Source: Cellulomonas timonensis
Lineage (GTDB): Bacteria > Actinomycetota > Actinomycetes > Actinomycetales > Cellulomonadaceae
Direction of reading: 5' to 3'
DNA: 64,000 nt
Assembly: GCF_900046455.1 (NCBI RefSeq)
Contig: NZ_FCOT01000008.1
Span: 124,001 to 188,000 of the forward strand
The translations under genes and the position numbers were made by a program. Below are positions 1 to 64,000 of the stretch, piece by piece (the stretch's first letter is position 1; every line of letters starts with the position of its first letter). Under the pieces are notes generated by a model, which worked only from the letters and a program-made list of their open reading frames with translations, ran no database searches and was not told the origin of the DNA.

Positions 1-564
1 CACCAGTTCCTCGTGGAGCAGCTCGCCGACCTGAAGAAGTCCCGCGCGGACCTGCTGGAGATCGTCCGGGAGATCGACGAGCGCGTCGAGCAGGTCTTCG
101 CCGACGCGTACCGGGACACCGCCGAGCAGTTCGACCGCGTCTTCCCCCGGCTGTTCCCCGGCGGCGAGGGCCGCCTGGTGCTCACCGACCCGGGCAACAT
201 GCTCACCACGGGCATCGAGGTCGAGGCCCGTCCGGCCGGCAAGAAGGTCAAGCGGCTGTCGTTGCTGTCCGGCGGGGAGCGCTCGCTCACGGCCGTCGCG
301 CTGCTCGTCGCGATCTTCAAGGCCAGGCCGAGCCCGTTCTACGTCATGGACGAGGTGGAGGCCGCGCTCGACGACGCGAACTTGGGGCGGCTGCTCGGGC
401 TGTTCCGCGAGCTGCAGGAGGACTCGCAGCTCATCGTCGTCACCCACCAGAAGCGCACCATGGAGATCGCCGACGCCCTGTACGGGGTGACCATGCGCGG
501 CGACGGTGTGACCACCGTCATCAGCCAGCGGATGCGCGAGGAGGCGCCTGCCCCGCTGGGCTGA
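1..564 (+). CDS. smc: Chromosome segregation ATPase SMC, C-terminal fragment
   Basis: Only the last 187 residues are present; the gene enters from the left edge in frame 1. SMC forms the ATPase core of the condensin complex that organises and segregates the chromosome. The visible part is the end of the second coiled-coil arm followed by the C-terminal half of the ATPase head: the ABC-type signature LSGGER near residue 88, the Walker B segment [13 protein letters not shown] near 113-125, and the H-loop [10 protein letters not shown] near 146-155. These three elements in this order and spacing are diagnostic of SMC heads. It is followed by a small membrane protein gene and ftsY, the usual actinobacterial order. 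Confidence 0.95.
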
Positions 565-666
565 CCGCGATGGCGCCCGGATGGCGCGGGGATGTGAATG
601 TTCTGTGGCAGTTGCCGGTCTCGACCGCCCTGGCCGTGACCCCGCCTTCGCCCCACGGATACTGGG

Positions 667-1020
667 GTGATGACAGCCGTCGTCGTGTGGACCATCATCG
701 CGCTCGCCTCTGGGGCGGGCGTGCTCCTCGTCGCGAGCGTGGCGTCCCGTGAGCCTGGCGACCGGGGGCTGAGGTCAGGCCTCGAGGACCTGCGCAACGG
801 CGTGGTCGGCCTGGTGACGCGACGCGACCGGAACGACCCCGATCGGGCTGCCGTCCGTGAGTCCGCCGAGCCGGTGGACGTGCGGCTCGACGAGTTCCTG
901 AGCGCGACAGCCGTGGACGAGGACGCCTACCTGCACGCGGACGACATCACCGACACGTTGGCCAAGGCGCGGGAGAAGGCCGCCCGCACGGTCCCGTGGC
1001 TCGGCCGGCGCTCCGCCTGA
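667..1020 (+). CDS. Small single-pass membrane protein of unknown function
   Basis: This gene encodes about 117 residues. One hydrophobic segment (about residues 3-25) is followed by a charged, probably cytoplasmic tail with acidic stretches and a basic end. I do not recognise a family. A GTG at 667 and an ATG at 670 are both possible starts. No convincing ribosome binding site is visible; a GATACT hexamer at 658-663 sits only a few bases upstream, so the message could be leaderless. It lies between smc and ftsY on the same strand, where actinobacteria often carry a small uncharacterised protein. Codon usage matches its neighbours. Confidence 0.7.
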   Translation: MMTAVVVWTIIALASGAGVLLVASVASREPGDRGLRSGLEDLRNGVVGLVTRRDRNDPDRAAVRESAEPVDVRLDEFLSATAVDEDAYLHADDITDTLAKAREKAARTVPWLGRRSA

Positions 1021-1078
1021 CGCCTCCGCGTCGGGCCGGGCGTCGAGCGCCCTGGACGAATGCTGAGAGACTGGCCGC

Positions 1079-2311
1079 GTGGACAACGACCTCCTGACAG
1101 CGCTCTTCGTCGGTGTGCCCTCGCTCTTCGCGATCGCGACCGCAGCCGTCCTCGTCGCCCGGCGACGCTCGCCCGGCGGCACGGACACGGACGCCCAGCG
1201 GCCCACCGGCTCTGACGCCGACCACCCGGCGACCGGCGGGACCCTTGTCGAGCCGCGCCCGTCCGCCGAGGCGGGCACGGAGGAGGCCGCGGCGCCCGAG
1301 GTGGAGGAGGTCCCGGACCTCGAGGAGGCGCCTCCGCTCGAGGTCCCGGCGCCTGCGACGGGCCGCCTGGCCCGGCTGCGCGACCGGCTCTCCCGCTCGG
1401 GCTCGCCGCTCGGCGCCCGGCTGCTCGCGGTGCTGTCCCGCGACCACCTCACCGAGGACGACTGGGACGAGCTCGAGGAGACGCTGCTCCTCGCCGACGT
1501 GGGCGCGGGGCCGTCCGGCGAGCTCATCGACGCGCTCCGCACGCAGGTCCGCGTCCAGGGCGTCAAGGAGCCCGCGCAGGTCCGCGCGATGCTGCGCGAG
1601 CAGCTCCTGGCCCTCGTGGACCCCACGCTCGACCGCTCCCTGGCAACCGACCCGAACCGGCGCGAGGCTGGCGAGGGCGACGCGGCCTCCACGACCACGG
1701 TCCCCGCGGTCGTCCTGGTCGTCGGCGTGAACGGCACCGGCAAGACGACCACCGTCGGCAAGCTCGCCCGGGTGCTCGTGGCGGAGGGCCGCACGGTGGT
1801 GCTCGGCGCGGCCGACACGTTCCGCGCGGCGGCGGCCGACCAGCTCGAGACGTGGGGCTCCCGCGTCGGGGTGCCCACGGTGCGCTCTGACCGGGATGGC
1901 GCCGATCCGGCCGCCGTCGCGTTCGACGCGGTGCGCACGGGTGTGCGTGACGGTGTCGACGTGGTGCTGGTCGACACGGCCGGCCGCCTGCAGAACAAGG
2001 CCGGGCTGATGGACGAGCTGGGCAAGATCACGCGTGTCATCACGCGCGAGGCCCCGCTGTCGGAGGTCCTGCTCGTGCTGGACGCCACCACCGGCCAGAA
2101 CGGCCTTAACCAGGCGCGGGTGTTCGCGGAGGTGGCAGGTGTCACGGGCATCGTGCTCACCAAGCTCGACGGGACCGCGAAGGGCGGCATCGTCATCGCG
2201 GTGCAGCGCGAGCTGGGCGTGCCGGTGAAGCTCGTCGGGCTCGGCGAGGGCCCGGACGACTTGGCGCCGTTCGACCCCGAGGCGTTCGTCGACGGGCTGC
2301 TCGGCGACTGA
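1079..2311 (+). CDS. ftsY: Signal recognition particle receptor FtsY
   Basis: FtsY is the membrane-bound SRP receptor GTPase. It docks the SRP (Ffh plus 4.5S RNA) carrying ribosome-nascent chains and passes them to the Sec translocon. The 410-residue protein has an N-terminal hydrophobic anchor (about 5-27), an acidic Pro/Glu-rich linker (about 55-100), the helical N domain, and the G domain with P-loop GVNGTGKT at 216-223, then ADTFRAAAADQL, DTAGRL and TKLDGTAKGG. The N-terminal membrane anchor is the form usual in actinobacteria. The start is a GTG. It is placed between smc and the amtB module, with ffh further downstream. Confidence 0.95.
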   Translation: MDNDLLTALFVGVPSLFAIATAAVLVARRRSPGGTDTDAQRPTGSDADHPATGGTLVEPRPSAEAGTEEAAAPEVEEVPDLEEAPPLEVPAPATGRLARLRDRLSRSGSPLGARLLAVLSRDHLTEDDWDELEETLLLADVGAGPSGELIDALRTQVRVQGVKEPAQVRAMLREQLLALVDPTLDRSLATDPNRREAGEGDAASTTTVPAVVLVVGVNGTGKTTTVGKLARVLVAEGRTVVLGAADTFRAAAADQLETWGSRVGVPTVRSDRDGADPAAVAFDAVRTGVRDGVDVVLVDTAGRLQNKAGLMDELGKITRVITREAPLSEVLLVLDATTGQNGLNQARVFAEVAGVTGIVLTKLDGTAKGGIVIAVQRELGVPVKLVGLGEGPDDLAPFDPEAFVDGLLGD

Positions 2312-2337
2312 GCCGGTCCTGGGCAGTTGTCCAAGCC

Positions 2338-2384
2338 GAAACCGAACGTTTACGCCCACCGCGTCGCTGTCACATCCCTGTAAC
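2338..2384 (+). promoter_or_regulatory. Possible GlnR-type operator upstream of amtB
   Basis: Two pairs of half-sites spaced as in actinobacterial GlnR boxes are visible: GAAAC-N6-TTTAC at 2338-2353 and GTCAC-N6-GTAAC at 2369-2384. The reported GlnR consensus is roughly GTnAC-N6-GAAAC, so agreement is partial. The site lies 84-130 bases before amtB, whose operon is a classical nitrogen-limitation target. The GlnR gene is not in the window, so this is an inference from spacing and context. Confidence 0.35.
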
Positions 2385-2467
2385 CATCTCCGCTCCTTCT
2401 GGAAACGCCGCTCGCCGAAAGTGGAACCCGACCGGCCGTTCGGCTGGCGAGGGGAGAGGCGATCCAC

Positions 2468-4107
<1,640 letters not shown>

Positions 4108-4129
4108 GCAGGACGGTTCGACTGATCAC

Positions 4130-5914
4130 ATGAGACACGGACGGCCGCCCGCAGGGGGCGCGGCCGAGGACGGGTCCGCCGAGGTCCCGTGCCCCGCTGC
4201 CATCGGGGTACGGGACCTCAAGGCTGAACGGCTCGACCTCGCGGCCCGCCTCACCGGCCCGGGCCAGGACGGGACCACACGACGGCGCGCCGGCGTCGAC
4301 CTCGTCCACCGCCGGCTCGCGGAGCTGTGGGAGGACGCGACCGGCGGGGAGCTGACGGGCATCGCGCTCGGGGCGGTCGGCAGCATCGGGCGCGGGGACG
4401 CGAGCCCGATGAGCGACCTCGACCTGCTGCTGGTGCACGAGGGCCGGGGCCATAGCGCCGAGGACGTGGCCGCGCTCGCCCAGCGGCTCTGGTATCCCGT
4501 CTGGGATGCCGGCCTGGACCTCGACCACGCGGTGCGCTCGCTCGCGCAGTGCCGGCAGGTCGCCTCCCGGGACCTGCCGGCGGCGGTCGGCCTGCTGGAC
4601 CTGCAGCCGGTGGCCGGGGACCCGTTGGTCATCCACCACGCGCAGTCGGCGCTGCTCGCCGACTGGCGCTCCGCGGCCCGCCGCCGGCTGCCGGAGCTGC
4701 TGGCCACGGCCCGGCAGCGCGCCGAGCGGCACGGCGAGCTCGCCTACCTCATCGAGCCGGACCTCAAGGAGGCGCGGGGCGGCATTCGTGACGCCGTGGT
4801 GCTGTCCGCCCTCGCCGCCACCTGGCTCACCGACCGCCCGCACGGCGCCGTCGACACGGCGTACGAGCACCTGCTCGACGTGCGTGACGCGCTCCAGGTG
4901 GTCACCCGCAGGCACACGAACCGCCTGCTGCTGGCCGACCAGGACGAGGTCGCGGAGCTGGCGGGCTTCGACGACCGCGACGACCTGCTCGCGAGCCTCG
5001 CGGAGTCGGGCCGGATCATCTCGTACGCCCTCGACACGACGGTCCGCAACGCCCGGCAGGCGCTGCAACGGCCCGCGCGCAAGCCGGTGCTCGTGCGCGG
5101 CCGCCGCACGGCGCCGCGCCTGCGGCCGGTGGGCGAGGGGCTCGTGGAGCACGACGGCGAGATCGTGCTCGCGGTCGACGCACGACCGGGCGAGGACCCG
5201 CTGCTCTCCTTGCGCGCCGCCGCGACGGCCGCCCGCACCGGCCTGACCCTCTCGCCGGTGACGGTGGCGAGCCTGATGCGGACGCCGGCGCTCGAGACGC
5301 CCTGGCCCCGGGCGGCGCGCACGTCGCTGCTCCAGCTCCTGGGATCGGGCCACGCGCAGGTCCCCGTGTGGGAGGCGCTCGACCTGTCCGGGGTGGTGAC
5401 CACCTGGATCCCCGAGTGGGCGGCGGTGCGCAACCGGCCCCAGCGCTCGCCGATCCACCGGCACACGGTGGACCGGCACCTGGTGGAGACGGTCGCCCAG
5501 GCGGGCCGGGCCCGACGGCTGGTGGCGCGCGGGGACGTGCTGCTGCTCGCGGCCCTGCTGCACGACATCGGCAAGCGGCCCGGCGCCGGGGACCACTCGA
5601 CCGAGGGCGCCCGGCTGGCGGGCCCCATCGTCACGCGGATGGGTTTCGACGACCAGGACGCCGCGGACGTCACCCGACTCGTCCGCCATCACCTGACGTT
5701 GGCGGAGCTCGCCACCACCGCCGATCCGGACGACCCGGCGACGGTTGCGGCGCTGCTCGACGCCGTCGACGGGAGGCTCGACGTGCTCGAGCTGCTCCGG
5801 GCGCTGACGGAGGCCGACGCGACCGCGGCGGGGCCCGCCACCTGGACCGCGTGGCGGGCCCGGCTCGTCGACGACCTGACCGCGCGGGCGGCAGGTACGC
5901 TGGGACGTCCGTGA
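4130..5914 (+). CDS. glnD: PII nucleotidyltransferase/hydrolase GlnD, short form without ACT domains
   Basis: GlnD attaches a nucleotide to the PII T-loop tyrosine and removes it again, according to glutamine level. The nucleotidyltransferase motif ([10 protein letters not shown] followed by SDLDLLL) is at about residues 84-102. The HD hydrolase motif [12 protein letters not shown] is at about 470-482. At 594 residues the protein is clearly shorter than the family, which is about 800-890 residues with two glutamine-sensing ACT domains after the HD domain. Here translation stops about 115 residues after the HD motif, and ffh starts 27 bases later, so no ACT region remains. No frameshifted remnant is visible. 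It may be a natural short form or a deletion. Confidence 0.9.
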
Positions 5915-5941
5915 TCCCGAGAAGAGCGTGAGGATCCAGCG

Positions 5942-7549
5942 GTGTTCGCCACCCTGTCCGACCGACTGACGTCGACCTTCAAGAACCTCCGCACCAAGGG
6001 GCGCCTGTCCGAGGCGGACATTGACGCCACAGTGCGCGAGATCCGCCGTGCGCTGCTCGACGCCGACGTCGCCGTCCCCGTCGTGCGCGCCTTCACGGGC
6101 GCCGTCCGCGAGCGGGCGCTGTCCATCGAGGTCTCCGGCGCGCTCAACCCCGCCCAGCAGGTCGTCAAGATCGTCAACGACGAGCTGGTGGCGATCCTCG
6201 GCGGCGAGAACCGTCCGCTGCGCCTGGCCAAGAACCCGCCGAGCGTGATCATGCTCGCGGGCCTCCAGGGCGCCGGCAAGACGACGCTCGCCGGCAAGCT
6301 CGCGCTGCACCTGCGCGAGCAGGGGCACACCCCGCTGCTGGTCGCCGCCGACCTGCAGCGTCCGAACGCCGTCACGCAGCTGCAGATCGTGGGGGAGCGG
6401 GCCGGCGTGCCCGTCTTCGCCCCGCACCCCGGCAACCAGGGCCACGGCGAGGTCGACCCCGGCTTCGGCGACCCCGTGGGCGTGGCCCGCGAGGGCCTCG
6501 CCGCGGCGAAGGCCCGCCAGCACGACGTCCTGATCGTCGACACCGCCGGCCGCCTGGGCGTCGACGCGGAGCTCATGGCGCAGGCCGCGGACATCCGCGA
6601 CGCCGTGCAGCCCGACGAGATCCTGTTCGTCATCGACGCGATGATCGGCCAGGACGCCGTCGCGACAGCGCAGGCCTTCGCCGACGGCGTCGACTTCACC
6701 GGCGTGGTGCTCTCCAAGCTCGACGGCGACGCGCGTGGTGGCGCGGCCCTGTCGGTGGCCTCGGTCACCGGCCGCCCCATCCTGTACGCCTCCACGGGTG
6801 AGAAGCTCACCGACTTCGAGGTCTTCCACCCCGACCGCATGGCCTCGCGCATCCTCGACATGGGTGACGTGCTCACCCTCATCGAGCAGGCCGAGAAGGC
6901 CTTCGACGCCGACCAGGCCGAGGCGATGGCCGGCAAGATCGCGAGCGGCGAGGACTTCACGCTCGAGGACTTCCTGCAGCAGATGCAGGCCATGAAGAAC
7001 ATGGGCTCGATGAAGAAGATGCTCGGCATGCTGCCGGGCATGGGCCAGATGCGCGAGGCCCTGGACAACTTCGACGAGCGCGAGGTCGACCGCATCGAGG
7101 CGATCATCCGCTCGATGACGCCCGCCGAGCGCCGCACCCCCAAGATCATCAACGGCTCGCGCCGTGCCCGCATCGCCCGCGGCTCGGGCACCACGCCGAG
7201 TGACGTCAACGGGCTGCTCGACCGGTTCGCCGGCGCGCAGAAGATGATGCGCCAGATGGCCCGCAGCGGCGGCATGCCGATGCCGGGGATGGGCAACCTG
7301 CCGGGCATGGGCGGCAAGAAGTCGCGTGGCCGCGTCGCGCCCCCGCCCAAGCGCAAGGGCAAGGTCGCCAAGTCCGGCAACCCGGCCAAGCGCGCGGAGC
7401 AGGAGCGGCTCGCCGCCGACCGCGCGGCCGGCATCGCCCCGGCGGCGCCGAAGGGCTCGGCCTTCGGGCTGGGCGGGGCCAAGGAGCCGGAGCAGGTGGA
7501 CCCGTCCACCATCGACCTGGGCGCACTGGGCAAGTTCCTCGGGCGCTGA
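5942..7549 (+). CDS. ffh: Signal recognition particle protein Ffh
   Basis: The GTPase and signal-sequence-binding subunit of SRP, partner of FtsY encoded upstream. The 535-residue protein contains the N domain (1-90), the G domain with P-loop GLQGAGKT at 107-114, DLQRPNAVTQLQ, DTAGRL and SKLDGDARGG, and a methionine-rich M domain from about 345 with repeated M/G patches (MKNMGSMKKMLGMLPGMG). The RNA-binding segment around INGSRRARIARGSG is present. The C-terminus is extended with basic, Ala/Lys-rich residues. The start is a GTG at 5942 preceded by gtgaggatcc. Its position after glnD is normal for actinobacteria. Confidence 0.96.
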   Translation: MFATLSDRLTSTFKNLRTKGRLSEADIDATVREIRRALLDADVAVPVVRAFTGAVRERALSIEVSGALNPAQQVVKIVNDELVAILGGENRPLRLAKNPPSVIMLAGLQGAGKTTLAGKLALHLREQGHTPLLVAADLQRPNAVTQLQIVGERAGVPVFAPHPGNQGHGEVDPGFGDPVGVAREGLAAAKARQHDVLIVDTAGRLGVDAELMAQAADIRDAVQPDEILFVIDAMIGQDAVATAQAFADGVDFTGVVLSKLDGDARGGAALSVASVTGRPILYASTGEKLTDFEVFHPDRMASRILDMGDVLTLIEQAEKAFDADQAEAMAGKIASGEDFTLEDFLQQMQAMKNMGSMKKMLGMLPGMGQMREALDNFDEREVDRIEAIIRSMTPAERRTPKIINGSRRARIARGSGTTPSDVNGLLDRFAGAQKMMRQMARSGGMPMPGMGNLPGMGGKKSRGRVAPPPKRKGKVAKSGNPAKRAEQERLAADRAAGIAPAAPKGSAFGLGGAKEPEQVDPSTIDLGALGKFLGR

Positions 7550-7569
7550 CTGGTGACAAGGGCTGACGC

Positions 7570-8688
7570 GTGACAGAGCCGGTCGCCGCCGCGCAGGTGC
7601 TGCACCTGCGCGGCCCGGTGCTCCTCGACGACGAGCGGGAGGCCGCCGAGGCGTGGGTGGTCGGCGGCCGTGTGACGTTCGAGCGTCCGCACGCCTCGGC
7701 CGGTGACGTGGCGGAGGTCGAGGGCTGGGTCGTCCCCGGGCTCGTCGACGTGCACTGCCACATCGGGCTCGGCGCGGACGGGCCCGTGGACCAGCAGGCC
7801 GCCCGGGCGCAGGCTCTGGCGGACCGCGACTCGGGCGTGCTGCTGGTGCGGGACGCAGGCTCCCCGGCGGACACCGCATGGGTGCACGACGACGACGACC
7901 TCCCGCGCCTGATCCGGGCGGGGCGGCACCTGGCCCGCCCCAAGCGGTACCTGCGGCATTACGGCCGCGAGCTCGCCACCCCTGCGGAGCTGGCGGACGC
8001 GGTCGCCGAGGAGGCGGCGCGCGGCGACGGCTGGGTCAAGGTCGTCGCGGACTGGATCGACCGCGACCTGGGCGCCGACGGCGACCTGACACCGCTGTGG
8101 CCCGCGGACGTCCTCGCCCAGGCGATCGGCGCCGCGCACGCCGCCGGCGCCCGCGTGACGGCGCACACCTTCTCCGGCGAGGCCCTCGACCCGCTGCTCG
8201 ACGCGGGCGTGGACTGCCTCGAGCACGCCACCGGCGCCGACGCCGGGCAGATCGAGCGCATCGCCGCCGCGGGGATCCCGGTGACGCCGACGCTGCTGCA
8301 GGTCGCGCAGTTCGAGGCCATCGCCGCGCAGGCCGACGGCCGCTACCCCCGCTTCGCGGCGCGGCTGCGCAGGCTGCACGCCCGGCGCCACCAGCACGTG
8401 CGGGACCTGCACGACGCCGGGGTGCGGCTCCTGGTCGGCACGGACGCGGGCGGCACCATCGGGCACGGGCGGATCGCCGACGAGGCCGCGGAGCTGGTCG
8501 CGGCGGGCGTCCCGGACCGCGAGGTGCTCGCCGCCGCGAGCTGGCGCACCCGCGCGTGGCTTGGCGTCCCGAGCCTGGCCGAGGGGGAGCCCGCCGACCT
8601 CGTCGTGCTGGCGGGCGACCCGCGCGAGGACATCCGGGTGCTCGCCGCGCCGCGTGCGGTAGTCCTGCGGGGGGCGCGCGTCCGCTGA
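7570..8688 (+). CDS. Amidohydrolase-family metal-dependent hydrolase
   Basis: A 372-residue cytoplasmic protein of the amidohydrolase superfamily. Visible metal-site elements are VDVHCHIG (His62 and His64), AHTFSG, CLEHATGAD and the late aspartate in GTDAGGTIGHG. The N-terminal and C-terminal strands (PLLL...VVLRGARVR pattern) fit the small beta-sandwich domain that flanks the barrel in imidazolonepropionase- or prolidase-like members. The substrate cannot be read from sequence. The GTG start lies 20 bases after the ffh stop and no signal peptide is present. It sits between ffh and the rpsP promoter, so it may be read through from ffh. Possible roles include cyclic amide or dipeptide hydrolysis. 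Confidence 0.85.
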   Translation: MTEPVAAAQVLHLRGPVLLDDEREAAEAWVVGGRVTFERPHASAGDVAEVEGWVVPGLVDVHCHIGLGADGPVDQQAARAQALADRDSGVLLVRDAGSPADTAWVHDDDDLPRLIRAGRHLARPKRYLRHYGRELATPAELADAVAEEAARGDGWVKVVADWIDRDLGADGDLTPLWPADVLAQAIGAAHAAGARVTAHTFSGEALDPLLDAGVDCLEHATGADAGQIERIAAAGIPVTPTLLQVAQFEAIAAQADGRYPRFAARLRRLHARRHQHVRDLHDAGVRLLVGTDAGGTIGHGRIADEAAELVAAGVPDREVLAAASWRTRAWLGVPSLAEGEPADLVVLAGDPREDIRVLAAPRAVVLRGARVR

Positions 8689-8737
8689 GCGGGTGGCGCT
8701 GTGCGCGCCGTCGGCCCAGGCCGCCGCCGGGAAGCGG

Positions 8738-8766
8738 TTGGGCGGACGCGCCGCGTCTGGCAGAAT
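8738..8766 (+). promoter_or_regulatory. Candidate promoter of the rpsP operon
   Basis: TTGGGC at 8738-8743 and CAGAAT at 8761-8766 are separated by 17 bases, an acceptable primary-sigma arrangement. The -10 lies in the string tggcagaatgt. A near copy (tggcagactgt) lies at 11110-11120 in front of rplS, supporting use as a ribosomal-protein promoter element. The leader to the rpsP start is about 125 bases. Confidence 0.5.
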
Positions 8767-8898
8767 GTCCTGCGTACTCGGTGCGTCTGGCCCCTCTACC
8801 CGGGCGTGACCGCGTCCTTCCGGCCTGACCCGTCCGCTCAACCCCACGAGCAATGGACCCGTCGGGCCACCACAGCAGAAACCAGGAGAGACCACACT

Positions 8899-9336
8899 GT
8901 GGCCACCAAGATCCGTCTGAAGCGTTTTGGCAAGATCCGGGCGCCGTACTACCGCGTCGTCGTCGCGGACTCGCGCACCAAGCGCGATGGCCGCGTCATC
9001 GAGGAGATCGGCAAGTACCACCCCACCGAGGAGCCCTCGCTCATCGACATCACGTCGGAGCGGGCGCAGTACTGGCTGAGCGTCGGCGCGCAGCCGACCG
9101 AGCAGGTCCTCGCGCTCCTGAAGATCACGGGTGACTGGCAGAAGTTCAAGGGCCTCCCGGGCGCCGAGGGCACCCTGCGCACCAAGGCCACGCCGGCCGA
9201 GGGCGATGTTGCGGCTGCCGTTGAGGCTGTCGCGCTCGACGCCGAGAAGGCCAAGGCCAAGGCGTCGGAGAAGAAGGCTGCCGCGAAGGCCGCCGAGGCT
9301 GCCGCGCCTGCCGCGTCCGAGGACGAGCAGGCCTGA
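8899..9336 (+). CDS. rpsP: 30S ribosomal protein S16
   Basis: S16 is a primary assembly protein of the 30S subunit. The 145-residue product begins [20 protein letters not shown] and carries the typical S16 core ([20 protein letters not shown], then a second half ending ...[12 protein letters not shown]). After about residue 95 it has an Ala/Lys/Glu-rich tail of roughly 50 residues, longer than E. coli S16 but common in actinobacteria. The GTG at 8899 is preceded by ccaggagagacc. An upstream in-frame extension is possible but lacks S16 similarity, so this start is preferred. It overlaps the next gene by one base (TGATG). Confidence 0.96.
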
Positions 9337-9575
9337 TGCTCGACGACGCGCTCGAGCACCTGGTGCGGGGCATCGTCGACCACCCGGACGACGTGCAGGT
9401 CAGCACGAAGTCCCTGCGTCGCGGTGAGCTCCTGGAGGTCCGGGTCCACCCGGACGACCTCGGGCGCGTCATCGGCCGCGGCGGTCGCACGGCGCGCGCG
9501 CTGCGCACCGTCGTCGGAGCCCTCTCGGCAGACGGCCCGGTCCGCGTCGACGTCGTCGACGTCGACCGCCGCTGA
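9336..9575 (+). CDS. KH-domain RNA-binding protein (KhpA-like)
   Basis: A 79-residue single KH-domain protein. The RNA-binding GxxG loop is visible as IGRGGRTARALRTVV, preceded by VRVHPDDLGRV. Small KH proteins at this position, between rpsP and rimM, are widespread in Gram-positive bacteria and are named KhpA/YlqC; they bind RNA broadly and influence translation or cell division. The ATG overlaps the rpsP stop (TGATG), so the two are coupled. It is followed by a strong hairpin before rimM. Confidence 0.9.
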   Translation: MLDDALEHLVRGIVDHPDDVQVSTKSLRRGELLEVRVHPDDLGRVIGRGGRTARALRTVVGALSADGPVRVDVVDVDRR

Positions 9576-9616
9576 CCTCCACGGTCAGCACCACGGCCGC
9601 TGCCCACGCAGCACAC

Positions 9617-9650
9617 AAGGCCCGGTCCCCTACCCTGGGGACCGGGCCTT
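9617..9650 (+). terminator. Strong stem-loop between the KH gene and rimM
   Basis: A perfect 14-bp inverted repeat (arms 9617-9630 and 9637-9650) encloses the hexaloop taccct. There is no T-run after it, as is common for high-G+C terminators. It lies inside a usually continuous operon, so it could attenuate, stabilise the upstream mRNA end or act as a processing site rather than stop transcription completely. Confidence 0.6.
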
Positions 9651-9702
9651 CGCTCTGCGCCCCCTGCGGGGCGAACCCTTCCTGAACTCGCGAGAGGACC
9701 TC

Positions 9703-10275
9703 ATGCAGCTCACCGTCGCCCGCATCGGCCGAGCCCTCGGACTGCGGGGTGAGGTCGTGCTCGACGTGCGCACCGACACCCCCGAGGAGCGCCTGGCCGT
9801 CGGCGCCGTGCTCCAGACCGTCCCCGCGTCCGCTGGACCGCTCACGGTCGAGCGCGCCCGCGCCCAGGCCGGCCGGTGGAGCGTGACATTCGCCCAGGTC
9901 CACGACCGTGAGGCCGCCGAGGCGCTGCGCGGCGTCGAGCTCGTCGTCGAGGAGGACGAGAGCGACGAGGAGGACGCCTGGTACCCGCATGAGCTCGCGG
10001 GGCTGCGGGCGGAGCATGTGGACGGACGCGTGCTCGGCGAGGTCATCGGCCTCGAGCACCTGCCCGCCCACGACGCGCTGCTGCTGCGCGAGACCTCCGG
10101 GGCGCGGACGCTGATCCCGTTCGTCCGCGCGATCGTCCCCGTCGTCGACGTCGCCGGGGGCCGGGTCGTCCTAGACCCGCCCGGCGGGCTGCTCGCCTCG
10201 GACGCCGCGAACCTGGTCGTCAGCGAGGAGACGGGCGCCGCGGGCTCGGCCGACCGCGTGGAGGACGAGGGCTGA
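9703..10275 (+). CDS. rimM: Ribosome maturation factor RimM
   Basis: RimM assists 16S processing and 30S head assembly through contact with S19. The 190-residue protein begins [25 protein letters not shown], the typical N-terminal RimM domain. The second PRC-barrel-like half is at about 95-170 ([42 protein letters not shown] and [10 protein letters not shown]). The ATG at 9703 is preceded by cgagaggacc. An upstream in-frame extension would run through the hairpin and is unlikely. The stop lies one base before the trmD GTG. Confidence 0.95.
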
Positions 10276-10276
10276 C

Positions 10277-11080
10277 GTGCGCATCGACGTCGTCTCGATC
10301 TTCCCCGACTACCTGGCGCCCCTGGACCTGTCGCTCGTCGGCAAGGCCCGCACGTCCGGGATCCTCGACCTGCGCGTCCACGACCTGCGGGACTGGACCA
10401 CCGACCGGCACCGCACCGTCGACGACACTCCCTTCGGCGGCGGCGCCGGCATGGTCATGCGCCCCGACGTGTGGGGCACGGCGCTCGACGACGTGCTGCA
10501 CGAGGGCGCGCACCTGATGGTGCCGACCCCGTCCGGCGCGCCGCTGACCCAGCGTCGCGCGGAGGAGCTCGCCCACGAGCAGCAGATCGTGATCGCCTGC
10601 GGCCGCTACGAGGGGATCGACTCGCGGGTCGCCGAGCACTACGGCCAGCGCCCCGGAGTGCGGGTCAGCGAGTTCTCGATCGGCGACTACGTGCTCAACG
10701 GGGGAGAGGTCGCGGCCCTCGTGCTCATCGAGGCGGTCGCGCGGCTGCTGCCGGGCGTGGTCGGCAACCCGCACTCGCTGGTCGAGGAGTCGCATGGCGC
10801 CGCCGGGCTGCTCGAGTACCCGGTGTACACCAAGCCGCCGCAGTGGCAGGGGCACGAGGTCCCCGAGGTGCTGCTGTCCGGGCACCACGCGCGCATCGAG
10901 CGCTGGCGCCGGGACCAGGCGCTGCAGCGCACCGCCGCCCGTCGCCCCGACCTGGTGGCCGCGCTCGACCCGGCCTCGCTCGACCGTCACGACCTCGCGG
11001 TCCTCGCCGAGCGCGGCTGGTCCGTGGAGCAGGGGCGGCTGGTGCGCGATGCCGACGCCGGCCAGGCGCCGACGCCCTGA
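10277..11080 (+). CDS. trmD: tRNA (guanine37-N1)-methyltransferase TrmD
   Basis: TrmD methylates G37 next to the anticodon using S-adenosylmethionine, preventing +1 frameshifts. The 267-residue SPOUT-class protein shows [30 protein letters not shown], the trefoil-knot elements CGRYEGID and [31 protein letters not shown] (in parts), and the C-terminal helical domain. The start is a GTG at 10277, one base after the rimM stop. The order rpsP-KH-rimM-trmD-rplS is the conserved bacterial set. A 210-base gap to rplS holds a separate promoter. Confidence 0.96.
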
Positions 11081-11088
11081 CGGCCGGT

Positions 11089-11118
11089 TTCACCGTCCTG
11101 CCCGCGCTGTGGCAGACT
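11089..11118 (+). promoter_or_regulatory. Candidate promoter of rplS
   Basis: TTCACC at 11089-11094 and CAGACT at 11113-11118 are separated by 18 bases. The -10 is embedded in tggcagactgt, nearly identical to the element before rpsP. The transcript would have a leader of roughly 165 bases containing a short reading frame at 11211-11261. Confidence 0.45.
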
Positions 11119-11210
11119 GTTCTTTCGGTGCGCTCGGTCGCGTCTCTGCCACAGGGGAGACGGCCACGGCCACTCCGGGTCCCGCGAGGGAGCCCCGGAC
11201 GCACCAGACC

Positions 11211-11261
11211 ATGAGCCATCAGGCCCCCGCTCGCGCGGCACGGCCTCGACGACGCTGCTGA
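11211..11261 (+). other. Possible 16-codon upstream reading frame in the rplS leader
   Basis: ATG to TGA encodes [16 protein letters not shown] and ends 29 bases before the rplS start. It is rich in Arg and finishes with Cys directly before the stop. There is no clear ribosome binding site. It could be a leader peptide or chance in a G+C-rich sequence. Confidence 0.2.
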
Positions 11262-11290
11262 CCTGTGGCAGGGCGAGGAAGCGACATCAC

Positions 11291-11650
11291 ATGCACACTC
11301 TCGACCAGGTCGACGCGGCATCGCTGCGCACCGACATCCCGGCGTTCCGCGCCGGGGACACGCTGAAGGTCAACGTCAAGGTCGTCGAGGGCACCCGCTC
11401 CCGCGTCCAGGTCTTCCAGGGCATCGTCATCCGCCGCCACGGCGGCGGCGTGGGGGAGACCTTCACGATCCGCAAGATCAGCTTCGGCGTCGGCGTCGAG
11501 CGCACCTTCCCGGTGAACTCCCCGACGATCGACTCGATCGAGGTCATCACCCGTGGTGACGTCCGCCGCGCGAAGCTGTACTACCTGCGCGCGCTGCGCG
11601 GCAAGAAGGCCAAGATCAAGGAGAAGCGGGACACGCCTGCTCCCAAGTGA
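11291..11650 (+). CDS. rplS: 50S ribosomal protein L19
   Basis: L19 sits at the 30S-50S interface. The 119-residue product has the full family pattern: [16 protein letters not shown] near 18-33, [46 protein letters not shown] and the basic C-terminal [19 protein letters not shown]. The ATG at 11291 follows gaggaagcgacatcac. It has its own promoter and a long leader after trmD, and a hairpin follows the stop. Length matches the family. Confidence 0.97.
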
Positions 11651-11680
11651 GCAGTGGTCCAGCAGAGTTGATCGCGTCCT

Positions 11681-11716
11681 GACGGGCGGTCGCCGGGTTC
11701 CCGGTGGCCGCCCGTC
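11681..11716 (+). terminator. Stem-loop after rplS
   Basis: A 9-bp outer stem (gacgggcgg at 11681-11689 with ccgcccgtc at 11708-11716) encloses a further short CCGG/CCGG pairing. It lies 31 bases after the rplS stop with no T-run. It probably ends the rpsP-rplS transcription unit. Confidence 0.6.
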
Positions 11717-11802
11717 GGCGTGTGCGGGGGATGGTGTGGGACCGGTCTCATCCGATGCGCACGCGATAGGTGACGCCCTGCTCGACATGGCACAGTGTGC
11801 AG

Positions 11803-12546
11803 GTGACCGATCAGCGAGCACCCGAACGTGGGACGTCCGAGCCGGAGGCGACGGTGACGCAGGGCAAGCGTCGCAGTGCGGGCGCCGTGTGGCTCCGGGA
11901 GACCGCGATCATCCTGGTGAGCGCGTTCATCCTTTCGTTCCTGGTCAAGACCTTCCTGGTCCAGGCGTTCTTCATCCCCAGCGCCTCGATGGAGGACACG
12001 CTGGTCGAGGGCGACCGCGTCCTCGTCTCGAAACTCACCCCCGGCCCGTTCGACCTGCATCGCGGCGACATCGTCGTCTTCAAGGACCCGGGCGGCTGGC
12101 TGCCGTCGAGCTCCACAGCCGACCAGGGCGCCGTCGCCGAGAAGGTCAGCCAGGCGCTGACCTGGGTGGGGCTGCTCCCGCAGGACTCGGGCGAGCACCT
12201 CATCAAGCGTGTGATCGGCCTGCCGGGGGACCGGGTGGCCTCCGAGGGCTCGGGTGAGCCCGTGACGGTGAACGGCGTCGCGATCGACGAGCCCTACGTG
12301 GCGCAGGGCGTCTCGCCGAGTGACATCTCCTTCGACATCACGGTCCCCGAGGGGTATGTGTGGGTGATGGGCGACAACCGCTCGGACTCCGCGGACTCGC
12401 GCTACCACCTGGGCGACCCGGGTGGCGGCTCGATCCCCATCGACAACGTGGTCGGCATGACGTTCATCAAGGTGTGGCCGTTCGACCGGCTGGGGCTGCT
12501 CCGCAACCCCTCCGAGACGTTCACTGAGGTTCCCGACCCGTCATGA
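11803..12546 (+). CDS. lepB: Type I signal peptidase LepB
   Basis: Cleaves signal peptides from exported proteins at the outer face of the cytoplasmic membrane. A membrane segment (about 24-48, ETAIILVSAFILSFLVKTF) is followed by box B with the catalytic serine at 62 (IPSASMEDTLVEGDRVLV). The catalytic lysine is at 135 ([12 protein letters not shown]), and box E is MGDNRSDSADSRYHLGD. The extra region between boxes is typical of actinobacterial enzymes. The GTG at 11803 is chosen because upstream residues from the alternative GTG at 11770 look non-conserved; neither has a good ribosome binding site. The stop overlaps the rnhB start (ATGA). Confidence 0.93.
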   Translation: MTDQRAPERGTSEPEATVTQGKRRSAGAVWLRETAIILVSAFILSFLVKTFLVQAFFIPSASMEDTLVEGDRVLVSKLTPGPFDLHRGDIVVFKDPGGWLPSSSTADQGAVAEKVSQALTWVGLLPQDSGEHLIKRVIGLPGDRVASEGSGEPVTVNGVAIDEPYVAQGVSPSDISFDITVPEGYVWVMGDNRSDSADSRYHLGDPGGGSIPIDNVVGMTFIKVWPFDRLGLLRNPSETFTEVPDPS

Positions 12547-13301
12547 CTCTCCTGGAGCGCCCGATCTCCGAGCCGCCGGCGACTGCGCCGCGGTCGCCGG
12601 CGCCGGTGCGACGCAGCCCCGCGCTGCGCCATGAGCGGGTGATCCTGCGCGAGGGCGCCCGGCTCGTGGCGGGCATGGACGAGGTGGGCCGTGGCTCCTT
12701 GGCGGGGCCGGTCTCAGTCGGCGTCGTGGTGGTCGACGCGCGCACGCGTGCCTGCCCTCCGGGGGTCGCCGACTCGAAGCTCCTCACGGCCGCCGCCCGG
12801 ACGGCGCTGCTGCCGGCGCTCGGGCGCTGGGGACTCGCCCGGGCCGTGGGGCATGCCAGCGCGGCGGAGATCGACGAGGTCGGCATCATCGCCGCCCTGC
12901 GCATGGCGGGGATGCGCGCGCTCGAGACAGTGGCCGGCGCCGTGGGCCCCGTGGACGCGGTGCTGCTGGACGGCTCCCATGACTGGCTGACGCCCCCGGC
13001 CCAGGGCGAGTTGTTCGGCGAGGTGGAGCTGCCCGGCGCCGACGTCGTCGGAGTCCCACGCGTGCATGTCCGGGTGAAGGCGGATCTGACCTGCGCCTCC
13101 GTGGCCGCCGCGAGCGTGCTCGCCAAATGCGAGCGGGACGGCATCATGACGCGGATGGCGGCGGACCACCCGCAGTACGCATGGGACTCCAACAAGGGCT
13201 ACAGCTCCGCCGAGCACATCCGCGCATTGCGTGAGCATGGGCCCAGCCCGGTGCACCGGCGCAGCTGGCGGCTCCCCCTGGGGCTCGACGCGGCGGGGTG
13301 A
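12543..13301 (+). CDS. rnhB: Ribonuclease HII
   Basis: Removes ribonucleotides from RNA-DNA hybrids and misinserted ribonucleotides in DNA. The 252-residue protein has an N-terminal extension of about 42 residues, then the catalytic motif AGMDEVGRGSLAGPV with Asp/Glu metal ligands, DSKLLTAAAR, LLDGSHDW, VKADLTCASVAAASVLAK and MAADHPQYAWDSNKGYSSAEH. All conserved acidic residues appear present. The ATG at 12543 overlaps the lepB stop. Length is slightly above E. coli RnhB because of the N-terminal extension. Confidence 0.95.
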   Translation: MTLLERPISEPPATAPRSPAPVRRSPALRHERVILREGARLVAGMDEVGRGSLAGPVSVGVVVVDARTRACPPGVADSKLLTAAARTALLPALGRWGLARAVGHASAAEIDEVGIIAALRMAGMRALETVAGAVGPVDAVLLDGSHDWLTPPAQGELFGEVELPGADVVGVPRVHVRVKADLTCASVAAASVLAKCERDGIMTRMAADHPQYAWDSNKGYSSAEHIRALREHGPSPVHRRSWRLPLGLDAAG

Positions 13302-13374
13302 ACCTGCCGCTCCGACGCCTCGCCGTGCCTCGCGCCTGTGCGCGACGCCCGCCGCGATGAGGGATGATGGCGGG

Positions 13375-13698
13375 GTGAGCGCCGAAGACCTGGAGAACTA
13401 CGAGACCGACATGGAGCTCGCGCTCTACCGCGAGTACCGGGACGTGGTCGGCCTGTTCTCCTACGTCGTGGAGACCGAGCGCCGCTTCTACCTGGCGAAC
13501 CAGGTGGACCTGCAGGTGCGATCGGCGGCGGGCGAGGTGTACTTCGAGCTGTCGCTGGCCGACGCGTGGGTGTGGGACGTCTACCGCTCCGCGCGGTTCG
13601 TGAAGTCGGTGCGGGTGGTCACCTTCAAGGACGTCAACGTCGAGGAGCTCGCCAAGGCGGACCTCGACCTGTCCACCGGGGCGGGCTTCGCTCGCTGA
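13375..13698 (+). CDS. DUF2469 family small protein
   Basis: A 107-residue acidic protein beginning MSAEDLENYETDMELALYREYRDVVGLFSYVVETERRFYLAN. This is a highly conserved actinobacterial family (DUF2469) always found near rnhB and yraN. Its function is unknown. The sequence is rich in Asp, Glu, Tyr and Phe and shows no membrane segment. The GTG at 13375 gives the usual family length; the longer frame upstream has no conserved residues. Two consecutive hairpins follow it. Confidence 0.92.
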   Translation: MSAEDLENYETDMELALYREYRDVVGLFSYVVETERRFYLANQVDLQVRSAAGEVYFELSLADAWVWDVYRSARFVKSVRVVTFKDVNVEELAKADLDLSTGAGFAR

Positions 13699-13706
13699 TA
13701 TGCGTT

Positions 13707-13730
13707 GCCCGGCGCCAGGTGGCGCCGGGC
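13707..13730 (+). terminator. First stem-loop after the DUF2469 gene
   Basis: A perfect 10-bp stem (gcccggcgcc at 13707-13716 with ggcgccgggc at 13721-13730) with a four-base loop, 8 bases after the stop. It works in tandem with the longer stem-loop that follows. Confidence 0.6.
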
Positions 13731-13735
13731 GTGCG

Positions 13736-13777
13736 GACGGCGGCGCCGGGACCACTGCTAGTCCCGGCGCCGCCGTC
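13736..13777. terminator. Bidirectional terminator between DUF2469 and adhesin genes
   Basis: A perfect 17-bp inverted repeat (arms 13736-13752 and 13761-13777) with an eight-base loop lies between two convergent genes, 10 bases before the stop of the minus-strand adhesin. Its symmetry would serve both directions. Confidence 0.75.
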
Positions 13778-13787
13778 GTGCCCGCTC

Positions 13788-15312
13788 TCAGAGGCGGTTG
13801 AGGCGTCGTCGACGCTGGTCGAGCAGGATCGCGCCGAGCGTCAGCGCCCCGAGGCCGAATGCGGCTGCCGGGAGCACCTGGCCGCCGGTGGCGGCCAGTG
13901 GCGTGGTGGCGACGGCCGGGTCCGCGACCACCCGGGTGGGGTGGGCCGTGCGGCACGGGTCGCATGTGCCCCCGGCCGACGGCGTGATGGAGTTGACGAC
14001 GGTCACCGCGCTGGTGGCCGTCACCCGTGCGGTGAACGTGATCGACTCGGTGCTGGCAAGCACCGGCAGCGTCCATCGGAACGTCGAGCCCTCACGGACG
14101 ACCGACCCGGCGGTCGCCGTCGGCCCCGACACGATCTCGGCGTGGGCGAGCAGCCCTGCCAAGTCGTCGACCACCACCACGTCACGAGCCTCCACGCCGC
14201 TGACGTAGCTCGCGGTGACGGTGTACGTGATGAGGTCGCCCCGCGCGACAGTCGTCCCCGTGGGCGGGTTGCTCGTCTTGGCGGACTTCCAGACGGCGGG
14301 CCCGTCGTCATTGAGGAACGTGCACGAGACGACCGTGTTGACGGCGAGCGTCACGATGTACCTGCCGTCGCCCGCGGCGCGCACCGGCACGGAAGTCGTG
14401 CCGTCCGTGCAGGTCGGGCCGACCAGGGTGTAGCCGAGCGTGGGCGGCGCCGTCTCCCAGATGTAGTACTCGGTGTCGGGGCGCACCGTGACGGCGAACC
14501 CTGCGGTCGAGCCGGGCTGGGAGACGATCGCGATGCCCTCGACGTCGTCGACCGGCTCGGTGTGCAGCGTCCAGTGGTCCGGCTGCTGGATGCCGCCGCC
14601 GCTGTTGTCCACGTTCTTGATCAACCGCAACGTGGCGGCCTGGTTCAAGGCCGTGCACTCGACGCGGTATCCGAGCGGCACTGTGACGTCGCCGTCGATG
14701 CCGTCGGTGAAGCCCGGGATGCTGTCGCCCTGGGCGTCGACCTGCTCGCAGACCCAGCTGGCGGTGGTGCCCGCGACCGCGCCGGAGTTGATGAACGACA
14801 CGTACCGGGGGTCGCCCGGGCTCTGCGTCAGCTCGTAGAGCGCGTTCGGTGAGACCTGGCCCTCGACGCCTGAGAGGCCGTCGGCGAACCCGATCGTCGA
14901 GCCGCCGCCCTCGGCGCCCAGCGTCCAGCCGGCCACTGAGAAGCCGTCGTTCGTGGTCATGAAGAGCCGCAGGCGCGAGGTGCACTCGACCTCGTTGGTC
15001 ACCGTGAGCTCGTTCGCCCCCTTGGCGAGCGTGAGGTCGAAGGGCCCTTCCAGATCGACAGTGCCCTCGATCGTCGTGCCACGGATCGTGGCGCCGACGA
15101 TCTCGCACAGGTCGACGTCGCCGACCTGGGTCGTCTCGGAGACGCTCACGGTGTCCCCTTGCGTGTAGCCGGTCTGCGCCTCACCCCACGGGGTGCTGTC
15201 GCCGTCGAGGAGGAGCGTGGCCTCGAGCCCGTCCGGCTGCTCGCCGTCAGGCACGGCTGCGGCCCCGTTCACCACCCACTCCTTGGCCACCTCGAGCGTC
15301 GCCGGTCGTGGC
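13788..15312 (-). CDS. Sortase-anchored surface protein, C-terminal part (5' end lost)
   Basis: About 505 genuine residues remain, starting near RPATLEVAKEWVVNG. The part resembles the second half of the intact adhesin at 19537-22674: several beta-rich repeats of the type seen in secreted actinobacterial proteins (for example DLCEIVGATI, RYVSFINSGAVAGTTASWVCEQ), then a DUF11-like repeat (SAKTSNPPTGTTVARGDLITYTV). The C-terminus is a wall-sorting signal: LAATGG, a hydrophobic helix and RRRRLNRL. LAxTG is the motif preferred by class E sortases. The upstream end runs into a 19-G run (15313-15331) and library sequence, so the start and N-terminal domains are missing. The proline run that appears there is artificial. 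Confidence 0.8.
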
Positions 15313-15585
15313 GGGGGGGGGGGGGGGGGGGTCCCTTTTTTCCCTCTGCCCCTTGCGACCACCCTCAGTGGTGTGGATGTGGGGGGCGGCCTAGGACTCT
15401 ACTAAGAACCGGACACGTGTATAGCTGATGGCTCACTCAGTCGTGCATCGAACAACTCGACATCGAGAAGGTAGAAGAGAGTAGGACTAGTCAAGGGGGA
15501 GCGGAGATGTGTTTATTAGCAAGCAGAAAACGGCTTACTAGATTTCTGCCTGTCTCGTGGACACGGAGATATGTGTAAATGACAG
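15313..15585. other. Non-genomic Illumina/Nextera library chimera
   Basis: After a 19-base G run (15313-15331), bases 15331-15361 match the reverse complement of the Nextera read-1 mosaic end plus linker at 20 of 31 positions. Bases 15371-15391 match the reverse complement of the P5 flow-cell sequence at 15 of 21. Bases 15400-15519 are unidentified, with composition unlike the genome. Bases 15520-15585 match a complete Nextera i7 primer at 57 of 66: P7 21/24, index TTCTGCCT exact (N703), linker 13/15, mosaic end 15/19. Genomic sequence resumes at 15586. This is a false join of two library ends, so the true gap length is unknown. Confidence 0.88.
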
Positions 15586-16091
15586 GGCTTGTGTGTGGGC
15601 TTCGCAGTGTGCGTCGGCTTCGCAGTGTGCGTCGGCTTCGCGGTGTGCGTGGGCTTCGCGGTGTGCGTGGGCTTCGCGGTGTGCGTGGGCTTGGGGGTCG
15701 GAGTCGGATCGGGCGTTGTGGTGAAGGTGGGCGTCGGCTTCGAGGGGCGGGCCTCCCGAGGTGTGCCGGCCTCAGAGGAGGGCCCGTCGACGGTGCTCGC
15801 CGCCGCCTCGTCATCGAGGGCGGGGACAATCGGGTCCGCGTTGCTCGTGGACGCTCCCTCGGCCGGCTCGGCGGCGTCGGCCGTCGCGTCGGTCGTCGCC
15901 GCGTCGACGGCGGCTGCGTCGGCGTTGGCGTCCGCATCCGAGGAGCTGGCGGGGGCCACGGGATCCTCGGTGGCGTGTGCGATCGGGCTGGCGCCGAGTG
16001 TGACGAGCGCGGTGAGGGCTGCGGTGGTGAGCCCGACCGCGAGCCTGCGCGGACCGTCGTGAGATCGACGGCGTCTTTCCAGTCCAGCCAT
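15586..16091 (-). CDS. Secreted repeat protein, N-terminal fragment (3' end lost)
   Basis: About 168 genuine residues start at the ATG complementary to 16089-16091, preceded on its strand by a purine-rich site (aaggggga). It has a basic N-region and a hydrophobic signal peptide (about 17-40, ending SPIAHAT), an Ala/Asp-rich low-complexity stretch, a Pro/Thr segment (TFTTTPDPTPTPKP), and then a six-residue repeat, KPTHTA, repeated five times. Reading is broken at 15585 by library sequence, so the last 22 residues of the open frame are false. It lies on the same strand just upstream of the 13788-15312 adhesin part. The two are either halves of one gene or two neighbouring genes. Confidence 0.7.
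15600..15689 (-). repeat. Five tandem 18-bp coding repeats (KPTHTA)
   Basis: Five contiguous 18-base units (15600-15617, 15618-15635, 15636-15653, 15654-15671, 15672-15689) differ at only two positions and keep the reading frame of the minus-strand secreted protein. The array ends close to the false join at 15585, so the true copy number may be higher. Confidence 0.9.
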
Positions 16092-16299
16092 GACTCCCCC
16101 TTGAGTGTTTTGTCCCGTTTTGCGAACTTATCAGGACCGCAGAACCCCGGCATTGCGGGCCGGGGGCGGGCCCATGCCGAGGCGCTCGTTGGCGTTGACC
16201 CACCCCCAGGGCTCGCCGCGCCATCCGGGTCCACCGTCACGGGTGCTCGTTCACGGCCCGGGCAAGCCGACCGAGAAAGTGGGGATCGGAGGTGGTCAC

Positions 16300-16656
16300 A
16301 TGCGCGCGACGGATGCGGTGGGCAGGCATGGCGAGGATGCCGCGGCGAGGTTCCTCCTCGACGCGGGCTGGACGATCCTCGAACGCAACTGGCGCGGGAC
16401 CAGGGGAGAGCTCGACCTCGTCGCGCTCGACGGCCCCGAGCTCGTGGCCGTCGAAGTCAAGACGCGGCGCAGCACCGCCTTCGGGCACCCGGCGGAGGCG
16501 GTCACGGCGCGCAAGCTCGCGCGGATCCGCCGCCTGACCGCCGAGTGGCTGCACACGCACGACGTCCGGCCGGCCTCGGTGCGCGTCGACGTGATCGCCG
16601 TGCGGCTCACCGGGCGCGGGCCAGCCCAGCTCGAGCACCTCGTGGGGGTGGTCTGA
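16300..16656 (+). CDS. YraN/UPF0102 family nuclease-fold protein
   Basis: A 118-residue protein beginning MRATDAVGRHGEDAAARFLLDAGWTIL in an unbroken family pattern. The restriction-endonuclease-like core is visible as ERNWRGTRGELDLVAL and VAVEVKTRRS (the D...ExK type metal site). Family members resemble Holliday-junction resolvases, but the role is not settled. GGAGGT at 16288-16293 stands seven bases before the ATG at 16300, which decides the start over the longer frame. The stop directly abuts the comM GTG. This yraN-comM-dprA order is conserved in actinobacteria. Confidence 0.93.
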   Translation: MRATDAVGRHGEDAAARFLLDAGWTILERNWRGTRGELDLVALDGPELVAVEVKTRRSTAFGHPAEAVTARKLARIRRLTAEWLHTHDVRPASVRVDVIAVRLTGRGPAQLEHLVGVV

Positions 16657-18210
16657 GTGGCCCTCGGACGCACCCTCGCGGTCGCGCTGGTCGGGCTCAG
16701 CGGCCACGTCGTCGAGGTGGAGGCGCACCTCGCGCCGTCGCTGCCCGCGTTCAGCCTCGTCGGCCTGCCCGACGCCGCGCTCGGCGAGGCACGCGACCGC
16801 GTCCGCGCCGCGGTCGCCTCGAGTGGGCTCGCGTGGCCGAACCGGCGCATCACCGTCAACCTGACGCCCGCGACACTGCCCAAGTCGGGCTCGGGGTTCG
16901 ACCTGGCCATCGCGGTCGCCACGCTCGCGGGCGCCGGCCTGCTCGACGCGTCCGTCGTGCGCGGAGTGGTCCACCTCGGCGAGCTCGGCCTCGACGGGCG
17001 GCTTAGGCCGGTGCGGGGCGTGCTCCCGGCAGTCGCCGCCGCGGTGGCAGCAGGGCACCCCCGCGTGGTGGTCCCGGCCGCCAACGCGCGTGAGGCGGAG
17101 CTGGTCCCCGGCGCCCACGTCACCGCGGCGCACAGCCTGGCGGAGGTGGCACGGCGGTGTGGGGCGGACGTCGAGGCTCCTGATGTGGCGCCCGTCGGAG
17201 CGGTGCACCTCGACGGCAGCGTGGCGGGTGGCATCGTCGCCGACCTCGCGGATGTGGTCGGCCAGGAGGACGCGCGCGCCGCGCTCGAGGTCGCAGCGGC
17301 CGGGGCCCACCACATCCTGATGGTGGGCCCCGCAGGATGCGGCAAGACGATGCTCGCCGCACGGCTGGCGGGCCTGCTCCCCGACCTGACCGAGGCCGAG
17401 GCCGTCGAGGTCACCGCAGTGCACTCCGTGGCGGGCACCTTCGACGCGGACACCGGCCTCATGCGCCGGCCACCGTTCGAGGACCCCCACCACACGGCCA
17501 CCCCTGCCAGCATCGTGGGCGGCGGAAGCGGCGTGCCCCGCCCCGGCGCCGCGTCCCGCGCACACCGTGGGGTGCTGTTCCTCGACGAGGCGCCCGAGTT
17601 CGCGAACGCGGTGCTCCAGACGCTGCGCCAGCCCCTGGAGCACGGCGAGGTCGTGATCCACCGGGCAGCGGGCGCCGCGCGGTACCCCGCGCAGTTCGTG
17701 CTCGTCCTCGCCGCGAACCCGTGCCCGTGCGGCAGGTACGTCGGCAAGGGGCTCGACTGCACCTGCACGCCCGATCGGCGGCGGCGCTACCTCACGAAGA
17801 TGTCTGGCCCGCTGCTGGACCGCGTCGACCTCCAAGTCGAGCTCCATCCTGTCTCGCGCGGGGCGCTGGCCCGGTCGGTGCACGCCACCGGTTCGGGGGA
17901 GTCGACCGCCACCGTGGCCGCCAGGGTCCGCGCCGCCCGGCACTCGCAAGCCGAGCGGCTCGCGGGCACACCGTGGCGCACCAACGCCGAGGTCCCGGGG
18001 CGCTGGCTCCGCGACCGGCTCGGCCCCGACCGTGCCCTCAGTGCCGACCTCGAGAGGGCGATCGACCGTGGCACGTTGAGCCTGCGGGGTGTCGACCGGG
18101 TGTTGCGGGTGGCCTGGACGCTCGCCGACCTGGCGGGGCGTGCCGCGCCCGGCAGGCCCGACGTCGGGCAGGCGCTGGCGCTGCGCACCCGCGGGCAGGG
18201 GGCTACGTGA
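16657..18210 (+). CDS. comM: YifB/ComM family AAA+ ATPase
   Basis: A 517-residue magnesium-chelatase-like AAA+ protein. In Vibrio, ComM is a hexameric helicase that extends heteroduplex formation during natural transformation. Visible parts are an N-terminal Lon-protease-like fold (SLVGLPDAALGEARDRVRAAV), Walker A GPAGCGKTMLAARL near residue 224, Walker B GVLFLDEAPEF near 307, the ANPCPCG zinc-like cluster with further cysteines, and the C-terminal Mg-chelatase domain. The GTG start follows the yraN stop directly. The stop overlaps the dprA start (GTGA). Confidence 0.94.
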   Translation: MALGRTLAVALVGLSGHVVEVEAHLAPSLPAFSLVGLPDAALGEARDRVRAAVASSGLAWPNRRITVNLTPATLPKSGSGFDLAIAVATLAGAGLLDASVVRGVVHLGELGLDGRLRPVRGVLPAVAAAVAAGHPRVVVPAANAREAELVPGAHVTAAHSLAEVARRCGADVEAPDVAPVGAVHLDGSVAGGIVADLADVVGQEDARAALEVAAAGAHHILMVGPAGCGKTMLAARLAGLLPDLTEAEAVEVTAVHSVAGTFDADTGLMRRPPFEDPHHTATPASIVGGGSGVPRPGAASRAHRGVLFLDEAPEFANAVLQTLRQPLEHGEVVIHRAAGAARYPAQFVLVLAANPCPCGRYVGKGLDCTCTPDRRRRYLTKMSGPLLDRVDLQVELHPVSRGALARSVHATGSGESTATVAARVRAARHSQAERLAGTPWRTNAEVPGRWLRDRLGPDRALSADLERAIDRGTLSLRGVDRVLRVAWTLADLAGRAAPGRPDVGQALALRTRGQGAT

Positions 18211-19487
18211 CCAGGGGGGCGGAGTCGTGCACGGAGCCCGAGGCGCTGGCCCGGGCGGCGTGGAGCGCGCTCGTCGAACCGGGCGACCCGGTCGCCGGGG
18301 CACTCGTGGGCCTCTACGGCGCTGGGCCGGCGCTCCGGTGGGCCCGGATCGCCGCAGCCCACGGGGTGGAGGCCGCACTTGCCGAGACTGACCCGATCTC
18401 ATCAGATGGGGCCGTGGTCCCGGTTGATGCTGTCGACCCGGATGGAGCCTTGGGGCCGGACGGCTTCCCGGGACCGGGCGCCCTGGGGCCGGTTCGCCGG
18501 CGACTGGCGAGGGCTGTGTCGCGGTGGGAGCCCCGGCTTGCCGGGCTCGACCCGCGCCGCGACCTCGACCGTCTCGAGCGTGCCGGCGGGAGGCTGTTGC
18601 ACCCTGCGAGCGCAGGGTGGCCCACGGCCCTCGCAGACCTCGGCCCGACGGCGCCACTGTGCCTGTGGGTGCGGGGCGACGACGACCTTGCCGCCCTGGT
18701 GCGCGGCTCGGCGGCGCTGGTCGGGTCGCGCGCGTCGACCGCCTACGGGGAGCGGGTCGCGACCGGCCTCGCTGAGGGGTTGGCAGGGCGCGGCGTCGCC
18801 ATCCTCTCCGGGGGCGCCTACGGCATCGACGCCGCGGCGCATCGTGGCGCCCTGGCGGTCGACGGGCGCACCGTGGTGCTCCTCGCCGGGGGTGTGGACC
18901 GCCCTTACCCGCAGGGCAACGCCCGTCTCATCGAGAACGCGCTCGCCTCCGGTGGCGCCGCGGTCAGCGAGTCGCCGCCTGGGGCGGTCCCGCTCCGTAG
19001 CCGATTCCTGCAGCGCAACAGGCTCATCGCCGCCCTCGGGTCGGCCACCGTCGTGGTGGAGGCGGCGTGGAGGTCGGGCGCCCTGAGCACCGCCCACCAC
19101 GCGGCTGCGCTCCTGCGGCCGCTGGGCGCGGTGCCGGGGCCGGTGACGTCCGTCGCGTCGGCCGGGTGCCACCGGCTGCTCCGGGCGGGGGCGGCGGTGT
19201 GCGTCACGGACACTGCCGAGGTGCTCGAGCTGCTGGCGCCCGCTGGCGAGCACCTGGCGCCGGACCCGGCCGAGGACACCCGCCCGGGTGACGGCCTCGA
19301 CCCGGGCGCGCGACGCGTGCTCGACATCCTCCCTCGGCGTGGCGCCACGACCCATGAGGATCTGGCCCGTCGGGCGGGCCTGTCGGTGGCGGAGGCGCGG
19401 GCAGCCGTCGGCGAGCTCGCGCTGGCCGGCCTCGCCGTCCGGGCGCCGACGGGTTGGGCGCGCGCGGCGCCACGGGTGGACGTGTGA
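18207..19487 (+). CDS. dprA: DNA processing protein DprA
   Basis: DprA binds incoming single-stranded DNA and loads RecA in transformation. The 426-residue protein has an N-terminal SAM-like part, a Gly/Pro/Asp-rich insertion (about 72-95), and a Rossmann core with VGSRAST, ILSGGAYGIDAAAHRGAL, VDRPYPQGN and FLQRNRLIAALGSATVVVEA (in parts). A C-terminal winged helix (DILPRRGATTHEDLARRAGLS) follows. The GTG at 18207 overlaps the comM stop by four bases (GTGA). Whether this organism is competent cannot be told from the window; yraN-comM-dprA is present also in species not known to transform. Confidence 0.94.
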   Translation: MTRGAESCTEPEALARAAWSALVEPGDPVAGALVGLYGAGPALRWARIAAAHGVEAALAETDPISSDGAVVPVDAVDPDGALGPDGFPGPGALGPVRRRLARAVSRWEPRLAGLDPRRDLDRLERAGGRLLHPASAGWPTALADLGPTAPLCLWVRGDDDLAALVRGSAALVGSRASTAYGERVATGLAEGLAGRGVAILSGGAYGIDAAAHRGALAVDGRTVVLLAGGVDRPYPQGNARLIENALASGGAAVSESPPGAVPLRSRFLQRNRLIAALGSATVVVEAAWRSGALSTAHHAAALLRPLGAVPGPVTSVASAGCHRLLRAGAAVCVTDTAEVLELLAPAGEHLAPDPAEDTRPGDGLDPGARRVLDILPRRGATTHEDLARRAGLSVAEARAAVGELALAGLAVRAPTGWARAAPRVDV

Positions 19488-19527
19488 CGACCGCCGCGAG
19501 GTCCCCGGCCCCGGCGCGCGCGGTCGT
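19487..19527. terminator. Weak hairpin between dprA and adhesin 2
   Basis: An 8-bp stem (acgaccgc at 19487-19494 with gcggtcgt at 19520-19527) with a long G+C-rich loop lies between two convergent stops. It is the only candidate for termination in this 49-base gap. Confidence 0.35.
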
Positions 19528-19536
19528 TCGAGAGGG

Positions 19537-22500
19537 TCAGATCTGGGACCGTTGGCGCCGGGCCTCGAGGACGAGCGCGACGCCGACCACCATGATGACG
19601 AGCATCACGGCGAAGTAGGGCACGGGAGCGGATCCGGTCGTGGGCAGCAGCCGTCCGCCCCCGGCGCCGGGTTCGGGCGGTGTGGGCGTGCCAGGCGTCC
19701 GCACGACGCTCGTGCACGCGTCGTCGCACGGCCCGCCCGCCGACTGCTGCAAGACGTTGAGGATCTCGACGTTGGGCTGGGTGGTGGTCACGCGCACCGA
19801 GAACGTCATGGTTTGCGTCGCGTCCAGCGACGGGATGAGCCACTCGAGCCGGTCGCCGACTCGGGTGACCGCTCCCGCGGTCACGACCGGCTGCGTGACG
19901 ATCTCGGCGTGCGGGAGGACTGCGGAGAGGTCGTCGACCACGAGGGCGTCGGGAACGGGCCCACCGCCGGTGTGCACCGCCTGCACGGTGTAAGTGACGA
20001 GGTCGCCGACGCGCACCGTGGATCCGGTGACGGGGTCGCTCGACTTCGAGGTGCGCCACGTTCCCGGCACGTCGGTGTTGACGAAGGTGCACACCATGGT
20101 GGTGTCGGCCGGGATGTTGACGACGACCGACACCTCGTCGAAGGACACCAGGTTGGCAGGCTCGCCCGCCGCGTCGACGCAGGTCAGGCTCTCCAATCCG
20201 TAGGCGTCGGTGGCGGGGCTGGAGCCAGTCTCCGACACGCGGTAGTCGGTTCCGGGCCGCACCGCCACCTCCGTGCCCTCGGCAGACCCCGGCACCGCGA
20301 GGGGGTCGATCCCCGGGATCGGGCTGACGAGCTCCGCGCGCAGGGTCCAGTCGGCCGGGACCGCCTGGCCGCCTGAGTCGTTGACGACCTCCTTCACGAG
20401 GATCAGGCTCGAGATCTGGTTGAGCGCCGTGCAGCGCACGATGAGCCCGTACGGGACGGTGACGCCGCCGTTGAGCCCGTCCGCATAGCCTGGGACGACG
20501 CCCCCCGACTCGTCGAGTTGCACGCAATCCCAGCTCGCCGTGGTGCCAGCAGCCGCCTCCGGGTTGAGGTAGGGCACGTATCGCGGGTCCCCGCCGGACT
20601 CGGCCAGCTCGTACCGCACGGCCGGGCTCACCTCGGCGGTCGCCGAGGAGGATCCCGAGGCCCCCGAGGGCCCTGGGAGCGACCCGCTGGGGCCGGACGC
20701 CGCGAGGTCCCATGCGGTGACGTCGGCCGCCCCGCCGTTGGTGGCCTTCACCAGCGTCAGGCGGGACGCGCACTCGACGATGTTGCGCACGACGAAGTCG
20801 TTCTCGCCCGCGGCGAGCTCGACGCTCGCCGTGGGGTCGAGCGGGACCGAGCCGATGACTCCGGTGCCGGTCAGGGTGCTCGATGTGATCTCGCACAGGT
20901 CCAGGTCGACAGTGGTGCTCTCGCCGACCTCGAGAGTGGCGCCCTCGGTGTAGCCGGACACGGTCACCCCCCACGGCGTGGTGGTGGCGTCGAGCTCCAG
21001 GCTCGCTTGGAGCCCTTCGAGCTGGTTGCCCTCGGGGACGGGGTCGCCGCCGTTGATCACCCACTCCTTGTCGACGACGACAGTCGCCGCGGAGGCGGGG
21101 GAGCGGTTGTAGACCTGGCACGTGATCGCCGCATTAGGTGGGACAGGCAGCGAGAAGCCCTCGGTGACGTTGTCCACCGCCACCGAGGCCTGCGTGTTGA
21201 GGTCGGTGCAGACCGCGTTGGCGCCGTCGACCTGCTCAATGCTGAACCCCGGTTGGACCGTCTCCACGAGCTGGAGCCGTGTCGCGTCGGTGTTGTCGGT
21301 GAGAGCGAAGGAGAGCGCGCCGGTCACGTCTGCCGTCTGCCCTGACGCCGGGGCGACAGTCCCCGGTGGTGTGCTGACGGTGGCGTCGAACGTCCAGCCG
21401 CCCGCCGGGGTGGCGTTGCTGACGTCGCCCGCCGCGTTCGTCGAGGGGATGACGTTCTTGACCACCGTCACCGATCCGGCGCACCCGGCCAGCGCGAGCG
21501 CCCGGAACGCGGCAGCGGCCGCCGAGTAGTCCGTCTCCCGGAAGTAGTCGACTCCCTGCACGGGGCCGGAGATCGCCGCGAGGTTGTCGGGCGGTCCGGT
21601 GAGGCCGGCGCCGACGCCCAGCACGGTCACGTTCGTGCCCTGGGACTTCACGGTGTTGGACGAGAAGATGCCGTTCTCGACCTCGCGGAACCGGGTGAAG
21701 AAGCCGGGGCCCTCGCCGTTGCCGTAGAAGGTCGGGTTGCCGTCCGTCACCACGACTGCGGTGTCGAAGCCGGTGGTGCTCGCGGCCACCTGGTAGAGGC
21801 CGCGGTCCCAGTTGGTGCCGCCCACAGGTGTCGGGAGCGCGTCGATCGCGGCGTTGACGGTCGCGGCGCCGGCGGCGGTGGACACCGGGGTGACGGGCAG
21901 GTTGGCGCCAGGGGCTGCCGGGGCGGTGGTGGCGAACGTGAAGAGGGCGATCTGGGAGTTCGTGCCGGCGAGGGCGTCGACCATCTCCTGCGCAGCGGTC
22001 TTCAGCGCGTCGAAGCTGCCGGCGGTGGAGCCCGACAGGTCGAGGACGAGCGCGACGGTCAGCCCGCACTGGGCGGGGATGGCGGGGTTGTCCCGAGTCG
22101 TCGCCCAGATCCCGCCCGACGCGACGGAGTTGGTGTCGCCGGTGCCGATCATGAAGGAGCTGGTCGAGGAGTAGGTCTCCCCGCTGCGGAGCACCGTGCC
22201 AGTGCGGAACCGGTAGGGCGTCGAGACTTCCCCGTTGTCGCCGGTGCCGAGCGTGGTGGTGATCTCGTAGTCGGGCGCCGCACCGGTCTGGACGACCCAG
22301 AAGCGGCGGTCGCGGTTGGGGCCGGTGAGGTTCGTGCCGGGCACGACGAAGCTGCAGTCGCCGTCCGCGTCGGAGACGCAAGTGGCCCAGCTGTCGGCCA
22401 CTGGGGTCGTCGGGCCGGCGGCTCCGCCGTTGTAGAGCTGGAGCGTGACGCCGGCCAGCCCGGCCACTGATGTGGCCGTGTCCCGCACGCCCCCGGCGTT

Positions 22501-22674
22501 GACGGTGATGACTGATGACGTCGGCCCGGGTGTCGGCACCGCCGCTCGCACCTCCGCGAGGGGGATCCACAGTGTGGCCGCGACGATGGCCGCCGCCACC
22601 GTCGCCGCTGCGATCCCGCGCCCGAGCAGGCGCCTGCCCGCCGTCTCGTCTGCCTTGGTCCCCTGGTGTGCCAC
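19537..22674 (-). CDS. VWA-domain adhesin with LPTTG sorting signal
   Basis: An intact 1045-residue surface protein. A signal peptide (about 1-44, basic then hydrophobic, ending near EVRAA) is followed by a short beta domain and a von Willebrand factor A domain (about 175-390). The MIDAS motif DLSGS, VVVTDGNPTFYG and a long insertion are visible. Four or more beta repeats with paired cysteines follow (for example VVVDKEWVINGGDPVPEGNQ), then a DUF11-like repeat. The C-terminus is LLPTTG, a hydrophobic helix and EARRQRSQI. It is likely wall-anchored or a pilus tip-like protein binding a surface or host polymer; the ligand is unknown. The GTG start follows a gggggcgg site. The sortase is not in the window. 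Confidence 0.9.
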   Translation of the reverse strand: MAHQGTKADETAGRRLLGRGIAAATVAAAIVAATLWIPLAEVRAAVPTPGPTSSVITVNAGGVRDTATSVAGLAGVTLQLYNGGAAGPTTPVADSWATCVSDADGDCSFVVPGTNLTGPNRDRRFWVVQTGAAPDYEITTTLGTGDNGEVSTPYRFRTGTVLRSGETYSSTSSFMIGTGDTNSVASGGIWATTRDNPAIPAQCGLTVALVLDLSGSTAGSFDALKTAAQEMVDALAGTNSQIALFTFATTAPAAPGANLPVTPVSTAAGAATVNAAIDALPTPVGGTNWDRGLYQVAASTTGFDTAVVVTDGNPTFYGNGEGPGFFTRFREVENGIFSSNTVKSQGTNVTVLGVGAGLTGPPDNLAAISGPVQGVDYFRETDYSAAAAAFRALALAGCAGSVTVVKNVIPSTNAAGDVSNATPAGGWTFDATVSTPPGTVAPASGQTADVTGALSFALTDNTDATRLQLVETVQPGFSIEQVDGANAVCTDLNTQASVAVDNVTEGFSLPVPPNAAITCQVYNRSPASAATVVVDKEWVINGGDPVPEGNQLEGLQASLELDATTTPWGVTVSGYTEGATLEVGESTTVDLDLCEITSSTLTGTGVIGSVPLDPTASVELAAGENDFVVRNIVECASRLTLVKATNGGAADVTAWDLAASGPSGSLPGPSGASGSSSATAEVSPAVRYELAESGGDPRYVPYLNPEAAAGTTASWDCVQLDESGGVVPGYADGLNGGVTVPYGLIVRCTALNQISSLILVKEVVNDSGGQAVPADWTLRAELVSPIPGIDPLAVPGSAEGTEVAVRPGTDYRVSETGSSPATDAYGLESLTCVDAAGEPANLVSFDEVSVVVNIPADTTMVCTFVNTDVPGTWRTSKSSDPVTGSTVRVGDLVTYTVQAVHTGGGPVPDALVVDDLSAVLPHAEIVTQPVVTAGAVTRVGDRLEWLIPSLDATQTMTFSVRVTTTQPNVEILNVLQQSAGGPCDDACTSVVRTPGTPTPPEPGAGGGRLLPTTGSAPVPYFAVMLVIMVVGVALVLEARRQRSQI

Positions 22675-23038
22675 GATCCGCCCCCGTCCCGTTTGGTACC
22701 TTTTGGGAGGTTAGCGGTGTTAGTGCGACGTCGCGCGCCGGGTCGTCCGGGCGTGACGCCGCATCGGGCGCGTGGACGGGGTTGCGCTTTCCCTGGGGGC
22801 AGTCATGGTCGCCGGGCGGGTGAGTCACGAACGTGTGTGGCCCGGAGCCTTGTGGTAGCGCGACCTGCTGAGACGCCGTTGCCTGTGAGCGTCGTCACTT
22901 CGCGACATCACAATTCGGTTTCGACCGGGCCGAGGAGAAGCGGCGTTTAGGACATCCGGCGAGGTATCGCCGGGGCAGCGGGTGAACTGTGACCAACGGC
23001 GCTTGTGGGCCGACTGTGTGACAGGCCACGGTAGGGGC
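22675..23038. other. Divergent intergenic region, adhesin 2 and xerC
   Basis: This 364-base stretch has no supported gene; short open frames lack ribosome sites and codon bias. It must hold the promoter of the minus-strand adhesin and that of xerC. On the minus strand the string aaacgggac (22686-22694) lies 16 bases before... the adhesin region and is shared with the other adhesin locus (16112-16120). No clear primary-sigma hexamers are visible before xerC. Confidence 0.5.
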
Positions 23039-23971
23039 ATGACAGCAGTCAGCGAGGTCAGGGCGACGGCGGACCAGGTCCGCGCACTCGCCGACTTCGC
23101 CACGCACCTGCGCATGCAGCGCGGGCTGTCAGACCACACCGTGCGGGCCTACCTCAGCGACCTCGAGCACCTGCTCGCGTACGCCGGGCGGCACGGGCGC
23201 GACGAGCTGTGCGACATCGACCTCGGCGTCCTGCGCGGCTGGCTCGCCAGCATGGCCGCCGCCCAGCGCAGCCGTTCGACCCTCGCGCGCCGCGGCGCCG
23301 CGGCGCGCACCTTCTTCGAGTGGGCCAGCCGCACGGGCCGGGTGCCCGCGGACCCCGCGCTCCGGCTCGCCAGCGCGCGGGCGGCCAGCCGCCTGCCAAC
23401 GGTGTTGGCGGTGGACTCGGCCGCGCAACTGTTGGACGTCGCCCGGACCCGTGCGGACGACGCGGACCCGGTCCACCTGCGTGACTGGGCGGCTCTCGAG
23501 CTGCTGTACGCCACGGGCGCCCGCGTGGGCGAGATCTGCGGCCTCGACATCGACGACGTCGACCTCGACGAGCGGACCGTCAGGGTCGTGGGCAAGGGCG
23601 ACAAGGAGCGCGTGGTGCCGTTCGGCATCCCCGCCGCCGACTCGCTCGGCCACTGGATCTCCCGCGGCCGGCCGGCGCTCGCGACATCGACGTCCGGGTC
23701 TGCGCTGTTCCTGGGCCGCCGCGGGGGCCGGGTGGACCAGCGCCAGCTGCGCGCGGTCTCGCATGAGGTCGCCGGGCTCGCCGGCGTCGACGACATCGCG
23801 CCGCACGCCCTCCGCCACAGCGCCGCCACCCACCTGCTCCAGGGCGGCTCGGACCTCCGCAGCGTGCAGGAGGTGCTGGGCCACGCGAGCCTGGCGACGA
23901 CCCAGAGGTACACGCACGTGACCGCGGAGCGGCTACGAGCGTCGTTCGAACAGGCGCACCCGCGGGCATGA
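23039..23971 (+). CDS. xerC: Tyrosine recombinase XerC/XerD family
   Basis: A 310-residue site-specific recombinase of the type that resolves chromosome dimers at dif. The N-terminal SAM-like core-binding domain (about 10-100, [20 protein letters not shown]) precedes the catalytic domain: first Arg in [13 protein letters not shown], the beta-hairpin Lys in [26 protein letters not shown] and [15 protein letters not shown] with the nucleophilic Tyr. All five catalytic positions are present. The ATG at 23039 with gtaggggc upstream is preferred over a GTG at 22982. It sits between dprA and whiG, a fixed actinobacterial location, which argues against a mobile-element integrase. Confidence 0.93.
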
Positions 23972-23994
23972 CCCCAGACGAGAGGAGGAGCGAG

Positions 23995-24930
23995 ATGACT
24001 GCACAGGCCGAGTCTGTCGTGCTGCTCGCATCCCGGACGCACTCCACGGTGACGGCGCCGGAGGGGGTCATCCCCCAGCCGCACACCGCGGAGGCCATCG
24101 GCACGCTTCCGCAGCAGCGCCGCCTCAACCTCGTCCGGCCCGCCGACGACACGGACGCGCCCGCCGCGGACGACATCGAGCTGGCCTGGGTCGAGTTCAA
24201 GGCGCACGGCGACCGGCGGGTGCGCGAGCGGCTGATCCTGCACTACGGCGCCTTGGTCACAGCTGTCGCGTCCCGCGTGGGCATGCGCCTGCCCAGCACC
24301 GTGGAGCAGGCCGACTTGGTCTCCTACGGGATGTTCGGCCTGATCGACGCGATCGAGAAGTACGAGCTGGACCGGGCCGTGAAGTTCGAGACGTATGCGA
24401 GCGCGCGCATCCGGGGCGCGATCCTCGACGAGCTGCGGGCGATGGACTGGATTCCGCGCTCGGTCCGCACCAAGGCGCGCGCCGTCGACCGCGCGTACGC
24501 GGAGCTGGAGAGCGAGCTGCACCGCACGCCGAGCGAGGCCGAGGTCGCCCAGCGCCTCGACGTGGGCGTCAGCGAGCTCCGCTCCGTCTTCACGCAGCTC
24601 TCCACCGTGAACGTCGCCGCGCTCGACGAGCTGATGGGGGCGGGGTCTGAGCGCTCCGACAAGCTGAGCCTCATCGACACGCTCGGCGACGACCGCGCCC
24701 GCGACCCCGCCGGGAGCTTCGAGGCCCAGGAGACGAAGTTCCTGCTGGCCAGGGCGATCGAGCAGCTGGGCGAGCGCGAGAAGATCGTGCTGATCCTCTA
24801 CTACTACGAGGGCATGACGCTGGCGGAGATCGGCCGGGTGCTGGGGGTCACGGAGTCGCGCATCTCCCAGATGCACACCGCGGCGATGCTGCGCCTGCGC
24901 GCCAAGCTCACGGAGTCGGAGCGCTCCTGA
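23995..24930 (+). CDS. whiG: RNA polymerase sigma factor, FliA/WhiG family
   Basis: A 311-residue sigma-28-type factor. After about 60 poorly conserved residues come region 2 ([28 protein letters not shown] and [17 protein letters not shown]), region 3 ([20 protein letters not shown]) and region 4 ([37 protein letters not shown]), in the order of FliA/WhiG proteins. In Streptomyces the syntenic gene is whiG; in motile relatives the same family drives flagellar genes. The ATG at 23995 is preceded by a strong gaggaggagcg site, so the ATG at 23968 is not preferred. It overlaps neither neighbour and converges on the M23 gene. Confidence 0.93.
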
Positions 24931-24940
24931 CGCCGCCTCG

Positions 24941-25537
24941 TCAGGGAAGCAGCACCACGGGCCCCCCACCCTCGATCAGTGTGAGCGGGTCGAGGTAGGC
25001 CTCGCCCTCCCGCACGCCCCAGTGCACGCAGGACAGCGGCGCGCAGTGCCCCGCGCCCGGCTCCACGTGGCCGACGGCGTCGCCCTGCCGCACGACGGCT
25101 CCGGGGGAGAGGTCGCTGGCGACGGGCTCGAGGGTGGACCGCCTACCGTCGGGGTGGGCGATGGCGAGCACGCGTCGGTCGACGACCAGGCCGACGAAGG
25201 CCACGGTCCCGTCGGCCGGCGCGCGCACCTGCTCGCCGGTCGAGGCGGCGAGGTCCACGCCCCGGTGGCCCGCAGCCCAGGCTGCCGGGGGCCGCTCGAA
25301 CGCGCGCAGCACGGTGAGCGTGGCTGTCGGCACGAGGTAGTCGCCGCGCGGCGTCGGGGCGGTCGCGCCACCGCCGGGCCGCCCTCTGGCGTCGTCGCCC
25401 TCGCCATGCCCGGCTGCGGGCCCGCTGTCGGCCGCATCCGTGGCTGACGGCCCGACGACGACGGCCCCATAGGCGAGGGCGCCCGCGAGGGCGACGACGG
25501 CGAGCGTCGAGGTGATTCCGCTGGTGAGGGCTGCCAT
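24941..25537 (-). CDS. M23-like peptidase with atypical active site
   Basis: A 198-residue protein with an N-terminal signal anchor (about 6-32) and a C-terminal M23/LysM-associated peptidase domain. Zinc ligands His and Asp are seen in GHRGVDLAAS, and the last ligand His in CVHWGVREG. In M23 enzymes the motif is HxH; here the first His is replaced by Cys, and a second Cys lies five residues before it (HCAPLSCVH). This may mean an inactive, regulatory domain such as those that activate peptidoglycan hydrolases. The ATG complementary to 25535-25537, preceded by gaggatcc, is chosen over a longer basic extension. Its position beside rpsB is conserved in actinobacteria. Confidence 0.85.
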   Translation of the reverse strand: MAALTSGITSTLAVVALAGALAYGAVVVGPSATDAADSGPAAGHGEGDDARGRPGGGATAPTPRGDYLVPTATLTVLRAFERPPAAWAAGHRGVDLAASTGEQVRAPADGTVAFVGLVVDRRVLAIAHPDGRRSTLEPVASDLSPGAVVRQGDAVGHVEPGAGHCAPLSCVHWGVREGEAYLDPLTLIEGGGPVVLLP

Positions 25538-25640
25538 GCGGTGGATCCTCGCGCGTCGCGACCCCGCGGGTCCGGCGTCGCGTCGCGCCTGTGGGCGCGC
25601 GCGCCCCGGCCGGTGCTGTGGGAGGCGTCGGGCCGTCGGG

Positions 25641-25891
25641 TACGATGACACACGCGACCGGTCCGCACCGGTCGACATCGCGCGTCACCTTCTCCTCCGA
25701 GCGCCCTCTCAGGGCGGTCCAGGTCGAGGGTCGGCGCTGGCATCGGTCCGGGCTCGTTCAGCCCGGCGCCAGCGACGACGTGGCGCCAGGGGCGCCGGTC
25801 ACAAGGCCGGAGCCGACAACCGAGATGCGGGTCCCGCACAGGGGCCCGCCCAGACGTGCGCACCGGCAGGTGCGCACCGAAAGGACGTGCC
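25641..25891 (+). promoter_or_regulatory. Promoter and structured leader of rpsB
   Basis: TACGAT at 25641-25646 is a good -10; the -35 is weak (GTGGGA at 25618-25623). The leader of about 240 bases holds several stem-loops: gccct/agggc (25703-25715), a nested hairpin with arms ccgggct/agcccgg (25748-25766) inside gctggc/gccagc (25736-25773), and gtgcgcac/gtgcgcac (25856-25877) just before the ribosome site. No gene is seen in 25538-25891. Such a leader would suit autoregulation by S2. Confidence 0.5.
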
Positions 25892-26836
25892 ATGGCCGTC
25901 GTGACCATGCGCCAGCTGCTCGAGAGCGGTGTCCACTTCGGACACCAGACCCGCCGCTGGAACCCGAAGATGAAGCGCTTCATCTTCACCGAGCGCAATG
26001 GCATCTACATCGTCGACCTGCAGCAGTCGCTGACCTACATCGACGCCGCGTACGACTTCGTCAAGGAGACGGTCGCCCACGGCGGCACCATCCTCTTCGT
26101 CGGCACCAAGAAGCAGGCGCAGGAGCCCGTGGCCGAGCAGGCCGCACGCGTGGGCATGCCCTACGTCAACCAGCGCTGGCTCGGTGGCATGCTCACCAAC
26201 TTCCAGACGGTGAACAAGCGCCTGCAGCGCCTCAAGGAGCTCGAGCTCGTCGACTTCGACGACGTCGCGGGCAGCGTCTTCACGAAGAAGGAGCTCCTCA
26301 TCATGCGTCGCGAGCGGGACAAGCTCGCCAAGACGCTCGGTGGCATCCGTGACATGGCCAAGGTGCCCTCCGCGGTGTGGATCGTCGACACCAACAAGGA
26401 GCACCTTGCTGTCGACGAGGCGCGCAAGCTCGGCATCCCGATCGTCGCGATCCTCGACACCAACTGCGACCCCGACGTCGTGGACTACCCGATCCCGGGC
26501 AACGACGACGCGATCCGCGCCGTTGCGCTGCTCACGCGGGTGATCGCCGACGCCGCCGCCGAGGGCCTGACGCAGCGCCACTCCGGCCGCGCAGGCGCCG
26601 AGGGCGCTCCTGCGGCCGCGGCCGAGCCGCTCGCCGAGTGGGAGCGCGAGCTCCTCGCCGGCGCCGAGGCCGCTGCCGTGGCCGACGAGGTCGCCACGGC
26701 AGAGGTCGTCGCCGAGACGGCCGTCGAGGCCGCTGAGGTCGTCGAGGCAGTCGAGGCCGCTGAGGTCGCCGAGGCCGTTGTCGAGGCCGTCGAGGACGAG
26801 GCCGCCAAGTCCGAGGGTGACGCCGCGTCCGAGTGA
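25892..26836 (+). CDS. rpsB: 30S ribosomal protein S2
   Basis: S2 binds late to the 30S subunit and is needed for S1 binding and initiation. The 314-residue protein shows [72 protein letters not shown] and the C-terminal core ending near [15 protein letters not shown]. After about 235 an Ala/Val/Glu-rich acidic tail of some 75 residues follows, longer than E. coli but frequent in actinobacteria. The ATG at 25892 follows gaaaggacgtgcc. An upstream in-frame ATG is unlikely. Its leader is structured. Confidence 0.97.
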
Positions 26837-26882
26837 CGCCGGCACCCACCGCTCCCACTGACGAGAAGAACGGACACATCTG

Positions 26883-27728
26883 ATGGCGAACTACAGCCTC
26901 GCGGACATCAAGGCGCTCCGGGAGAAGACCGGCGCGGGCATGATGGACGTCAAGAAGGCGCTCGAGGAAGCCGCGGGCGACCCCGACAAGGCGCTCGAGA
27001 TCATCCGCGTCAAGGGCCTCAAGGGCGTCGGCAAGCGTGAGGGCCGCTCGGCCTCCGACGGCCTGGTCACCGCGCACGTCGGCCCCACGCCGGATGGCGA
27101 GGGCGCCGCGGGCGTCATGGTCGAGATCAACTCGGAGACGGACTTCGTCGCGAAGAACGTCACCTTCATCACGCTGGCCGCCAAGGTCATCGACGTCGCT
27201 GTGTCCTCCGGGGCCCGCGACGCCGACGCCCTGCTCGCGGTCGACGTGGACGGCACGCCGCTGCAGAGCGTGGTCGACGAGACCGCAGCGACGCTCGGCG
27301 AGAAGATCGTCGTGCGCCGTCTCGCCCGGGTCGCGGGGGAGCACGTCGAGGTCTACCTGCACAAGGTGAACAAGGACCTCCCCCCGCAGGTCGGCGTGCT
27401 CGTCGCCACCGATGCCGCAGGCGCCTCGGTGGCCCGCGACATCGCGACGCACATCGCGGCGTACTCGCCCACGTTCCTCACCCGTGAGGACGTCCCGGCC
27501 GAGACGGTCGCCTCGGAGCGCCACATCGCCGAGGAGACCGCGCGCAACGAGGGCAAGCCCGAGGCTGCGCTGCCGAAGATCATCGAGGGCCGTGTCAACG
27601 GGTACTTCAAGGAGAACGTCCTGCTCGAGCAGGCATTCGCCAAGGACCCGAAGAAGACCGTCGGCCAGGTGCTGGCCGAGGTTGGCGGCTCGGTGACGGA
27701 GTTCGTGCGCTTCCGCGTGGGCGCCTGA
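26883..27728 (+). CDS. tsf: Elongation factor Ts
   Basis: The guanine-nucleotide exchange factor for EF-Tu. The 281-residue protein begins with the UBA-like domain ([24 protein letters not shown]), continues with [20 protein letters not shown], then the core with [11 protein letters not shown], and ends with [20 protein letters not shown] and a short tail. The ATG at 26883 follows gagaagaacggacac. It forms the conserved pair with rpsB, 46 bases apart. A stem-loop follows the stop. Confidence 0.97.
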
Positions 27729-27744
27729 CCCACGCACGTGTGAG

Positions 27745-27782
27745 GCAGGTGGCCCCGGCCCGCTGGGGTCGGGGCCACCTGC
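27745..27782 (+). terminator. Stem-loop after tsf
   Basis: A 13-bp inverted repeat (27745-27757 with 27770-27782) lies 17 bases after the tsf stop; the loop can pair further. There is no T-run. It likely separates rpsB-tsf from pyrH. Confidence 0.6.
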
Positions 27783-27790
27783 GCATCTGG

Positions 27791-27826
27791 ACCATCACCA
27801 CCGGCAAGACCATCACCACCGGCAAG
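27791..27826 (+). repeat. Perfect tandem 18-bp repeat upstream of pyrH
   Basis: Two identical 18-base units (27791-27808 and 27809-27826) begin accatcaccacc and end ggcaag. They stand between the tsf stem-loop and the pyrH ribosome site (ttggagg). They may be a recent duplication or a protein-binding site. Confidence 0.9.
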
Positions 27827-27837
27827 TTGGAGGAACC

Positions 27838-28587
27838 GTGGCGCAGGACGCGACCGCAGGAGACGACGGGGCGGCCCAGCCTGCCCGTCGCGTGCTGCTC
27901 AAGCTCTCGGGGGAGACCTTCGGGGGCGGCGGCATCGGCTTGGCTCCGGATGTCGTGCAGCGCGTCGCCGCGGAGATCGCCGTGGCCGTGCGCGGCGGCG
28001 TGCAGGTCGCGATCGTGGTGGGCGGCGGGAACTTCTTCCGTGGCGCCGAGCTGTCGCAGCGCGGCATCGACCGGGCGCGCGCCGACTACATGGGCATGCT
28101 CGGCACCGTGATGAACTGCCTGGCACTGCAGGACTTCCTCGAGCAGGCGGGCGTCAGCACCCGCGTGCAGACCGCGATCACCATGGGCCAGGTCGCCGAG
28201 CCCTATATCCCGCTCCGTGCGATCCGGCACATGGAGAAGGGCCGCGTCGTGATCTTCGGCGCCGGCGCCGGCATGCCGTACTTCTCCACGGACACCGTCT
28301 CCGTGCAGCGCGCCCTCGAGACGCACTGCCAGGAGGTGCTGATGGGCAAGAACGGGGTCGACGGGGTGTACTCCGCGGACCCCCGCACGGACCCGACGGC
28401 CGTCAAGCTCGACCACCTGACCTACACCGACGCGCTCGTCAACGACCTCGCGGTGATGGACGCGACTGCGATCAGCCTGTGCCGGGACAACGACGTGAAG
28501 ATGCGCGTCTTCGGCATGAGCGAGAGCGGCAACGTCACCCGCGCACTCCAGGGTGAGAAGATCGGCACGCTGGTCACCGCGAGCTGA
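27838..28587 (+). CDS. pyrH: UMP kinase
   Basis: Phosphorylates UMP to UDP in pyrimidine nucleotide synthesis; bacterial PyrH is a hexamer of the amino-acid-kinase fold. The 249-residue product has [13 protein letters not shown] near 18-30, [57 protein letters not shown], and [14 protein letters not shown]. The first 16 residues are non-conserved. The GTG at 27838 follows a strong ttggagg. It precedes frr and cdsA in the standard order. Confidence 0.96.
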
Positions 28588-28633
28588 CCGCAGCCCGCCC
28601 CGCACAGCCCACGACGTAGACGAAGGAGCACCG

Positions 28634-29191
28634 GTGATCGACGAGACCCTCCTCGAGGCCGAAGAGAAGATGGACAAGGCGATCGAGGTCGCCAAGGAGG
28701 ACTTCGCGACGATCCGCACGGGACGTGCCAACGCGGCGATGTTCTCGAAGATCTTCGTGGACTACTACGGCACGCCGACGCCGCTCCAGCAGCTCGCGTC
28801 GTTCAACGTGACCGAGGCCCGCACGATCCTCATCGCGCCGTTCGACAAGTCGTCCACGGTCGCCGTCGAGAAGGCGCTGCGCGACTCGGACCTGGGCGTC
28901 AACCCCTCGAACGACGGCAACGTCATCCGCGTCGTGCTGCCCGCGCTCACTGAGGAGCGCCGCAAGGACTTCGTGAAGCTCGCCAAGACCAAGGCCGAGG
29001 AGGCCCGGGTCTCGGTGCGCAACATCCGCCGGCGCGCCAAGGAGGAGCTGGACCGCATCGTCAAGGATGGCGAGGCCGGCGAGGACGAGGTCGCCCGCGC
29101 GGAGAAGGAGCTGGAGTCGCTGACGAAGCGGCACGTCGAGGTCATCGACACCGTGCTCGCCGCCAAGGAGTCCGAGCTGCTCGAGGTCTGA
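28634..29191 (+). CDS. frr: Ribosome recycling factor
   Basis: Together with EF-G, splits the ribosome after termination. The 185 residues are the exact family length. Visible blocks are [23 protein letters not shown] (in parts), [49 protein letters not shown] and [10 protein letters not shown]. The GTG at 28634 is preceded by cgaaggagcacc. The stop overlaps the cdsA ATG by one base. Confidence 0.97.
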
Positions 29192-30066
29192 TGTCCCCGA
29201 ACGCCGTCCGCACCGCCACCGTGCCGTCCACTATGCCGCCCGCAGCGCGCACCCCCCGCGCCGGTCGCGACCTCCCCGTCGCCACCGTCGTGGGCCTGCT
29301 GCTGCTCGCGTTGGTCGGCGCGTCGCTGTTCGTCCGCAAGGAGGGGTTCCTCCTCCTCGCTGTTCTCGCGGTTGGCGGCGGCCTGTGGGAGCTCGCGCAG
29401 GCCTTCGCCCGCCGGGGGATCCACCTGCCGCTGCTGCCGCTGCTCGTCGGCGACGTCGGCATCATGGTCTCGGCGTACACGGCCGGGCCCGAGGCGCTGT
29501 TCGTCGCGTTCATGCTGACGGCGGGCGGCGTGGTGATCTGGCGGGTCCTCGACGGCAACGGGGCGCCGGCGCTGCGCGACGCCACGGCCGGGATCTTCGC
29601 GGCCGCGTACCTGCCGTTCCTCGGCGGGTTTGTGATGCTGCTGCTGGCGATGCCGGACGGCGCCCAGCGCGTCCTGCTGTTCATCCTGCTGTGCGTGGCG
29701 AGCGACACCGGCGGCTACGCGGTCGGGGTGCTGATCGGACGGCACCCGTTGGCGCCGTCGGTCAGCCCCAAGAAGACGTGGGAGGGCCTGCTGGGCTCGA
29801 TCGTGCTGGCGTGTGTCGTCGGCGTCGTCGGGCTCCGCGTGATGTTCGACGGCGACCCCGTGGTGGGCGTGTTCCTCGGCGTGGCGACGGTGGTGACGGC
29901 CACGCTCGGCGACCTGTCGGAGTCGCTGCTCAAGCGCGACCTCGAGCTCAAGGACATGGGGTCCCTGCTGCCGGGCCACGGCGGGCTCCTGGACCGCATC
30001 GACTCGATGCTGTTCGCGGCCCCGGTCGTCTACCTCATCCTGAACGTGCTCCAACCTGTCGTGTGA
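29191..30066 (+). CDS. cdsA: Phosphatidate cytidylyltransferase
   Basis: Makes CDP-diacylglycerol from phosphatidate and CTP, the precursor of phospholipids. The 291-residue protein has about eight membrane segments and the C-terminal signature SVSPKKTWEG...SLLKRDLELKDMGSLLPGHGG-LLDRIDSM, which carries the catalytic Asp residues. The N-terminal 30 residues are polar. The ATG overlaps the frr stop (TGATG), as in many actinobacteria. Confidence 0.95.
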   Translation: MSPNAVRTATVPSTMPPAARTPRAGRDLPVATVVGLLLLALVGASLFVRKEGFLLLAVLAVGGGLWELAQAFARRGIHLPLLPLLVGDVGIMVSAYTAGPEALFVAFMLTAGGVVIWRVLDGNGAPALRDATAGIFAAAYLPFLGGFVMLLLAMPDGAQRVLLFILLCVASDTGGYAVGVLIGRHPLAPSVSPKKTWEGLLGSIVLACVVGVVGLRVMFDGDPVVGVFLGVATVVTATLGDLSESLLKRDLELKDMGSLLPGHGGLLDRIDSMLFAAPVVYLILNVLQPVV

Positions 30067-30114
30067 GCGCACTCGCGCACCCGACGCACATCGATCGCTA
30101 GGAAGGGGGTGCCC

Positions 30115-31266
30115 ATGAGCGGGACACCCGTCGAACTGCAGAAGTCACCTGTCGCACTGAACCTGACGCCCCCCACCACCCGGGGACCCCGCGGCAAGCC
30201 GCCGCGCCATTTCGTGGATCTCACGCCCGAGCAGCGGATCGCCGCCGTCACGGAGCTGGGCGAGAAGCCGTTCCGGGCCAAGCAGCTGGCGACGCACTAC
30301 TTCACGCACCTGACCTCCGACCCGGAGGCGATGACCGACTTGCCGAAGGCGACGAGGGACCTCCTCGTCGAGAAGCTGTTCCCGCAGTTGCTGACCGCGG
30401 TGCGCACCATGAAGGCGGACGGCGGCACCACCGTCAAGACGCTGTGGCACATGTTCGACGGCGCCAAGGTCGAGTCGGTGCTGATGCGCTACCCGAACCG
30501 CTCGACGCTGTGCGTCTCCAGCCAGGCGGGCTGCGGCATGGCATGCCCGTTCTGCGCCACCGGCCAGATGGGCCTGACCCGGAACCTGTCCACCGCCGAG
30601 ATCGTGGAGCAGGTGCGGCTCGCGAGCCGGTCGCTCGCGGACGGCGAGGTTCCCGGCGGGCCGACGCGGCTCTCGAACCTGGTGTTCATGGGCATGGGCG
30701 AGCCGCTGGCGAACTACAAGGCCGTCATGGAGACGGTGCGCACCCTCGTGGCGCCCGCGCCGGAGGGCCTGGGGATGTCCGCCCGGAACATCACCGTCTC
30801 GACCGTGGGCCTGGTGCCGGCGATCACGAGGCTCACCAACGAGGGCATCCCGGTGACGCTCGCGGTGTCGCTGCACGCCCCGGACGACGAGCTGCGCGAC
30901 TCGCTCATCCCGATCAACACCCGGTACAGCGTCGACCAGACGCTCGACGCGGCGTACCACTACTTCGAGGTCACCGGCCGTCGGGTGTCCATCGAGTACG
31001 CGCTCATCAAGGACATGAACGACCACGCGTGGCGCGCGGACATGCTGGGCTCCAAGCTCAACGCCCGCGGTCGCGGCTGGGTGCACTGCAACCCGATCCC
31101 GCTCAACCCGACGCCCGGGTCGATCTGGACCGCGAGTGATCCCGCCGTGGAGCGCGAGTTCGTGGCACGCTTGCGCGCGCACGGCATTCCCACGACGGTC
31201 CGTGACACGCGGGGGAGTGACATCGACGGCGCCTGCGGCCAGCTCGCAGCGGAGGAACAGGGATGA
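30115..31266 (+). CDS. rlmN: Dual-specificity RNA methyltransferase RlmN
   Basis: A radical-SAM enzyme that methylates C2 of A2503 in 23S rRNA and A37 in some tRNAs. The 383-residue protein has the cluster motif [18 protein letters not shown] near residues 142-159, [16 protein letters not shown]-like [11 protein letters not shown] and the C-terminal GACGQLA with the catalytic cysteine. The ATG at 30115 is preferred because ggaagggg lies seven bases upstream; a GTG at 30109 is the alternative. It overlaps the next gene by ATGA. Confidence 0.95.
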
Positions 31267-31817
31267 GTGAGGGCATGTTCCGCACGGTCTCGCGGCTACG
31301 CAGCGGTTACGACCCGGATGAGGTCGACGAGTTCTTCGACCACGCCCGCTCGGTGTACGAGGCGGGCCAGCCCGGGGCGCTGACCGGCAAGGACGTGCGG
31401 TCGGTCGCCTTCGACATGGTTCGTGGCGGGTACGTCACCTCCGCGGTCGACGCGGCGCTGGACCGGCTGGAGGCCGCGTTCGTGGCGCGCTCCCGCTCGG
31501 AGGTCCTCGCGGAGCGCGGCCAGCAGGCGTGGATGGAGATGCTCGCCGACCAGGCGCGGACCCTGTACGGGCGGCTCACCCGTCCCGACGGCGAGCGTTT
31601 CGCACCGCCTGCCGGACGCCAGCAGGGGTACGACGCCGACGACGTGGACGACCTGTGCGAGCGGCTCGTCGCCTACTTCGACAAGGGCGTGCCGTTGACC
31701 GCCCAGGACATCCGCTCGGCGACGTTCGGGCGGCGCAAGGGCCGGGGCGCCTACGCCGAGGCTCCCGTGGACGCGTTCTTCGCCCGGGCCGTGGAGGTCC
31801 TGCTCGGCGCGGAGTGA
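31263..31817 (+). CDS. DivIVA-like protein with two related domains
   Basis: A 184-residue soluble protein. Two segments resemble each other: residues about 15-78 ([15 protein letters not shown] ... [14 protein letters not shown]) and about 123-180 ([15 protein letters not shown] ... [16 protein letters not shown]). The pattern GYDxxEVDxF is that of DivIVA N-terminal domains, which dimerise and bind curved membrane, but the long coiled coil of DivIVA is absent. It is therefore a DivIVA-domain protein of unknown function. The ATG overlaps the rlmN stop (ATGA). It stands between rlmN and dxr. Confidence 0.85.
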
Positions 31818-31860
31818 CACGCGTCAGGTGACGGCCCCACGGCACGGGATGATGGGTCCC

Positions 31861-33048
31861 ATGAGTGAGCGCACCGTCCTCCTGCTCGGCTCGACCGGGT
31901 CCATCGGGACCCAGGCTGTCGACGTCATCACCCGCAACCCCGAGCGGTTCCGGGTCACCGGCCTCAGCGCTGGCGGCGCCGACCCCGCCGCGCTCGCCCG
32001 CCAGGCCATCAGCCTCGGCGTGCAGGCCGTCGCGGTGGCGGACCCCGACGCGGCCGGCCCGCTGCTCGCGGAGCTGACCCGGGCCAGCGCCGACGCGGGG
32101 CTGCGCCAGCTCGGCGTGGAGGTGCTGGCCGGCCCGGATGCCGCGACCCGGCTCGCCGCACGCGGCGCCGACGTGGTCCTCAACGGCATCACCGGGTCGG
32201 TGGGCCTGGGCCCCACGCTCGCTGCGCTCGAGTCGGGCAGCACGCTCGCGCTGGCGAACAAAGAGTCGTTGGTGGTGGGCGGGGCGCTCGTCGCCGCGGC
32301 CCAGCAGCGGCCCGGACAGGTCATCCCCGTCGACTCCGAGCACTCCGCCATCGCGCAGGCGCTGCGGTCGGGCTCGCGGTCCGAGGTGCGCCGGCTGATC
32401 CTGACCGCGTCGGGCGGGCCGTTCCGTGGCCGTGGCCGCGACGACTTGAAGAAGGTCACCCCCGAGCAGGCCCTGGCCCACCCCACGTGGTCGATGGGCC
32501 CCGTGGTGACGGTGAACTCCGCGACGCTGATGAACAAGGGCCTGGAGCTCATCGAGGCGCATCTGCTGTTCGGCGTGCCGGTGGCGGATATCACCGTCGT
32601 GGTGCACCCGCAGTCGGTGGTGCACTCGATGGTGGAGTTCGTGGATGGCTCGACCATCGCGCAGGCGTCGCCGCCCGACATGCGGCTGCCGATCGCGCTG
32701 GGCCTGTCGTGGCCGCACCGCGTCCCCGACGTCGCGCCGCCCTGCGACTGGTCGCAGGCGACGGCGTGGACGTTCGAGCCGCTCGACGAGGAGGCGTTCG
32801 GCGCCGTGCGGCTGGCCCGGGAGGCCGTGGCCGCCTCGCCGACCCACCCGGCGGTGCTCAACGCCGCCAACGAGGAGTGCGTCGCGGAGTTCCTCGCGGG
32901 GCGGCTCGGCTTCGTGGAGATCGTGGACACGGTGGCTCGGGTGCTGGACGAGCACGAGGGCGCGCGCGGGGCGCTCACGCTCGACGACGTGCTGGGCGCC
33001 GAGGAGTGGGCCCGGGCCCGCACGCACGAGCTGCTCGCGCGCCGCTGA
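31861..33048 (+). CDS. dxr: 1-deoxy-D-xylulose-5-phosphate reductoisomerase
   Basis: Second enzyme of the MEP isoprenoid pathway; converts DXP to MEP with NADPH. The 395-residue protein begins [19 protein letters not shown], an NADPH-binding fold, and contains [35 protein letters not shown] and [23 protein letters not shown] (in parts). The ATG at 31861 lacks a strong ribosome site; an upstream GTG at 31828 is possible. ispG, a later enzyme of the pathway, is two genes downstream. Confidence 0.96.
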
Positions 33049-33176
33049 CCCGCTGCCGCCCCGCGCTGCCGTGGGCGTCGAACCGCTGACGTCCAGTGCG
33101 TTCTCAGCCATGCGGGGGATGATCGAAGGACGGCCTCCGGGTAGCGTCAGCCCCCGGTTCCTCAGAACGGAGTGTC

Positions 33177-34493
33177 ATGGCGTATCTGCTGGGCGTGGTC
33201 GTGCTGGTCGTGGGCGTGCTGGTCTCCATCGGCCTGCACGAGCTCGGGCACATGATCCCCGCGAAGCGCTTCGGCGTGCGGGTCAGCCAGTACATGGTGG
33301 GCTTCGGCCCCACGCTCTGGTCGCGGACCAAGGGTGAGACGGAGTACGGCCTCAAGGCGATCCCGCTGGGCGGCTACGTGCGCCTGGTCGGGATGTACCC
33401 GACCGCGCAGGCGGTGGGCGACCCGCCCGCGCGCACGGTATTCGGCAAGGTCGCCGCGCAGGCGCGTGAGGCCAGCGCCGAGGAGATCCTGCCCGGCGAG
33501 GACCACCGGGCCTTCTACCGGCTGTCGACGCCCAAGAAGGTCATCGTCATGCTCGGCGGGCCGTTCGTGAACCTGCTGATCGCGATCGTGCTGCTCACCG
33601 TGGTGATCAGCGGGTTCGGGCTGGCGGGCAGCAGCACCACGCTCACCGCCGTCAACCAGTGCGTCATCCCTGCGGGCGCCGATGCGACGCGCGAGTGCAC
33701 CGACGCCGACGAGCTGGCGCCGGGCGCGGCGGCTGGCCTCGAGCCCGGCGACCGGGTGGTGTCCTACGACGGCGTGGAGATCACGAGCTGGGAGCAGCTC
33801 TCCTCGCTGATCCAGCAGACGGGGGCCACCCCGGTGCCGATCGTGGTCGAGCGTGACGGCGACGAGGTCGCCACCACTGTCACACCTGTGGTCGCGGAGC
33901 GCCCGGTCTATGAGGACGGCGTGCCGAAGGCCACCGCCGACGGCGAGCCGGTGACCCACGAGGTGGGCTTCCTGGGGATCCGGCCCGGAACCGAGCTGCA
34001 GACCCAGCCGATCAGCACTGTGCCCGGCGTGGTCGGCGACGCGGTGGCGCAGACGGCAGGGGTCGTGGTGAACCTCCCGGCCCGCGTCGCCGACGTCGCC
34101 CGGTCCGCGTTCGGCTCCGCGGAGCGCGACGAGTCGACCATCATCTCGGTGGTCGGCGTGGGCCGCTTCGCCGGTGAGATCGCCTCGACCGAAGCCGAGG
34201 GGTACGGGCCCGCGGAGCGGGTCGCCAGCATGCTGGCCCTGCTCGCGTCGCTCAACATCGCCCTGTTCGTGTTCAACCTGATCCCGTTGCTGCCGCTGGA
34301 CGGCGGCCATGTGGTCGGCGCGCTGTGGGAGGGCGCCCGACGGCAGGTCGCCCGGCTGCGGGGGCGCGCCCGGCCCGGGCCGTTCGATACGGCGCGGCTG
34401 GTGCCGCTCGCCTACGGGGTGTTCGTGCTGCTCGCGGGCATGGGCGCGCTGCTCATCTACGCCGACGTGGTCAAACCGGTCACGCTCGGCTGA
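33177..34493 (+). CDS. rseP: Site-2 protease, RseP/RIP1-like
   Basis: An integral-membrane zinc metalloprotease of family M50 that cleaves membrane-bound anti-sigma factors. The 438-residue protein has the zinc motif [16 protein letters not shown] starting at His21, a membrane segment, a PDZ domain (about 180-270, [16 protein letters not shown]), and the second zinc element [13 protein letters not shown] near 365. Several more hydrophobic helices are present. The ATG at 33177 follows gaacggagtgtc; a TAGCGT at 33142-33147 is a possible -10. It lies between dxr and ispG, the standard order. Confidence 0.94.
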
Positions 34494-34593
34494 CCCGGCC
34501 GCCACCCGGCCGACCGGGCGGGATCTGTGCACGTCTGGCGCCTGCCCCCGCTTTGTGTGCGGTGGGCGCCGCGAAGAGAGGAATAATGACCGC

Positions 34594-35751
34594 GTGAGCA
34601 TCCCGATCAGTCTTGGCATGCCGGAGGCTCCAGCCCCGGTGCTGGCCCCCCGCCGTCCGACCCGCAAGATCAAGGTCGGCAAGGTCGAGGTCGGCGGCGA
34701 CGCGCCGGTCAGCGTGCAGTCGATGTGCACCACGCCGACCACCGACATCAACGGCACGCTGCAGCAGATCGCCGCCCTCACGGCAGCGGGCTGCGACATC
34801 GTGCGCGTGGCGGTGCCGAGCCAGGACGACGCGGAGGCCCTCCCGGCGATCGCCCGCAAGTCGCAGATCCCCGTGATCGCGGACATCCACTTCCAGCCCA
34901 AGTACGTCTTCGCGGCCATCGACGCCGGCTGCGCGGCGGTCCGGGTGAACCCGGGCAACATCCGCAAGTTCGACGACCAGGTCAAGGAGATCGCGCGCGC
35001 CGCCACCGACGCCGGGATCTCCATCCGGATCGGCGTCAACGCGGGCTCGCTCGACCCTCGGCTGCTGGCGAAGTACGGCAAGGCCACCCCCGAGGCGCTC
35101 GTCGAGTCCGCCGTGTGGGAGGCGTCGCTGTTCGAGGAGCACGGCTTCCACGACTTCAAGATCTCGGTCAAGCACAACGACCCCGTGGTGATGGTGCGTG
35201 CCTACGAGCTGCTCTCCGAGCGCGGCGACTGGCCCCTGCACCTGGGCGTCACCGAGGCGGGCCCGGCATTCCAGGGCACCATCAAGTCCGCGACCGCGTT
35301 CGGCGCGCTGCTGAGCAAGGGCATCGGCGACACCATCCGCGTGTCCCTGTCGGCGCCTCCGGTCGAGGAGGTCAAGGTCGGCATCCAGATCCTGCAGTCG
35401 CTCAACCTGCGCCCGCGCAAGCTGGAGATCGTCTCGTGCCCGTCATGCGGTCGCGCGCAGGTGGACGTCTACACCCTCGCCGAGCGGGTCACCGCCGGGT
35501 TGGAGGGCCTCGAGGTGCCGCTGCGCGTGGCCGTCATGGGCTGCGTCGTCAACGGCCCGGGCGAGGCGCGCGAGGCGGACCTCGGCGTCGCGTCGGGCAA
35601 CGGCAAGGGTCAGATCTTCGTGCGGGGCGAGGTCATCAAGACCGTGCCCGAGTCGATGATCGTCGAGACGCTGATCGAGGAGGCCATGCGCCTCGCCGAG
35701 TCGATGGACCCGGTGGACGGGTCCGGGGCGCCGGTCGTCACCGTCAGCTGA
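34594..35751 (+). CDS. ispG: 4-hydroxy-3-methylbut-2-en-1-yl diphosphate synthase
   Basis: Iron-sulfur enzyme of the MEP pathway (MEcPP to HMBPP). The 385-residue protein shows the TIM-barrel part with [43 protein letters not shown] and the 4Fe-4S part with [11 protein letters not shown] and [14 protein letters not shown]. The GTG at 34594 is chosen; a gagagg stretch lies about eight bases upstream, partly overlapping a tiny ATG frame at 34586. Length agrees with the family. It is the last of the conserved block before the polyamine island. Confidence 0.96.
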
Positions 35752-35779
35752 GGCCGCTCGCCCGCCTGGCCGGGCGGGC

Positions 35780-37168
35780 CTAGCCGCCGGTGAGCCGCTC
35801 GAGCAGCGCCGCCGCCCGGCTGGGCCGCCCGGTGCGCTGCTCGGCGCGGTCGGCGAGCTCCGCGGCGCGCCGGCCTGCGGTGATCCCCGCCCAGCGCAGC
35901 GGCTCGGGCTCCCACGCCGGCGAGCGGTGCCCCACCCAGGGCAGCCTGACCAGCTCGCTGTCCGCGCCGGTGACCAGGTCCGCGAAGGTGCGCCCGGCCA
36001 GGTTGGACGTCGCCACGCCGTCGCCGACATAGCCGCCCGCCCAGCCGATGCCGGTGTCCGCGTCGAGGCCCACCGAGGGGCTCCAATCCCGGGGAACGCC
36101 CAACGGGCCGCCCCAGGAGTGCGTGAACCGGGCGCCGTCGATGATTGGGAACAACTCGACGAGGCTCCGCTGCAGATGCGCGAGGACGGCGGGCGAGCGG
36201 TCGAACTCGGGCCGCACGGCCGAGCCGAGGTGGTAGGGGGCGCCGCGACCGCCGAACGCGAGGCGGTCGTCGGCGGTGCGCTGGCCGTAGACGATGAGGC
36301 GCCGGGCGTCGGTGAAGGTCTCGAAGCGCGCCAGGCCGATCTCATCCCACACCTGGGCGGGCAGTGGGGCGGTGGCCACCATGAGGGAGTAGACGGGGGC
36401 GATGGCGCGGCGGTCGCCGGGCAGCTCGGGCGTCCACGCCTCGGTGGCGCGCAGCACCCACCGGGCCCGCACCGTGCCGTGGTCGGTGACGACGGCGCGG
36501 GGGGAGATCCGCAGCGCGCGCGTGCCCTCGTGGAGGCGTGCGCCGCGCTGCTCTACGACGTCGGCCAGCCCGCGCACCAGCCGTGCGGGCTGCACGCGCG
36601 CGCAGTCGGGCGTCCACGTGCCTCCCAGCACCCCTGCGGCGCGGACGCGCTCCCGCACGCCGTCCGGGTCGAGCAGGTGCTCCTCGTCGCCCCACTGCGC
36701 CGCGTGGGCGGCTTCCTGGCGCACGCGCTCGAGCTGGGGCTCGTTGCGGGCGAGGGTGACGGTCCCGCCGTAGGCGAAGTCGCAGTCGATGCCCTCGGCG
36801 GCCGCCACGCCCCCCACCTCGACCACCGTGTCCCGCATGGCCGCGCGCATCGCGAGGGCCGCCTCGCGCCCGTGCCGGCGGGCCAGGGCCGACGCGGAGA
36901 CGGGGAACAGCGCCGAGCACCAGCCGCCGTTGCGCCCGCTGGCGCCGAACCCGGCGACCTCTTGCTCGACGATCACGACCTCGAGGGACGGGTCGGCCTC
37001 CAGCAGGTAGTAGGCGGCCCACAGGCCGGTGAGGCCCGCGCCGACGATCACCACGTCGGCCTGCGCGTCCCCGTCCAGCGCCGCCCGGGCCGGGTGCGGC
37101 CCCTGCGCGGTGGGATCCTCCTCGACGAGCTGGTCCCACCACAGCGACAGGGGCCGCACGTCGGTCAC
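35780..37168 (-). CDS. FAD-dependent oxidoreductase, PuuB-like
   Basis: A 462-residue flavoprotein of the D-amino-acid-oxidase family. The dinucleotide motif VVIVGAGLTGLWAAYYL is near residue 40 and ASGRNGGWCSALF near 75, followed by a C-terminal GWAGGYVGDGVATSN. The same family includes gamma-glutamylputrescine oxidase (PuuB) and other amine oxidases. The substrate cannot be read from sequence, but the operon (aminotransferase and Lrp regulator) and the polyamine transporter nearby suggest a polyamine derivative. The GTG start overlaps the aminotransferase stop (GTGA), so it is coupled to it. Confidence 0.85.
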   Translation of the reverse strand: MTDVRPLSLWWDQLVEEDPTAQGPHPARAALDGDAQADVVIVGAGLTGLWAAYYLLEADPSLEVVIVEQEVAGFGASGRNGGWCSALFPVSASALARRHGREAALAMRAAMRDTVVEVGGVAAAEGIDCDFAYGGTVTLARNEPQLERVRQEAAHAAQWGDEEHLLDPDGVRERVRAAGVLGGTWTPDCARVQPARLVRGLADVVEQRGARLHEGTRALRISPRAVVTDHGTVRARWVLRATEAWTPELPGDRRAIAPVYSLMVATAPLPAQVWDEIGLARFETFTDARRLIVYGQRTADDRLAFGGRGAPYHLGSAVRPEFDRSPAVLAHLQRSLVELFPIIDGARFTHSWGGPLGVPRDWSPSVGLDADTGIGWAGGYVGDGVATSNLAGRTFADLVTGADSELVRLPWVGHRSPAWEPEPLRWAGITAGRRAAELADRAEQRTGRPSRAAALLERLTGG

Positions 37169-38547
37169 AGGCGGGACCAGGCCTCGGAGAGCACCCCGCG
37201 CAGGATCTGCTCGATCTCGTCGAACTGCGCGGGCCCACAGGTCAGCGGCGGGGCGAGCTGGATCACCGGGTCCCCGCGGTCGTCGGCGCGGCAGTACAGC
37301 CCCGCGTCGTACAGCGCGCCGGAGAGGAACCCGCGCAGCAGCCGCTCGCTCTCGTCGTCGTCGAAGGTCTCACGGGTGGCCTTGTCCTTGACGAGCTCGA
37401 TCCCGTAGAAGTACCCCTCGCCCCGCACGTCGCCGACGATGGGCAGGTCCAGCAGCCGCTCGAGTGTGGCGCGGAACACCGGGGCGTTGGCGCGCACGTG
37501 CTCGGGGATCTTCTCCCGCTCGAAGATGTCGAGGTTCGCCATCGCCACCGCGGCGGAGACGGGGTGCCCGCCGAACGTGTACCCGTGTGCGAACGACGCG
37601 GCGCCTGTGGCGAACGGCTCGAACAGGCGGTCCGAGGCGATGAGGGCGCCGATGGGAGAGTAGCCGGACGTCATGCCCTTCGCGCACGTGATCATGTCCG
37701 GCACGTAGCCCAGCTCGTTGCACGCGAAGATGTCGCCGATCCGTCCGAACGCGCAGATGACCTCGTCGGAGACGAGCAGCACGTCGTACTGGTCGCAGAT
37801 CTCCCGGACTCGCTCGAAGTACCCGGGCGGCGGTGGGAAGCAGCCGCCGGCGTTCTGCACGGGCTCGAGGAACACGGCGGCGACGGTGTCCGGGCCCTCG
37901 AACTCGATGGCCTCGGCGATCCGGTCCGCGGCCCACCGGCCGAAGGCCTTCGGGTCGTCGCGCAGACCCTCGGGCGCCCGGTACTGGTTGGTGTTCGGCA
38001 CCTTGTGGGCGCCGGGGACCAGCGGCTCGAACGGCTCCTTGAGGGTCGGCAGCCCGGTGATGGACAGCGCGCCATGCGTGGTGCCGTGGTAGGCCACCGC
38101 TCGGGAGATCACCTTGTGCTTGCCCGGGCGGCCCTGCAGCTTCCAGTACTGCTTGGCGAGCTTCCACGCGGTCTCGACGGCCTCGGAGCCGCTCGTCGTG
38201 AAGAACACCCGGTTGAGGTCGCCGGGGGCGTGCGAGGCGAGCCTCTCCGCGAGGTCGATCGCCTGCGGGTGGGCGTAGGACCACAGCGGGAAGAAGGCGA
38301 GCTCGCTGGCCTGCTGGCGGGCCCGCTCGGCGAGCTCGGCGCGGCCGTGCCCCACCTGGACGACGAACAGCCCGGACAGCCCGTCGATGTACCGGCGGCC
38401 GGTGTCGTCCCAGATGTGGTGGCCCTCGCCGCGCACGATGGTCGGCACACCGCCGTCCCACGCGCTCTGGCGGGTGAAGTGCCCCCACAGGTGGGAGCGG
38501 GCGGCGTCGGCGCGCAGTGTGCCGCGCGGGGTCGTGGAGTCGGTCAT
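37165..38547 (-). CDS. Class III aminotransferase, putrescine/omega-amine type
   Basis: A 460-residue PLP enzyme. Key parts are SGLFVVQVGHG, TTSGSEAVETAWKLAKQYW, YHGTTHGALSITG, the PLP-phosphate Asp in VSDEVICAFGR, and the catalytic Lys in ITCAKGMTSGYSPIGA, then YTFGGHPVSAAVAMANL. It resembles SpuC-type putrescine-pyruvate and related omega-transaminases, so it probably deaminates a diamine to an aldehyde that the neighbouring aldehyde dehydrogenase oxidises. The ATG complementary to 38545-38547 overlaps the Lrp stop (ATGA). The longer in-frame extension upstream is unlikely. Confidence 0.88.
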   Translation of the reverse strand: MTDSTTPRGTLRADAARSHLWGHFTRQSAWDGGVPTIVRGEGHHIWDDTGRRYIDGLSGLFVVQVGHGRAELAERARQQASELAFFPLWSYAHPQAIDLAERLASHAPGDLNRVFFTTSGSEAVETAWKLAKQYWKLQGRPGKHKVISRAVAYHGTTHGALSITGLPTLKEPFEPLVPGAHKVPNTNQYRAPEGLRDDPKAFGRWAADRIAEAIEFEGPDTVAAVFLEPVQNAGGCFPPPPGYFERVREICDQYDVLLVSDEVICAFGRIGDIFACNELGYVPDMITCAKGMTSGYSPIGALIASDRLFEPFATGAASFAHGYTFGGHPVSAAVAMANLDIFEREKIPEHVRANAPVFRATLERLLDLPIVGDVRGEGYFYGIELVKDKATRETFDDDESERLLRGFLSGALYDAGLYCRADDRGDPVIQLAPPLTCGPAQFDEIEQILRGVLSEAWSRL

Positions 38548-39020
38548 CGGGTTCCCCAGTTGTAGAGCTGCTTGCGCAGGCGCAGGTACACGAACGTCTC
38601 GGTGGCCCGCACGCCCGCGATCGTGCGGATCTTGCTGTTGAGCACCTCGAGCAGGTGCTCGTCGTCCTCGCACACGACCTCGGCGAGCACGTCGAAGCCG
38701 CCCGCGGTGATGACGACGTAGTCGACCTCGGGCAGCGCCGCCAGGGCGTCGGCGAGGTGCTCCAGGTCGCCGTCGGTCTTGATGCCGATCATGGCCTGCC
38801 GCGAGAAGCCCACCTGGAGCGGGTCCGTGACGGCCACGATCTGCATGACGCCGGAGTCGGTGAGCCGCTGCACGCGCTGCCGCACGGCCGCCTCGGACAG
38901 CCCGACCGCCTTGCCGATGGTCGCGTACGGCCTGCGACCGTCCTCCTGGAGCTGTTCGATGATCGCCTTCGACAGGTCGTCGAGGACGGGTGGGGCGACG
39001 TGGTTGGCTCGAGTGCTCAC
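38544..39020 (-). CDS. Lrp/AsnC-family transcriptional regulator
   Basis: A 158-residue regulator. The N-terminal winged helix is LDDLSKAIIEQLQEDGRRPYATIGKAVGLSEAAVRQRVQRL (in parts), and the C-terminal RAM ligand domain (VDYVVITAGGFDVLAEVVCED) follows. It is first in the minus-strand operon and divergent from the aldehyde dehydrogenase, so it likely controls both directions in response to an amine or amino acid. The GTG complementary to 39018-39020 is chosen as giving the family length; the longer frame upstream has no conserved residues. Confidence 0.92.
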   Translation of the reverse strand: MSTRANHVAPPVLDDLSKAIIEQLQEDGRRPYATIGKAVGLSEAAVRQRVQRLTDSGVMQIVAVTDPLQVGFSRQAMIGIKTDGDLEHLADALAALPEVDYVVITAGGFDVLAEVVCEDDEHLLEVLNSKIRTIAGVRATETFVYLRLRKQLYNWGTR

Positions 39021-39244
39021 GTAGGTGATGGTCGCGCGCTGTCGCGGCAAGCGCAAGCGAATCCGTTGCGAGGACGCGTTCTCGCTTCGAATCTCGGCGC
39101 CGAAACACAATGTTGACACGGAGTTCCGTCGTATCCCTCCCCTCCGGGGCATGGATCGGGATAGCGTTCCGCGCACGGCGAGCAGGCGTCCGGCGCCTCA
39201 TCCACCGGCCTGCGCCCCGAGCCGCCCGAGCGAAGGAGAGAGCC
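39021..39244. promoter_or_regulatory. Divergent control region of the polyamine catabolic genes
   Basis: This 224-base gap separates lrp (minus) from the aldehyde dehydrogenase (plus). A TTGACA at 39113-39118 faces the plus strand, but no good -10 is 16-18 bases away. Around 39100-39118 the composition is less G+C-rich than the surroundings, as expected for a control site. Lrp binding here is an inference; no clear palindrome was found. Confidence 0.4.
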
Positions 39245-40723
39245 GTGACCACGTTGCCGACATCCGCCGCCAGCCCCGCGTCCTCGGCGGACGCGCCGAT
39301 CGAGCTGCTCAACCTCGTGGGCGGTGTGCGCCGCCCCGCCGCGGACGGGCGCACCTCGCCCCTGGTCGACCCGTCCACCGGGAAGGTCTACGCGCATGCC
39401 CCGGTCAGCGGCGCCCAGGACGTCGACGAGGCCTGCGCCGCGGCGAGCGACGCGTTCGACTCCTGGGGCCGCACCACGCCGGCTGAGCGGCAGCTCGCGC
39501 TGCTCCGGCTCGCCGACGCGGTCGAGGAGCACGCCGACGAGCTCGTCGCCGTGGAGTCCAGGAACACCGGCAAGCCGCTGCGCCTGACCGCCACCGACGA
39601 GGTGCCACCCTGCGCCGACCAGCTCCGGTTCTTCGCGGGCGCCGCCCGGATGCTCGACGGGGTCAGCGCGGGGGAGTACCTCGCGGGGCACACCTCCTGG
39701 GTGCGGCGCGAGCCGATCGGTGTGGTGGGCCAGGTCACGCCGTGGAACTACCCGTTGATGATGGCCGTGTGGAAGATCGCGCCCGCGCTCGCCGCCGGGA
39801 ACACGGTGGTGCTCAAGCCGTCCGACACCACTCCCGCCTCCACGCTGCTCCTGGCCGAGCTGGCCGCCCAGGTGCTGCCGCCCGGCGTGCTGAACGTCGT
39901 GTGCGGCGACCGTGACACCGGCCGCGCGCTCGTCGCCCACCCCCGCCCCGACCTGGTCGCCATCACCGGCTCGGTGCGCGCGGGGTCGCAGGTCGCGCGT
40001 GAGGCTGCCGCCGACCTCAAGCGGGTGCACCTCGAGCTGGGCGGCAAGGCTCCGGCAGTGGTCTTCGCGGACGCCGACCTCGAGGCCGCCGCGGCGGGGA
40101 TCGCCGGGGGCGGCTTCTACAACGCGGGCCAGGACTGCACCGCCGCGGCCCGGGTGCTCGTGCACGCGTCCGTGCGCGACGAGTTCGCCCAGGCGCTCGC
40201 GGAGCAGGCGCGCGCCCAGCGCACCGGCCCGCCGGACGACCCGGGCGCCGACTACGGGCCGCTGAACAACGAGCAGCAGCTCGAGCGGGTGCTCGGCTTC
40301 CTCGACCGGCTGCCCCCGCACGCCCGGGTGCTCGCGGGCGGCCACCGGATCGGCGACGTCGGCTACTTCCTCGAGGCGACAGTCGTCGACGGGCTCCGAC
40401 AGGACGACGAGGCCGTGCAGGACGAGGTCTTCGGGCCGGTCATCACCGTGCAGGCCTTCGAGGACGAGGCCGAGGCTGTGGCGCTCGCGAACGGCGTCCG
40501 CTATGGGCTCGCCAGCTCGGTGTGGACCCGGGACCACGGCACCGCCATGCGGATGTCGCGCGCTCTGGACTTCGGGGTGGTGTGGGTCAACACGCACATC
40601 CCGTTCGTCGCCGAGATGCCGCATGGCGGCTTCAAGCACTCGGGGTACGGCAAGGACCTCTCGGTGTACGGGTTCGAGGACTACACGCGCGTGAAGCACG
40701 TCATGTCCGCGTTCGAGGGCTGA
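39245..40723 (+). CDS. Aldehyde dehydrogenase, aminobutyraldehyde type
   Basis: A 492-residue NAD(P)-dependent aldehyde dehydrogenase. Parts visible are GVVGQVTPWNYPLMMAVWK, NTVVLKPSDTTP, the catalytic Glu in LELGGKAPAVV, the catalytic Cys in NAGQDCTAAARV and the C-terminal MPHGGFKHSGYGKDLSVYGFEDYT. The latter block resembles PatD/PuuC-like enzymes that oxidise 4-aminobutyraldehyde to GABA. It fits the neighbouring aminotransferase and gabT. The GTG at 39245 follows gaaggagagagcc. It is divergent from the lrp operon. Confidence 0.9.
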   Translation: MTTLPTSAASPASSADAPIELLNLVGGVRRPAADGRTSPLVDPSTGKVYAHAPVSGAQDVDEACAAASDAFDSWGRTTPAERQLALLRLADAVEEHADELVAVESRNTGKPLRLTATDEVPPCADQLRFFAGAARMLDGVSAGEYLAGHTSWVRREPIGVVGQVTPWNYPLMMAVWKIAPALAAGNTVVLKPSDTTPASTLLLAELAAQVLPPGVLNVVCGDRDTGRALVAHPRPDLVAITGSVRAGSQVAREAAADLKRVHLELGGKAPAVVFADADLEAAAAGIAGGGFYNAGQDCTAAARVLVHASVRDEFAQALAEQARAQRTGPPDDPGADYGPLNNEQQLERVLGFLDRLPPHARVLAGGHRIGDVGYFLEATVVDGLRQDDEAVQDEVFGPVITVQAFEDEAEAVALANGVRYGLASSVWTRDHGTAMRMSRALDFGVVWVNTHIPFVAEMPHGGFKHSGYGKDLSVYGFEDYTRVKHVMSAFEG

Positions 40724-40725
40724 TG

Positions 40726-40742
40726 CGCCGCGGCCCGCGGCG
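40726..40742 (+). terminator. Short hairpin after the aldehyde dehydrogenase
   Basis: A 7-bp stem (cgccgcg/cgcggcg) with a three-base loop stands three bases after the stop, without a T-run. It may separate the aldehyde dehydrogenase from the transporter operon. Confidence 0.4.
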
Positions 40743-40777
40743 CCCCGGGCATCGACCCGAGAGGTTGCTGTCCAGAT

Positions 40778-40806
40778 CATGGGGACTTGCGACTCATGTC
40801 CCCGTG
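40778..40806 (+). promoter_or_regulatory. Stem-loop in the potD1 leader
   Basis: A 9-bp stem (catggggac at 40778-40786 with gtccccgtg at 40798-40806, one G-T pair) lies about 140 bases upstream of the first substrate-binding protein. It could be an operator or an RNA element; no known riboswitch pattern was recognised. Confidence 0.3.
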
Positions 40807-40946
40807 ACGTGCGACATTTCCGTCCTGGATCGGGACGATCGTGATGAATCGCTTGATCCGCGCCTGCTGCATTGCGACGATCTGCCTGCGTTCCTGCCAG
40901 CATCCCCCCGGTCGGTCCCCAGACCCTCCGGCCCGAGAGGAGTCCG

Positions 40947-42173
40947 ATGACAGCCGCCCGCCGTCCACCGATCACCGACCCCCGCGTCCGCGCGCTCGTC
41001 GCCGCGGCCCACGCGCCTCGGCGGGCGGGGCTGTCCCGTCGCTCCCTGCTGCTCGGCGCCTTCGGGGCCGCAGGCGCCGCGGCCCTCGCCGCCTGCGGCA
41101 CGGGCCCCACCCCAGGCGGGTCCGGTGGGGGAGCCGACGAGTCGGACGCCGAGCTGGTCCGCTGGGCGAACTGGACGCTGTACCTCGACCAGGACGAGAG
41201 CGGCTCCGCCTACCCGACGCTCGACGCGTTCGAGGAGGCCAGCGGGATCACCGTCCAGTACGCCGAGGACATCGAGGACAACGACTCGTTCTACGGCAAG
41301 GTGCAGGGCCAGCTCGCGAACGGCCAGGACATCGGCTACGACCTGGTCACGCTGACGGACTGGATGGCCGCCCGGCTGATCCGGCTCGACTACGCCCAGG
41401 AGCTGGACCGCTCGCGGATACCGAACGCGAAGAACATCCTGCCGAACCTCGCGGACGTCGACTTCGACCCGGGCCGCACCCACTCGCTCACCTGGCAGTC
41501 GGGCTTCGGCGGCTTGGCGTGGGACACCGCCAAACTGCCGAAGGGCCTGGGCTCGGTGTCCGACCTCTGGGCGCCGGAGCTCGCCGGCCGCGTCGAGGTG
41601 CTCTCCGAGATGCGGGACACCATCGGGCTGATCCTGCTGGACCAGGGCGTCGACCCGAGCGGCGCATGGGGCGACGACGAGTTCGGCGCGGCGCTCGCGC
41701 TGCTGTCGGAGAAGATCTCCTCCGGGCACATCCGCCAGGTGCGAGGGAACTCCTACACCCAGGACCTGGTCTCCGGCGACGCCGTCGCGGTGATCGGCTG
41801 GTCGGGCGACATCACCGCCCTGAACTACGAGAACGAGGACCGGTTCGAGTTCGCGATTCCCGAGGCCGGCGGCATGCTCTGGAGCGACAACCTCCTGATC
41901 CCCACGGGCTCGCCGCACAAGGCCAGCGCCGAGACGCTGATCGACTACTACTACGACCCCGAGGTCGCGGCGCAGGTCGCGGCGTGGGTCAACTACATCA
42001 CCCCGGTGCAGGGCGCCCAGGAGGCGATGGCCGCCATCGATCCCGAGCTCGCCGAGAACCAGCTCATCTTCCCCGACGCGCAGACCCTCAGCCAGGTCAA
42101 GGTGTTCCGCAGCCTCACCCCGGACGAGGAGGAGCGCTACAACGGCGAGTTCCTCGACGTCATCGGCGCCTGA
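40947..42173 (+). CDS. Polyamine ABC transporter substrate-binding lipoprotein, PotD-like (1)
   Basis: A 408-residue lipoprotein that captures the polyamine outside the membrane. The N-terminus has a twin-arginine motif (SRRSLLLG), a hydrophobic stretch and lipobox LAAC (Cys near 51). The mature part has LVRWANWTLYLDQDESG, a polyamine-binding-protein pattern, and ends in a helical domain. The ATG at 40947 follows gagaggagtccg. It is first in the potD-potA-potB-potC-SDH operon. It is closely similar throughout to the second PotD at 46644, including the start RRPPITDPRVR. Confidence 0.92.
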   Translation: MTAARRPPITDPRVRALVAAAHAPRRAGLSRRSLLLGAFGAAGAAALAACGTGPTPGGSGGGADESDAELVRWANWTLYLDQDESGSAYPTLDAFEEASGITVQYAEDIEDNDSFYGKVQGQLANGQDIGYDLVTLTDWMAARLIRLDYAQELDRSRIPNAKNILPNLADVDFDPGRTHSLTWQSGFGGLAWDTAKLPKGLGSVSDLWAPELAGRVEVLSEMRDTIGLILLDQGVDPSGAWGDDEFGAALALLSEKISSGHIRQVRGNSYTQDLVSGDAVAVIGWSGDITALNYENEDRFEFAIPEAGGMLWSDNLLIPTGSPHKASAETLIDYYYDPEVAAQVAAWVNYITPVQGAQEAMAAIDPELAENQLIFPDAQTLSQVKVFRSLTPDEEERYNGEFLDVIGA

Positions 42174-42183
42174 GGTCGTCGCG

Positions 42184-43356
42184 ATGACCACGACCGCCCC
42201 CGCCCACCCCGGCGCGGCGTCGGCGTCCGCCGGCGCCGCACTCGAGCTCGCGGCGGTGACGAAGCGCTTCGGCGCCTTCGTCGCCGTCGACGACCTGACG
42301 CTGACCGTGCCGTCCGGATCGTTCTTCGCCCTGCTCGGGCCCTCTGGCTGCGGCAAGACGACGACGCTGCGGATGGTCGCGGGCCTCGAGCAGCCCACCG
42401 ACGGCACGATCTCGATCGACGGCCGTGACGTGACGGGCACGCGCGCACACCGTCGCCCCGTGAACACGGTGTTCCAGAGCTACGCGCTGTTCCCGCACCT
42501 GACCGTCGCCGAGAACGTCGCCTTCGGGCTGCGCCGGCGGCGCGAGGCGGACGTGGAGGCGCGCGTCGCCGAGGGCCTGGCCCTGGTGGAGCTCGGCCAC
42601 CTGGCCGATCGGCGGCCCGCGCTCCTCTCCGGCGGCCAGCAGCAGCGTGTGGCACTGGCCCGGGCGCTCGTCAACCGGCCCGCGCTGCTGCTGCTCGACG
42701 AGCCGCTCGGGGCCCTGGACCTCAAGCTCCGCCGGCAGATGCAGCTCGAGCTCAAGCGGATCCAGACGGAGGTGGGCCTCACGTTCGTGCACGTCACGCA
42801 CGACCAGGAGGAGGCCATGACGATGGCGGACACGGTCGCCGTGATGAACAGGGGGAGGATCGAGCAGATGGGCCCCCCGGCGGACCTCTACGAGCATCCG
42901 CGGACGACGTTCGTCGCGAACTTCCTCGGACGCTCGAACCTGGTGCCGGGGACTGTCGTTGAACGCCTCGACGGCGACCTGCTCGGCGTGGACGTCGGCG
43001 GGGCCCGGGTGCGGGTGCCGGCCTCGCGCGCCGTGCGGGACACCGGCGACGTCCTTGTCGGCGCCCGTCCGGAGAAGGTGCGGCTGCTCGCCGACGGCGA
43101 GGAGCCGGCGCCCGACGAGAACGTGGTGGGCCCCGGGACTGTCACCGATGTCTCGTTCACGGGCGTGAGCACGCAGTACGAGGTGCGCGTCCCGGGCCTG
43201 GGCGTGTTCGGGGTGTTCGCGCAGAACCTCTCGGGACGGGCTGGCGCCGCGCTGGGCGACCAGGTGCGCCTGGCCTGGGCGGTGGACTTCACCTTCGGCC
43301 TCGACGGCCGCGACGACGCCGCCGAGGGCCTCGCCGACCTGGACGTCGAGCCGTGA
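42184..43356 (+). CDS. potA: Polyamine ABC transporter ATP-binding protein PotA
   Basis: A 390-residue ATPase. Walker [19 protein letters not shown] (near 51), Q-loop [15 protein letters not shown], signature [15 protein letters not shown], Walker [17 protein letters not shown] and H-loop [16 protein letters not shown] are all visible. A C-terminal TOBE domain follows. The order and length match PotA. The ATG starts 10 bases after the potD stop, and its stop overlaps potB (GTGA). Confidence 0.95.
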
Positions 43357-44267
43357 GCATCGCGACGGTGCTGGGGGAGGGCGGCCCGCAGGCGGCCACA
43401 CCGCGGCGCACCCGTGCCCGCGGGCACCTGCCGCTGCTGCTGCCCGGCCTCGTCTACCTCACGCTGTTCTTCGTGGTGCCGGTGGGCGCGCTCCTGGCGA
43501 CCTCGCTGTATGTGCCGGTGCCCGGCGGCGATGTGGGGCAGTACCAGCCCGCGCTGCACTGGCAGAACTACACGGACGCGCTCGCCAAGTTCTGGCCACA
43601 GCTCGTGCGGTCCTTCGGCTTCGCGCTCATGGCGACCATCGCGGCGCTGCTCATCGGGTACCCGATGGCCTACGTCATCGGTGTGCGGGCCCGCGGCAGG
43701 CGGCTCCTCCAGGGCCTGATGCTCGTCCTCGTGGTGGCGCCGTTCTTCACCAGCTTCATCCTGCGCACCATCGCGTGGAAGCAGATCCTCGCGGACGACT
43801 CGTTCGTGGTCTCGGCGCTGCACTGGCTGCACCTGCTACCGCCCGGCGGGCGGCTCACCGCGACCCCCTTCGCCGTCGTGTGCGGTCTGACCTACAACTT
43901 CCTGCCGTTCATGGTGCTGCCGATCTACGCCAGCCTGGAACGGCTCGACGCCCGCATGCTGGAGGCGGGGGCGGACCTCTACGCCTCGCCGTTCACGACA
44001 TTCCGCACGGTGACGCTGCCGCTGTCGATGCCGGGGGTCGTCGGCGGCACCCTGCTCACGTTCATCCCGGCCTCCGGCGACTACGTGAACTCCTCGCTGC
44101 TGGGCAACAACACCAACACCTCGATGATCGGGCAGGTCATCGACGCCCGATTCTTCAAAGTGCTCGACTACCCGACCGCCGCCGCGCTGTCGGTGGTGCT
44201 CATGGTGGCGATCCTCCTGCTGGTGGGCGCCTATGTGCGGCGCTCCGGGACGGAGGAGCTCCTGTGA
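43353..44267 (+). CDS. potB: Polyamine ABC transporter permease PotB
   Basis: A 304-residue membrane permease with about six helices. The EAA-loop is LEAGADLYASPFTTFRTVTLPLSMPGVV, which docks to PotA. The protein begins with a polar tail and then LPLLLPGLVYLTLFFVVPVG. The GTG at 43353 overlaps the potA stop (GTGA), and its own stop overlaps potC likewise. Family length agrees. Confidence 0.94.
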   Translation: MSIATVLGEGGPQAATPRRTRARGHLPLLLPGLVYLTLFFVVPVGALLATSLYVPVPGGDVGQYQPALHWQNYTDALAKFWPQLVRSFGFALMATIAALLIGYPMAYVIGVRARGRRLLQGLMLVLVVAPFFTSFILRTIAWKQILADDSFVVSALHWLHLLPPGGRLTATPFAVVCGLTYNFLPFMVLPIYASLERLDARMLEAGADLYASPFTTFRTVTLPLSMPGVVGGTLLTFIPASGDYVNSSLLGNNTNTSMIGQVIDARFFKVLDYPTAAALSVVLMVAILLLVGAYVRRSGTEELL

Positions 44268-45139
44268 GCACCACTGTCGAGCCGACCCGCCCGGCCACCG
44301 TCCGCCGGGCCACGACGCCCCGAACCGGCGGAAGCCGGCGGCGGCGGTGGCGGCTGGGCGAGGCCCTGGTGCCCGTGTTCGCCGGGCTCGCCTTCCTCTA
44401 CCTGCTGGTGCCGGTGGCCTACACCGTCGCGTTCTCGTTCAACGACGCCGGCAAATCGAACCTGGTGTGGCGCGGGTTCACGCTCGACGCGTGGCGCAAC
44501 CCGTGCGGCGCCCCGCAGGTGTGCGAGGCGTTCGCGAACTCGCTGCGGGTGGGAGTGGCCTCCACGGTCATCGCCACCGCCCTCGGCACGTTGCTGGCCG
44601 TCGCGCTCGTGCGCTTCCGGTTCCGCGGGCGCCCGCTGGTCAACCTGCTGATCTTCCTGCCGATGTCGACACCCGAGGTGGTGCTGGGCGCCGCGCTGCT
44701 CGCCCAGTTCCTGTCCCTGCGGGTGCAGCTCGGCCTCACCACCGTGGTGATCGCGCACGTGATGTTCTGCATCAGCTTCGTGGTCGTCACGGTCAAGGCG
44801 CGGGTGGCGAGCCTGGACCCTGCGCTCGAGGAGGCCGCCGCCGACCTGTACGCGACGCCGTGGCACGCGTTCTGGCGGGTCACCTTCCCGCTGCTGCTCC
44901 CGGGCATCGCGGCGGCCGCGCTGCTCGCCTTCAGCCTGAGCTTCGACGACTTCATCATCACGAACTTCAACTCGGGCTCGTTCACCACGTTCCCCAAGTT
45001 CGTCTACGTCTCGGCGGCCCGCGGCATCCCGCCGCAGGCCAACGTCATCAGCTCGTTCATGTTCGTCCTCGCGCTCGTCCTGGTGGTCGTGTTCCAGGTC
45101 GTGAGCTCGGTCCGCGCCGGCAGACGCCAGCGCGGTTGA
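44264..45139 (+). CDS. potC: Polyamine ABC transporter permease PotC
   Basis: A 291-residue permease, partner of PotB. The basic N-terminal tail is followed by about six hydrophobic helices and the EAA-loop LEEAAADLYATPWHAFWRVTFPLLLPG (in parts). The C-terminal part FSLSFDDFIITNFNSG is typical of PotC. The GTG at 44264 overlaps the potB stop (GTGA), which fixes the start against the longer frame. A 7-bp hairpin (45146-45164) lies in the 45-base gap to the next gene. Confidence 0.94.
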   Translation: MSTTVEPTRPATVRRATTPRTGGSRRRRWRLGEALVPVFAGLAFLYLLVPVAYTVAFSFNDAGKSNLVWRGFTLDAWRNPCGAPQVCEAFANSLRVGVASTVIATALGTLLAVALVRFRFRGRPLVNLLIFLPMSTPEVVLGAALLAQFLSLRVQLGLTTVVIAHVMFCISFVVVTVKARVASLDPALEEAAADLYATPWHAFWRVTFPLLLPGIAAAALLAFSLSFDDFIITNFNSGSFTTFPKFVYVSAARGIPPQANVISSFMFVLALVLVVVFQVVSSVRAGRRQRG

Positions 45140-45184
45140 CCAGAGCGGGGGCCGACCGCCCCCGTCGTCACGGAGGTGTGGCAC

Positions 45185-46480
45185 GTGCGGATCCTCGTGA
45201 TCGGCAGCGGCGGGGTGGGCGACGCCGTCGCCCGCATCGCCGCGCGCCGGGAGTTCTTCGAGCAGATGGTGATCGCCGACGTCGACCTGGGGCGGGCCGA
45301 GCGCACCGCCGCCGCGGCGCGCAAGCACGACGTGGGCGTGGACCGCTTCCGGACGGCGCTGATCGACGCGTCCGACCCCGCGTCGGTGGAGGCGCTGGTG
45401 CGCGAGCACCGGTCCACCCATGTGCTGAACGCCGTGGACCCCCGGCTGGTGATGCCGATCTTCACCGGGGTGCTCGCCGCGGGCGCCGACTACCTCGACA
45501 TGGCCATGTCGCTGTCCCGACCGCACCCCGAGCGCCCGCATGAGCTGCCGGGCGTCAAGCTCGGCGACGAGCAGTTCGCGCTCGCGGACTCCTGGGAGCG
45601 GGCTGGGCGGCTCGCGCTGGTGGGGATCGGCGTGGAGCCCGGCCTGTCGGACGTCTTCGCGCGGTACGCGGCCGAGCGGCTCTTCTCGAGCATCGACGAG
45701 CTGGGCGTGCGTGACGGGGCGAACCTCGAGGTGCGCGGACCCGACGGCGAGCCCGTGTTCGCGCCGTCCTTCTCCATCTGGACCACGATCGAGGAGTGCC
45801 TGAACCCGCCGGTCATCTGGTCGGCGGAGCGGGCCGAGGCGGGCGCCGGGCTCGAGGACGGGTGGCACACCGTGCCGCCCTTCCATGAGCCCGAGGTCTT
45901 CGACTTCCCCGCGCCCATCGGCCCCGTGGAGTGCGTGCACGTGGAGCATGAGGAGGTCCTCCTCATGCCGCGTTGGCTGGACGCGCGCAAGGTGACGTTC
46001 AAGTACGGGCTCGGCGAGGAGTTCATCGGCGTGCTGCGCACGCTGCACCGGCTGGGGCTCGACTCAACGGAGCCCGTCCAGGTGCGCGGGGCCCACGTCA
46101 GCCCCCGTGACGTGGTCGCCGCGGTGCTGCCCGACCCCGCGACGATCGGCCCGCAGATGACCGGCTCGACGTGCGCGGGCGTGCTCGTGACGGGGACCGG
46201 TGTCGATGGCGCGCCCCGCGAGGTGTACCTGCACCATGTGGTCGACAACGCGTGGTCGATGGCGGAGTACGGGGCGCAGTGCGTCGTCTGGCAGACGGCG
46301 GTGAACCCCGTGGTCGCGCTCGAGCTGCTCGCGGCGGGGATCTGGGACGGTGTCGGAGTGCTCGGCCCCGAGGCGTTCCCCCCGGAGCCGTTCCTCGAGC
46401 TGCTGGCGGCGCCGCAGCCGACGGGCTACGGCTCGCCGTGGGGCCTGCAGGAGCGGGCGCCGCGCGGAGCCGCCACCTGA
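45185..46480 (+). CDS. Saccharopine-dehydrogenase-fold oxidoreductase in a polyamine operon
   Basis: A 431-residue protein with an N-terminal NAD(P)-binding fold (MRILVIGSGGVGDAVARIAA) and the saccharopine-dehydrogenase pattern HVLNAVDPRLVMPIFTGVLAAGADYLDMAM, then GVEPGLSDVFARYAAERLF (in parts). Related enzymes form or break C-N bonds between an amine and an oxo acid: saccharopine, carboxy(nor)spermidine and lysine 6-dehydrogenases. Its place between potC and the second PotD suggests a polyamine adduct as substrate, but this is inference. The GTG at 45185 is preferred because ggagg lies eight bases upstream; a GTG at 45176 is an alternative. It is unlikely to serve lysine biosynthesis here. 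Confidence 0.82.
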   Translation: MRILVIGSGGVGDAVARIAARREFFEQMVIADVDLGRAERTAAAARKHDVGVDRFRTALIDASDPASVEALVREHRSTHVLNAVDPRLVMPIFTGVLAAGADYLDMAMSLSRPHPERPHELPGVKLGDEQFALADSWERAGRLALVGIGVEPGLSDVFARYAAERLFSSIDELGVRDGANLEVRGPDGEPVFAPSFSIWTTIEECLNPPVIWSAERAEAGAGLEDGWHTVPPFHEPEVFDFPAPIGPVECVHVEHEEVLLMPRWLDARKVTFKYGLGEEFIGVLRTLHRLGLDSTEPVQVRGAHVSPRDVVAAVLPDPATIGPQMTGSTCAGVLVTGTGVDGAPREVYLHHVVDNAWSMAEYGAQCVVWQTAVNPVVALELLAAGIWDGVGVLGPEAFPPEPFLELLAAPQPTGYGSPWGLQERAPRGAAT

Positions 46481-46528
46481 GCCTGTGTCACGGGCGAGTC
46501 CGGTCACATCCCACCTGGTGTTTGGTGA

Positions 46529-46557
46529 TTGTCGGCTGTGACATGTTTTGCCACTAT
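46529..46557 (+). promoter_or_regulatory. Candidate promoter of the second PotD gene
   Basis: TTGTCG at 46529-46534 and CACTAT at 46552-46557 are exactly 17 bases apart, in an A+T-richer spot of the 163-base gap. It would give the second PotD its own transcript, independent of the transporter operon. Confidence 0.45.
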
Positions 46558-46643
46558 CCACGGGGGAATCGGCCGCGCGTCGCGTGGGCCAGCCCCGTCC
46601 GTCTCCGGCGCGCCGCCCGGGCCTGCCGGCCGAGAGGAGTCTG

Positions 46644-47867
46644 ATGACCCCCCGTCGTCGTCCGCCGATCACCGACCCCAGGGTGCGCGAGCTTGTCCGC
46701 GCCGCCCGCACACCCCGTGGGAGCGCCCTCTCCCGGCGGTCCTTCCTGCTCGGCACCCTGGGCGCCGCCGGAGTGGGAGCGCTCCTCGCCGCCTGCGGCA
46801 GCGAGGGCGAGGACGTCGTGGGAGTGGTCGACCGCTCCACCGAGGAGCGCCTGGTGCGGTGGGCCAACTGGCCCATTTACGTCGACCAGGACGAGAGCGG
46901 CGCCTCGCCGACGATCAGCGCCTTCGAGGACCTCTCCGGCATCCGGGTGGACTACGCGGAGGCGATCGAGGACAACGAGTCGTTCTACGCCTCGGTGCAG
47001 GAGCGCCTGCTGGCGGGCGCCGACATCGGCTACGACGTCGTCACGGTGACGGACTACCTCGCCGCGCGGCTCATCCGGCTCGGCTACGCGCAGAACCTGG
47101 ACCGGACGCGGATCCCGAACGCGGACAACCTGCTGCCCAGCCTCAAGGGCGTCGACTTCGACTTCGGCCGGACCCGCTCGCTCACCTGGCAGTCGGGCTT
47201 CGCGGGCATCGCCTGGGACAAGCAGGCCGTCCCGAAGGGGCTGCGCACCGTCTCCGACCTGTGGGACCCCGACCTCGCGGGGGGAGTCCAGCTCCTCTCG
47301 GAGATGCGCGACACGATGGGCCTGCTGATGCTCGAGGAGGGCGTCGACCCGTCCGGCACGTGGAGCAACGACGAGTTCTACCAGGCGCTCGAGGTCATGC
47401 GGGAGAAGGTCAGCAGCGGCCACGTGCGCGAGGTCGCGGGCAACTCCTACGCCGACGCGCTGGTGGCGGGGGAGGCCGTCGCCGTGTTCGCGTGGTCTGG
47501 CGACATCACCGCGCTCAACTTCGAGCATGGCGACCGCTTCGAGTTCGCCATCCCGGAGGCCGGGGGGACCTTGTGGAGCGACAACCTCCTGGTGCCGGTC
47601 GGCTCGACGCACCGGTCGAACGCCGAGGACCTCTTCGACTACTACTACCAGCCCGAGGTGGCGGCCCAGGTGGCCGCGTGGGTCAACTACATCACCCCTG
47701 TGGAAGGCGCCCAGGAGGCGATGGTCGCGATCGATCCGGAGCTCGCCGAGAATCCGATGATCTTCCCGGACGACGAGACGCTGCGACGCGTCAGCGTGTT
47801 CCGCACGCTCGAGCCCGACGAGGACGAGCGCTTCAGCAACGAGTTCTTCGCGGCGGCGGGCCTCTGA
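46644..47867 (+). CDS. Polyamine ABC transporter substrate-binding lipoprotein, PotD-like (2)
   Basis: A 407-residue lipoprotein, paralogue of the protein at 40947-42173. Both start with RRPPITDPRVR, then a twin-arginine motif (SRRSFLLG) and a lipobox LLAAC; both mature parts run VRWANW, YVDQDESG/YLDQDESG, QVAAWVNYITPV and ELAENPMIFPDDETL or the equivalent. The ATG at 46644 follows gagaggagtctg, the same ribosome site as in the first copy. It is not followed by its own permeases, so it likely feeds the same PotABC, perhaps with another specificity. Confidence 0.92.
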   Translation: MTPRRRPPITDPRVRELVRAARTPRGSALSRRSFLLGTLGAAGVGALLAACGSEGEDVVGVVDRSTEERLVRWANWPIYVDQDESGASPTISAFEDLSGIRVDYAEAIEDNESFYASVQERLLAGADIGYDVVTVTDYLAARLIRLGYAQNLDRTRIPNADNLLPSLKGVDFDFGRTRSLTWQSGFAGIAWDKQAVPKGLRTVSDLWDPDLAGGVQLLSEMRDTMGLLMLEEGVDPSGTWSNDEFYQALEVMREKVSSGHVREVAGNSYADALVAGEAVAVFAWSGDITALNFEHGDRFEFAIPEAGGTLWSDNLLVPVGSTHRSNAEDLFDYYYQPEVAAQVAAWVNYITPVEGAQEAMVAIDPELAENPMIFPDDETLRRVSVFRTLEPDEDERFSNEFFAAAGL

Positions 47868-47898
47868 CGGCGCCATCGCCCGGCCCGGCGTGTCCGCC

Positions 47899-49251
47899 TC
47901 AAACGGGCAGGGCGCGCAGTGCGGCGGCCAGCACGTCCAGCGCGTCGTCGAGCAACCGGGCGTCGATCACCAGCGGCGGGAGCAGTCGCACGACGTTGCC
48001 CCAGGTGCCGCATGTGAGCACGAGCACGCCCGACGCCGCGCAGTCCCGCGCGACTTGTGCGGCTGCCGCGCGGTCGGGCTCGAGCGAGCCGGGCCGCACG
48101 AGCTCGAGGGCGAGCATCGCGCCACGCCCGCGCAGCTCGGCCACGGCGGGGTGCTCGGCGACCACCTCGCGCAGCCGGTCGCGCACCTGCGACTCGATCG
48201 CGCGGGCGGCTGCGGCCAGGTCCTGGCCCTCATAGAGCGCCATGGACGCGAGGGCCGCCGCGCATGCCACGGGGTTGCCGCCGAAGGTGCCGCCGAGCCC
48301 GCCGGGGTGGACCGCGTCCATGAGGTCGGCGCGTCCGGTGACGGCGCCCAGCGGCAGGCCTCCGCCGATGCCCTTCGCCAGCGCGAGCAGGTCGGGCACG
48401 ATCCCCTCGTGGTCGCTGGCGAACATGGCGCCGGTCCGCGCGAAGCCCGTCTGGACCTCGTCGGCGACGAGGACGATCCCCTGCGCCCGCGCCCAGGCGG
48501 CCAGTCCGGAGAGGAACCCCGGCGCGGGGGTGATGAAGCCGCCCTCGCCCAGGATCGGCTCGACGACGAGCGCGGCGACCTGGTCGGCGCCCACCTGGCG
48601 CTCGGCCACGTCGATGGCGCGCGCCGCGGCCTGGGGCCCGGTCATGCCGGCCGGGTCGCGCAGGGGGTAGGACGCCGGGACCCGGTAGACCTCGCCCGCG
48701 AACGGGCCGAAGCCGGTCTTGTAGGGCATGGCGCGCGCGGTCATCGCCATCGTGAGGTTGGTGCGGCCGTGGTAAGCGTGGTCGAGCACGAGGACGGCGT
48801 CTCGGCCGGTCGCGCGGCGGGCGACCTTGACGGCGTTCTCGACGGCCTCGGCGCCGGAGCTGACCAGCACCGAGCGCTTGTCGTGGGCGCCGGGCGTGAG
48901 CCGGGCCAGCGTCTCGCACACGGCCACGTACTCCTCGTAGGGGCTGACCATGAAGCAGGTGTGCGTGAAATCGGCTGCCTGCGCCGTGACTGCCGCCACG
49001 ACCTCGGGGCTGCTGGCCCCGACCGAGGTCACCGCGATGCCCGATCCCAAGTCGACGAGGCGGTTGCCGTCGACGTCCTCGATGATCGCGCCGTCCGCGC
49101 GGGCCACGTACACCGGCAGCGCGGAGGACACCCCGGCCGCCACGGAGGCGGCACGCCGTTCCGCGAGCGCCCGGGATCGCGGTCCCGGGATCGGGGTGAC
49201 GAGCGATCGGGACTGCTCCAGCGGTCCGAGGCCTGCGGATGTCGTGGTCAT
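47899..49251 (-). CDS. gabT: 4-aminobutyrate aminotransferase
   Basis: A 450-residue class III PLP aminotransferase. Parts are [72 protein letters not shown], the catalytic Lys in [17 protein letters not shown], and [18 protein letters not shown]. These resemble GabT, which moves the amino group of GABA to 2-oxoglutarate. In this context it would use GABA from the aldehyde dehydrogenase. The ATG is complementary to 49249-49251. It converges on the second PotD and diverges from the GNAT gene. Confidence 0.9.
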
Positions 49252-49387
49252 GATCGGACGCTAGTGCTGGCCTGCTCTGTGTGGAAGCCCTGGAGAACGA
49301 TATTCGTGGAGGATTCCGGCAATCGGCGATGAGTCAGCGGGGCGCGGCAAGGAGCCCTGGGCCGTCGTGTGGGGCAGAATCCCCTTC

Positions 49388-50287
49388 ATGGGACGTTGGC
49401 GCGGGACTGCCGTGGACGGCCGGGCCGGAGGGCGCCTGCTCGAGGACGTCGACGTCGCCCGGGCCCTCGCCGTCTGCGCCGTCGACCCGGTCGCCTCGAT
49501 CCTGGCCACCGCGCGCATCGAGGCCGCTGCCCGGACGGGTCTGCGCGGCGCCGGTGGACAGCTCTGGGGCTATGAGCCCGACGGTGTGCTCACGGCCGTG
49601 TGCTGGGCGGGGGCGAACCTGGTGCCGGTGGTGCCTGACCGCGACCCCCGGGCGCTGGACGCGTTCGCCGCTCTCGGCCGGACACAGGGCCGGCGCGCGT
49701 CGTCCATCGTCGGCGAGGCGTCCGCGGTGCTCGGCCTGTGGGACCGGTTGGCCGAGTCGTGGCCCCGTGCCCGCGAGGTGCGCGCCGACCAGCCGTCGTT
49801 CGTGATCGACCGCGCCCCGGATGTGCTGCCCGATCCGGAGGTGCGGCGCACGACGCCCGCCGACTACGAGGTCGTGCTGCCCGCCTGCGTGCGCATGTTC
49901 GTCGAGGAGGTCGGGTACTCGCCGGTCTCCGGGAGCGGCACGGGCCCGTATGAGACGCGGGTGCGCACGCTCATCGCCGAGGGGTGGTCGTTCGCCCGGT
50001 TCGAGCGCGGACCGGGTCCGGGCGGACGGCCTGGCGGCGTCGTCTTCAAGGCCGAGCTCGGCGCCGTCGCGGGGGGTGTGGCACAGGTGCAGGGCGTGTG
50101 GGTCACACCTGGGCGGCGCGGCGAGGGGCTGTCCAAGGCGGGGATGGCGGCGGTCGTCGAGGCGGCCCGCCGGGACATCGCGCCAGTGGTGTCGTTGTAC
50201 GCGAACCACTACAACACGCGCGCCCTTGCCACCTACCGAGCGGTCGGGTTTGAGCAGGTCGGCACGTACGCGACGGTGCTCTTCTAG
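49388..50287 (+). CDS. DUF4081/GNAT acetyltransferase
   Basis: A 299-residue protein with an N-terminal DUF4081 domain (about 1-130) and a C-terminal GNAT acetyltransferase domain. The acetyl-CoA motif is VWVTPGRRGEGLSKAGMAAVVE, then SLYANHYNTRALATYRAVGFEQVGTY. The substrate is unknown. The same protein is found next to ispG or proS in many actinobacteria, which indicates that the polyamine island split a conserved neighbourhood. A CAGAAT at 49375-49380 lies seven bases before the ATG at 49388, so the message may be leaderless. Confidence 0.88.
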   Translation: MGRWRGTAVDGRAGGRLLEDVDVARALAVCAVDPVASILATARIEAAARTGLRGAGGQLWGYEPDGVLTAVCWAGANLVPVVPDRDPRALDAFAALGRTQGRRASSIVGEASAVLGLWDRLAESWPRAREVRADQPSFVIDRAPDVLPDPEVRRTTPADYEVVLPACVRMFVEEVGYSPVSGSGTGPYETRVRTLIAEGWSFARFERGPGPGGRPGGVVFKAELGAVAGGVAQVQGVWVTPGRRGEGLSKAGMAAVVEAARRDIAPVVSLYANHYNTRALATYRAVGFEQVGTYATVLF

Positions 50288-50340
50288 AGACGGTGCTCTT
50301 TCTAGCGACGGCGCGCTTCGAGGCCGGCGATGCCCACCGC

Positions 50341-51234
50341 TCAGCGCAGCAGCCGCGACATCCGGCGGTCCGCGAGCACCTGCCCGCCCGTCTGGCACGT
50401 CGGGCAGTACTGCAATGACGAGTCGGCGAACGACACCTCCCGCACCGTGTCCCCGCACGGCACGCCGTCAGCGCCCGGGCACGGCAGCCCGGTGCGGCCG
50501 TGCACGCGCATCCCGCGCCGCTTGGCGTCCTTGAGCTCGGCGGCGGGCTGCCCAGCTGCGGCGCCCACCGCCTCGGTCAGCACGTCCACCACCGCACGGT
50601 GCAGCGCGGCCGTGCGCTCGGCGTTGAAGGACTGCGTGGGGGCGAAAGGGCTGGTGCGGGCGGCGTGCAGGATCTCGTCGGAGTAGGCGTTGCCGATCCC
50701 GGCGATCGTCCCCTGGTCGCGCAGCAGGCCCTTGACCCGTTGGTTGCGCGCCGCGAGCAACTCGCCGAGGCGCTCGGCCGTGAACTCCGGCGACAACGGC
50801 TCCACGCCGAGGGTCGCGATCGCGGGCACGGACTCGGGGTCGTCCACCACGTGCACCGCGAGCCGCTTGCGGGTGCCCGCCTCGGTCAGGTCGAACCCGG
50901 CGCCGTCGTCCAGCCGCACTCGCAGCGCGATGGGGGAGCGGCCCGGGCGGATGGTCGTGCCGGGAACATGCTCGTACCAGCGGAGCCAGCCAGCCCGCGC
51001 CAAGTGCGTCACGAGATGCAGGGGGGTGCTTCCGTCGCCGGCGGCCAGTGTCGCGTCGAGCCACTTGCCGTGCCGCGCCACGTCCTCGACCCGCCGCCCG
51101 ACGAGCGCGTCGGGCCCGGGGGAGAACGTCTTCAGGGCGCTGATCGCACCGACCTCGACGCCGGTGATCGTGCGGCCGCCGGCCCGCGCGCGCAGGAACG
51201 CCGCCAACGCGTCGACCTCCGGCAGCTCGGGCAT
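50341..51234 (-). CDS. Fpg/Nei family DNA glycosylase
   Basis: A 297-residue base-excision repair enzyme. The N-terminus is MPELPEVDALAAFLRAR; its Pro2 is the catalytic nucleophile of the family. The helix-two-turn-helix is seen in GLLRDQGTIAGIGNAYSDEIL, and the C-terminal zinc finger is CPGADGVPC...YCPTCQ. It resembles the second Fpg paralogue of actinobacteria rather than canonical MutM. The ATG is complementary to 51232-51234; the longer in-frame extension upstream is not conserved. It is divergent from proS. Confidence 0.9.
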   Translation of the reverse strand: MPELPEVDALAAFLRARAGGRTITGVEVGAISALKTFSPGPDALVGRRVEDVARHGKWLDATLAAGDGSTPLHLVTHLARAGWLRWYEHVPGTTIRPGRSPIALRVRLDDGAGFDLTEAGTRKRLAVHVVDDPESVPAIATLGVEPLSPEFTAERLGELLAARNQRVKGLLRDQGTIAGIGNAYSDEILHAARTSPFAPTQSFNAERTAALHRAVVDVLTEAVGAAAGQPAAELKDAKRRGMRVHGRTGLPCPGADGVPCGDTVREVSFADSSLQYCPTCQTGGQVLADRRMSRLLR

Positions 51235-51341
51235 GGGCCCATCGTCGCGCCTGGCGCCCACATCTCGCACGGGGTGCGGCCGCCGCGTCGCCTGCGGGCG
51301 GACGGCGCAGGACGCCCATGTCGCGGCACTAGGCTCAGCGC

Positions 51342-53147
51342 ATGCTGCTTCGCCTCTCCACGCTCTTCGTCCGCACCCTGCGCGAGGACCCGGCCGACGC
51401 CGAGGTCGCGAGCCACCGGCTCCTCGTCCGCGCCGGCTACATCCGCCGCGCCGCCCCCGGCATCTACACCTGGCTGCCGCTCGGCCTGCGTGTGCTGGCG
51501 AAGGTGGAGCAGGTGGTCCGCGAGGAGATGGACGCCGCCGGCGCGCAGGAGGTCCACTTCCCGGCACTGCTCCCCAAGGAGCCCTACGAGGCCACCGGCC
51601 GCTGGGCCGAGTACGGCCCCAACATCTTCCGGCTCAAGGACCGCAAGGGCGGGGACTACCTGCTGGCGCCCACGCACGAGGAGATGTTCACGCTCCTGGT
51701 CAAGGACCTGTACTCGTCCTACAAGGACCTGCCGCTCGCGCTCTACCAGATCCAGACCAAGTACCGCGACGAGGCCCGCCCCCGCGCCGGCCTGATCCGC
51801 GGGCGCGAGTTCATCATGAAGGACGCCTACTCCTTCGACCTCGACGACGCCGGCCTGGAGGCCTCCTACCAGCGCCAGCGCGACGCGTACCAGCGCATCT
51901 TCAACCGATTGGGCCTGGAGCACGTCATCGTCGCCGCGACGTCCGGGGCGATGGGCGGCTCGCGCAGCGAGGAGTTCCTGCACCCGACGGCCATCGGCGA
52001 GGACACGTTCGTGCGCTCGCCCGGCGGCTACGCGGCCAACGTCGAGGCCGTCACGACTGTGGTCCCCGAGGCGATCCCGTACGACGGCGCCCCCGCCGCG
52101 CACGTCGAGGACACCCCCGACACCCCCACCATCGACACCCTCGTCGCGCTGGCCAATGAGCGCTTCCCGCGTGCCGAGGGCGAGTGGACGGCCGCTGACA
52201 CCCTCAAGAACGTGGTGCTCGCACTCGTGCAGCCCACCGGCGAGCGCGAGCTCGTGGTGATCGGGCTGCCCGGCGACCGCGAGGTCGACCTCAAGCGCCT
52301 CGAGGCCGCTGTGGCCCCCGCCGAGGTGGAGCCCGCCGTCGACGCCGACTTCGCCACGCACCCCGAGCTCGTCAAGGGCTACATCGGGCCGTCGGTGCTC
52401 GGCCCCAACGCCGGCGTCGACGAGGACGGCCGCTCGCTGGGCGTCCGCTACCTCCTCGACCCGCGCGTCGTGCCCGGCACGCGGTGGATCACCGGCGCGA
52501 ACGAGCCCGGCCGCCACGTCTTCGACCTCGTCGCCGGCCGGGACTTCACCGCCGACGGCACAGTCGAGGCCGCCGAGGTCCGCGCGGGCGACCCCGCCCC
52601 CGACGGCTCCGGCCCGCTCGAGCTGGCGCGCGGCATCGAGATCGGCCACATCTTCGCCCTCGGCCGCAAGTACGCGCAGGCGCTCGGCCTGACGGTGCTG
52701 GACCAGAACGGCAAGGCGCAGGTCGTCACGATGGGCTCCTACGGCATCGGCGTCACCCGTGTCCTGGCGGCCCTCGCCGAGGCCAACCACGACGACAAGG
52801 GCCTGGCCTGGCCTGCCGGGGTCGCCCCCGCGCACGTGCACGTCGTCGCCACCGGCAAGGACGCCGCCGTCTTCGCGGCCGCCGAGGAGCTCGCGTCGAC
52901 CCTGTCCGCGCGCGGCGTCGAGGTGATCTACGACGACCGTCCCAAGGTGTCGCCGGGCGTCAAGTTCGCCGACGCCGAGCTCTTCGGGGTGCCGTTGGTC
53001 GTGGTGGTCGGCCGTGGCCTCGCCGACGGTGTGGTCGAGGTGCGACCGCGCGTCGCCGGCCCGGACGGCCCGGCCGCCGAGCAGGTGCCCGTCGAGCAGG
53101 CGGCCGATCGCGTCGTGGAGCTGGTGGACGGCCTGCTCGCCCGCTGA
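51342..53147 (+). CDS. proS: Prolyl-tRNA synthetase
   Basis: A 601-residue class II bacterial ProRS. Motif 1 is in the N-terminal domain ([18 protein letters not shown]), motif 2 is [25 protein letters not shown], an insertion (editing) domain (about 225-400) follows, and motif 3 is [16 protein letters not shown]. The C-terminal anticodon-binding domain ends the protein. This is the bacterial (not archaeal) architecture with the editing insertion. The ATG at 51342 lacks a strong ribosome site. A 15-bp terminator follows. Confidence 0.96.
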
Positions 53148-53164
53148 CAGCCCCGCATCGCCGC

Positions 53165-53203
53165 GCTGAGCGCCCGCCGACCAGGAGCCGGCGGGCGCTC
53201 AGC
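53165..53203. terminator. Terminator between proS and the DUF4439 gene
   Basis: A perfect 15-bp stem (53165-53179 with 53189-53203) with a nine-base loop lies between two convergent genes. No T-run. Confidence 0.7.
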
Positions 53204-53230
53204 CGTCGGTGCGCTCAGCCGTCGCCGGGC

Positions 53231-54259
53231 TCAGCCCAGGGCGACCGGCGCGGCCTGCTCCGGCAGTCCCGGGAACGCGGCCGGCTCGGCGCCCCAGGCG
53301 GCGGCGTCAGCGGTGGCCTGCCGCAGCGCGTCCACGGCCGAGGCCCGGGTCCCGGCGGCCGCCTCCGCGACGAGGTTCGCGTACCCCGCGGCCAGCGAGG
53401 CCTCGATGGCGCGGGCCAGCTCCACGGCGACGGCGGGGTCGTCGAGTCCTGCGGGCAGCGCGTAGGCCGTCCGGCGCGGATCCGACCCGGAGGAGACGAG
53501 GCCTGAGGCGTCAGCCCACACCTGCGCCCGCGCGCGGTGCTGCGCGGCCCGGCCCTGCGCGTCGGCGCGCTGCGCGTCCGCCAGCTTCGCGGCGATCACC
53601 TCGAACGCGTACCCGGCCTCGTCCTCCGCGAGGACGAGCGCGGACAGCACGGGGAGGTCGACGGCCCCCGGCGTCGGCGCAGGGTCGAACGTGGGTGCGA
53701 CGCCGGTCGGGGCGTCGACGCCTAGTGCGGCGGCGAGCCGGACGGCGAGGTCCGCGCGGGCGGCCGACACTGACGCGAGCAGGCGTGCGAGCGCGCCCGA
53801 GGCGGCGCTGTCCGCATCGCTGCGGGCTGTGAGGGCTGTCACCCCGAGCAGTGCGAGCACCTCGCCCGGCAGGACGATGGGCGGCGCCGAGGACGCCGTC
53901 TCGGGGAGGGTCCCGTCGGCGTCCAGGCCTGAGACGTACACCCCGCCGAGCTGCTCGCCGTGCAGGTCCGAGAACGCCGCCACCGATCCGAGGACCTGCG
54001 CGATCGCGTCGTCGTCCGCTGCGGGGCCGAGCGCGGCGAGCCGCGCGTGCTCGGCCAGCATCGCGGAGTCGTCGACCGTGCGGCTGCGCGCCAGCTCGGC
54101 GGCGTCGGGCTGCGGCGCCTGCGGTGCGGGGGTCTCGAGCCGCAGGTCGCACCCCGTCAGGAGCATCGCGACGGCCAGCACCGCGACGACGAGCCGCCGC
54201 GTGCCGGTGAGACGGCTCGCGGCGGGGCGCGGAGGCGGGGTGTGGCGGGTCGCGGTCAT
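53231..54259 (-). CDS. DUF4439-domain lipoprotein
   Basis: A 342-residue secreted lipoprotein. The N-terminus is basic, then hydrophobic, with lipobox LLTGC (Cys near 37). The C-terminal part (about 200-335) is a helical bundle resembling ferritin-like DUF4439 (EDEAGYAFEVIAAKLADAQR). The function is unknown; the family occurs next to proS or rimP in actinobacteria. The ATG is complementary to 54257-54259; a longer frame upstream is not conserved. It is divergent from rimP. Confidence 0.85.
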   Translation of the reverse strand: MTATRHTPPPRPAASRLTGTRRLVVAVLAVAMLLTGCDLRLETPAPQAPQPDAAELARSRTVDDSAMLAEHARLAALGPAADDDAIAQVLGSVAAFSDLHGEQLGGVYVSGLDADGTLPETASSAPPIVLPGEVLALLGVTALTARSDADSAASGALARLLASVSAARADLAVRLAAALGVDAPTGVAPTFDPAPTPGAVDLPVLSALVLAEDEAGYAFEVIAAKLADAQRADAQGRAAQHRARAQVWADASGLVSSGSDPRRTAYALPAGLDDPAVAVELARAIEASLAAGYANLVAEAAAGTRASAVDALRQATADAAAWGAEPAAFPGLPEQAAPVALG

Positions 54260-54386
54260 CGCGGTGATCCTGCCATGCCGGCGCCACCGTCCGGCAGGCG
54301 TGCGCGGACTCGTTACGCTGGACCCCTCACAACAACACAGGGTCGACACCACGCAGGTGACCCGCTGGAGCCGACAGGAGGCGATC

Positions 54387-54968
54387 ATGCCCGCGCCAGC
54401 AACAGCGCAACGGGTCCGGGACGTCGTGGAACCACTCGTGAGTGCCGCAGGCCTCGTGCTCGAAGAGGTCGAGGTGGTCGGGGCCGGCAAGACGTCGGTC
54501 GTCCGGATCCTGGTCGACCTCGAGGAGGACGCCGAGGGCGGCCTCGACCTCGAGGACGTCGCCGAGGTCTCGCAGGCGATCTCGACGGCACTGGACGACG
54601 CCGCCGCTGTGGGCGGCGAGCACACGCTCGAGGTGTCGAGCCCGGGGATCGGGCGCGCGCTCACCGAGCGGCGCCACTTCACCCGTGCCCGCGGCCGGAT
54701 GATGACGCTCACCCGCACGGACGGCTCGACGCTGCGTGGACGGCTCGATGACGTGGACCGCTCGGCGCCGGACGCCGCCGTGCTGGTCCTCACACCCGAG
54801 ACCCCGGGTGTGAAGGGGCGCCCGCCCAAGGTGGGGGCCCCGGTCCGCGTGCCGCTCGCGGCGGTGCGCGAAGGCAGGGTCGAGGTGGAGATGGGACGGC
54901 TCGCCGAGGTGTCCGACGACGAGGACGACGACGCGCAGGACGCGACGTCGGCAGGACAGGAGAGCTGA
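54387..54968 (+). CDS. rimP: Ribosome maturation factor RimP
   Basis: Helps 30S maturation by assisting binding of S12. The 193-residue protein shows [47 protein letters not shown], the family motif [24 protein letters not shown], and a C-terminal SH3-like domain. The C-terminus is acidic. The ATG at 54387 follows caggaggcgatc. A TACGCT at about 54315 may be a -10. It starts the rimP-nusA-ylxR-infB operon. Confidence 0.95.
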
Positions 54969-54969
54969 C

Positions 54970-56045
<1,076 letters not shown>

Positions 56046-56049
<4 letters not shown>

Positions 56050-56441
56050 CGCGGCGCGGTAGACTCTCCGAGGCTGGGCCGGACGCCCGGCTCTCCTCCA
56101 TGAGCCATCAGAGCTCCGCCACGTCGAGTGGCGGCGGCCCGGTGCGCACGTGTGTGGGGTGCCGGTCGGCCGACCTGAGGTCGGTCCTGATGAGGACGGT
56201 CGTCCAGGCGGACGGCGCGGGGAACCCTGTGCTGGTCGTCGACGTCGACCGGCGTCTTCCGGGCCGGGGGGCGTGGCTGCACTCCGATCCTCGTTGCCTC
56301 GAGCTCGCCGAACGGCGTCGTGCGTTCCCGCGGGCCCTGCGTGTCGCAGGGCCGTTGGACGTCGGGCCGGTGCGGGCGCACCTCGAGGCCGCAGGGCATG
56401 ACCAGCATCACCAGCTCCTGGGCCCGAGCCCGGAAGCGTAG
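56046..56441 (+). CDS. YlxR family protein
   Basis: A 131-residue protein (113 if started at ATG 56100). The motif [20 protein letters not shown] near residue 33 and [26 protein letters not shown] match YlxR, an RNA-binding family between nusA and infB. The GTG at 56046 overlaps the nusA stop (GTGA); the ATG at 56100 is an alternative, and a TAGACT at about 56059 between them might be a promoter. The conserved CVGC is in place. Recent work links YlxR to RNase P regulation in some bacteria. Confidence 0.88.
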
Positions 56442-56485
56442 AACCGTCGACATGGGAAGCGGGTTTGAGAAGCCGATGGCTGCCC

Positions 56486-56527
56486 GATGAGCACGCACCG
56501 ATGAGTACCCAGCGATGAGTACCCAGC
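56486..56527 (+). repeat. Three tandem 14-bp repeats upstream of infB
   Basis: Units at 56486-56499, 56500-56513 and 56514-56527; the last two are identical (gatgagtacccagc), the first matches at 11 of 14. They stand about 50 bases before infB in a 134-base gap, followed by a 9-bp hairpin (56537-56561) with a bulged base. They may be a control site. Confidence 0.85.
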
Positions 56528-56575
56528 ACTAACGACGGTCCGACCCTGTCTTGGGCGGACCGAGACAGGAGAGAT

Positions 56576-59473
56576 GTGGCTAAGGTCCGCGTCTACGAGC
56601 TCGCCAAAGAGCTCGGAGTGGAAAGCAAGACCATCATGACCAAGCTGGGCGAGCTCGGAGAGTTCGTCCGCTCGGCGTCCTCGACGATCGAGCCCCCGGT
56701 CGTGCGCAAACTGCGCGACCTCTACCCCGTGGGGGAGAAGGCTGCCGCGCCGAAGGCGCCCCGTCCGTCGGCCCCCGCCCCGGCTCCGGCTGCTCCGGCC
56801 GCCGCGTCGGCCGCACCGGCCGCCCCGGCATCTGCCCCGGCTCCGGCTGCTCCCGCGCCGGCTGCTCCCGCCCCGGCTCCGGCTGCCCCCGCTCCGGCGG
56901 CGGCCAAGCCTGCCGCGGCTCCGGCTCCCGCGCCTGCTGCGGCTCCGGCCGAGCGCCCGGCGGCGGCTGCCGCTCCGGCACGTCCGCAGGCGGCGGCGCC
57001 CGGCGCCCGCCCCGGCCCGCGTCCGGCGCCTGCCGCTCCGGCCCGCTCCGGCGGCCCGCGTCCCGGCAACAACCCGTTCGCGCCGTCGCAGGGCATGCCC
57101 CGCGGCGGCCAGGACCGTCCCGACCGCCAGGGTGGCGGCGGCCAGGGTGGACCCCGCCCCGGCGGCCCGCGTCCCGGCAACAACCCGTTCGCGCCCTCGC
57201 AGGGCATGCCGCGTCCGGGTGAGCGTCGCAACGACAACGCCGCCCCGGCGGCATCCGGCGCGCCGGCCGGCACGGGTGAGCGCTCCGGCGGTCCCCGCCC
57301 CGGTGGCCCGCGCCCGAACCCCGGCATGATGCCGGGCCGCAGCTCGAGCGGCGTGAGCCGCCCGGGTGAGCGCCCGAGCCCCGGTGGCCGCCCTGGTGGC
57401 GGTCGTCCGGGCGGTGGCGGCGGCTTCGCCGGTCGCCCCGGCGGTCCCGGTGGCCCCGGCGGCGCCCCCGGCGGTGGCGGCGGCTTCGCCGGCCGTCCCG
57501 GCGGCGGTGGCCGTCCGGGTGGCGCCGGTCGTGGCAGCACCCAGGGCGCGTTCGGCCGTGCAGGAGGGCGCCCCGTCCGTGGGCGCAAGTCCAAGCGGGC
57601 GAAGCGCCAGGAGTTCGAGCAGATGCAGGCCCCCTCGCTGGGTGGCGTGCAGGTCCCGCGCGGCAACGGCAAGACGGTTGTCCGCCTGCGTCACGGCTCC
57701 TCGCTGAACGACTTCGCGGACAAGATCGACGCGAACCCCGCCAGCCTGGTCACGGTGCTGTTCCACCTCGGTGAGATGGCGACCGCGACGCAGTCGCTCG
57801 ACGAGGACACGTTCAGCACGCTCGCCCAGGAGCTCGGCTACGTCATCGAGATGGTCTCGGCCGAGGAGGAGGACCGCGAGCTGCTCGGGGCCTTCGACAT
57901 CGACCTGGACGCCGAGCTGGCCGAGGAGGGCGACGACGAGCTCCGTCCGCGCCCGCCGGTCGTCACCGTCATGGGTCACGTCGACCACGGCAAGACCAAG
58001 CTCCTCGACGCGATCCGTCGCACGGACGTCGTCGCCGGTGAGGCGGGTGGCATCACCCAGCACATCGGCGCCTACCAGGTGCGCGCCGAGCACGAGGGCG
58101 TGGACCGCGCCATCACGTTCATCGACACCCCGGGCCACGAGGCGTTCACCGCCATGCGTGCCCGTGGCGCGCAGGTCACCGACATCGCGATCCTCGTGGT
58201 CGCTGCCGATGACGGCGTGATGCCGCAGACGATCGAGGCGCTCAACCACGCCCAGGCGGCCGGTGTGCCGATCGTCGTGGCCGTGAACAAGGTGGACAAG
58301 GAGGCGGCCAACCCCGCCAAGATCCGCCAGCAGCTCACCGAGTACAACCTCGTGGCCGAGGAGTACGGCGGCGACACGATGTTCGTCGACGTCTCCGCGA
58401 AGCAGAACCTGGGCATCGACCAGCTGCTCGAGGCCGTGCTGCTCACGGCGGACGCCTCGCTCGACCTGCGGGCCAACCCCGACAAGGACGCGCGTGGCGT
58501 GGCCATCGAGGCGAACCTGGACAAGGGCCGCGGCGCCGTCGCGACAGTCCTGGTCCAGTCCGGCACGCTGCACGTCGGCGACGCGATCGTCGCCGGCACG
58601 GCGCACGGCCGTGTCCGGGCGATGTTCGACGAGCACGGCAACGCGCTGACCGAGGCGGGGCCGGCACGTCCGGTCATGGTCCTCGGCCTCGCGTCGGTGC
58701 CGAGCGCCGGCGACACGTTCCTGGTGGCCCCTGACGAGCGCACCGCCCGTCAGATCGCCGAGAAGCGCGAGTCCGCCGAGCGTGCCGCCCTCCTGGCCAA
58801 GCGTCGCAAGCGCATCAGCCTCGAGGACTTCACGCAGGCGCTGCAGCAGGGCAAGGTCGAGACCCTCAACCTGGTCCTCAAGGGCGACGTCTCCGGCGCT
58901 GTCGAGGCGCTGGAGGACGCGCTGCTCAAGATCGACGTCGGCGAGGGCGTGGACCTGCGGGTCATCCACCGCGGCGTCGGCGCGATCACCCAGAACGACG
59001 TCAACCTCGCGACCGTGGACAACGCGGTCATCGTCGGGTTCAACGTCAAGTTCGGGGAGCGTGTCGAGGAGCTCGCCGAGCGCGAGGGTGTGGACGTCCG
59101 GTTCTACTCGGTCATCTACCAGGCGATCGACGACGTCGAGGCGGCCCTCAAGGGCATGCTCAAGCCGGAGTACGAGGAGGCGCAGCTCGGCACCGCGGAG
59201 GTGCGCGAGGTGTTCCGCTCCTCGAAGTTCGGCAACATCGCCGGTTCGCTGGTCCGCTCCGGGGAGATCCGGCGCAACACCAAGGCCCGCGTGCTGCGCA
59301 ACGGCAAGGTCGTGGGGGACAACCTCACGGTCGAGTCGCTCAAGCGGTTCCGTGACGACGCGACCGAGGTCCGCGAGGGTTACGAGTGCGGTATCGGGCT
59401 CGGCTCCTTCAACGACATCGAGATCGGCGACGTCATCGAGACGTGGGAGATGCGCGAGAAGCCTCGCAAGTAG
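56576..59473 (+). CDS. infB: Translation initiation factor IF-2
   Basis: GTPase that brings fMet-tRNA to the ribosome. The 965-residue protein has an IF2-N domain ([25 protein letters not shown], in parts), a long Pro/Ala-rich then Gly/Arg/Pro-rich linker (about 55-345), and a second IF2-N-like element. The G domain follows ([12 protein letters not shown] near 464, DTPGHEA, NKVDK), then domains 2-4. Linker length is usual for actinobacteria. An internal 50-bp duplication lies in the linker. The GTG at 56576 follows acaggagag. Confidence 0.96.
57050..57210 (+). repeat. Internal direct repeat in the IF-2 linker
   Basis: A 50-base segment at 57050-57099 recurs at 57161-57210 with one mismatch, 111 bases (37 codons) apart. 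Both copies encode [15 protein letters not shown]. The repeat keeps the frame and may expand or contract. Confidence 0.85.
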
Positions 59474-59484
59474 CTGACAGCTGT

Positions 59485-59518
59485 CAGGTGGCCCGTGCCC
59501 TCGGGTGCGGGCCACCTG
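59485..59518 (+). terminator. Stem-loop between infB and rbfA
   Basis: An 11-bp stem (59485-59495 with 59508-59518) with a 12-base loop starts 12 bases after the infB stop; no T-run. It may separate or attenuate rbfA. Confidence 0.55.
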
Positions 59519-59567
59519 GCGTCTGCGGACAACATGCCCTCGTGGAGGGCGAGAAGGGCTGGGCATC

Positions 59568-60020
59568 ATGGCTGACCATGGCCGCGCGAGGAAGCTCGCG
59601 GAACGGATCCAGCAGATCGTCGCGCAGATGCTCGACACGCGGGTCAAGGACCCGCGGCTGGGATTCGTCACCATCACGGACGTCCGGGTGACGGGCGACC
59701 TGCAGAGTGCGAGCGTGTTCTACACGGTCTACGGCGACGACGAGGCCCGTGCCGGCACGGCCGCGGCGCTCGAGAGTGCCAAGGGGCTCATCCGCTCCGA
59801 GGTGGGCAAGCAGACGGGCATCCGGCTGACGCCGACGCTCGAGTTCCACCTGGACGCCGTCCCCGAGACAGCCGCGCACCTGGACGCCGCGCTGCACGAG
59901 GCGGCGCGCCGGGACGCGGAGGTGGCGGCGCTGGCCGCGGCCGCGCAGTACGCCGGCGATGCGGACCCGTACCGCAAGCCGGTGGACGAGGACTCCGAGG
60001 ACGAGGAGTCGCAGGCCTGA
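59568..60020 (+). CDS. rbfA: Ribosome-binding factor A
   Basis: Cold-shock 30S maturation factor. The 150-residue protein shows the KH-type fold with [49 protein letters not shown] (in parts) and [16 protein letters not shown]. The C-terminus is acidic. The ATG at 59568 has a weak ribosome site (gagaaggg). The longer in-frame extension would overlap the hairpin. It is the last gene before the MFS terminator. Confidence 0.94.
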
Positions 60021-60042
60021 CCTGCGGCTCGTCCCTCGCATG

Positions 60043-60083
60043 ACGACGGCCCGGCGCGCTGACATGGCGCGCCGGGCCGTCGT
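60043..60083. terminator. Bidirectional terminator between rbfA and the MFS gene
   Basis: A perfect 17-bp inverted repeat (60043-60059 with 60067-60083) with a seven-base loop lies between two convergent genes. Confidence 0.75.
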
Positions 60084-60091
60084 CGTCCCAC

Positions 60092-61579
60092 TCAGTGGGC
60101 GTGCTCGCGGAGCGGCTGTCGGTCGTGGGTCGTGGCGGTGGCGCGATCGGCGCGATCGGTGTGCCCGGTGCGCGCGGGCATCAGGAGCGACGCCACGGCG
60201 CCGAGCCCGACGACCGCCGCGCCGGTGAGCACGGCGGGGCGCAGGCCTGTCGCGAAGTCCTCCGGCGTGAGCTGGCCGCCCTGTCCCTCGAAGACGGCGA
60301 CGAGCACCGCGACGCCGAGTGCGACGCCGATCTCGCGCAGGGTCGAGTTGGTCGAGCTCGCGATGCCGTGGTCGTCCTGGTGGAGGTCCGCTAGCACGGC
60401 GGTCGCACTGGGCGCGAAGGTCAGCCCCATGCCGATGCCCGCGAGCACCAGGCCGGGGACCAGCTGGGAGTAGGAGGTCGTGGTCGGCGCGGCGACGGCG
60501 AGCAGCATGAGGCCAGCGGCCTGCAGCGTGAGCCCGCTGGTGAGCAGGGGCCGGACGCCGACGCGCGGCGCGAGCATGCCCGCGATCGGCGCGACGAGCA
60601 TCGGCGCCGCCGTCCAGGGCAGGGTGCGCAGCCCTGCCTCGAGCGGGCTGTGCCCGAGGGCGACCTGCAGGTATTGGGCGAGCAGGAAGACCGAGCCGAA
60701 GATCCCGAGCGAGAACGCGAAGCCCGTGATGTTGGCGATCGTGAAGCTGCGCGCCCGGAAGAGGTGGAGCGGAATCAGCGGGTGGGGCGCCCGGCGCACA
60801 TGCCGCACGAAGGCGCCGATGAGGAGCGCGCCGCCCGCGAGCGGGATGAGGACCCGCGCGGACGTCCAGCCGTCGTCGTTGCCGCGCACCACGGCCCACA
60901 CGATCGCGAGCACCCCGGCGGCGAGGAGCATGAGGCCGACGAGGTCGAGGGGTTGGCGGCGGCCCCGCGACTCGGGCAGCGCGCGCAGCGCCAAGGGGAC
61001 GGCGACGAGTGCGACGGGCACGTTGATCCAGAAGATCGCATGCCAGGAGATGCCCTCCACCACGGCGCCTCCGATCACGGGGCCGAGCGCGACGCCGAGC
61101 CCGGCGACACCGCCCCAGATGCCGATTGCCATGGCCCGGCGCGCGGCGGGGACGGCGCCGGCCAGCAGCGTGAGCGACAGCGGCATGATCGCCGCCGCCC
61201 CGACCCCCTGCACGGCGCGAGCCGCGATCAGGGCCCCGGCGCTCCCGGCGAGCGCCGAGGCGATCGAGGCGATGGCGAACAGCACGATCCCGGCGAGGAA
61301 CACCCGGCGCCGGCCCCACCGGTCGCCGAGCGTCGCGGCGGCGACCATGAGGGTGGCGAAGGTGAGCGTGTACGCGTTGACCATCCACTGCAGCTGCTCG
61401 AGGCTCGCGCCGAGCTCCTCCTGCAACACGGGCAGCGCGGTGGTCATCACGAGGTTGTCGAGGGTGGCGAGGAACATCGGCAGCGAGGCGGCGGCCAGGG
61501 CCAGCGCGACGGGCGCCACCCGTCGGGGCGCTGCCGTCGGCGTGCGCCCCGCGCTGTCCTGGCGAGTTGTCGTGGCCAT
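60092..61579 (-). CDS. MFS drug transporter, DHA2 (EmrB/QacA) type
   Basis: A 495-residue integral membrane protein with about fourteen hydrophobic helices. The motif LDNLVMTTALPVLQEEL near residue 41 and the intracellular motif LGDRWGRRRVFLAG near 84 are those of the DHA2 family; PVIGGAVVEGISWHAIFWINVPVAL (in parts) is also typical. It probably exports drugs or toxic compounds by proton antiport; the substrate is unknown. The ATG is complementary to 61577-61579. It is divergent from a TetR gene, whose product likely represses it. Confidence 0.92.
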   Translation of the reverse strand: MATTTRQDSAGRTPTAAPRRVAPVALALAAASLPMFLATLDNLVMTTALPVLQEELGASLEQLQWMVNAYTLTFATLMVAAATLGDRWGRRRVFLAGIVLFAIASIASALAGSAGALIAARAVQGVGAAAIMPLSLTLLAGAVPAARRAMAIGIWGGVAGLGVALGPVIGGAVVEGISWHAIFWINVPVALVAVPLALRALPESRGRRQPLDLVGLMLLAAGVLAIVWAVVRGNDDGWTSARVLIPLAGGALLIGAFVRHVRRAPHPLIPLHLFRARSFTIANITGFAFSLGIFGSVFLLAQYLQVALGHSPLEAGLRTLPWTAAPMLVAPIAGMLAPRVGVRPLLTSGLTLQAAGLMLLAVAAPTTTSYSQLVPGLVLAGIGMGLTFAPSATAVLADLHQDDHGIASSTNSTLREIGVALGVAVLVAVFEGQGGQLTPEDFATGLRPAVLTGAAVVGLGAVASLLMPARTGHTDRADRATATTHDRQPLREHAH

Positions 61580-61603
61580 GCGGACTCCCGGTAAGCATTG
61601 GAT

Positions 61604-61649
61604 GATAACCAGAGATTCGCACGCTAGTTATCGACTGATAACCTGTCAA
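61604..61649. promoter_or_regulatory. TetR operator overlapping the MFS promoter
   Basis: The palindrome GTTATC-gact-GATAAC lies at 61627-61642, with a third half-site GATAAC at 61604-61609. On the minus strand, TTGACA (complement of 61644-61649) and TAGCGT (complement of 61621-61626) frame a 17-base spacer that is almost wholly the palindrome. Binding there would block the MFS promoter, and the tetR start is only 8 bases away, suggesting autoregulation. Confidence 0.65.
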
Positions 61650-61650
61650 C

Positions 61651-62207
61651 ATGGATCTCAAGAACCGGATGACAGGCGAGGAGCGCCGCGAGCAGATCCT
61701 CGACGCGGCCCTCGCGGTGTTCGCCGAGGGCGGGTACGCGGGGACGACGACCGACCAGGTCGCGCGGGCCGCGGGCGTCTCCCAGCCCTACGTCGTCCGG
61801 GTCTTCGGCACCAAGCAGCAGCTGTTCCTCGAGCTCTACACCCAGGCGACCCGGCGCGTCGTCGAGGCCCTCGCCGCCGTGCGGCCCGGACCTGACGCGA
61901 AGGACGAGATGGGGGAGGCGTACGTCTCGCTGCTGGCGGACCGCAACCTGCTGCGGGTGGTCATGCACGGCTTCGCCTCCACCGACCCGGAGATCGGACG
62001 GCTGGCGCGCGGCACGCTGGGGGCCGTGTTCCGGCTGTTCCGCGAGCGCACAGGCGCTGACGAGCACGCCGCCGAGGGCTTCGTCGCGCAGGGCATGCTC
62101 ATCAACGTGCTGCTGATGACCGGCGTCCCCGACCACCTGGGCGAGGACGCCGCCGTCGACGCGCTCGCCGCCTGCGTGCTCGACTCCGCGCCCCGCGACA
62201 CCGCGAC
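61651..62207 (+). CDS. TetR-family repressor, 3' end lost
   Basis: About 186 genuine residues. The N-terminal helix-turn-helix is RREQILDAALAVFAEGGYAGTTTDQVARAAGVSQPYVVRVFGTKQQLF (in parts). The C-terminal ligand domain is partly present. The open frame continues to 62283, but bases after about 62208 become C-rich and then match library sequence, so the last 25 residues (Pro-rich) are false and the true stop is unknown. The ATG at 61651 follows the operator. It likely represses the divergent MFS transporter and itself. Confidence 0.88.
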
Positions 62208-62331
62208 CCCCCCCTTCGTCCACTGCCCCCCGCCCCCCCCCACCTCCCCCCGCGCAACACCGTCGGCAGCGCCAGATGTGTAAAAGACCCCCCCCCCCCC
62301 CCCCCCCCCCCGCCCCCCCCCCCGGCCCCCG
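62208..62331. other. Non-genomic Illumina/Nextera library chimera
   Basis: Bases 62260-62273 match the Nextera read-1 linker at 12 of 14 and 62274-62292 match the mosaic end at 14 of 19. The eight bases before (62252-62259) match index S517 (GCGTAAGA) at 6 of 8. The 29 bases before that match the P5 flow-cell sequence at 12, nearly all differences being to C. A C-run (62288-62311, then 62313-62323) follows. Left of the P5 part, 62208-62222 may be a corrupted reverse mosaic end. The join between TetR and truB is therefore artificial. Confidence 0.85.
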
Positions 62332-63237
62332 GCGCCCGACGGCCTCGTCGTGGTCGACAAGCCCCAGGGCTGGACCAGCCACGACGTGGTGGCGCGCATG
62401 CGCCGGATCGCGGGCACCCGCAAGGTCGGCCACGCCGGCACGCTCGACCCGATGGCCACCGGCGTCCTGGTGCTCGGCGTCGGGAAGGCGACGCGGCTGC
62501 TCACCTACGTGGTCGGCGCCGACAAGGAGTACACGGCGACGATCCGGCTCGGCGTGCGGACCACCACGGACGACGCCGAGGGCGAGCTCGTCACGGCTGT
62601 CGACGCCGGCGCCGTGGCGCAGGAGGCGGTCCTGGCGGGCATCGCCGCCCTCACCGGGGAGATCCAGCAGGTGCCGAGCTCGGTCAGCGCGATCAAGGTC
62701 GACGGCCAGCGGGCCTACGCCCGGGTGCGGGCGGGGGAGCAGGTCGAGCTCGCCGCGCGCCCGGTCACCATCAGCCGCTTCTCGCTCGACGCGATCCGCG
62801 CCGTCCCCGCGACGGCCGACGCTCCCGCCGCGCTGGACCTGGACGTGACGGTGGTGTGCTCGTCGGGGACGTACATCCGGGCGCTGGCCCGCGACCTGGG
62901 GGAGTCCCTCGGCGTGGGCGGGCACCTCACGGCGCTGCGCCGCACGCGCGTGGGCGGCTACCCGATCGACGGCGCGCGCACGCTCGACGAGCTCGAGGAG
63001 TGGCCCGCGGACGTCCCGCTGGACGTGCTGCCCCTCGCCGACGCCGCCCGGGCGATCCTCCCGGCGCGCGAGCTGACTGCCGCGGAGACCACGGCGTTGT
63101 CGTACGGCAAGCGGATCGAGGTCGCGCCCTCGGACCGGCAGCCGGTGGCGGGGATCTCCCCGGACGGCGAGCTCGTCGCGCTGTTGGAGGCGCGGGGCGC
63201 GCACGCCTGGCCGGTGTTGGTGTTCGCGCCGGCCTGA
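62332..63237 (+). CDS. truB: tRNA pseudouridine55 synthase TruB, start lost
   Basis: Makes pseudouridine 55 in the T-loop of all tRNAs. The protein reads APDGLVVVDKPQGWTSHDVV at its genuine beginning. It then shows the catalytic Asp in GHAGTLDPMATGVLVLGVG, SSVSAIKVDGQRAYARVRAG, CSSGTYIRALARDLGE, and a C-terminal PUA-like part. The start codon and first few residues are lost in the C-run and library sequence; the GTG at 62350 is internal. The neighbouring ribF is the usual partner, separated here by a Nudix gene. Confidence 0.93.
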   Translation, partial: APDGLVVVDKPQGWTSHDVVARMRRIAGTRKVGHAGTLDPMATGVLVLGVGKATRLLTYVVGADKEYTATIRLGVRTTTDDAEGELVTAVDAGAVAQEAVLAGIAALTGEIQQVPSSVSAIKVDGQRAYARVRAGEQVELAARPVTISRFSLDAIRAVPATADAPAALDLDVTVVCSSGTYIRALARDLGESLGVGGHLTALRRTRVGGYPIDGARTLDELEEWPADVPLDVLPLADAARAILPARELTAAETTALSYGKRIEVAPSDRQPVAGISPDGELVALLEARGAHAWPVLVFAPA

Positions 63238-63243
63238 GTGCCG

Positions 63244-63801
63244 TCAGGCGCCGGTGGCCGTGGCGCCGTCAGGCTGCCGTTCGACCAGGAACGCGAGCAC
63301 GGCAGTGAGCGACAGCCCGTCGCCGATGCCGCCGCCGAGCGCCAGCCGGCGGGCCTCCGCGAGCGGCACCCACGCGATGCGCTCCGACTCGCTGGGGTCT
63401 GACGGCGGCCCCTCGTGTGTGGCGCCGTCGGCGGTGAACACGTGGAAGACCTGGTCGCTGAGCCCGTTCGTGGGGTGGTAGTCGAGCAGCGGGGTGATCG
63501 GGCCCGGCCGCCAGCCGGTCTCCTCGAGGGCCTCGCGCGCCGCGGCCTGCGCCGGGGACTCTCCGGCGTCGATCCGGCCCGCGGGGATCTCCCAGCCCCA
63601 GGTGTCGGTGATGAACCGGTGCCGCCACAGCATCAGGAGCCCTCGATCGGGGTCGTGCACGAGCGTGCCCGAGGCGTGCGCGGGCATGCGCACCACGTGG
63701 TGCTCGATCCGGCCGTGGCCGGGGATGTCGACGTCCACCAGCGTCAGGCGCACCCACGGGCTGTCGTAGAGGGTCCGCTCGCCGTGGGTCTGCCATCGCA
63801 T
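63244..63801 (-). CDS. Nudix hydrolase, ADP-ribose pyrophosphatase type
   Basis: A 185-residue hydrolase. The Nudix box is GRIDAGESPAQAAAREALEETGWRPG (in parts; Gx5Ex7REUxEExGU), with the metal-binding REALEE in place. The preceding beta strands and WEIPAGRID fit ADP-ribose or nucleoside-diphosphate-sugar pyrophosphatases. The exact substrate is uncertain. The ATG is complementary to 63799-63801. It converges on truB and diverges from ribF. Confidence 0.9.
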   Translation of the reverse strand: MRWQTHGERTLYDSPWVRLTLVDVDIPGHGRIEHHVVRMPAHASGTLVHDPDRGLLMLWRHRFITDTWGWEIPAGRIDAGESPAQAAAREALEETGWRPGPITPLLDYHPTNGLSDQVFHVFTADGATHEGPPSDPSESERIAWVPLAEARRLALGGGIGDGLSLTAVLAFLVERQPDGATATGA

Positions 63802-63948
63802 CCCCCGACCCTAAGGGTGGCGCCGACCCTGCGACCCCGGCGGGCCGTCCGCGGAGCAGCCCTGTGCGCGGCGCGCCCCCGTGGCCGTGGCAGGCTTTGT
63901 CCTGCCGGGCGCGGAGTGTCGCGCCCCATGAGCCGCGAGGAGCGCACG

Positions 63949-64000
63949 TGCACCGCTGGACCGAACTCGCCGACGTGCCTGCGGGCTTCGGCCCCTCGGT
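63949..64000 (+). CDS. ribF: Riboflavin kinase/FAD synthetase RibF, 5' end
   Basis: Only 17 codons remain before the right edge: MHRWTELADVPAGFGPS and a partial codon. The pattern MxRWxxLxxVPxxxGxS is that of actinobacterial RibF, and its place after truB is the usual one. The GTG at 63949 follows gcgaggagcgcac. The bifunctional enzyme makes FMN and FAD. The diagnostic GVHRGH motif lies beyond the window, so the call rests on the start and position. Confidence 0.75.

Follow-up and report, generated by a model that had tools for sequence, protein, structure and literature searches.

Positions 15313-15585 of the window, a 64,000-nucleotide stretch of the Cellulomonas timonensis assembly (G000:C8:124001-188000; 4.06 Mb in 13 contigs, 99.98% complete), are best explained as a whole as an assembly artefact produced by read-through into Nextera adapters, a reading to which we assign a probability of about 98%. 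The region carries a recognizable i7-side adapter unit at its right end, divides a single gene into two false reading frames, is missing from the corresponding locus of Cellulomonas cellasea ET82, and belongs to a series of adapter remains that share one index pair across the assembly.

An adapter unit and a degraded tail

Positions 15520-15585 agree with the Nextera primer made up of P7, index N703, linker and mosaic end, the linker and mosaic-end letters being those that we take to belong to the i7 primer, at 57 of 66 positions, with all parts in order (Table 1). Elsewhere in the 64-kb window, the best ungapped 66-mer score was 34 on the plus strand and 31 on the minus strand, and 200 shuffled 66-mer primers, scored against both window strands, reached at most 37. 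The alignment of the Nextera primers thus upheld, part by part, what the sequence-only reading had proposed for this unit, including the exact N703 index. The right half of the region is, beyond reasonable doubt, a library artefact. Genomic sequence had been thought to restart exactly after the mosaic end; it does so within a few bases, as both the tandem repeat and the ET82 alignment begin at 15590.

A comparison of 15332-15585 with 72,556 plasmid and 50,697 phage records yielded matches in one plasmid record and three phage records. Every match is confined to the adapter end (15512-15585), and no record spanned 80% of the query. The plasmid match lies in an Escherichia coli plasmid, where it is annotated as a hypothetical protein (NZ_LC520282.1:47659-47731), and the phage matches occupy the first bases of their records (LT985573.1:3-76; LT985588.1:3-52; LT996076.1:1-43). 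These matches are probably adapter remains as well.

Table 1. Features of the interrupted locus, the second scar in the window and the tail-to-tail adapter pairs elsewhere in the assembly
Feature	Position	Strand	Identity	Remarks
C-terminal part of surface-protein-like gene	13788..15312	-	91% to ET82 protein	Pfam matches SpaA_2, DUF7927, DUF11; stops at the artefact
19-G run	15313..15331	.		Reads as C on the coding strand; begins in C-rich sequence encoding proline
Reverse complement of P5-side linker and mosaic end, probable	15329..15361	-	20/33	Badly degraded
Reverse complement of P5, probable	15371..15399	-	16/29	Badly degraded
Low-GC stretch, 128 bases	15392..15519	.		GC 0.484 (window 0.728); overlaps the last bases of the P5-like stretch
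Degraded mosaic-end piece	from 15505		5 mismatches of 19	
P7 flow-cell sequence	15520..15543	+	21/24	
i7 index TTCTGCCT (N703)	15544..15551	+	8/8	
Nextera i7-side linker	15552..15566	+	13/15	
Tn5 mosaic end	15567..15585	+	15/19	
N-terminal part of surface-protein-like gene	15586..16091	-		Signal-peptide-like start (by eye); KPTHTA tandem repeat (15590-15692) cut short at the mosaic end
Second adapter scar	~62205-62337			At 62261-62287, P5-side linker and mosaic end with S517 as best index; long C runs after it; start of presumably truB-like gene
Adapter pair, tail to tail	C11:534427-534628			P7, P7
Adapter pair, tail to tail	C12:247537-247703			P5, P5
Adapter pair, tail to tail	C12:1061847-1062050			P5, P5
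Adapter pair, tail to tail	C13:380743-380938			P5 left, P7 right, as proposed for the window site

At the left end, the run of 19 G that the sequence-only reading had placed ahead of the adapter stretch is indeed present. ET82 has a broken C-rich stretch at this place, not a 19-C run, and the run in the window is probably in part genomic, having begun in the proline-coding stretch, with the C run then probably over-extended by sequencing error. In four-colour chemistry, signal past the end of a molecule is called A. Elsewhere, A runs follow the end of P7 (L003, L007 and L055) and T runs precede it (L020 and L008), which suggests an instrument calling A past the molecule end and so makes it unlikely that the poly-G run is dark-cycle G from a two-colour instrument. 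The low-GC stretch that separates the P5-like pieces from the P7 unit may be base-call noise past a library molecule's end. In 120-base windows, GC content across the entire 64 kb is lowest (0.458) at 15460-15579.

The two degraded pieces at the left follow one another in the order of the adapter, with 9 bases between them where 8 are expected. Their single gapped scores on 15332-15520 were equalled by 61 (P5) and 86 (linker and mosaic end) of 1000 shuffles, whereas the two pieces in order, with a blank index, were equalled by 4 of 1000. The complete P5-side adapter with S517 scored 51 on 15313-15519, a value reached once in each of three controls of 5000 sequences (shuffled targets, shuffled queries and Markov-1 targets for that interval), and a joint ungapped test of the pieces on the same interval gave 0 of 500. 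Conceivably, the adapter is confined to the right side, with nothing but base-call noise on the left after the poly-G/C run, so that a single library molecule was involved. The frequency with which shuffles equal either piece singly speaks for this possibility, as do the score of up to 49 in the right flank (up to 45 in the left), the score of 51 that the forward N703 primer likewise attains on 15313-15519, and the i5 index, which is unreadable at this site (among 18 indices scored, S517 gave 51 and five others 54). Furthermore, the left stretch (15329-15399) is not among the matches at E <= 1 obtained when the genome was searched with the P5-side adapter. Order, spacing and the joint scores in the three controls count against an adapter on the right only, as does the clear P5-left/P7-right case at C13:380743-380938, and we consider it unlikely, although a serious contender. 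The left tail is probably the P5-side adapter. The earlier identification of this stretch as the reverse complement of the other library end is thus moderately supported: it is favoured by the order and spacing of the pieces and weakened by their poor individual matches and the unreadable index.

Adapter pieces across the assembly

At E <= 0.001, the whole assembly contained 12 matches to the N703 primer and 23 to the P5-side adapter, and merging matches within 500 bases yielded 10 N703 places and 21 P5-side places, 30 together. Twenty-nine of these lie far inside contigs and one (C1:65-95) near a contig start. N703 was the best of 26 i7 indices at all 11 P7 pieces scored, the window piece included; the remaining match (L024), which is without the index part, was left out. 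Among 24 P5-side loci, several of which are one place counted twice, S517 was the sole best of 18 i5 indices at 17, shared first place at 3 and was outscored at 4. It was best at C8:186261 (scored from the window) and at C9:241632 (through L031), with the P5-side match at C11:291565 falling outside the index scoring. A single index pair is thus found throughout the assembly, with N703 at every piece scored and S517 at most, and four further pairs of adapter pieces stand tail to tail (Table 1). Tandem repeats of linker and mosaic-end pieces occur inside the adapter at L004 (C11:534582-534651) and L020 (C13:380861-380938), perhaps reflecting an assembler looping on adapter words.

The window itself contains a second scar, located at the start of a gene that, from the look of the sequence, we take to be truB-like. 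The stretch at 61545-61712 looks natural: it is a promoter-like segment of lower GC content with an inverted TTATC/GATAA motif ahead of the start of an open reading frame, whose product, judged by eye, is presumably TetR-like.

The interrupted gene and its counterpart in ET82

The gene divided by the artefact is read as two open reading frames, one with a false N-terminus (13788-15362) and the other with a false C-terminus (15516-16091). A Pfam search of the N-terminal part (15586..16091) returned zero matches. A neighbouring gene at 19537-22674 encodes a 1045-aa paralogue (SpaA_2, DUF7927, and weak VWA and DUF11 matches) that is missing from that place in ET82, and a homologue with 46% identity to the cut gene occurs in the single-contig genome G003.

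In ET82, the orthologue is intact (L054 5479-7515, 678 aa). Window positions 8000-15328 align to L054 5981-13299 with 92.9% identity, and 15590-19503 are colinear with L054 2005-5962 at 81.5%; across 8000-24000, the window is colinear with ET82 except for one neighbouring gene. The two flanks lie about 18 bp apart in ET82, within a KPTHT repeat leading into the proline-coding stretch, a figure that depends on the register chosen, as a second, shorter match pairs window 15642-15740 with L054 5878-5982 and the left flank itself ends in the C run. The adapter insert is absent. The sequence-only reading had named the same sequence in a related strain's assembly as evidence that would speak against an artefact; the comparison with ET82 gave the opposite result.

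Since the flanks are two halves of one gene, separated by about 18 bp in ET82, the join would be a faulty filling of a gap between true neighbours and not the union of unrelated loci. At four of the five other sites compared, the flanks are likewise neighbouring in ET82. Their distances in ET82 and here are 32 and 96 bp at the truB-like site, 197 and 195 at a second site, which adjoins a stretch also matching itself out of register, 64 and 171 at a third, and 25 and 226 at a fourth; for the fifth (C12:1061847-1062050), the ET82 comparison found no counterpart and is uninformative. Because the joined flanks appear to be true neighbours, as at these four sites, the gap in the window is probably small. 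The gap, previously described as being of unknown size, can therefore be roughly bounded. A misassembly of unrelated contigs, uniting chromosomally distant places, might arise when contig ends carry common adapter sequence; however, given that each side is one half of a single gene, that 8000-24000 is colinear with ET82 but for one gene, and that flanks elsewhere are likewise neighbours, a distant misjoin is very improbable and was rejected on synteny with ET82.

Among seven genomes of the genus, its own included, matches to the N703 primer at E <= 0.001 were found in two, namely, this assembly and ET82. The latter carries adapter tails of its own at L055 (end of G002:C29) and L056 (end of G002:C4), 29 and 32 bases from the contig ends, and both bear index N709, in contrast to N703 here, a difference predicted by separate libraries but not by inherited sequence. 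A real insertion in the chromosome of the strain, by Tn5-type transposition or from a vector with Nextera-like ends, would fit a Tn5 mosaic end abutting genomic sequence as in a transposition product, but it has a negligible probability and was rejected, given that P7 and the index are parts of commercial oligonucleotides and not of transposons, that adapter pieces with one index pair lie at 30 places in both orientations, mostly with one end visible, that 273 bases are too short for a transposase or cargo, that the ET82 assembly carries a different index, and that the insert is missing at the ET82 locus.

Proposed origin and comparison with known contamination

We propose that, in a Nextera library with the N703 and S517 indices, the ends of two short molecules flanked a GC-rich tandem-repeat and poly-proline stretch within one gene. 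Untrimmed reads would have overrun their inserts, the left read entering an adapter, probably on the P5 side, and the right read passing through the mosaic end, linker, N703 and P7 into noise. The assembler may then have retained the adapter tails at the ends of contigs, and the two tails would have been fused into one gap-free sequence during scaffolding or gap filling. Adapter tails do lie at contig ends in ET82 and at C1:65-95 of this assembly, where such tailed ends otherwise appear to have been joined without Ns. The notion of adapter sequence built into the assembly, already advanced in the sequence-only reading, withstood the comparison, with N703 at 11 of 11 pieces, N709 in ET82, four other tail-to-tail pairs and no insert in ET82. 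Its further proposition, that two library molecules were joined end to end, is supported as to read-through and joining, the P5 molecule at the window site being only probable.

More broadly, we lean toward the view that these sites represent a class of concealed gaps, in which, at about 30 places, the adapter tails of true neighbours were united in internal joins free of Ns, silently cutting genes, at least two of them in the window, while contig count and completeness look excellent. If so, screens restricted to contig ends would miss internal adapter joins. The repeat-bearing surface-protein gene and the presumed truB-like gene are falsely broken or given false ends, and further genes of the assembly probably share this fate. 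The N703/S517 pair provides a simple handle for finding and masking the scars, and the deposited genome deserves a flag. The value of the observation is purely practical, its biological interest being low.

The window unit has the same order of P7, TTCTGCCT, linker and mosaic end as the Nextera and Nextera XT i7 primer N703. It differs from that primer by nine mismatches, too many for high-quality read-through and fitting low-quality read tails. An oligonucleotide combining P7 with the N703 index (N703-A) is in print (PMC7589761), although the oligonucleotides in the available part of that source carry a tail after the index other than the Nextera linker. Sequencing-adapter contamination of public microbial assemblies, isolates included, has been described as concentrated at contig ends (Moeller et al. 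2024, PMC11536531). The available passages of that paper refer to contig ends and to the Illumina universal adapter, and its main text, as available, contains zero occurrences of "internal" or "nextera". The untrimmed Illumina adapters at contig ends described there are matched by the two pieces in ET82 and by the one at G000:C1:65-95. The assembly analysed here differs from the system described in those passages in that 29 of its 30 adapter places lie deep inside contigs, with the tails joined without Ns, and in that the adapter is Nextera.
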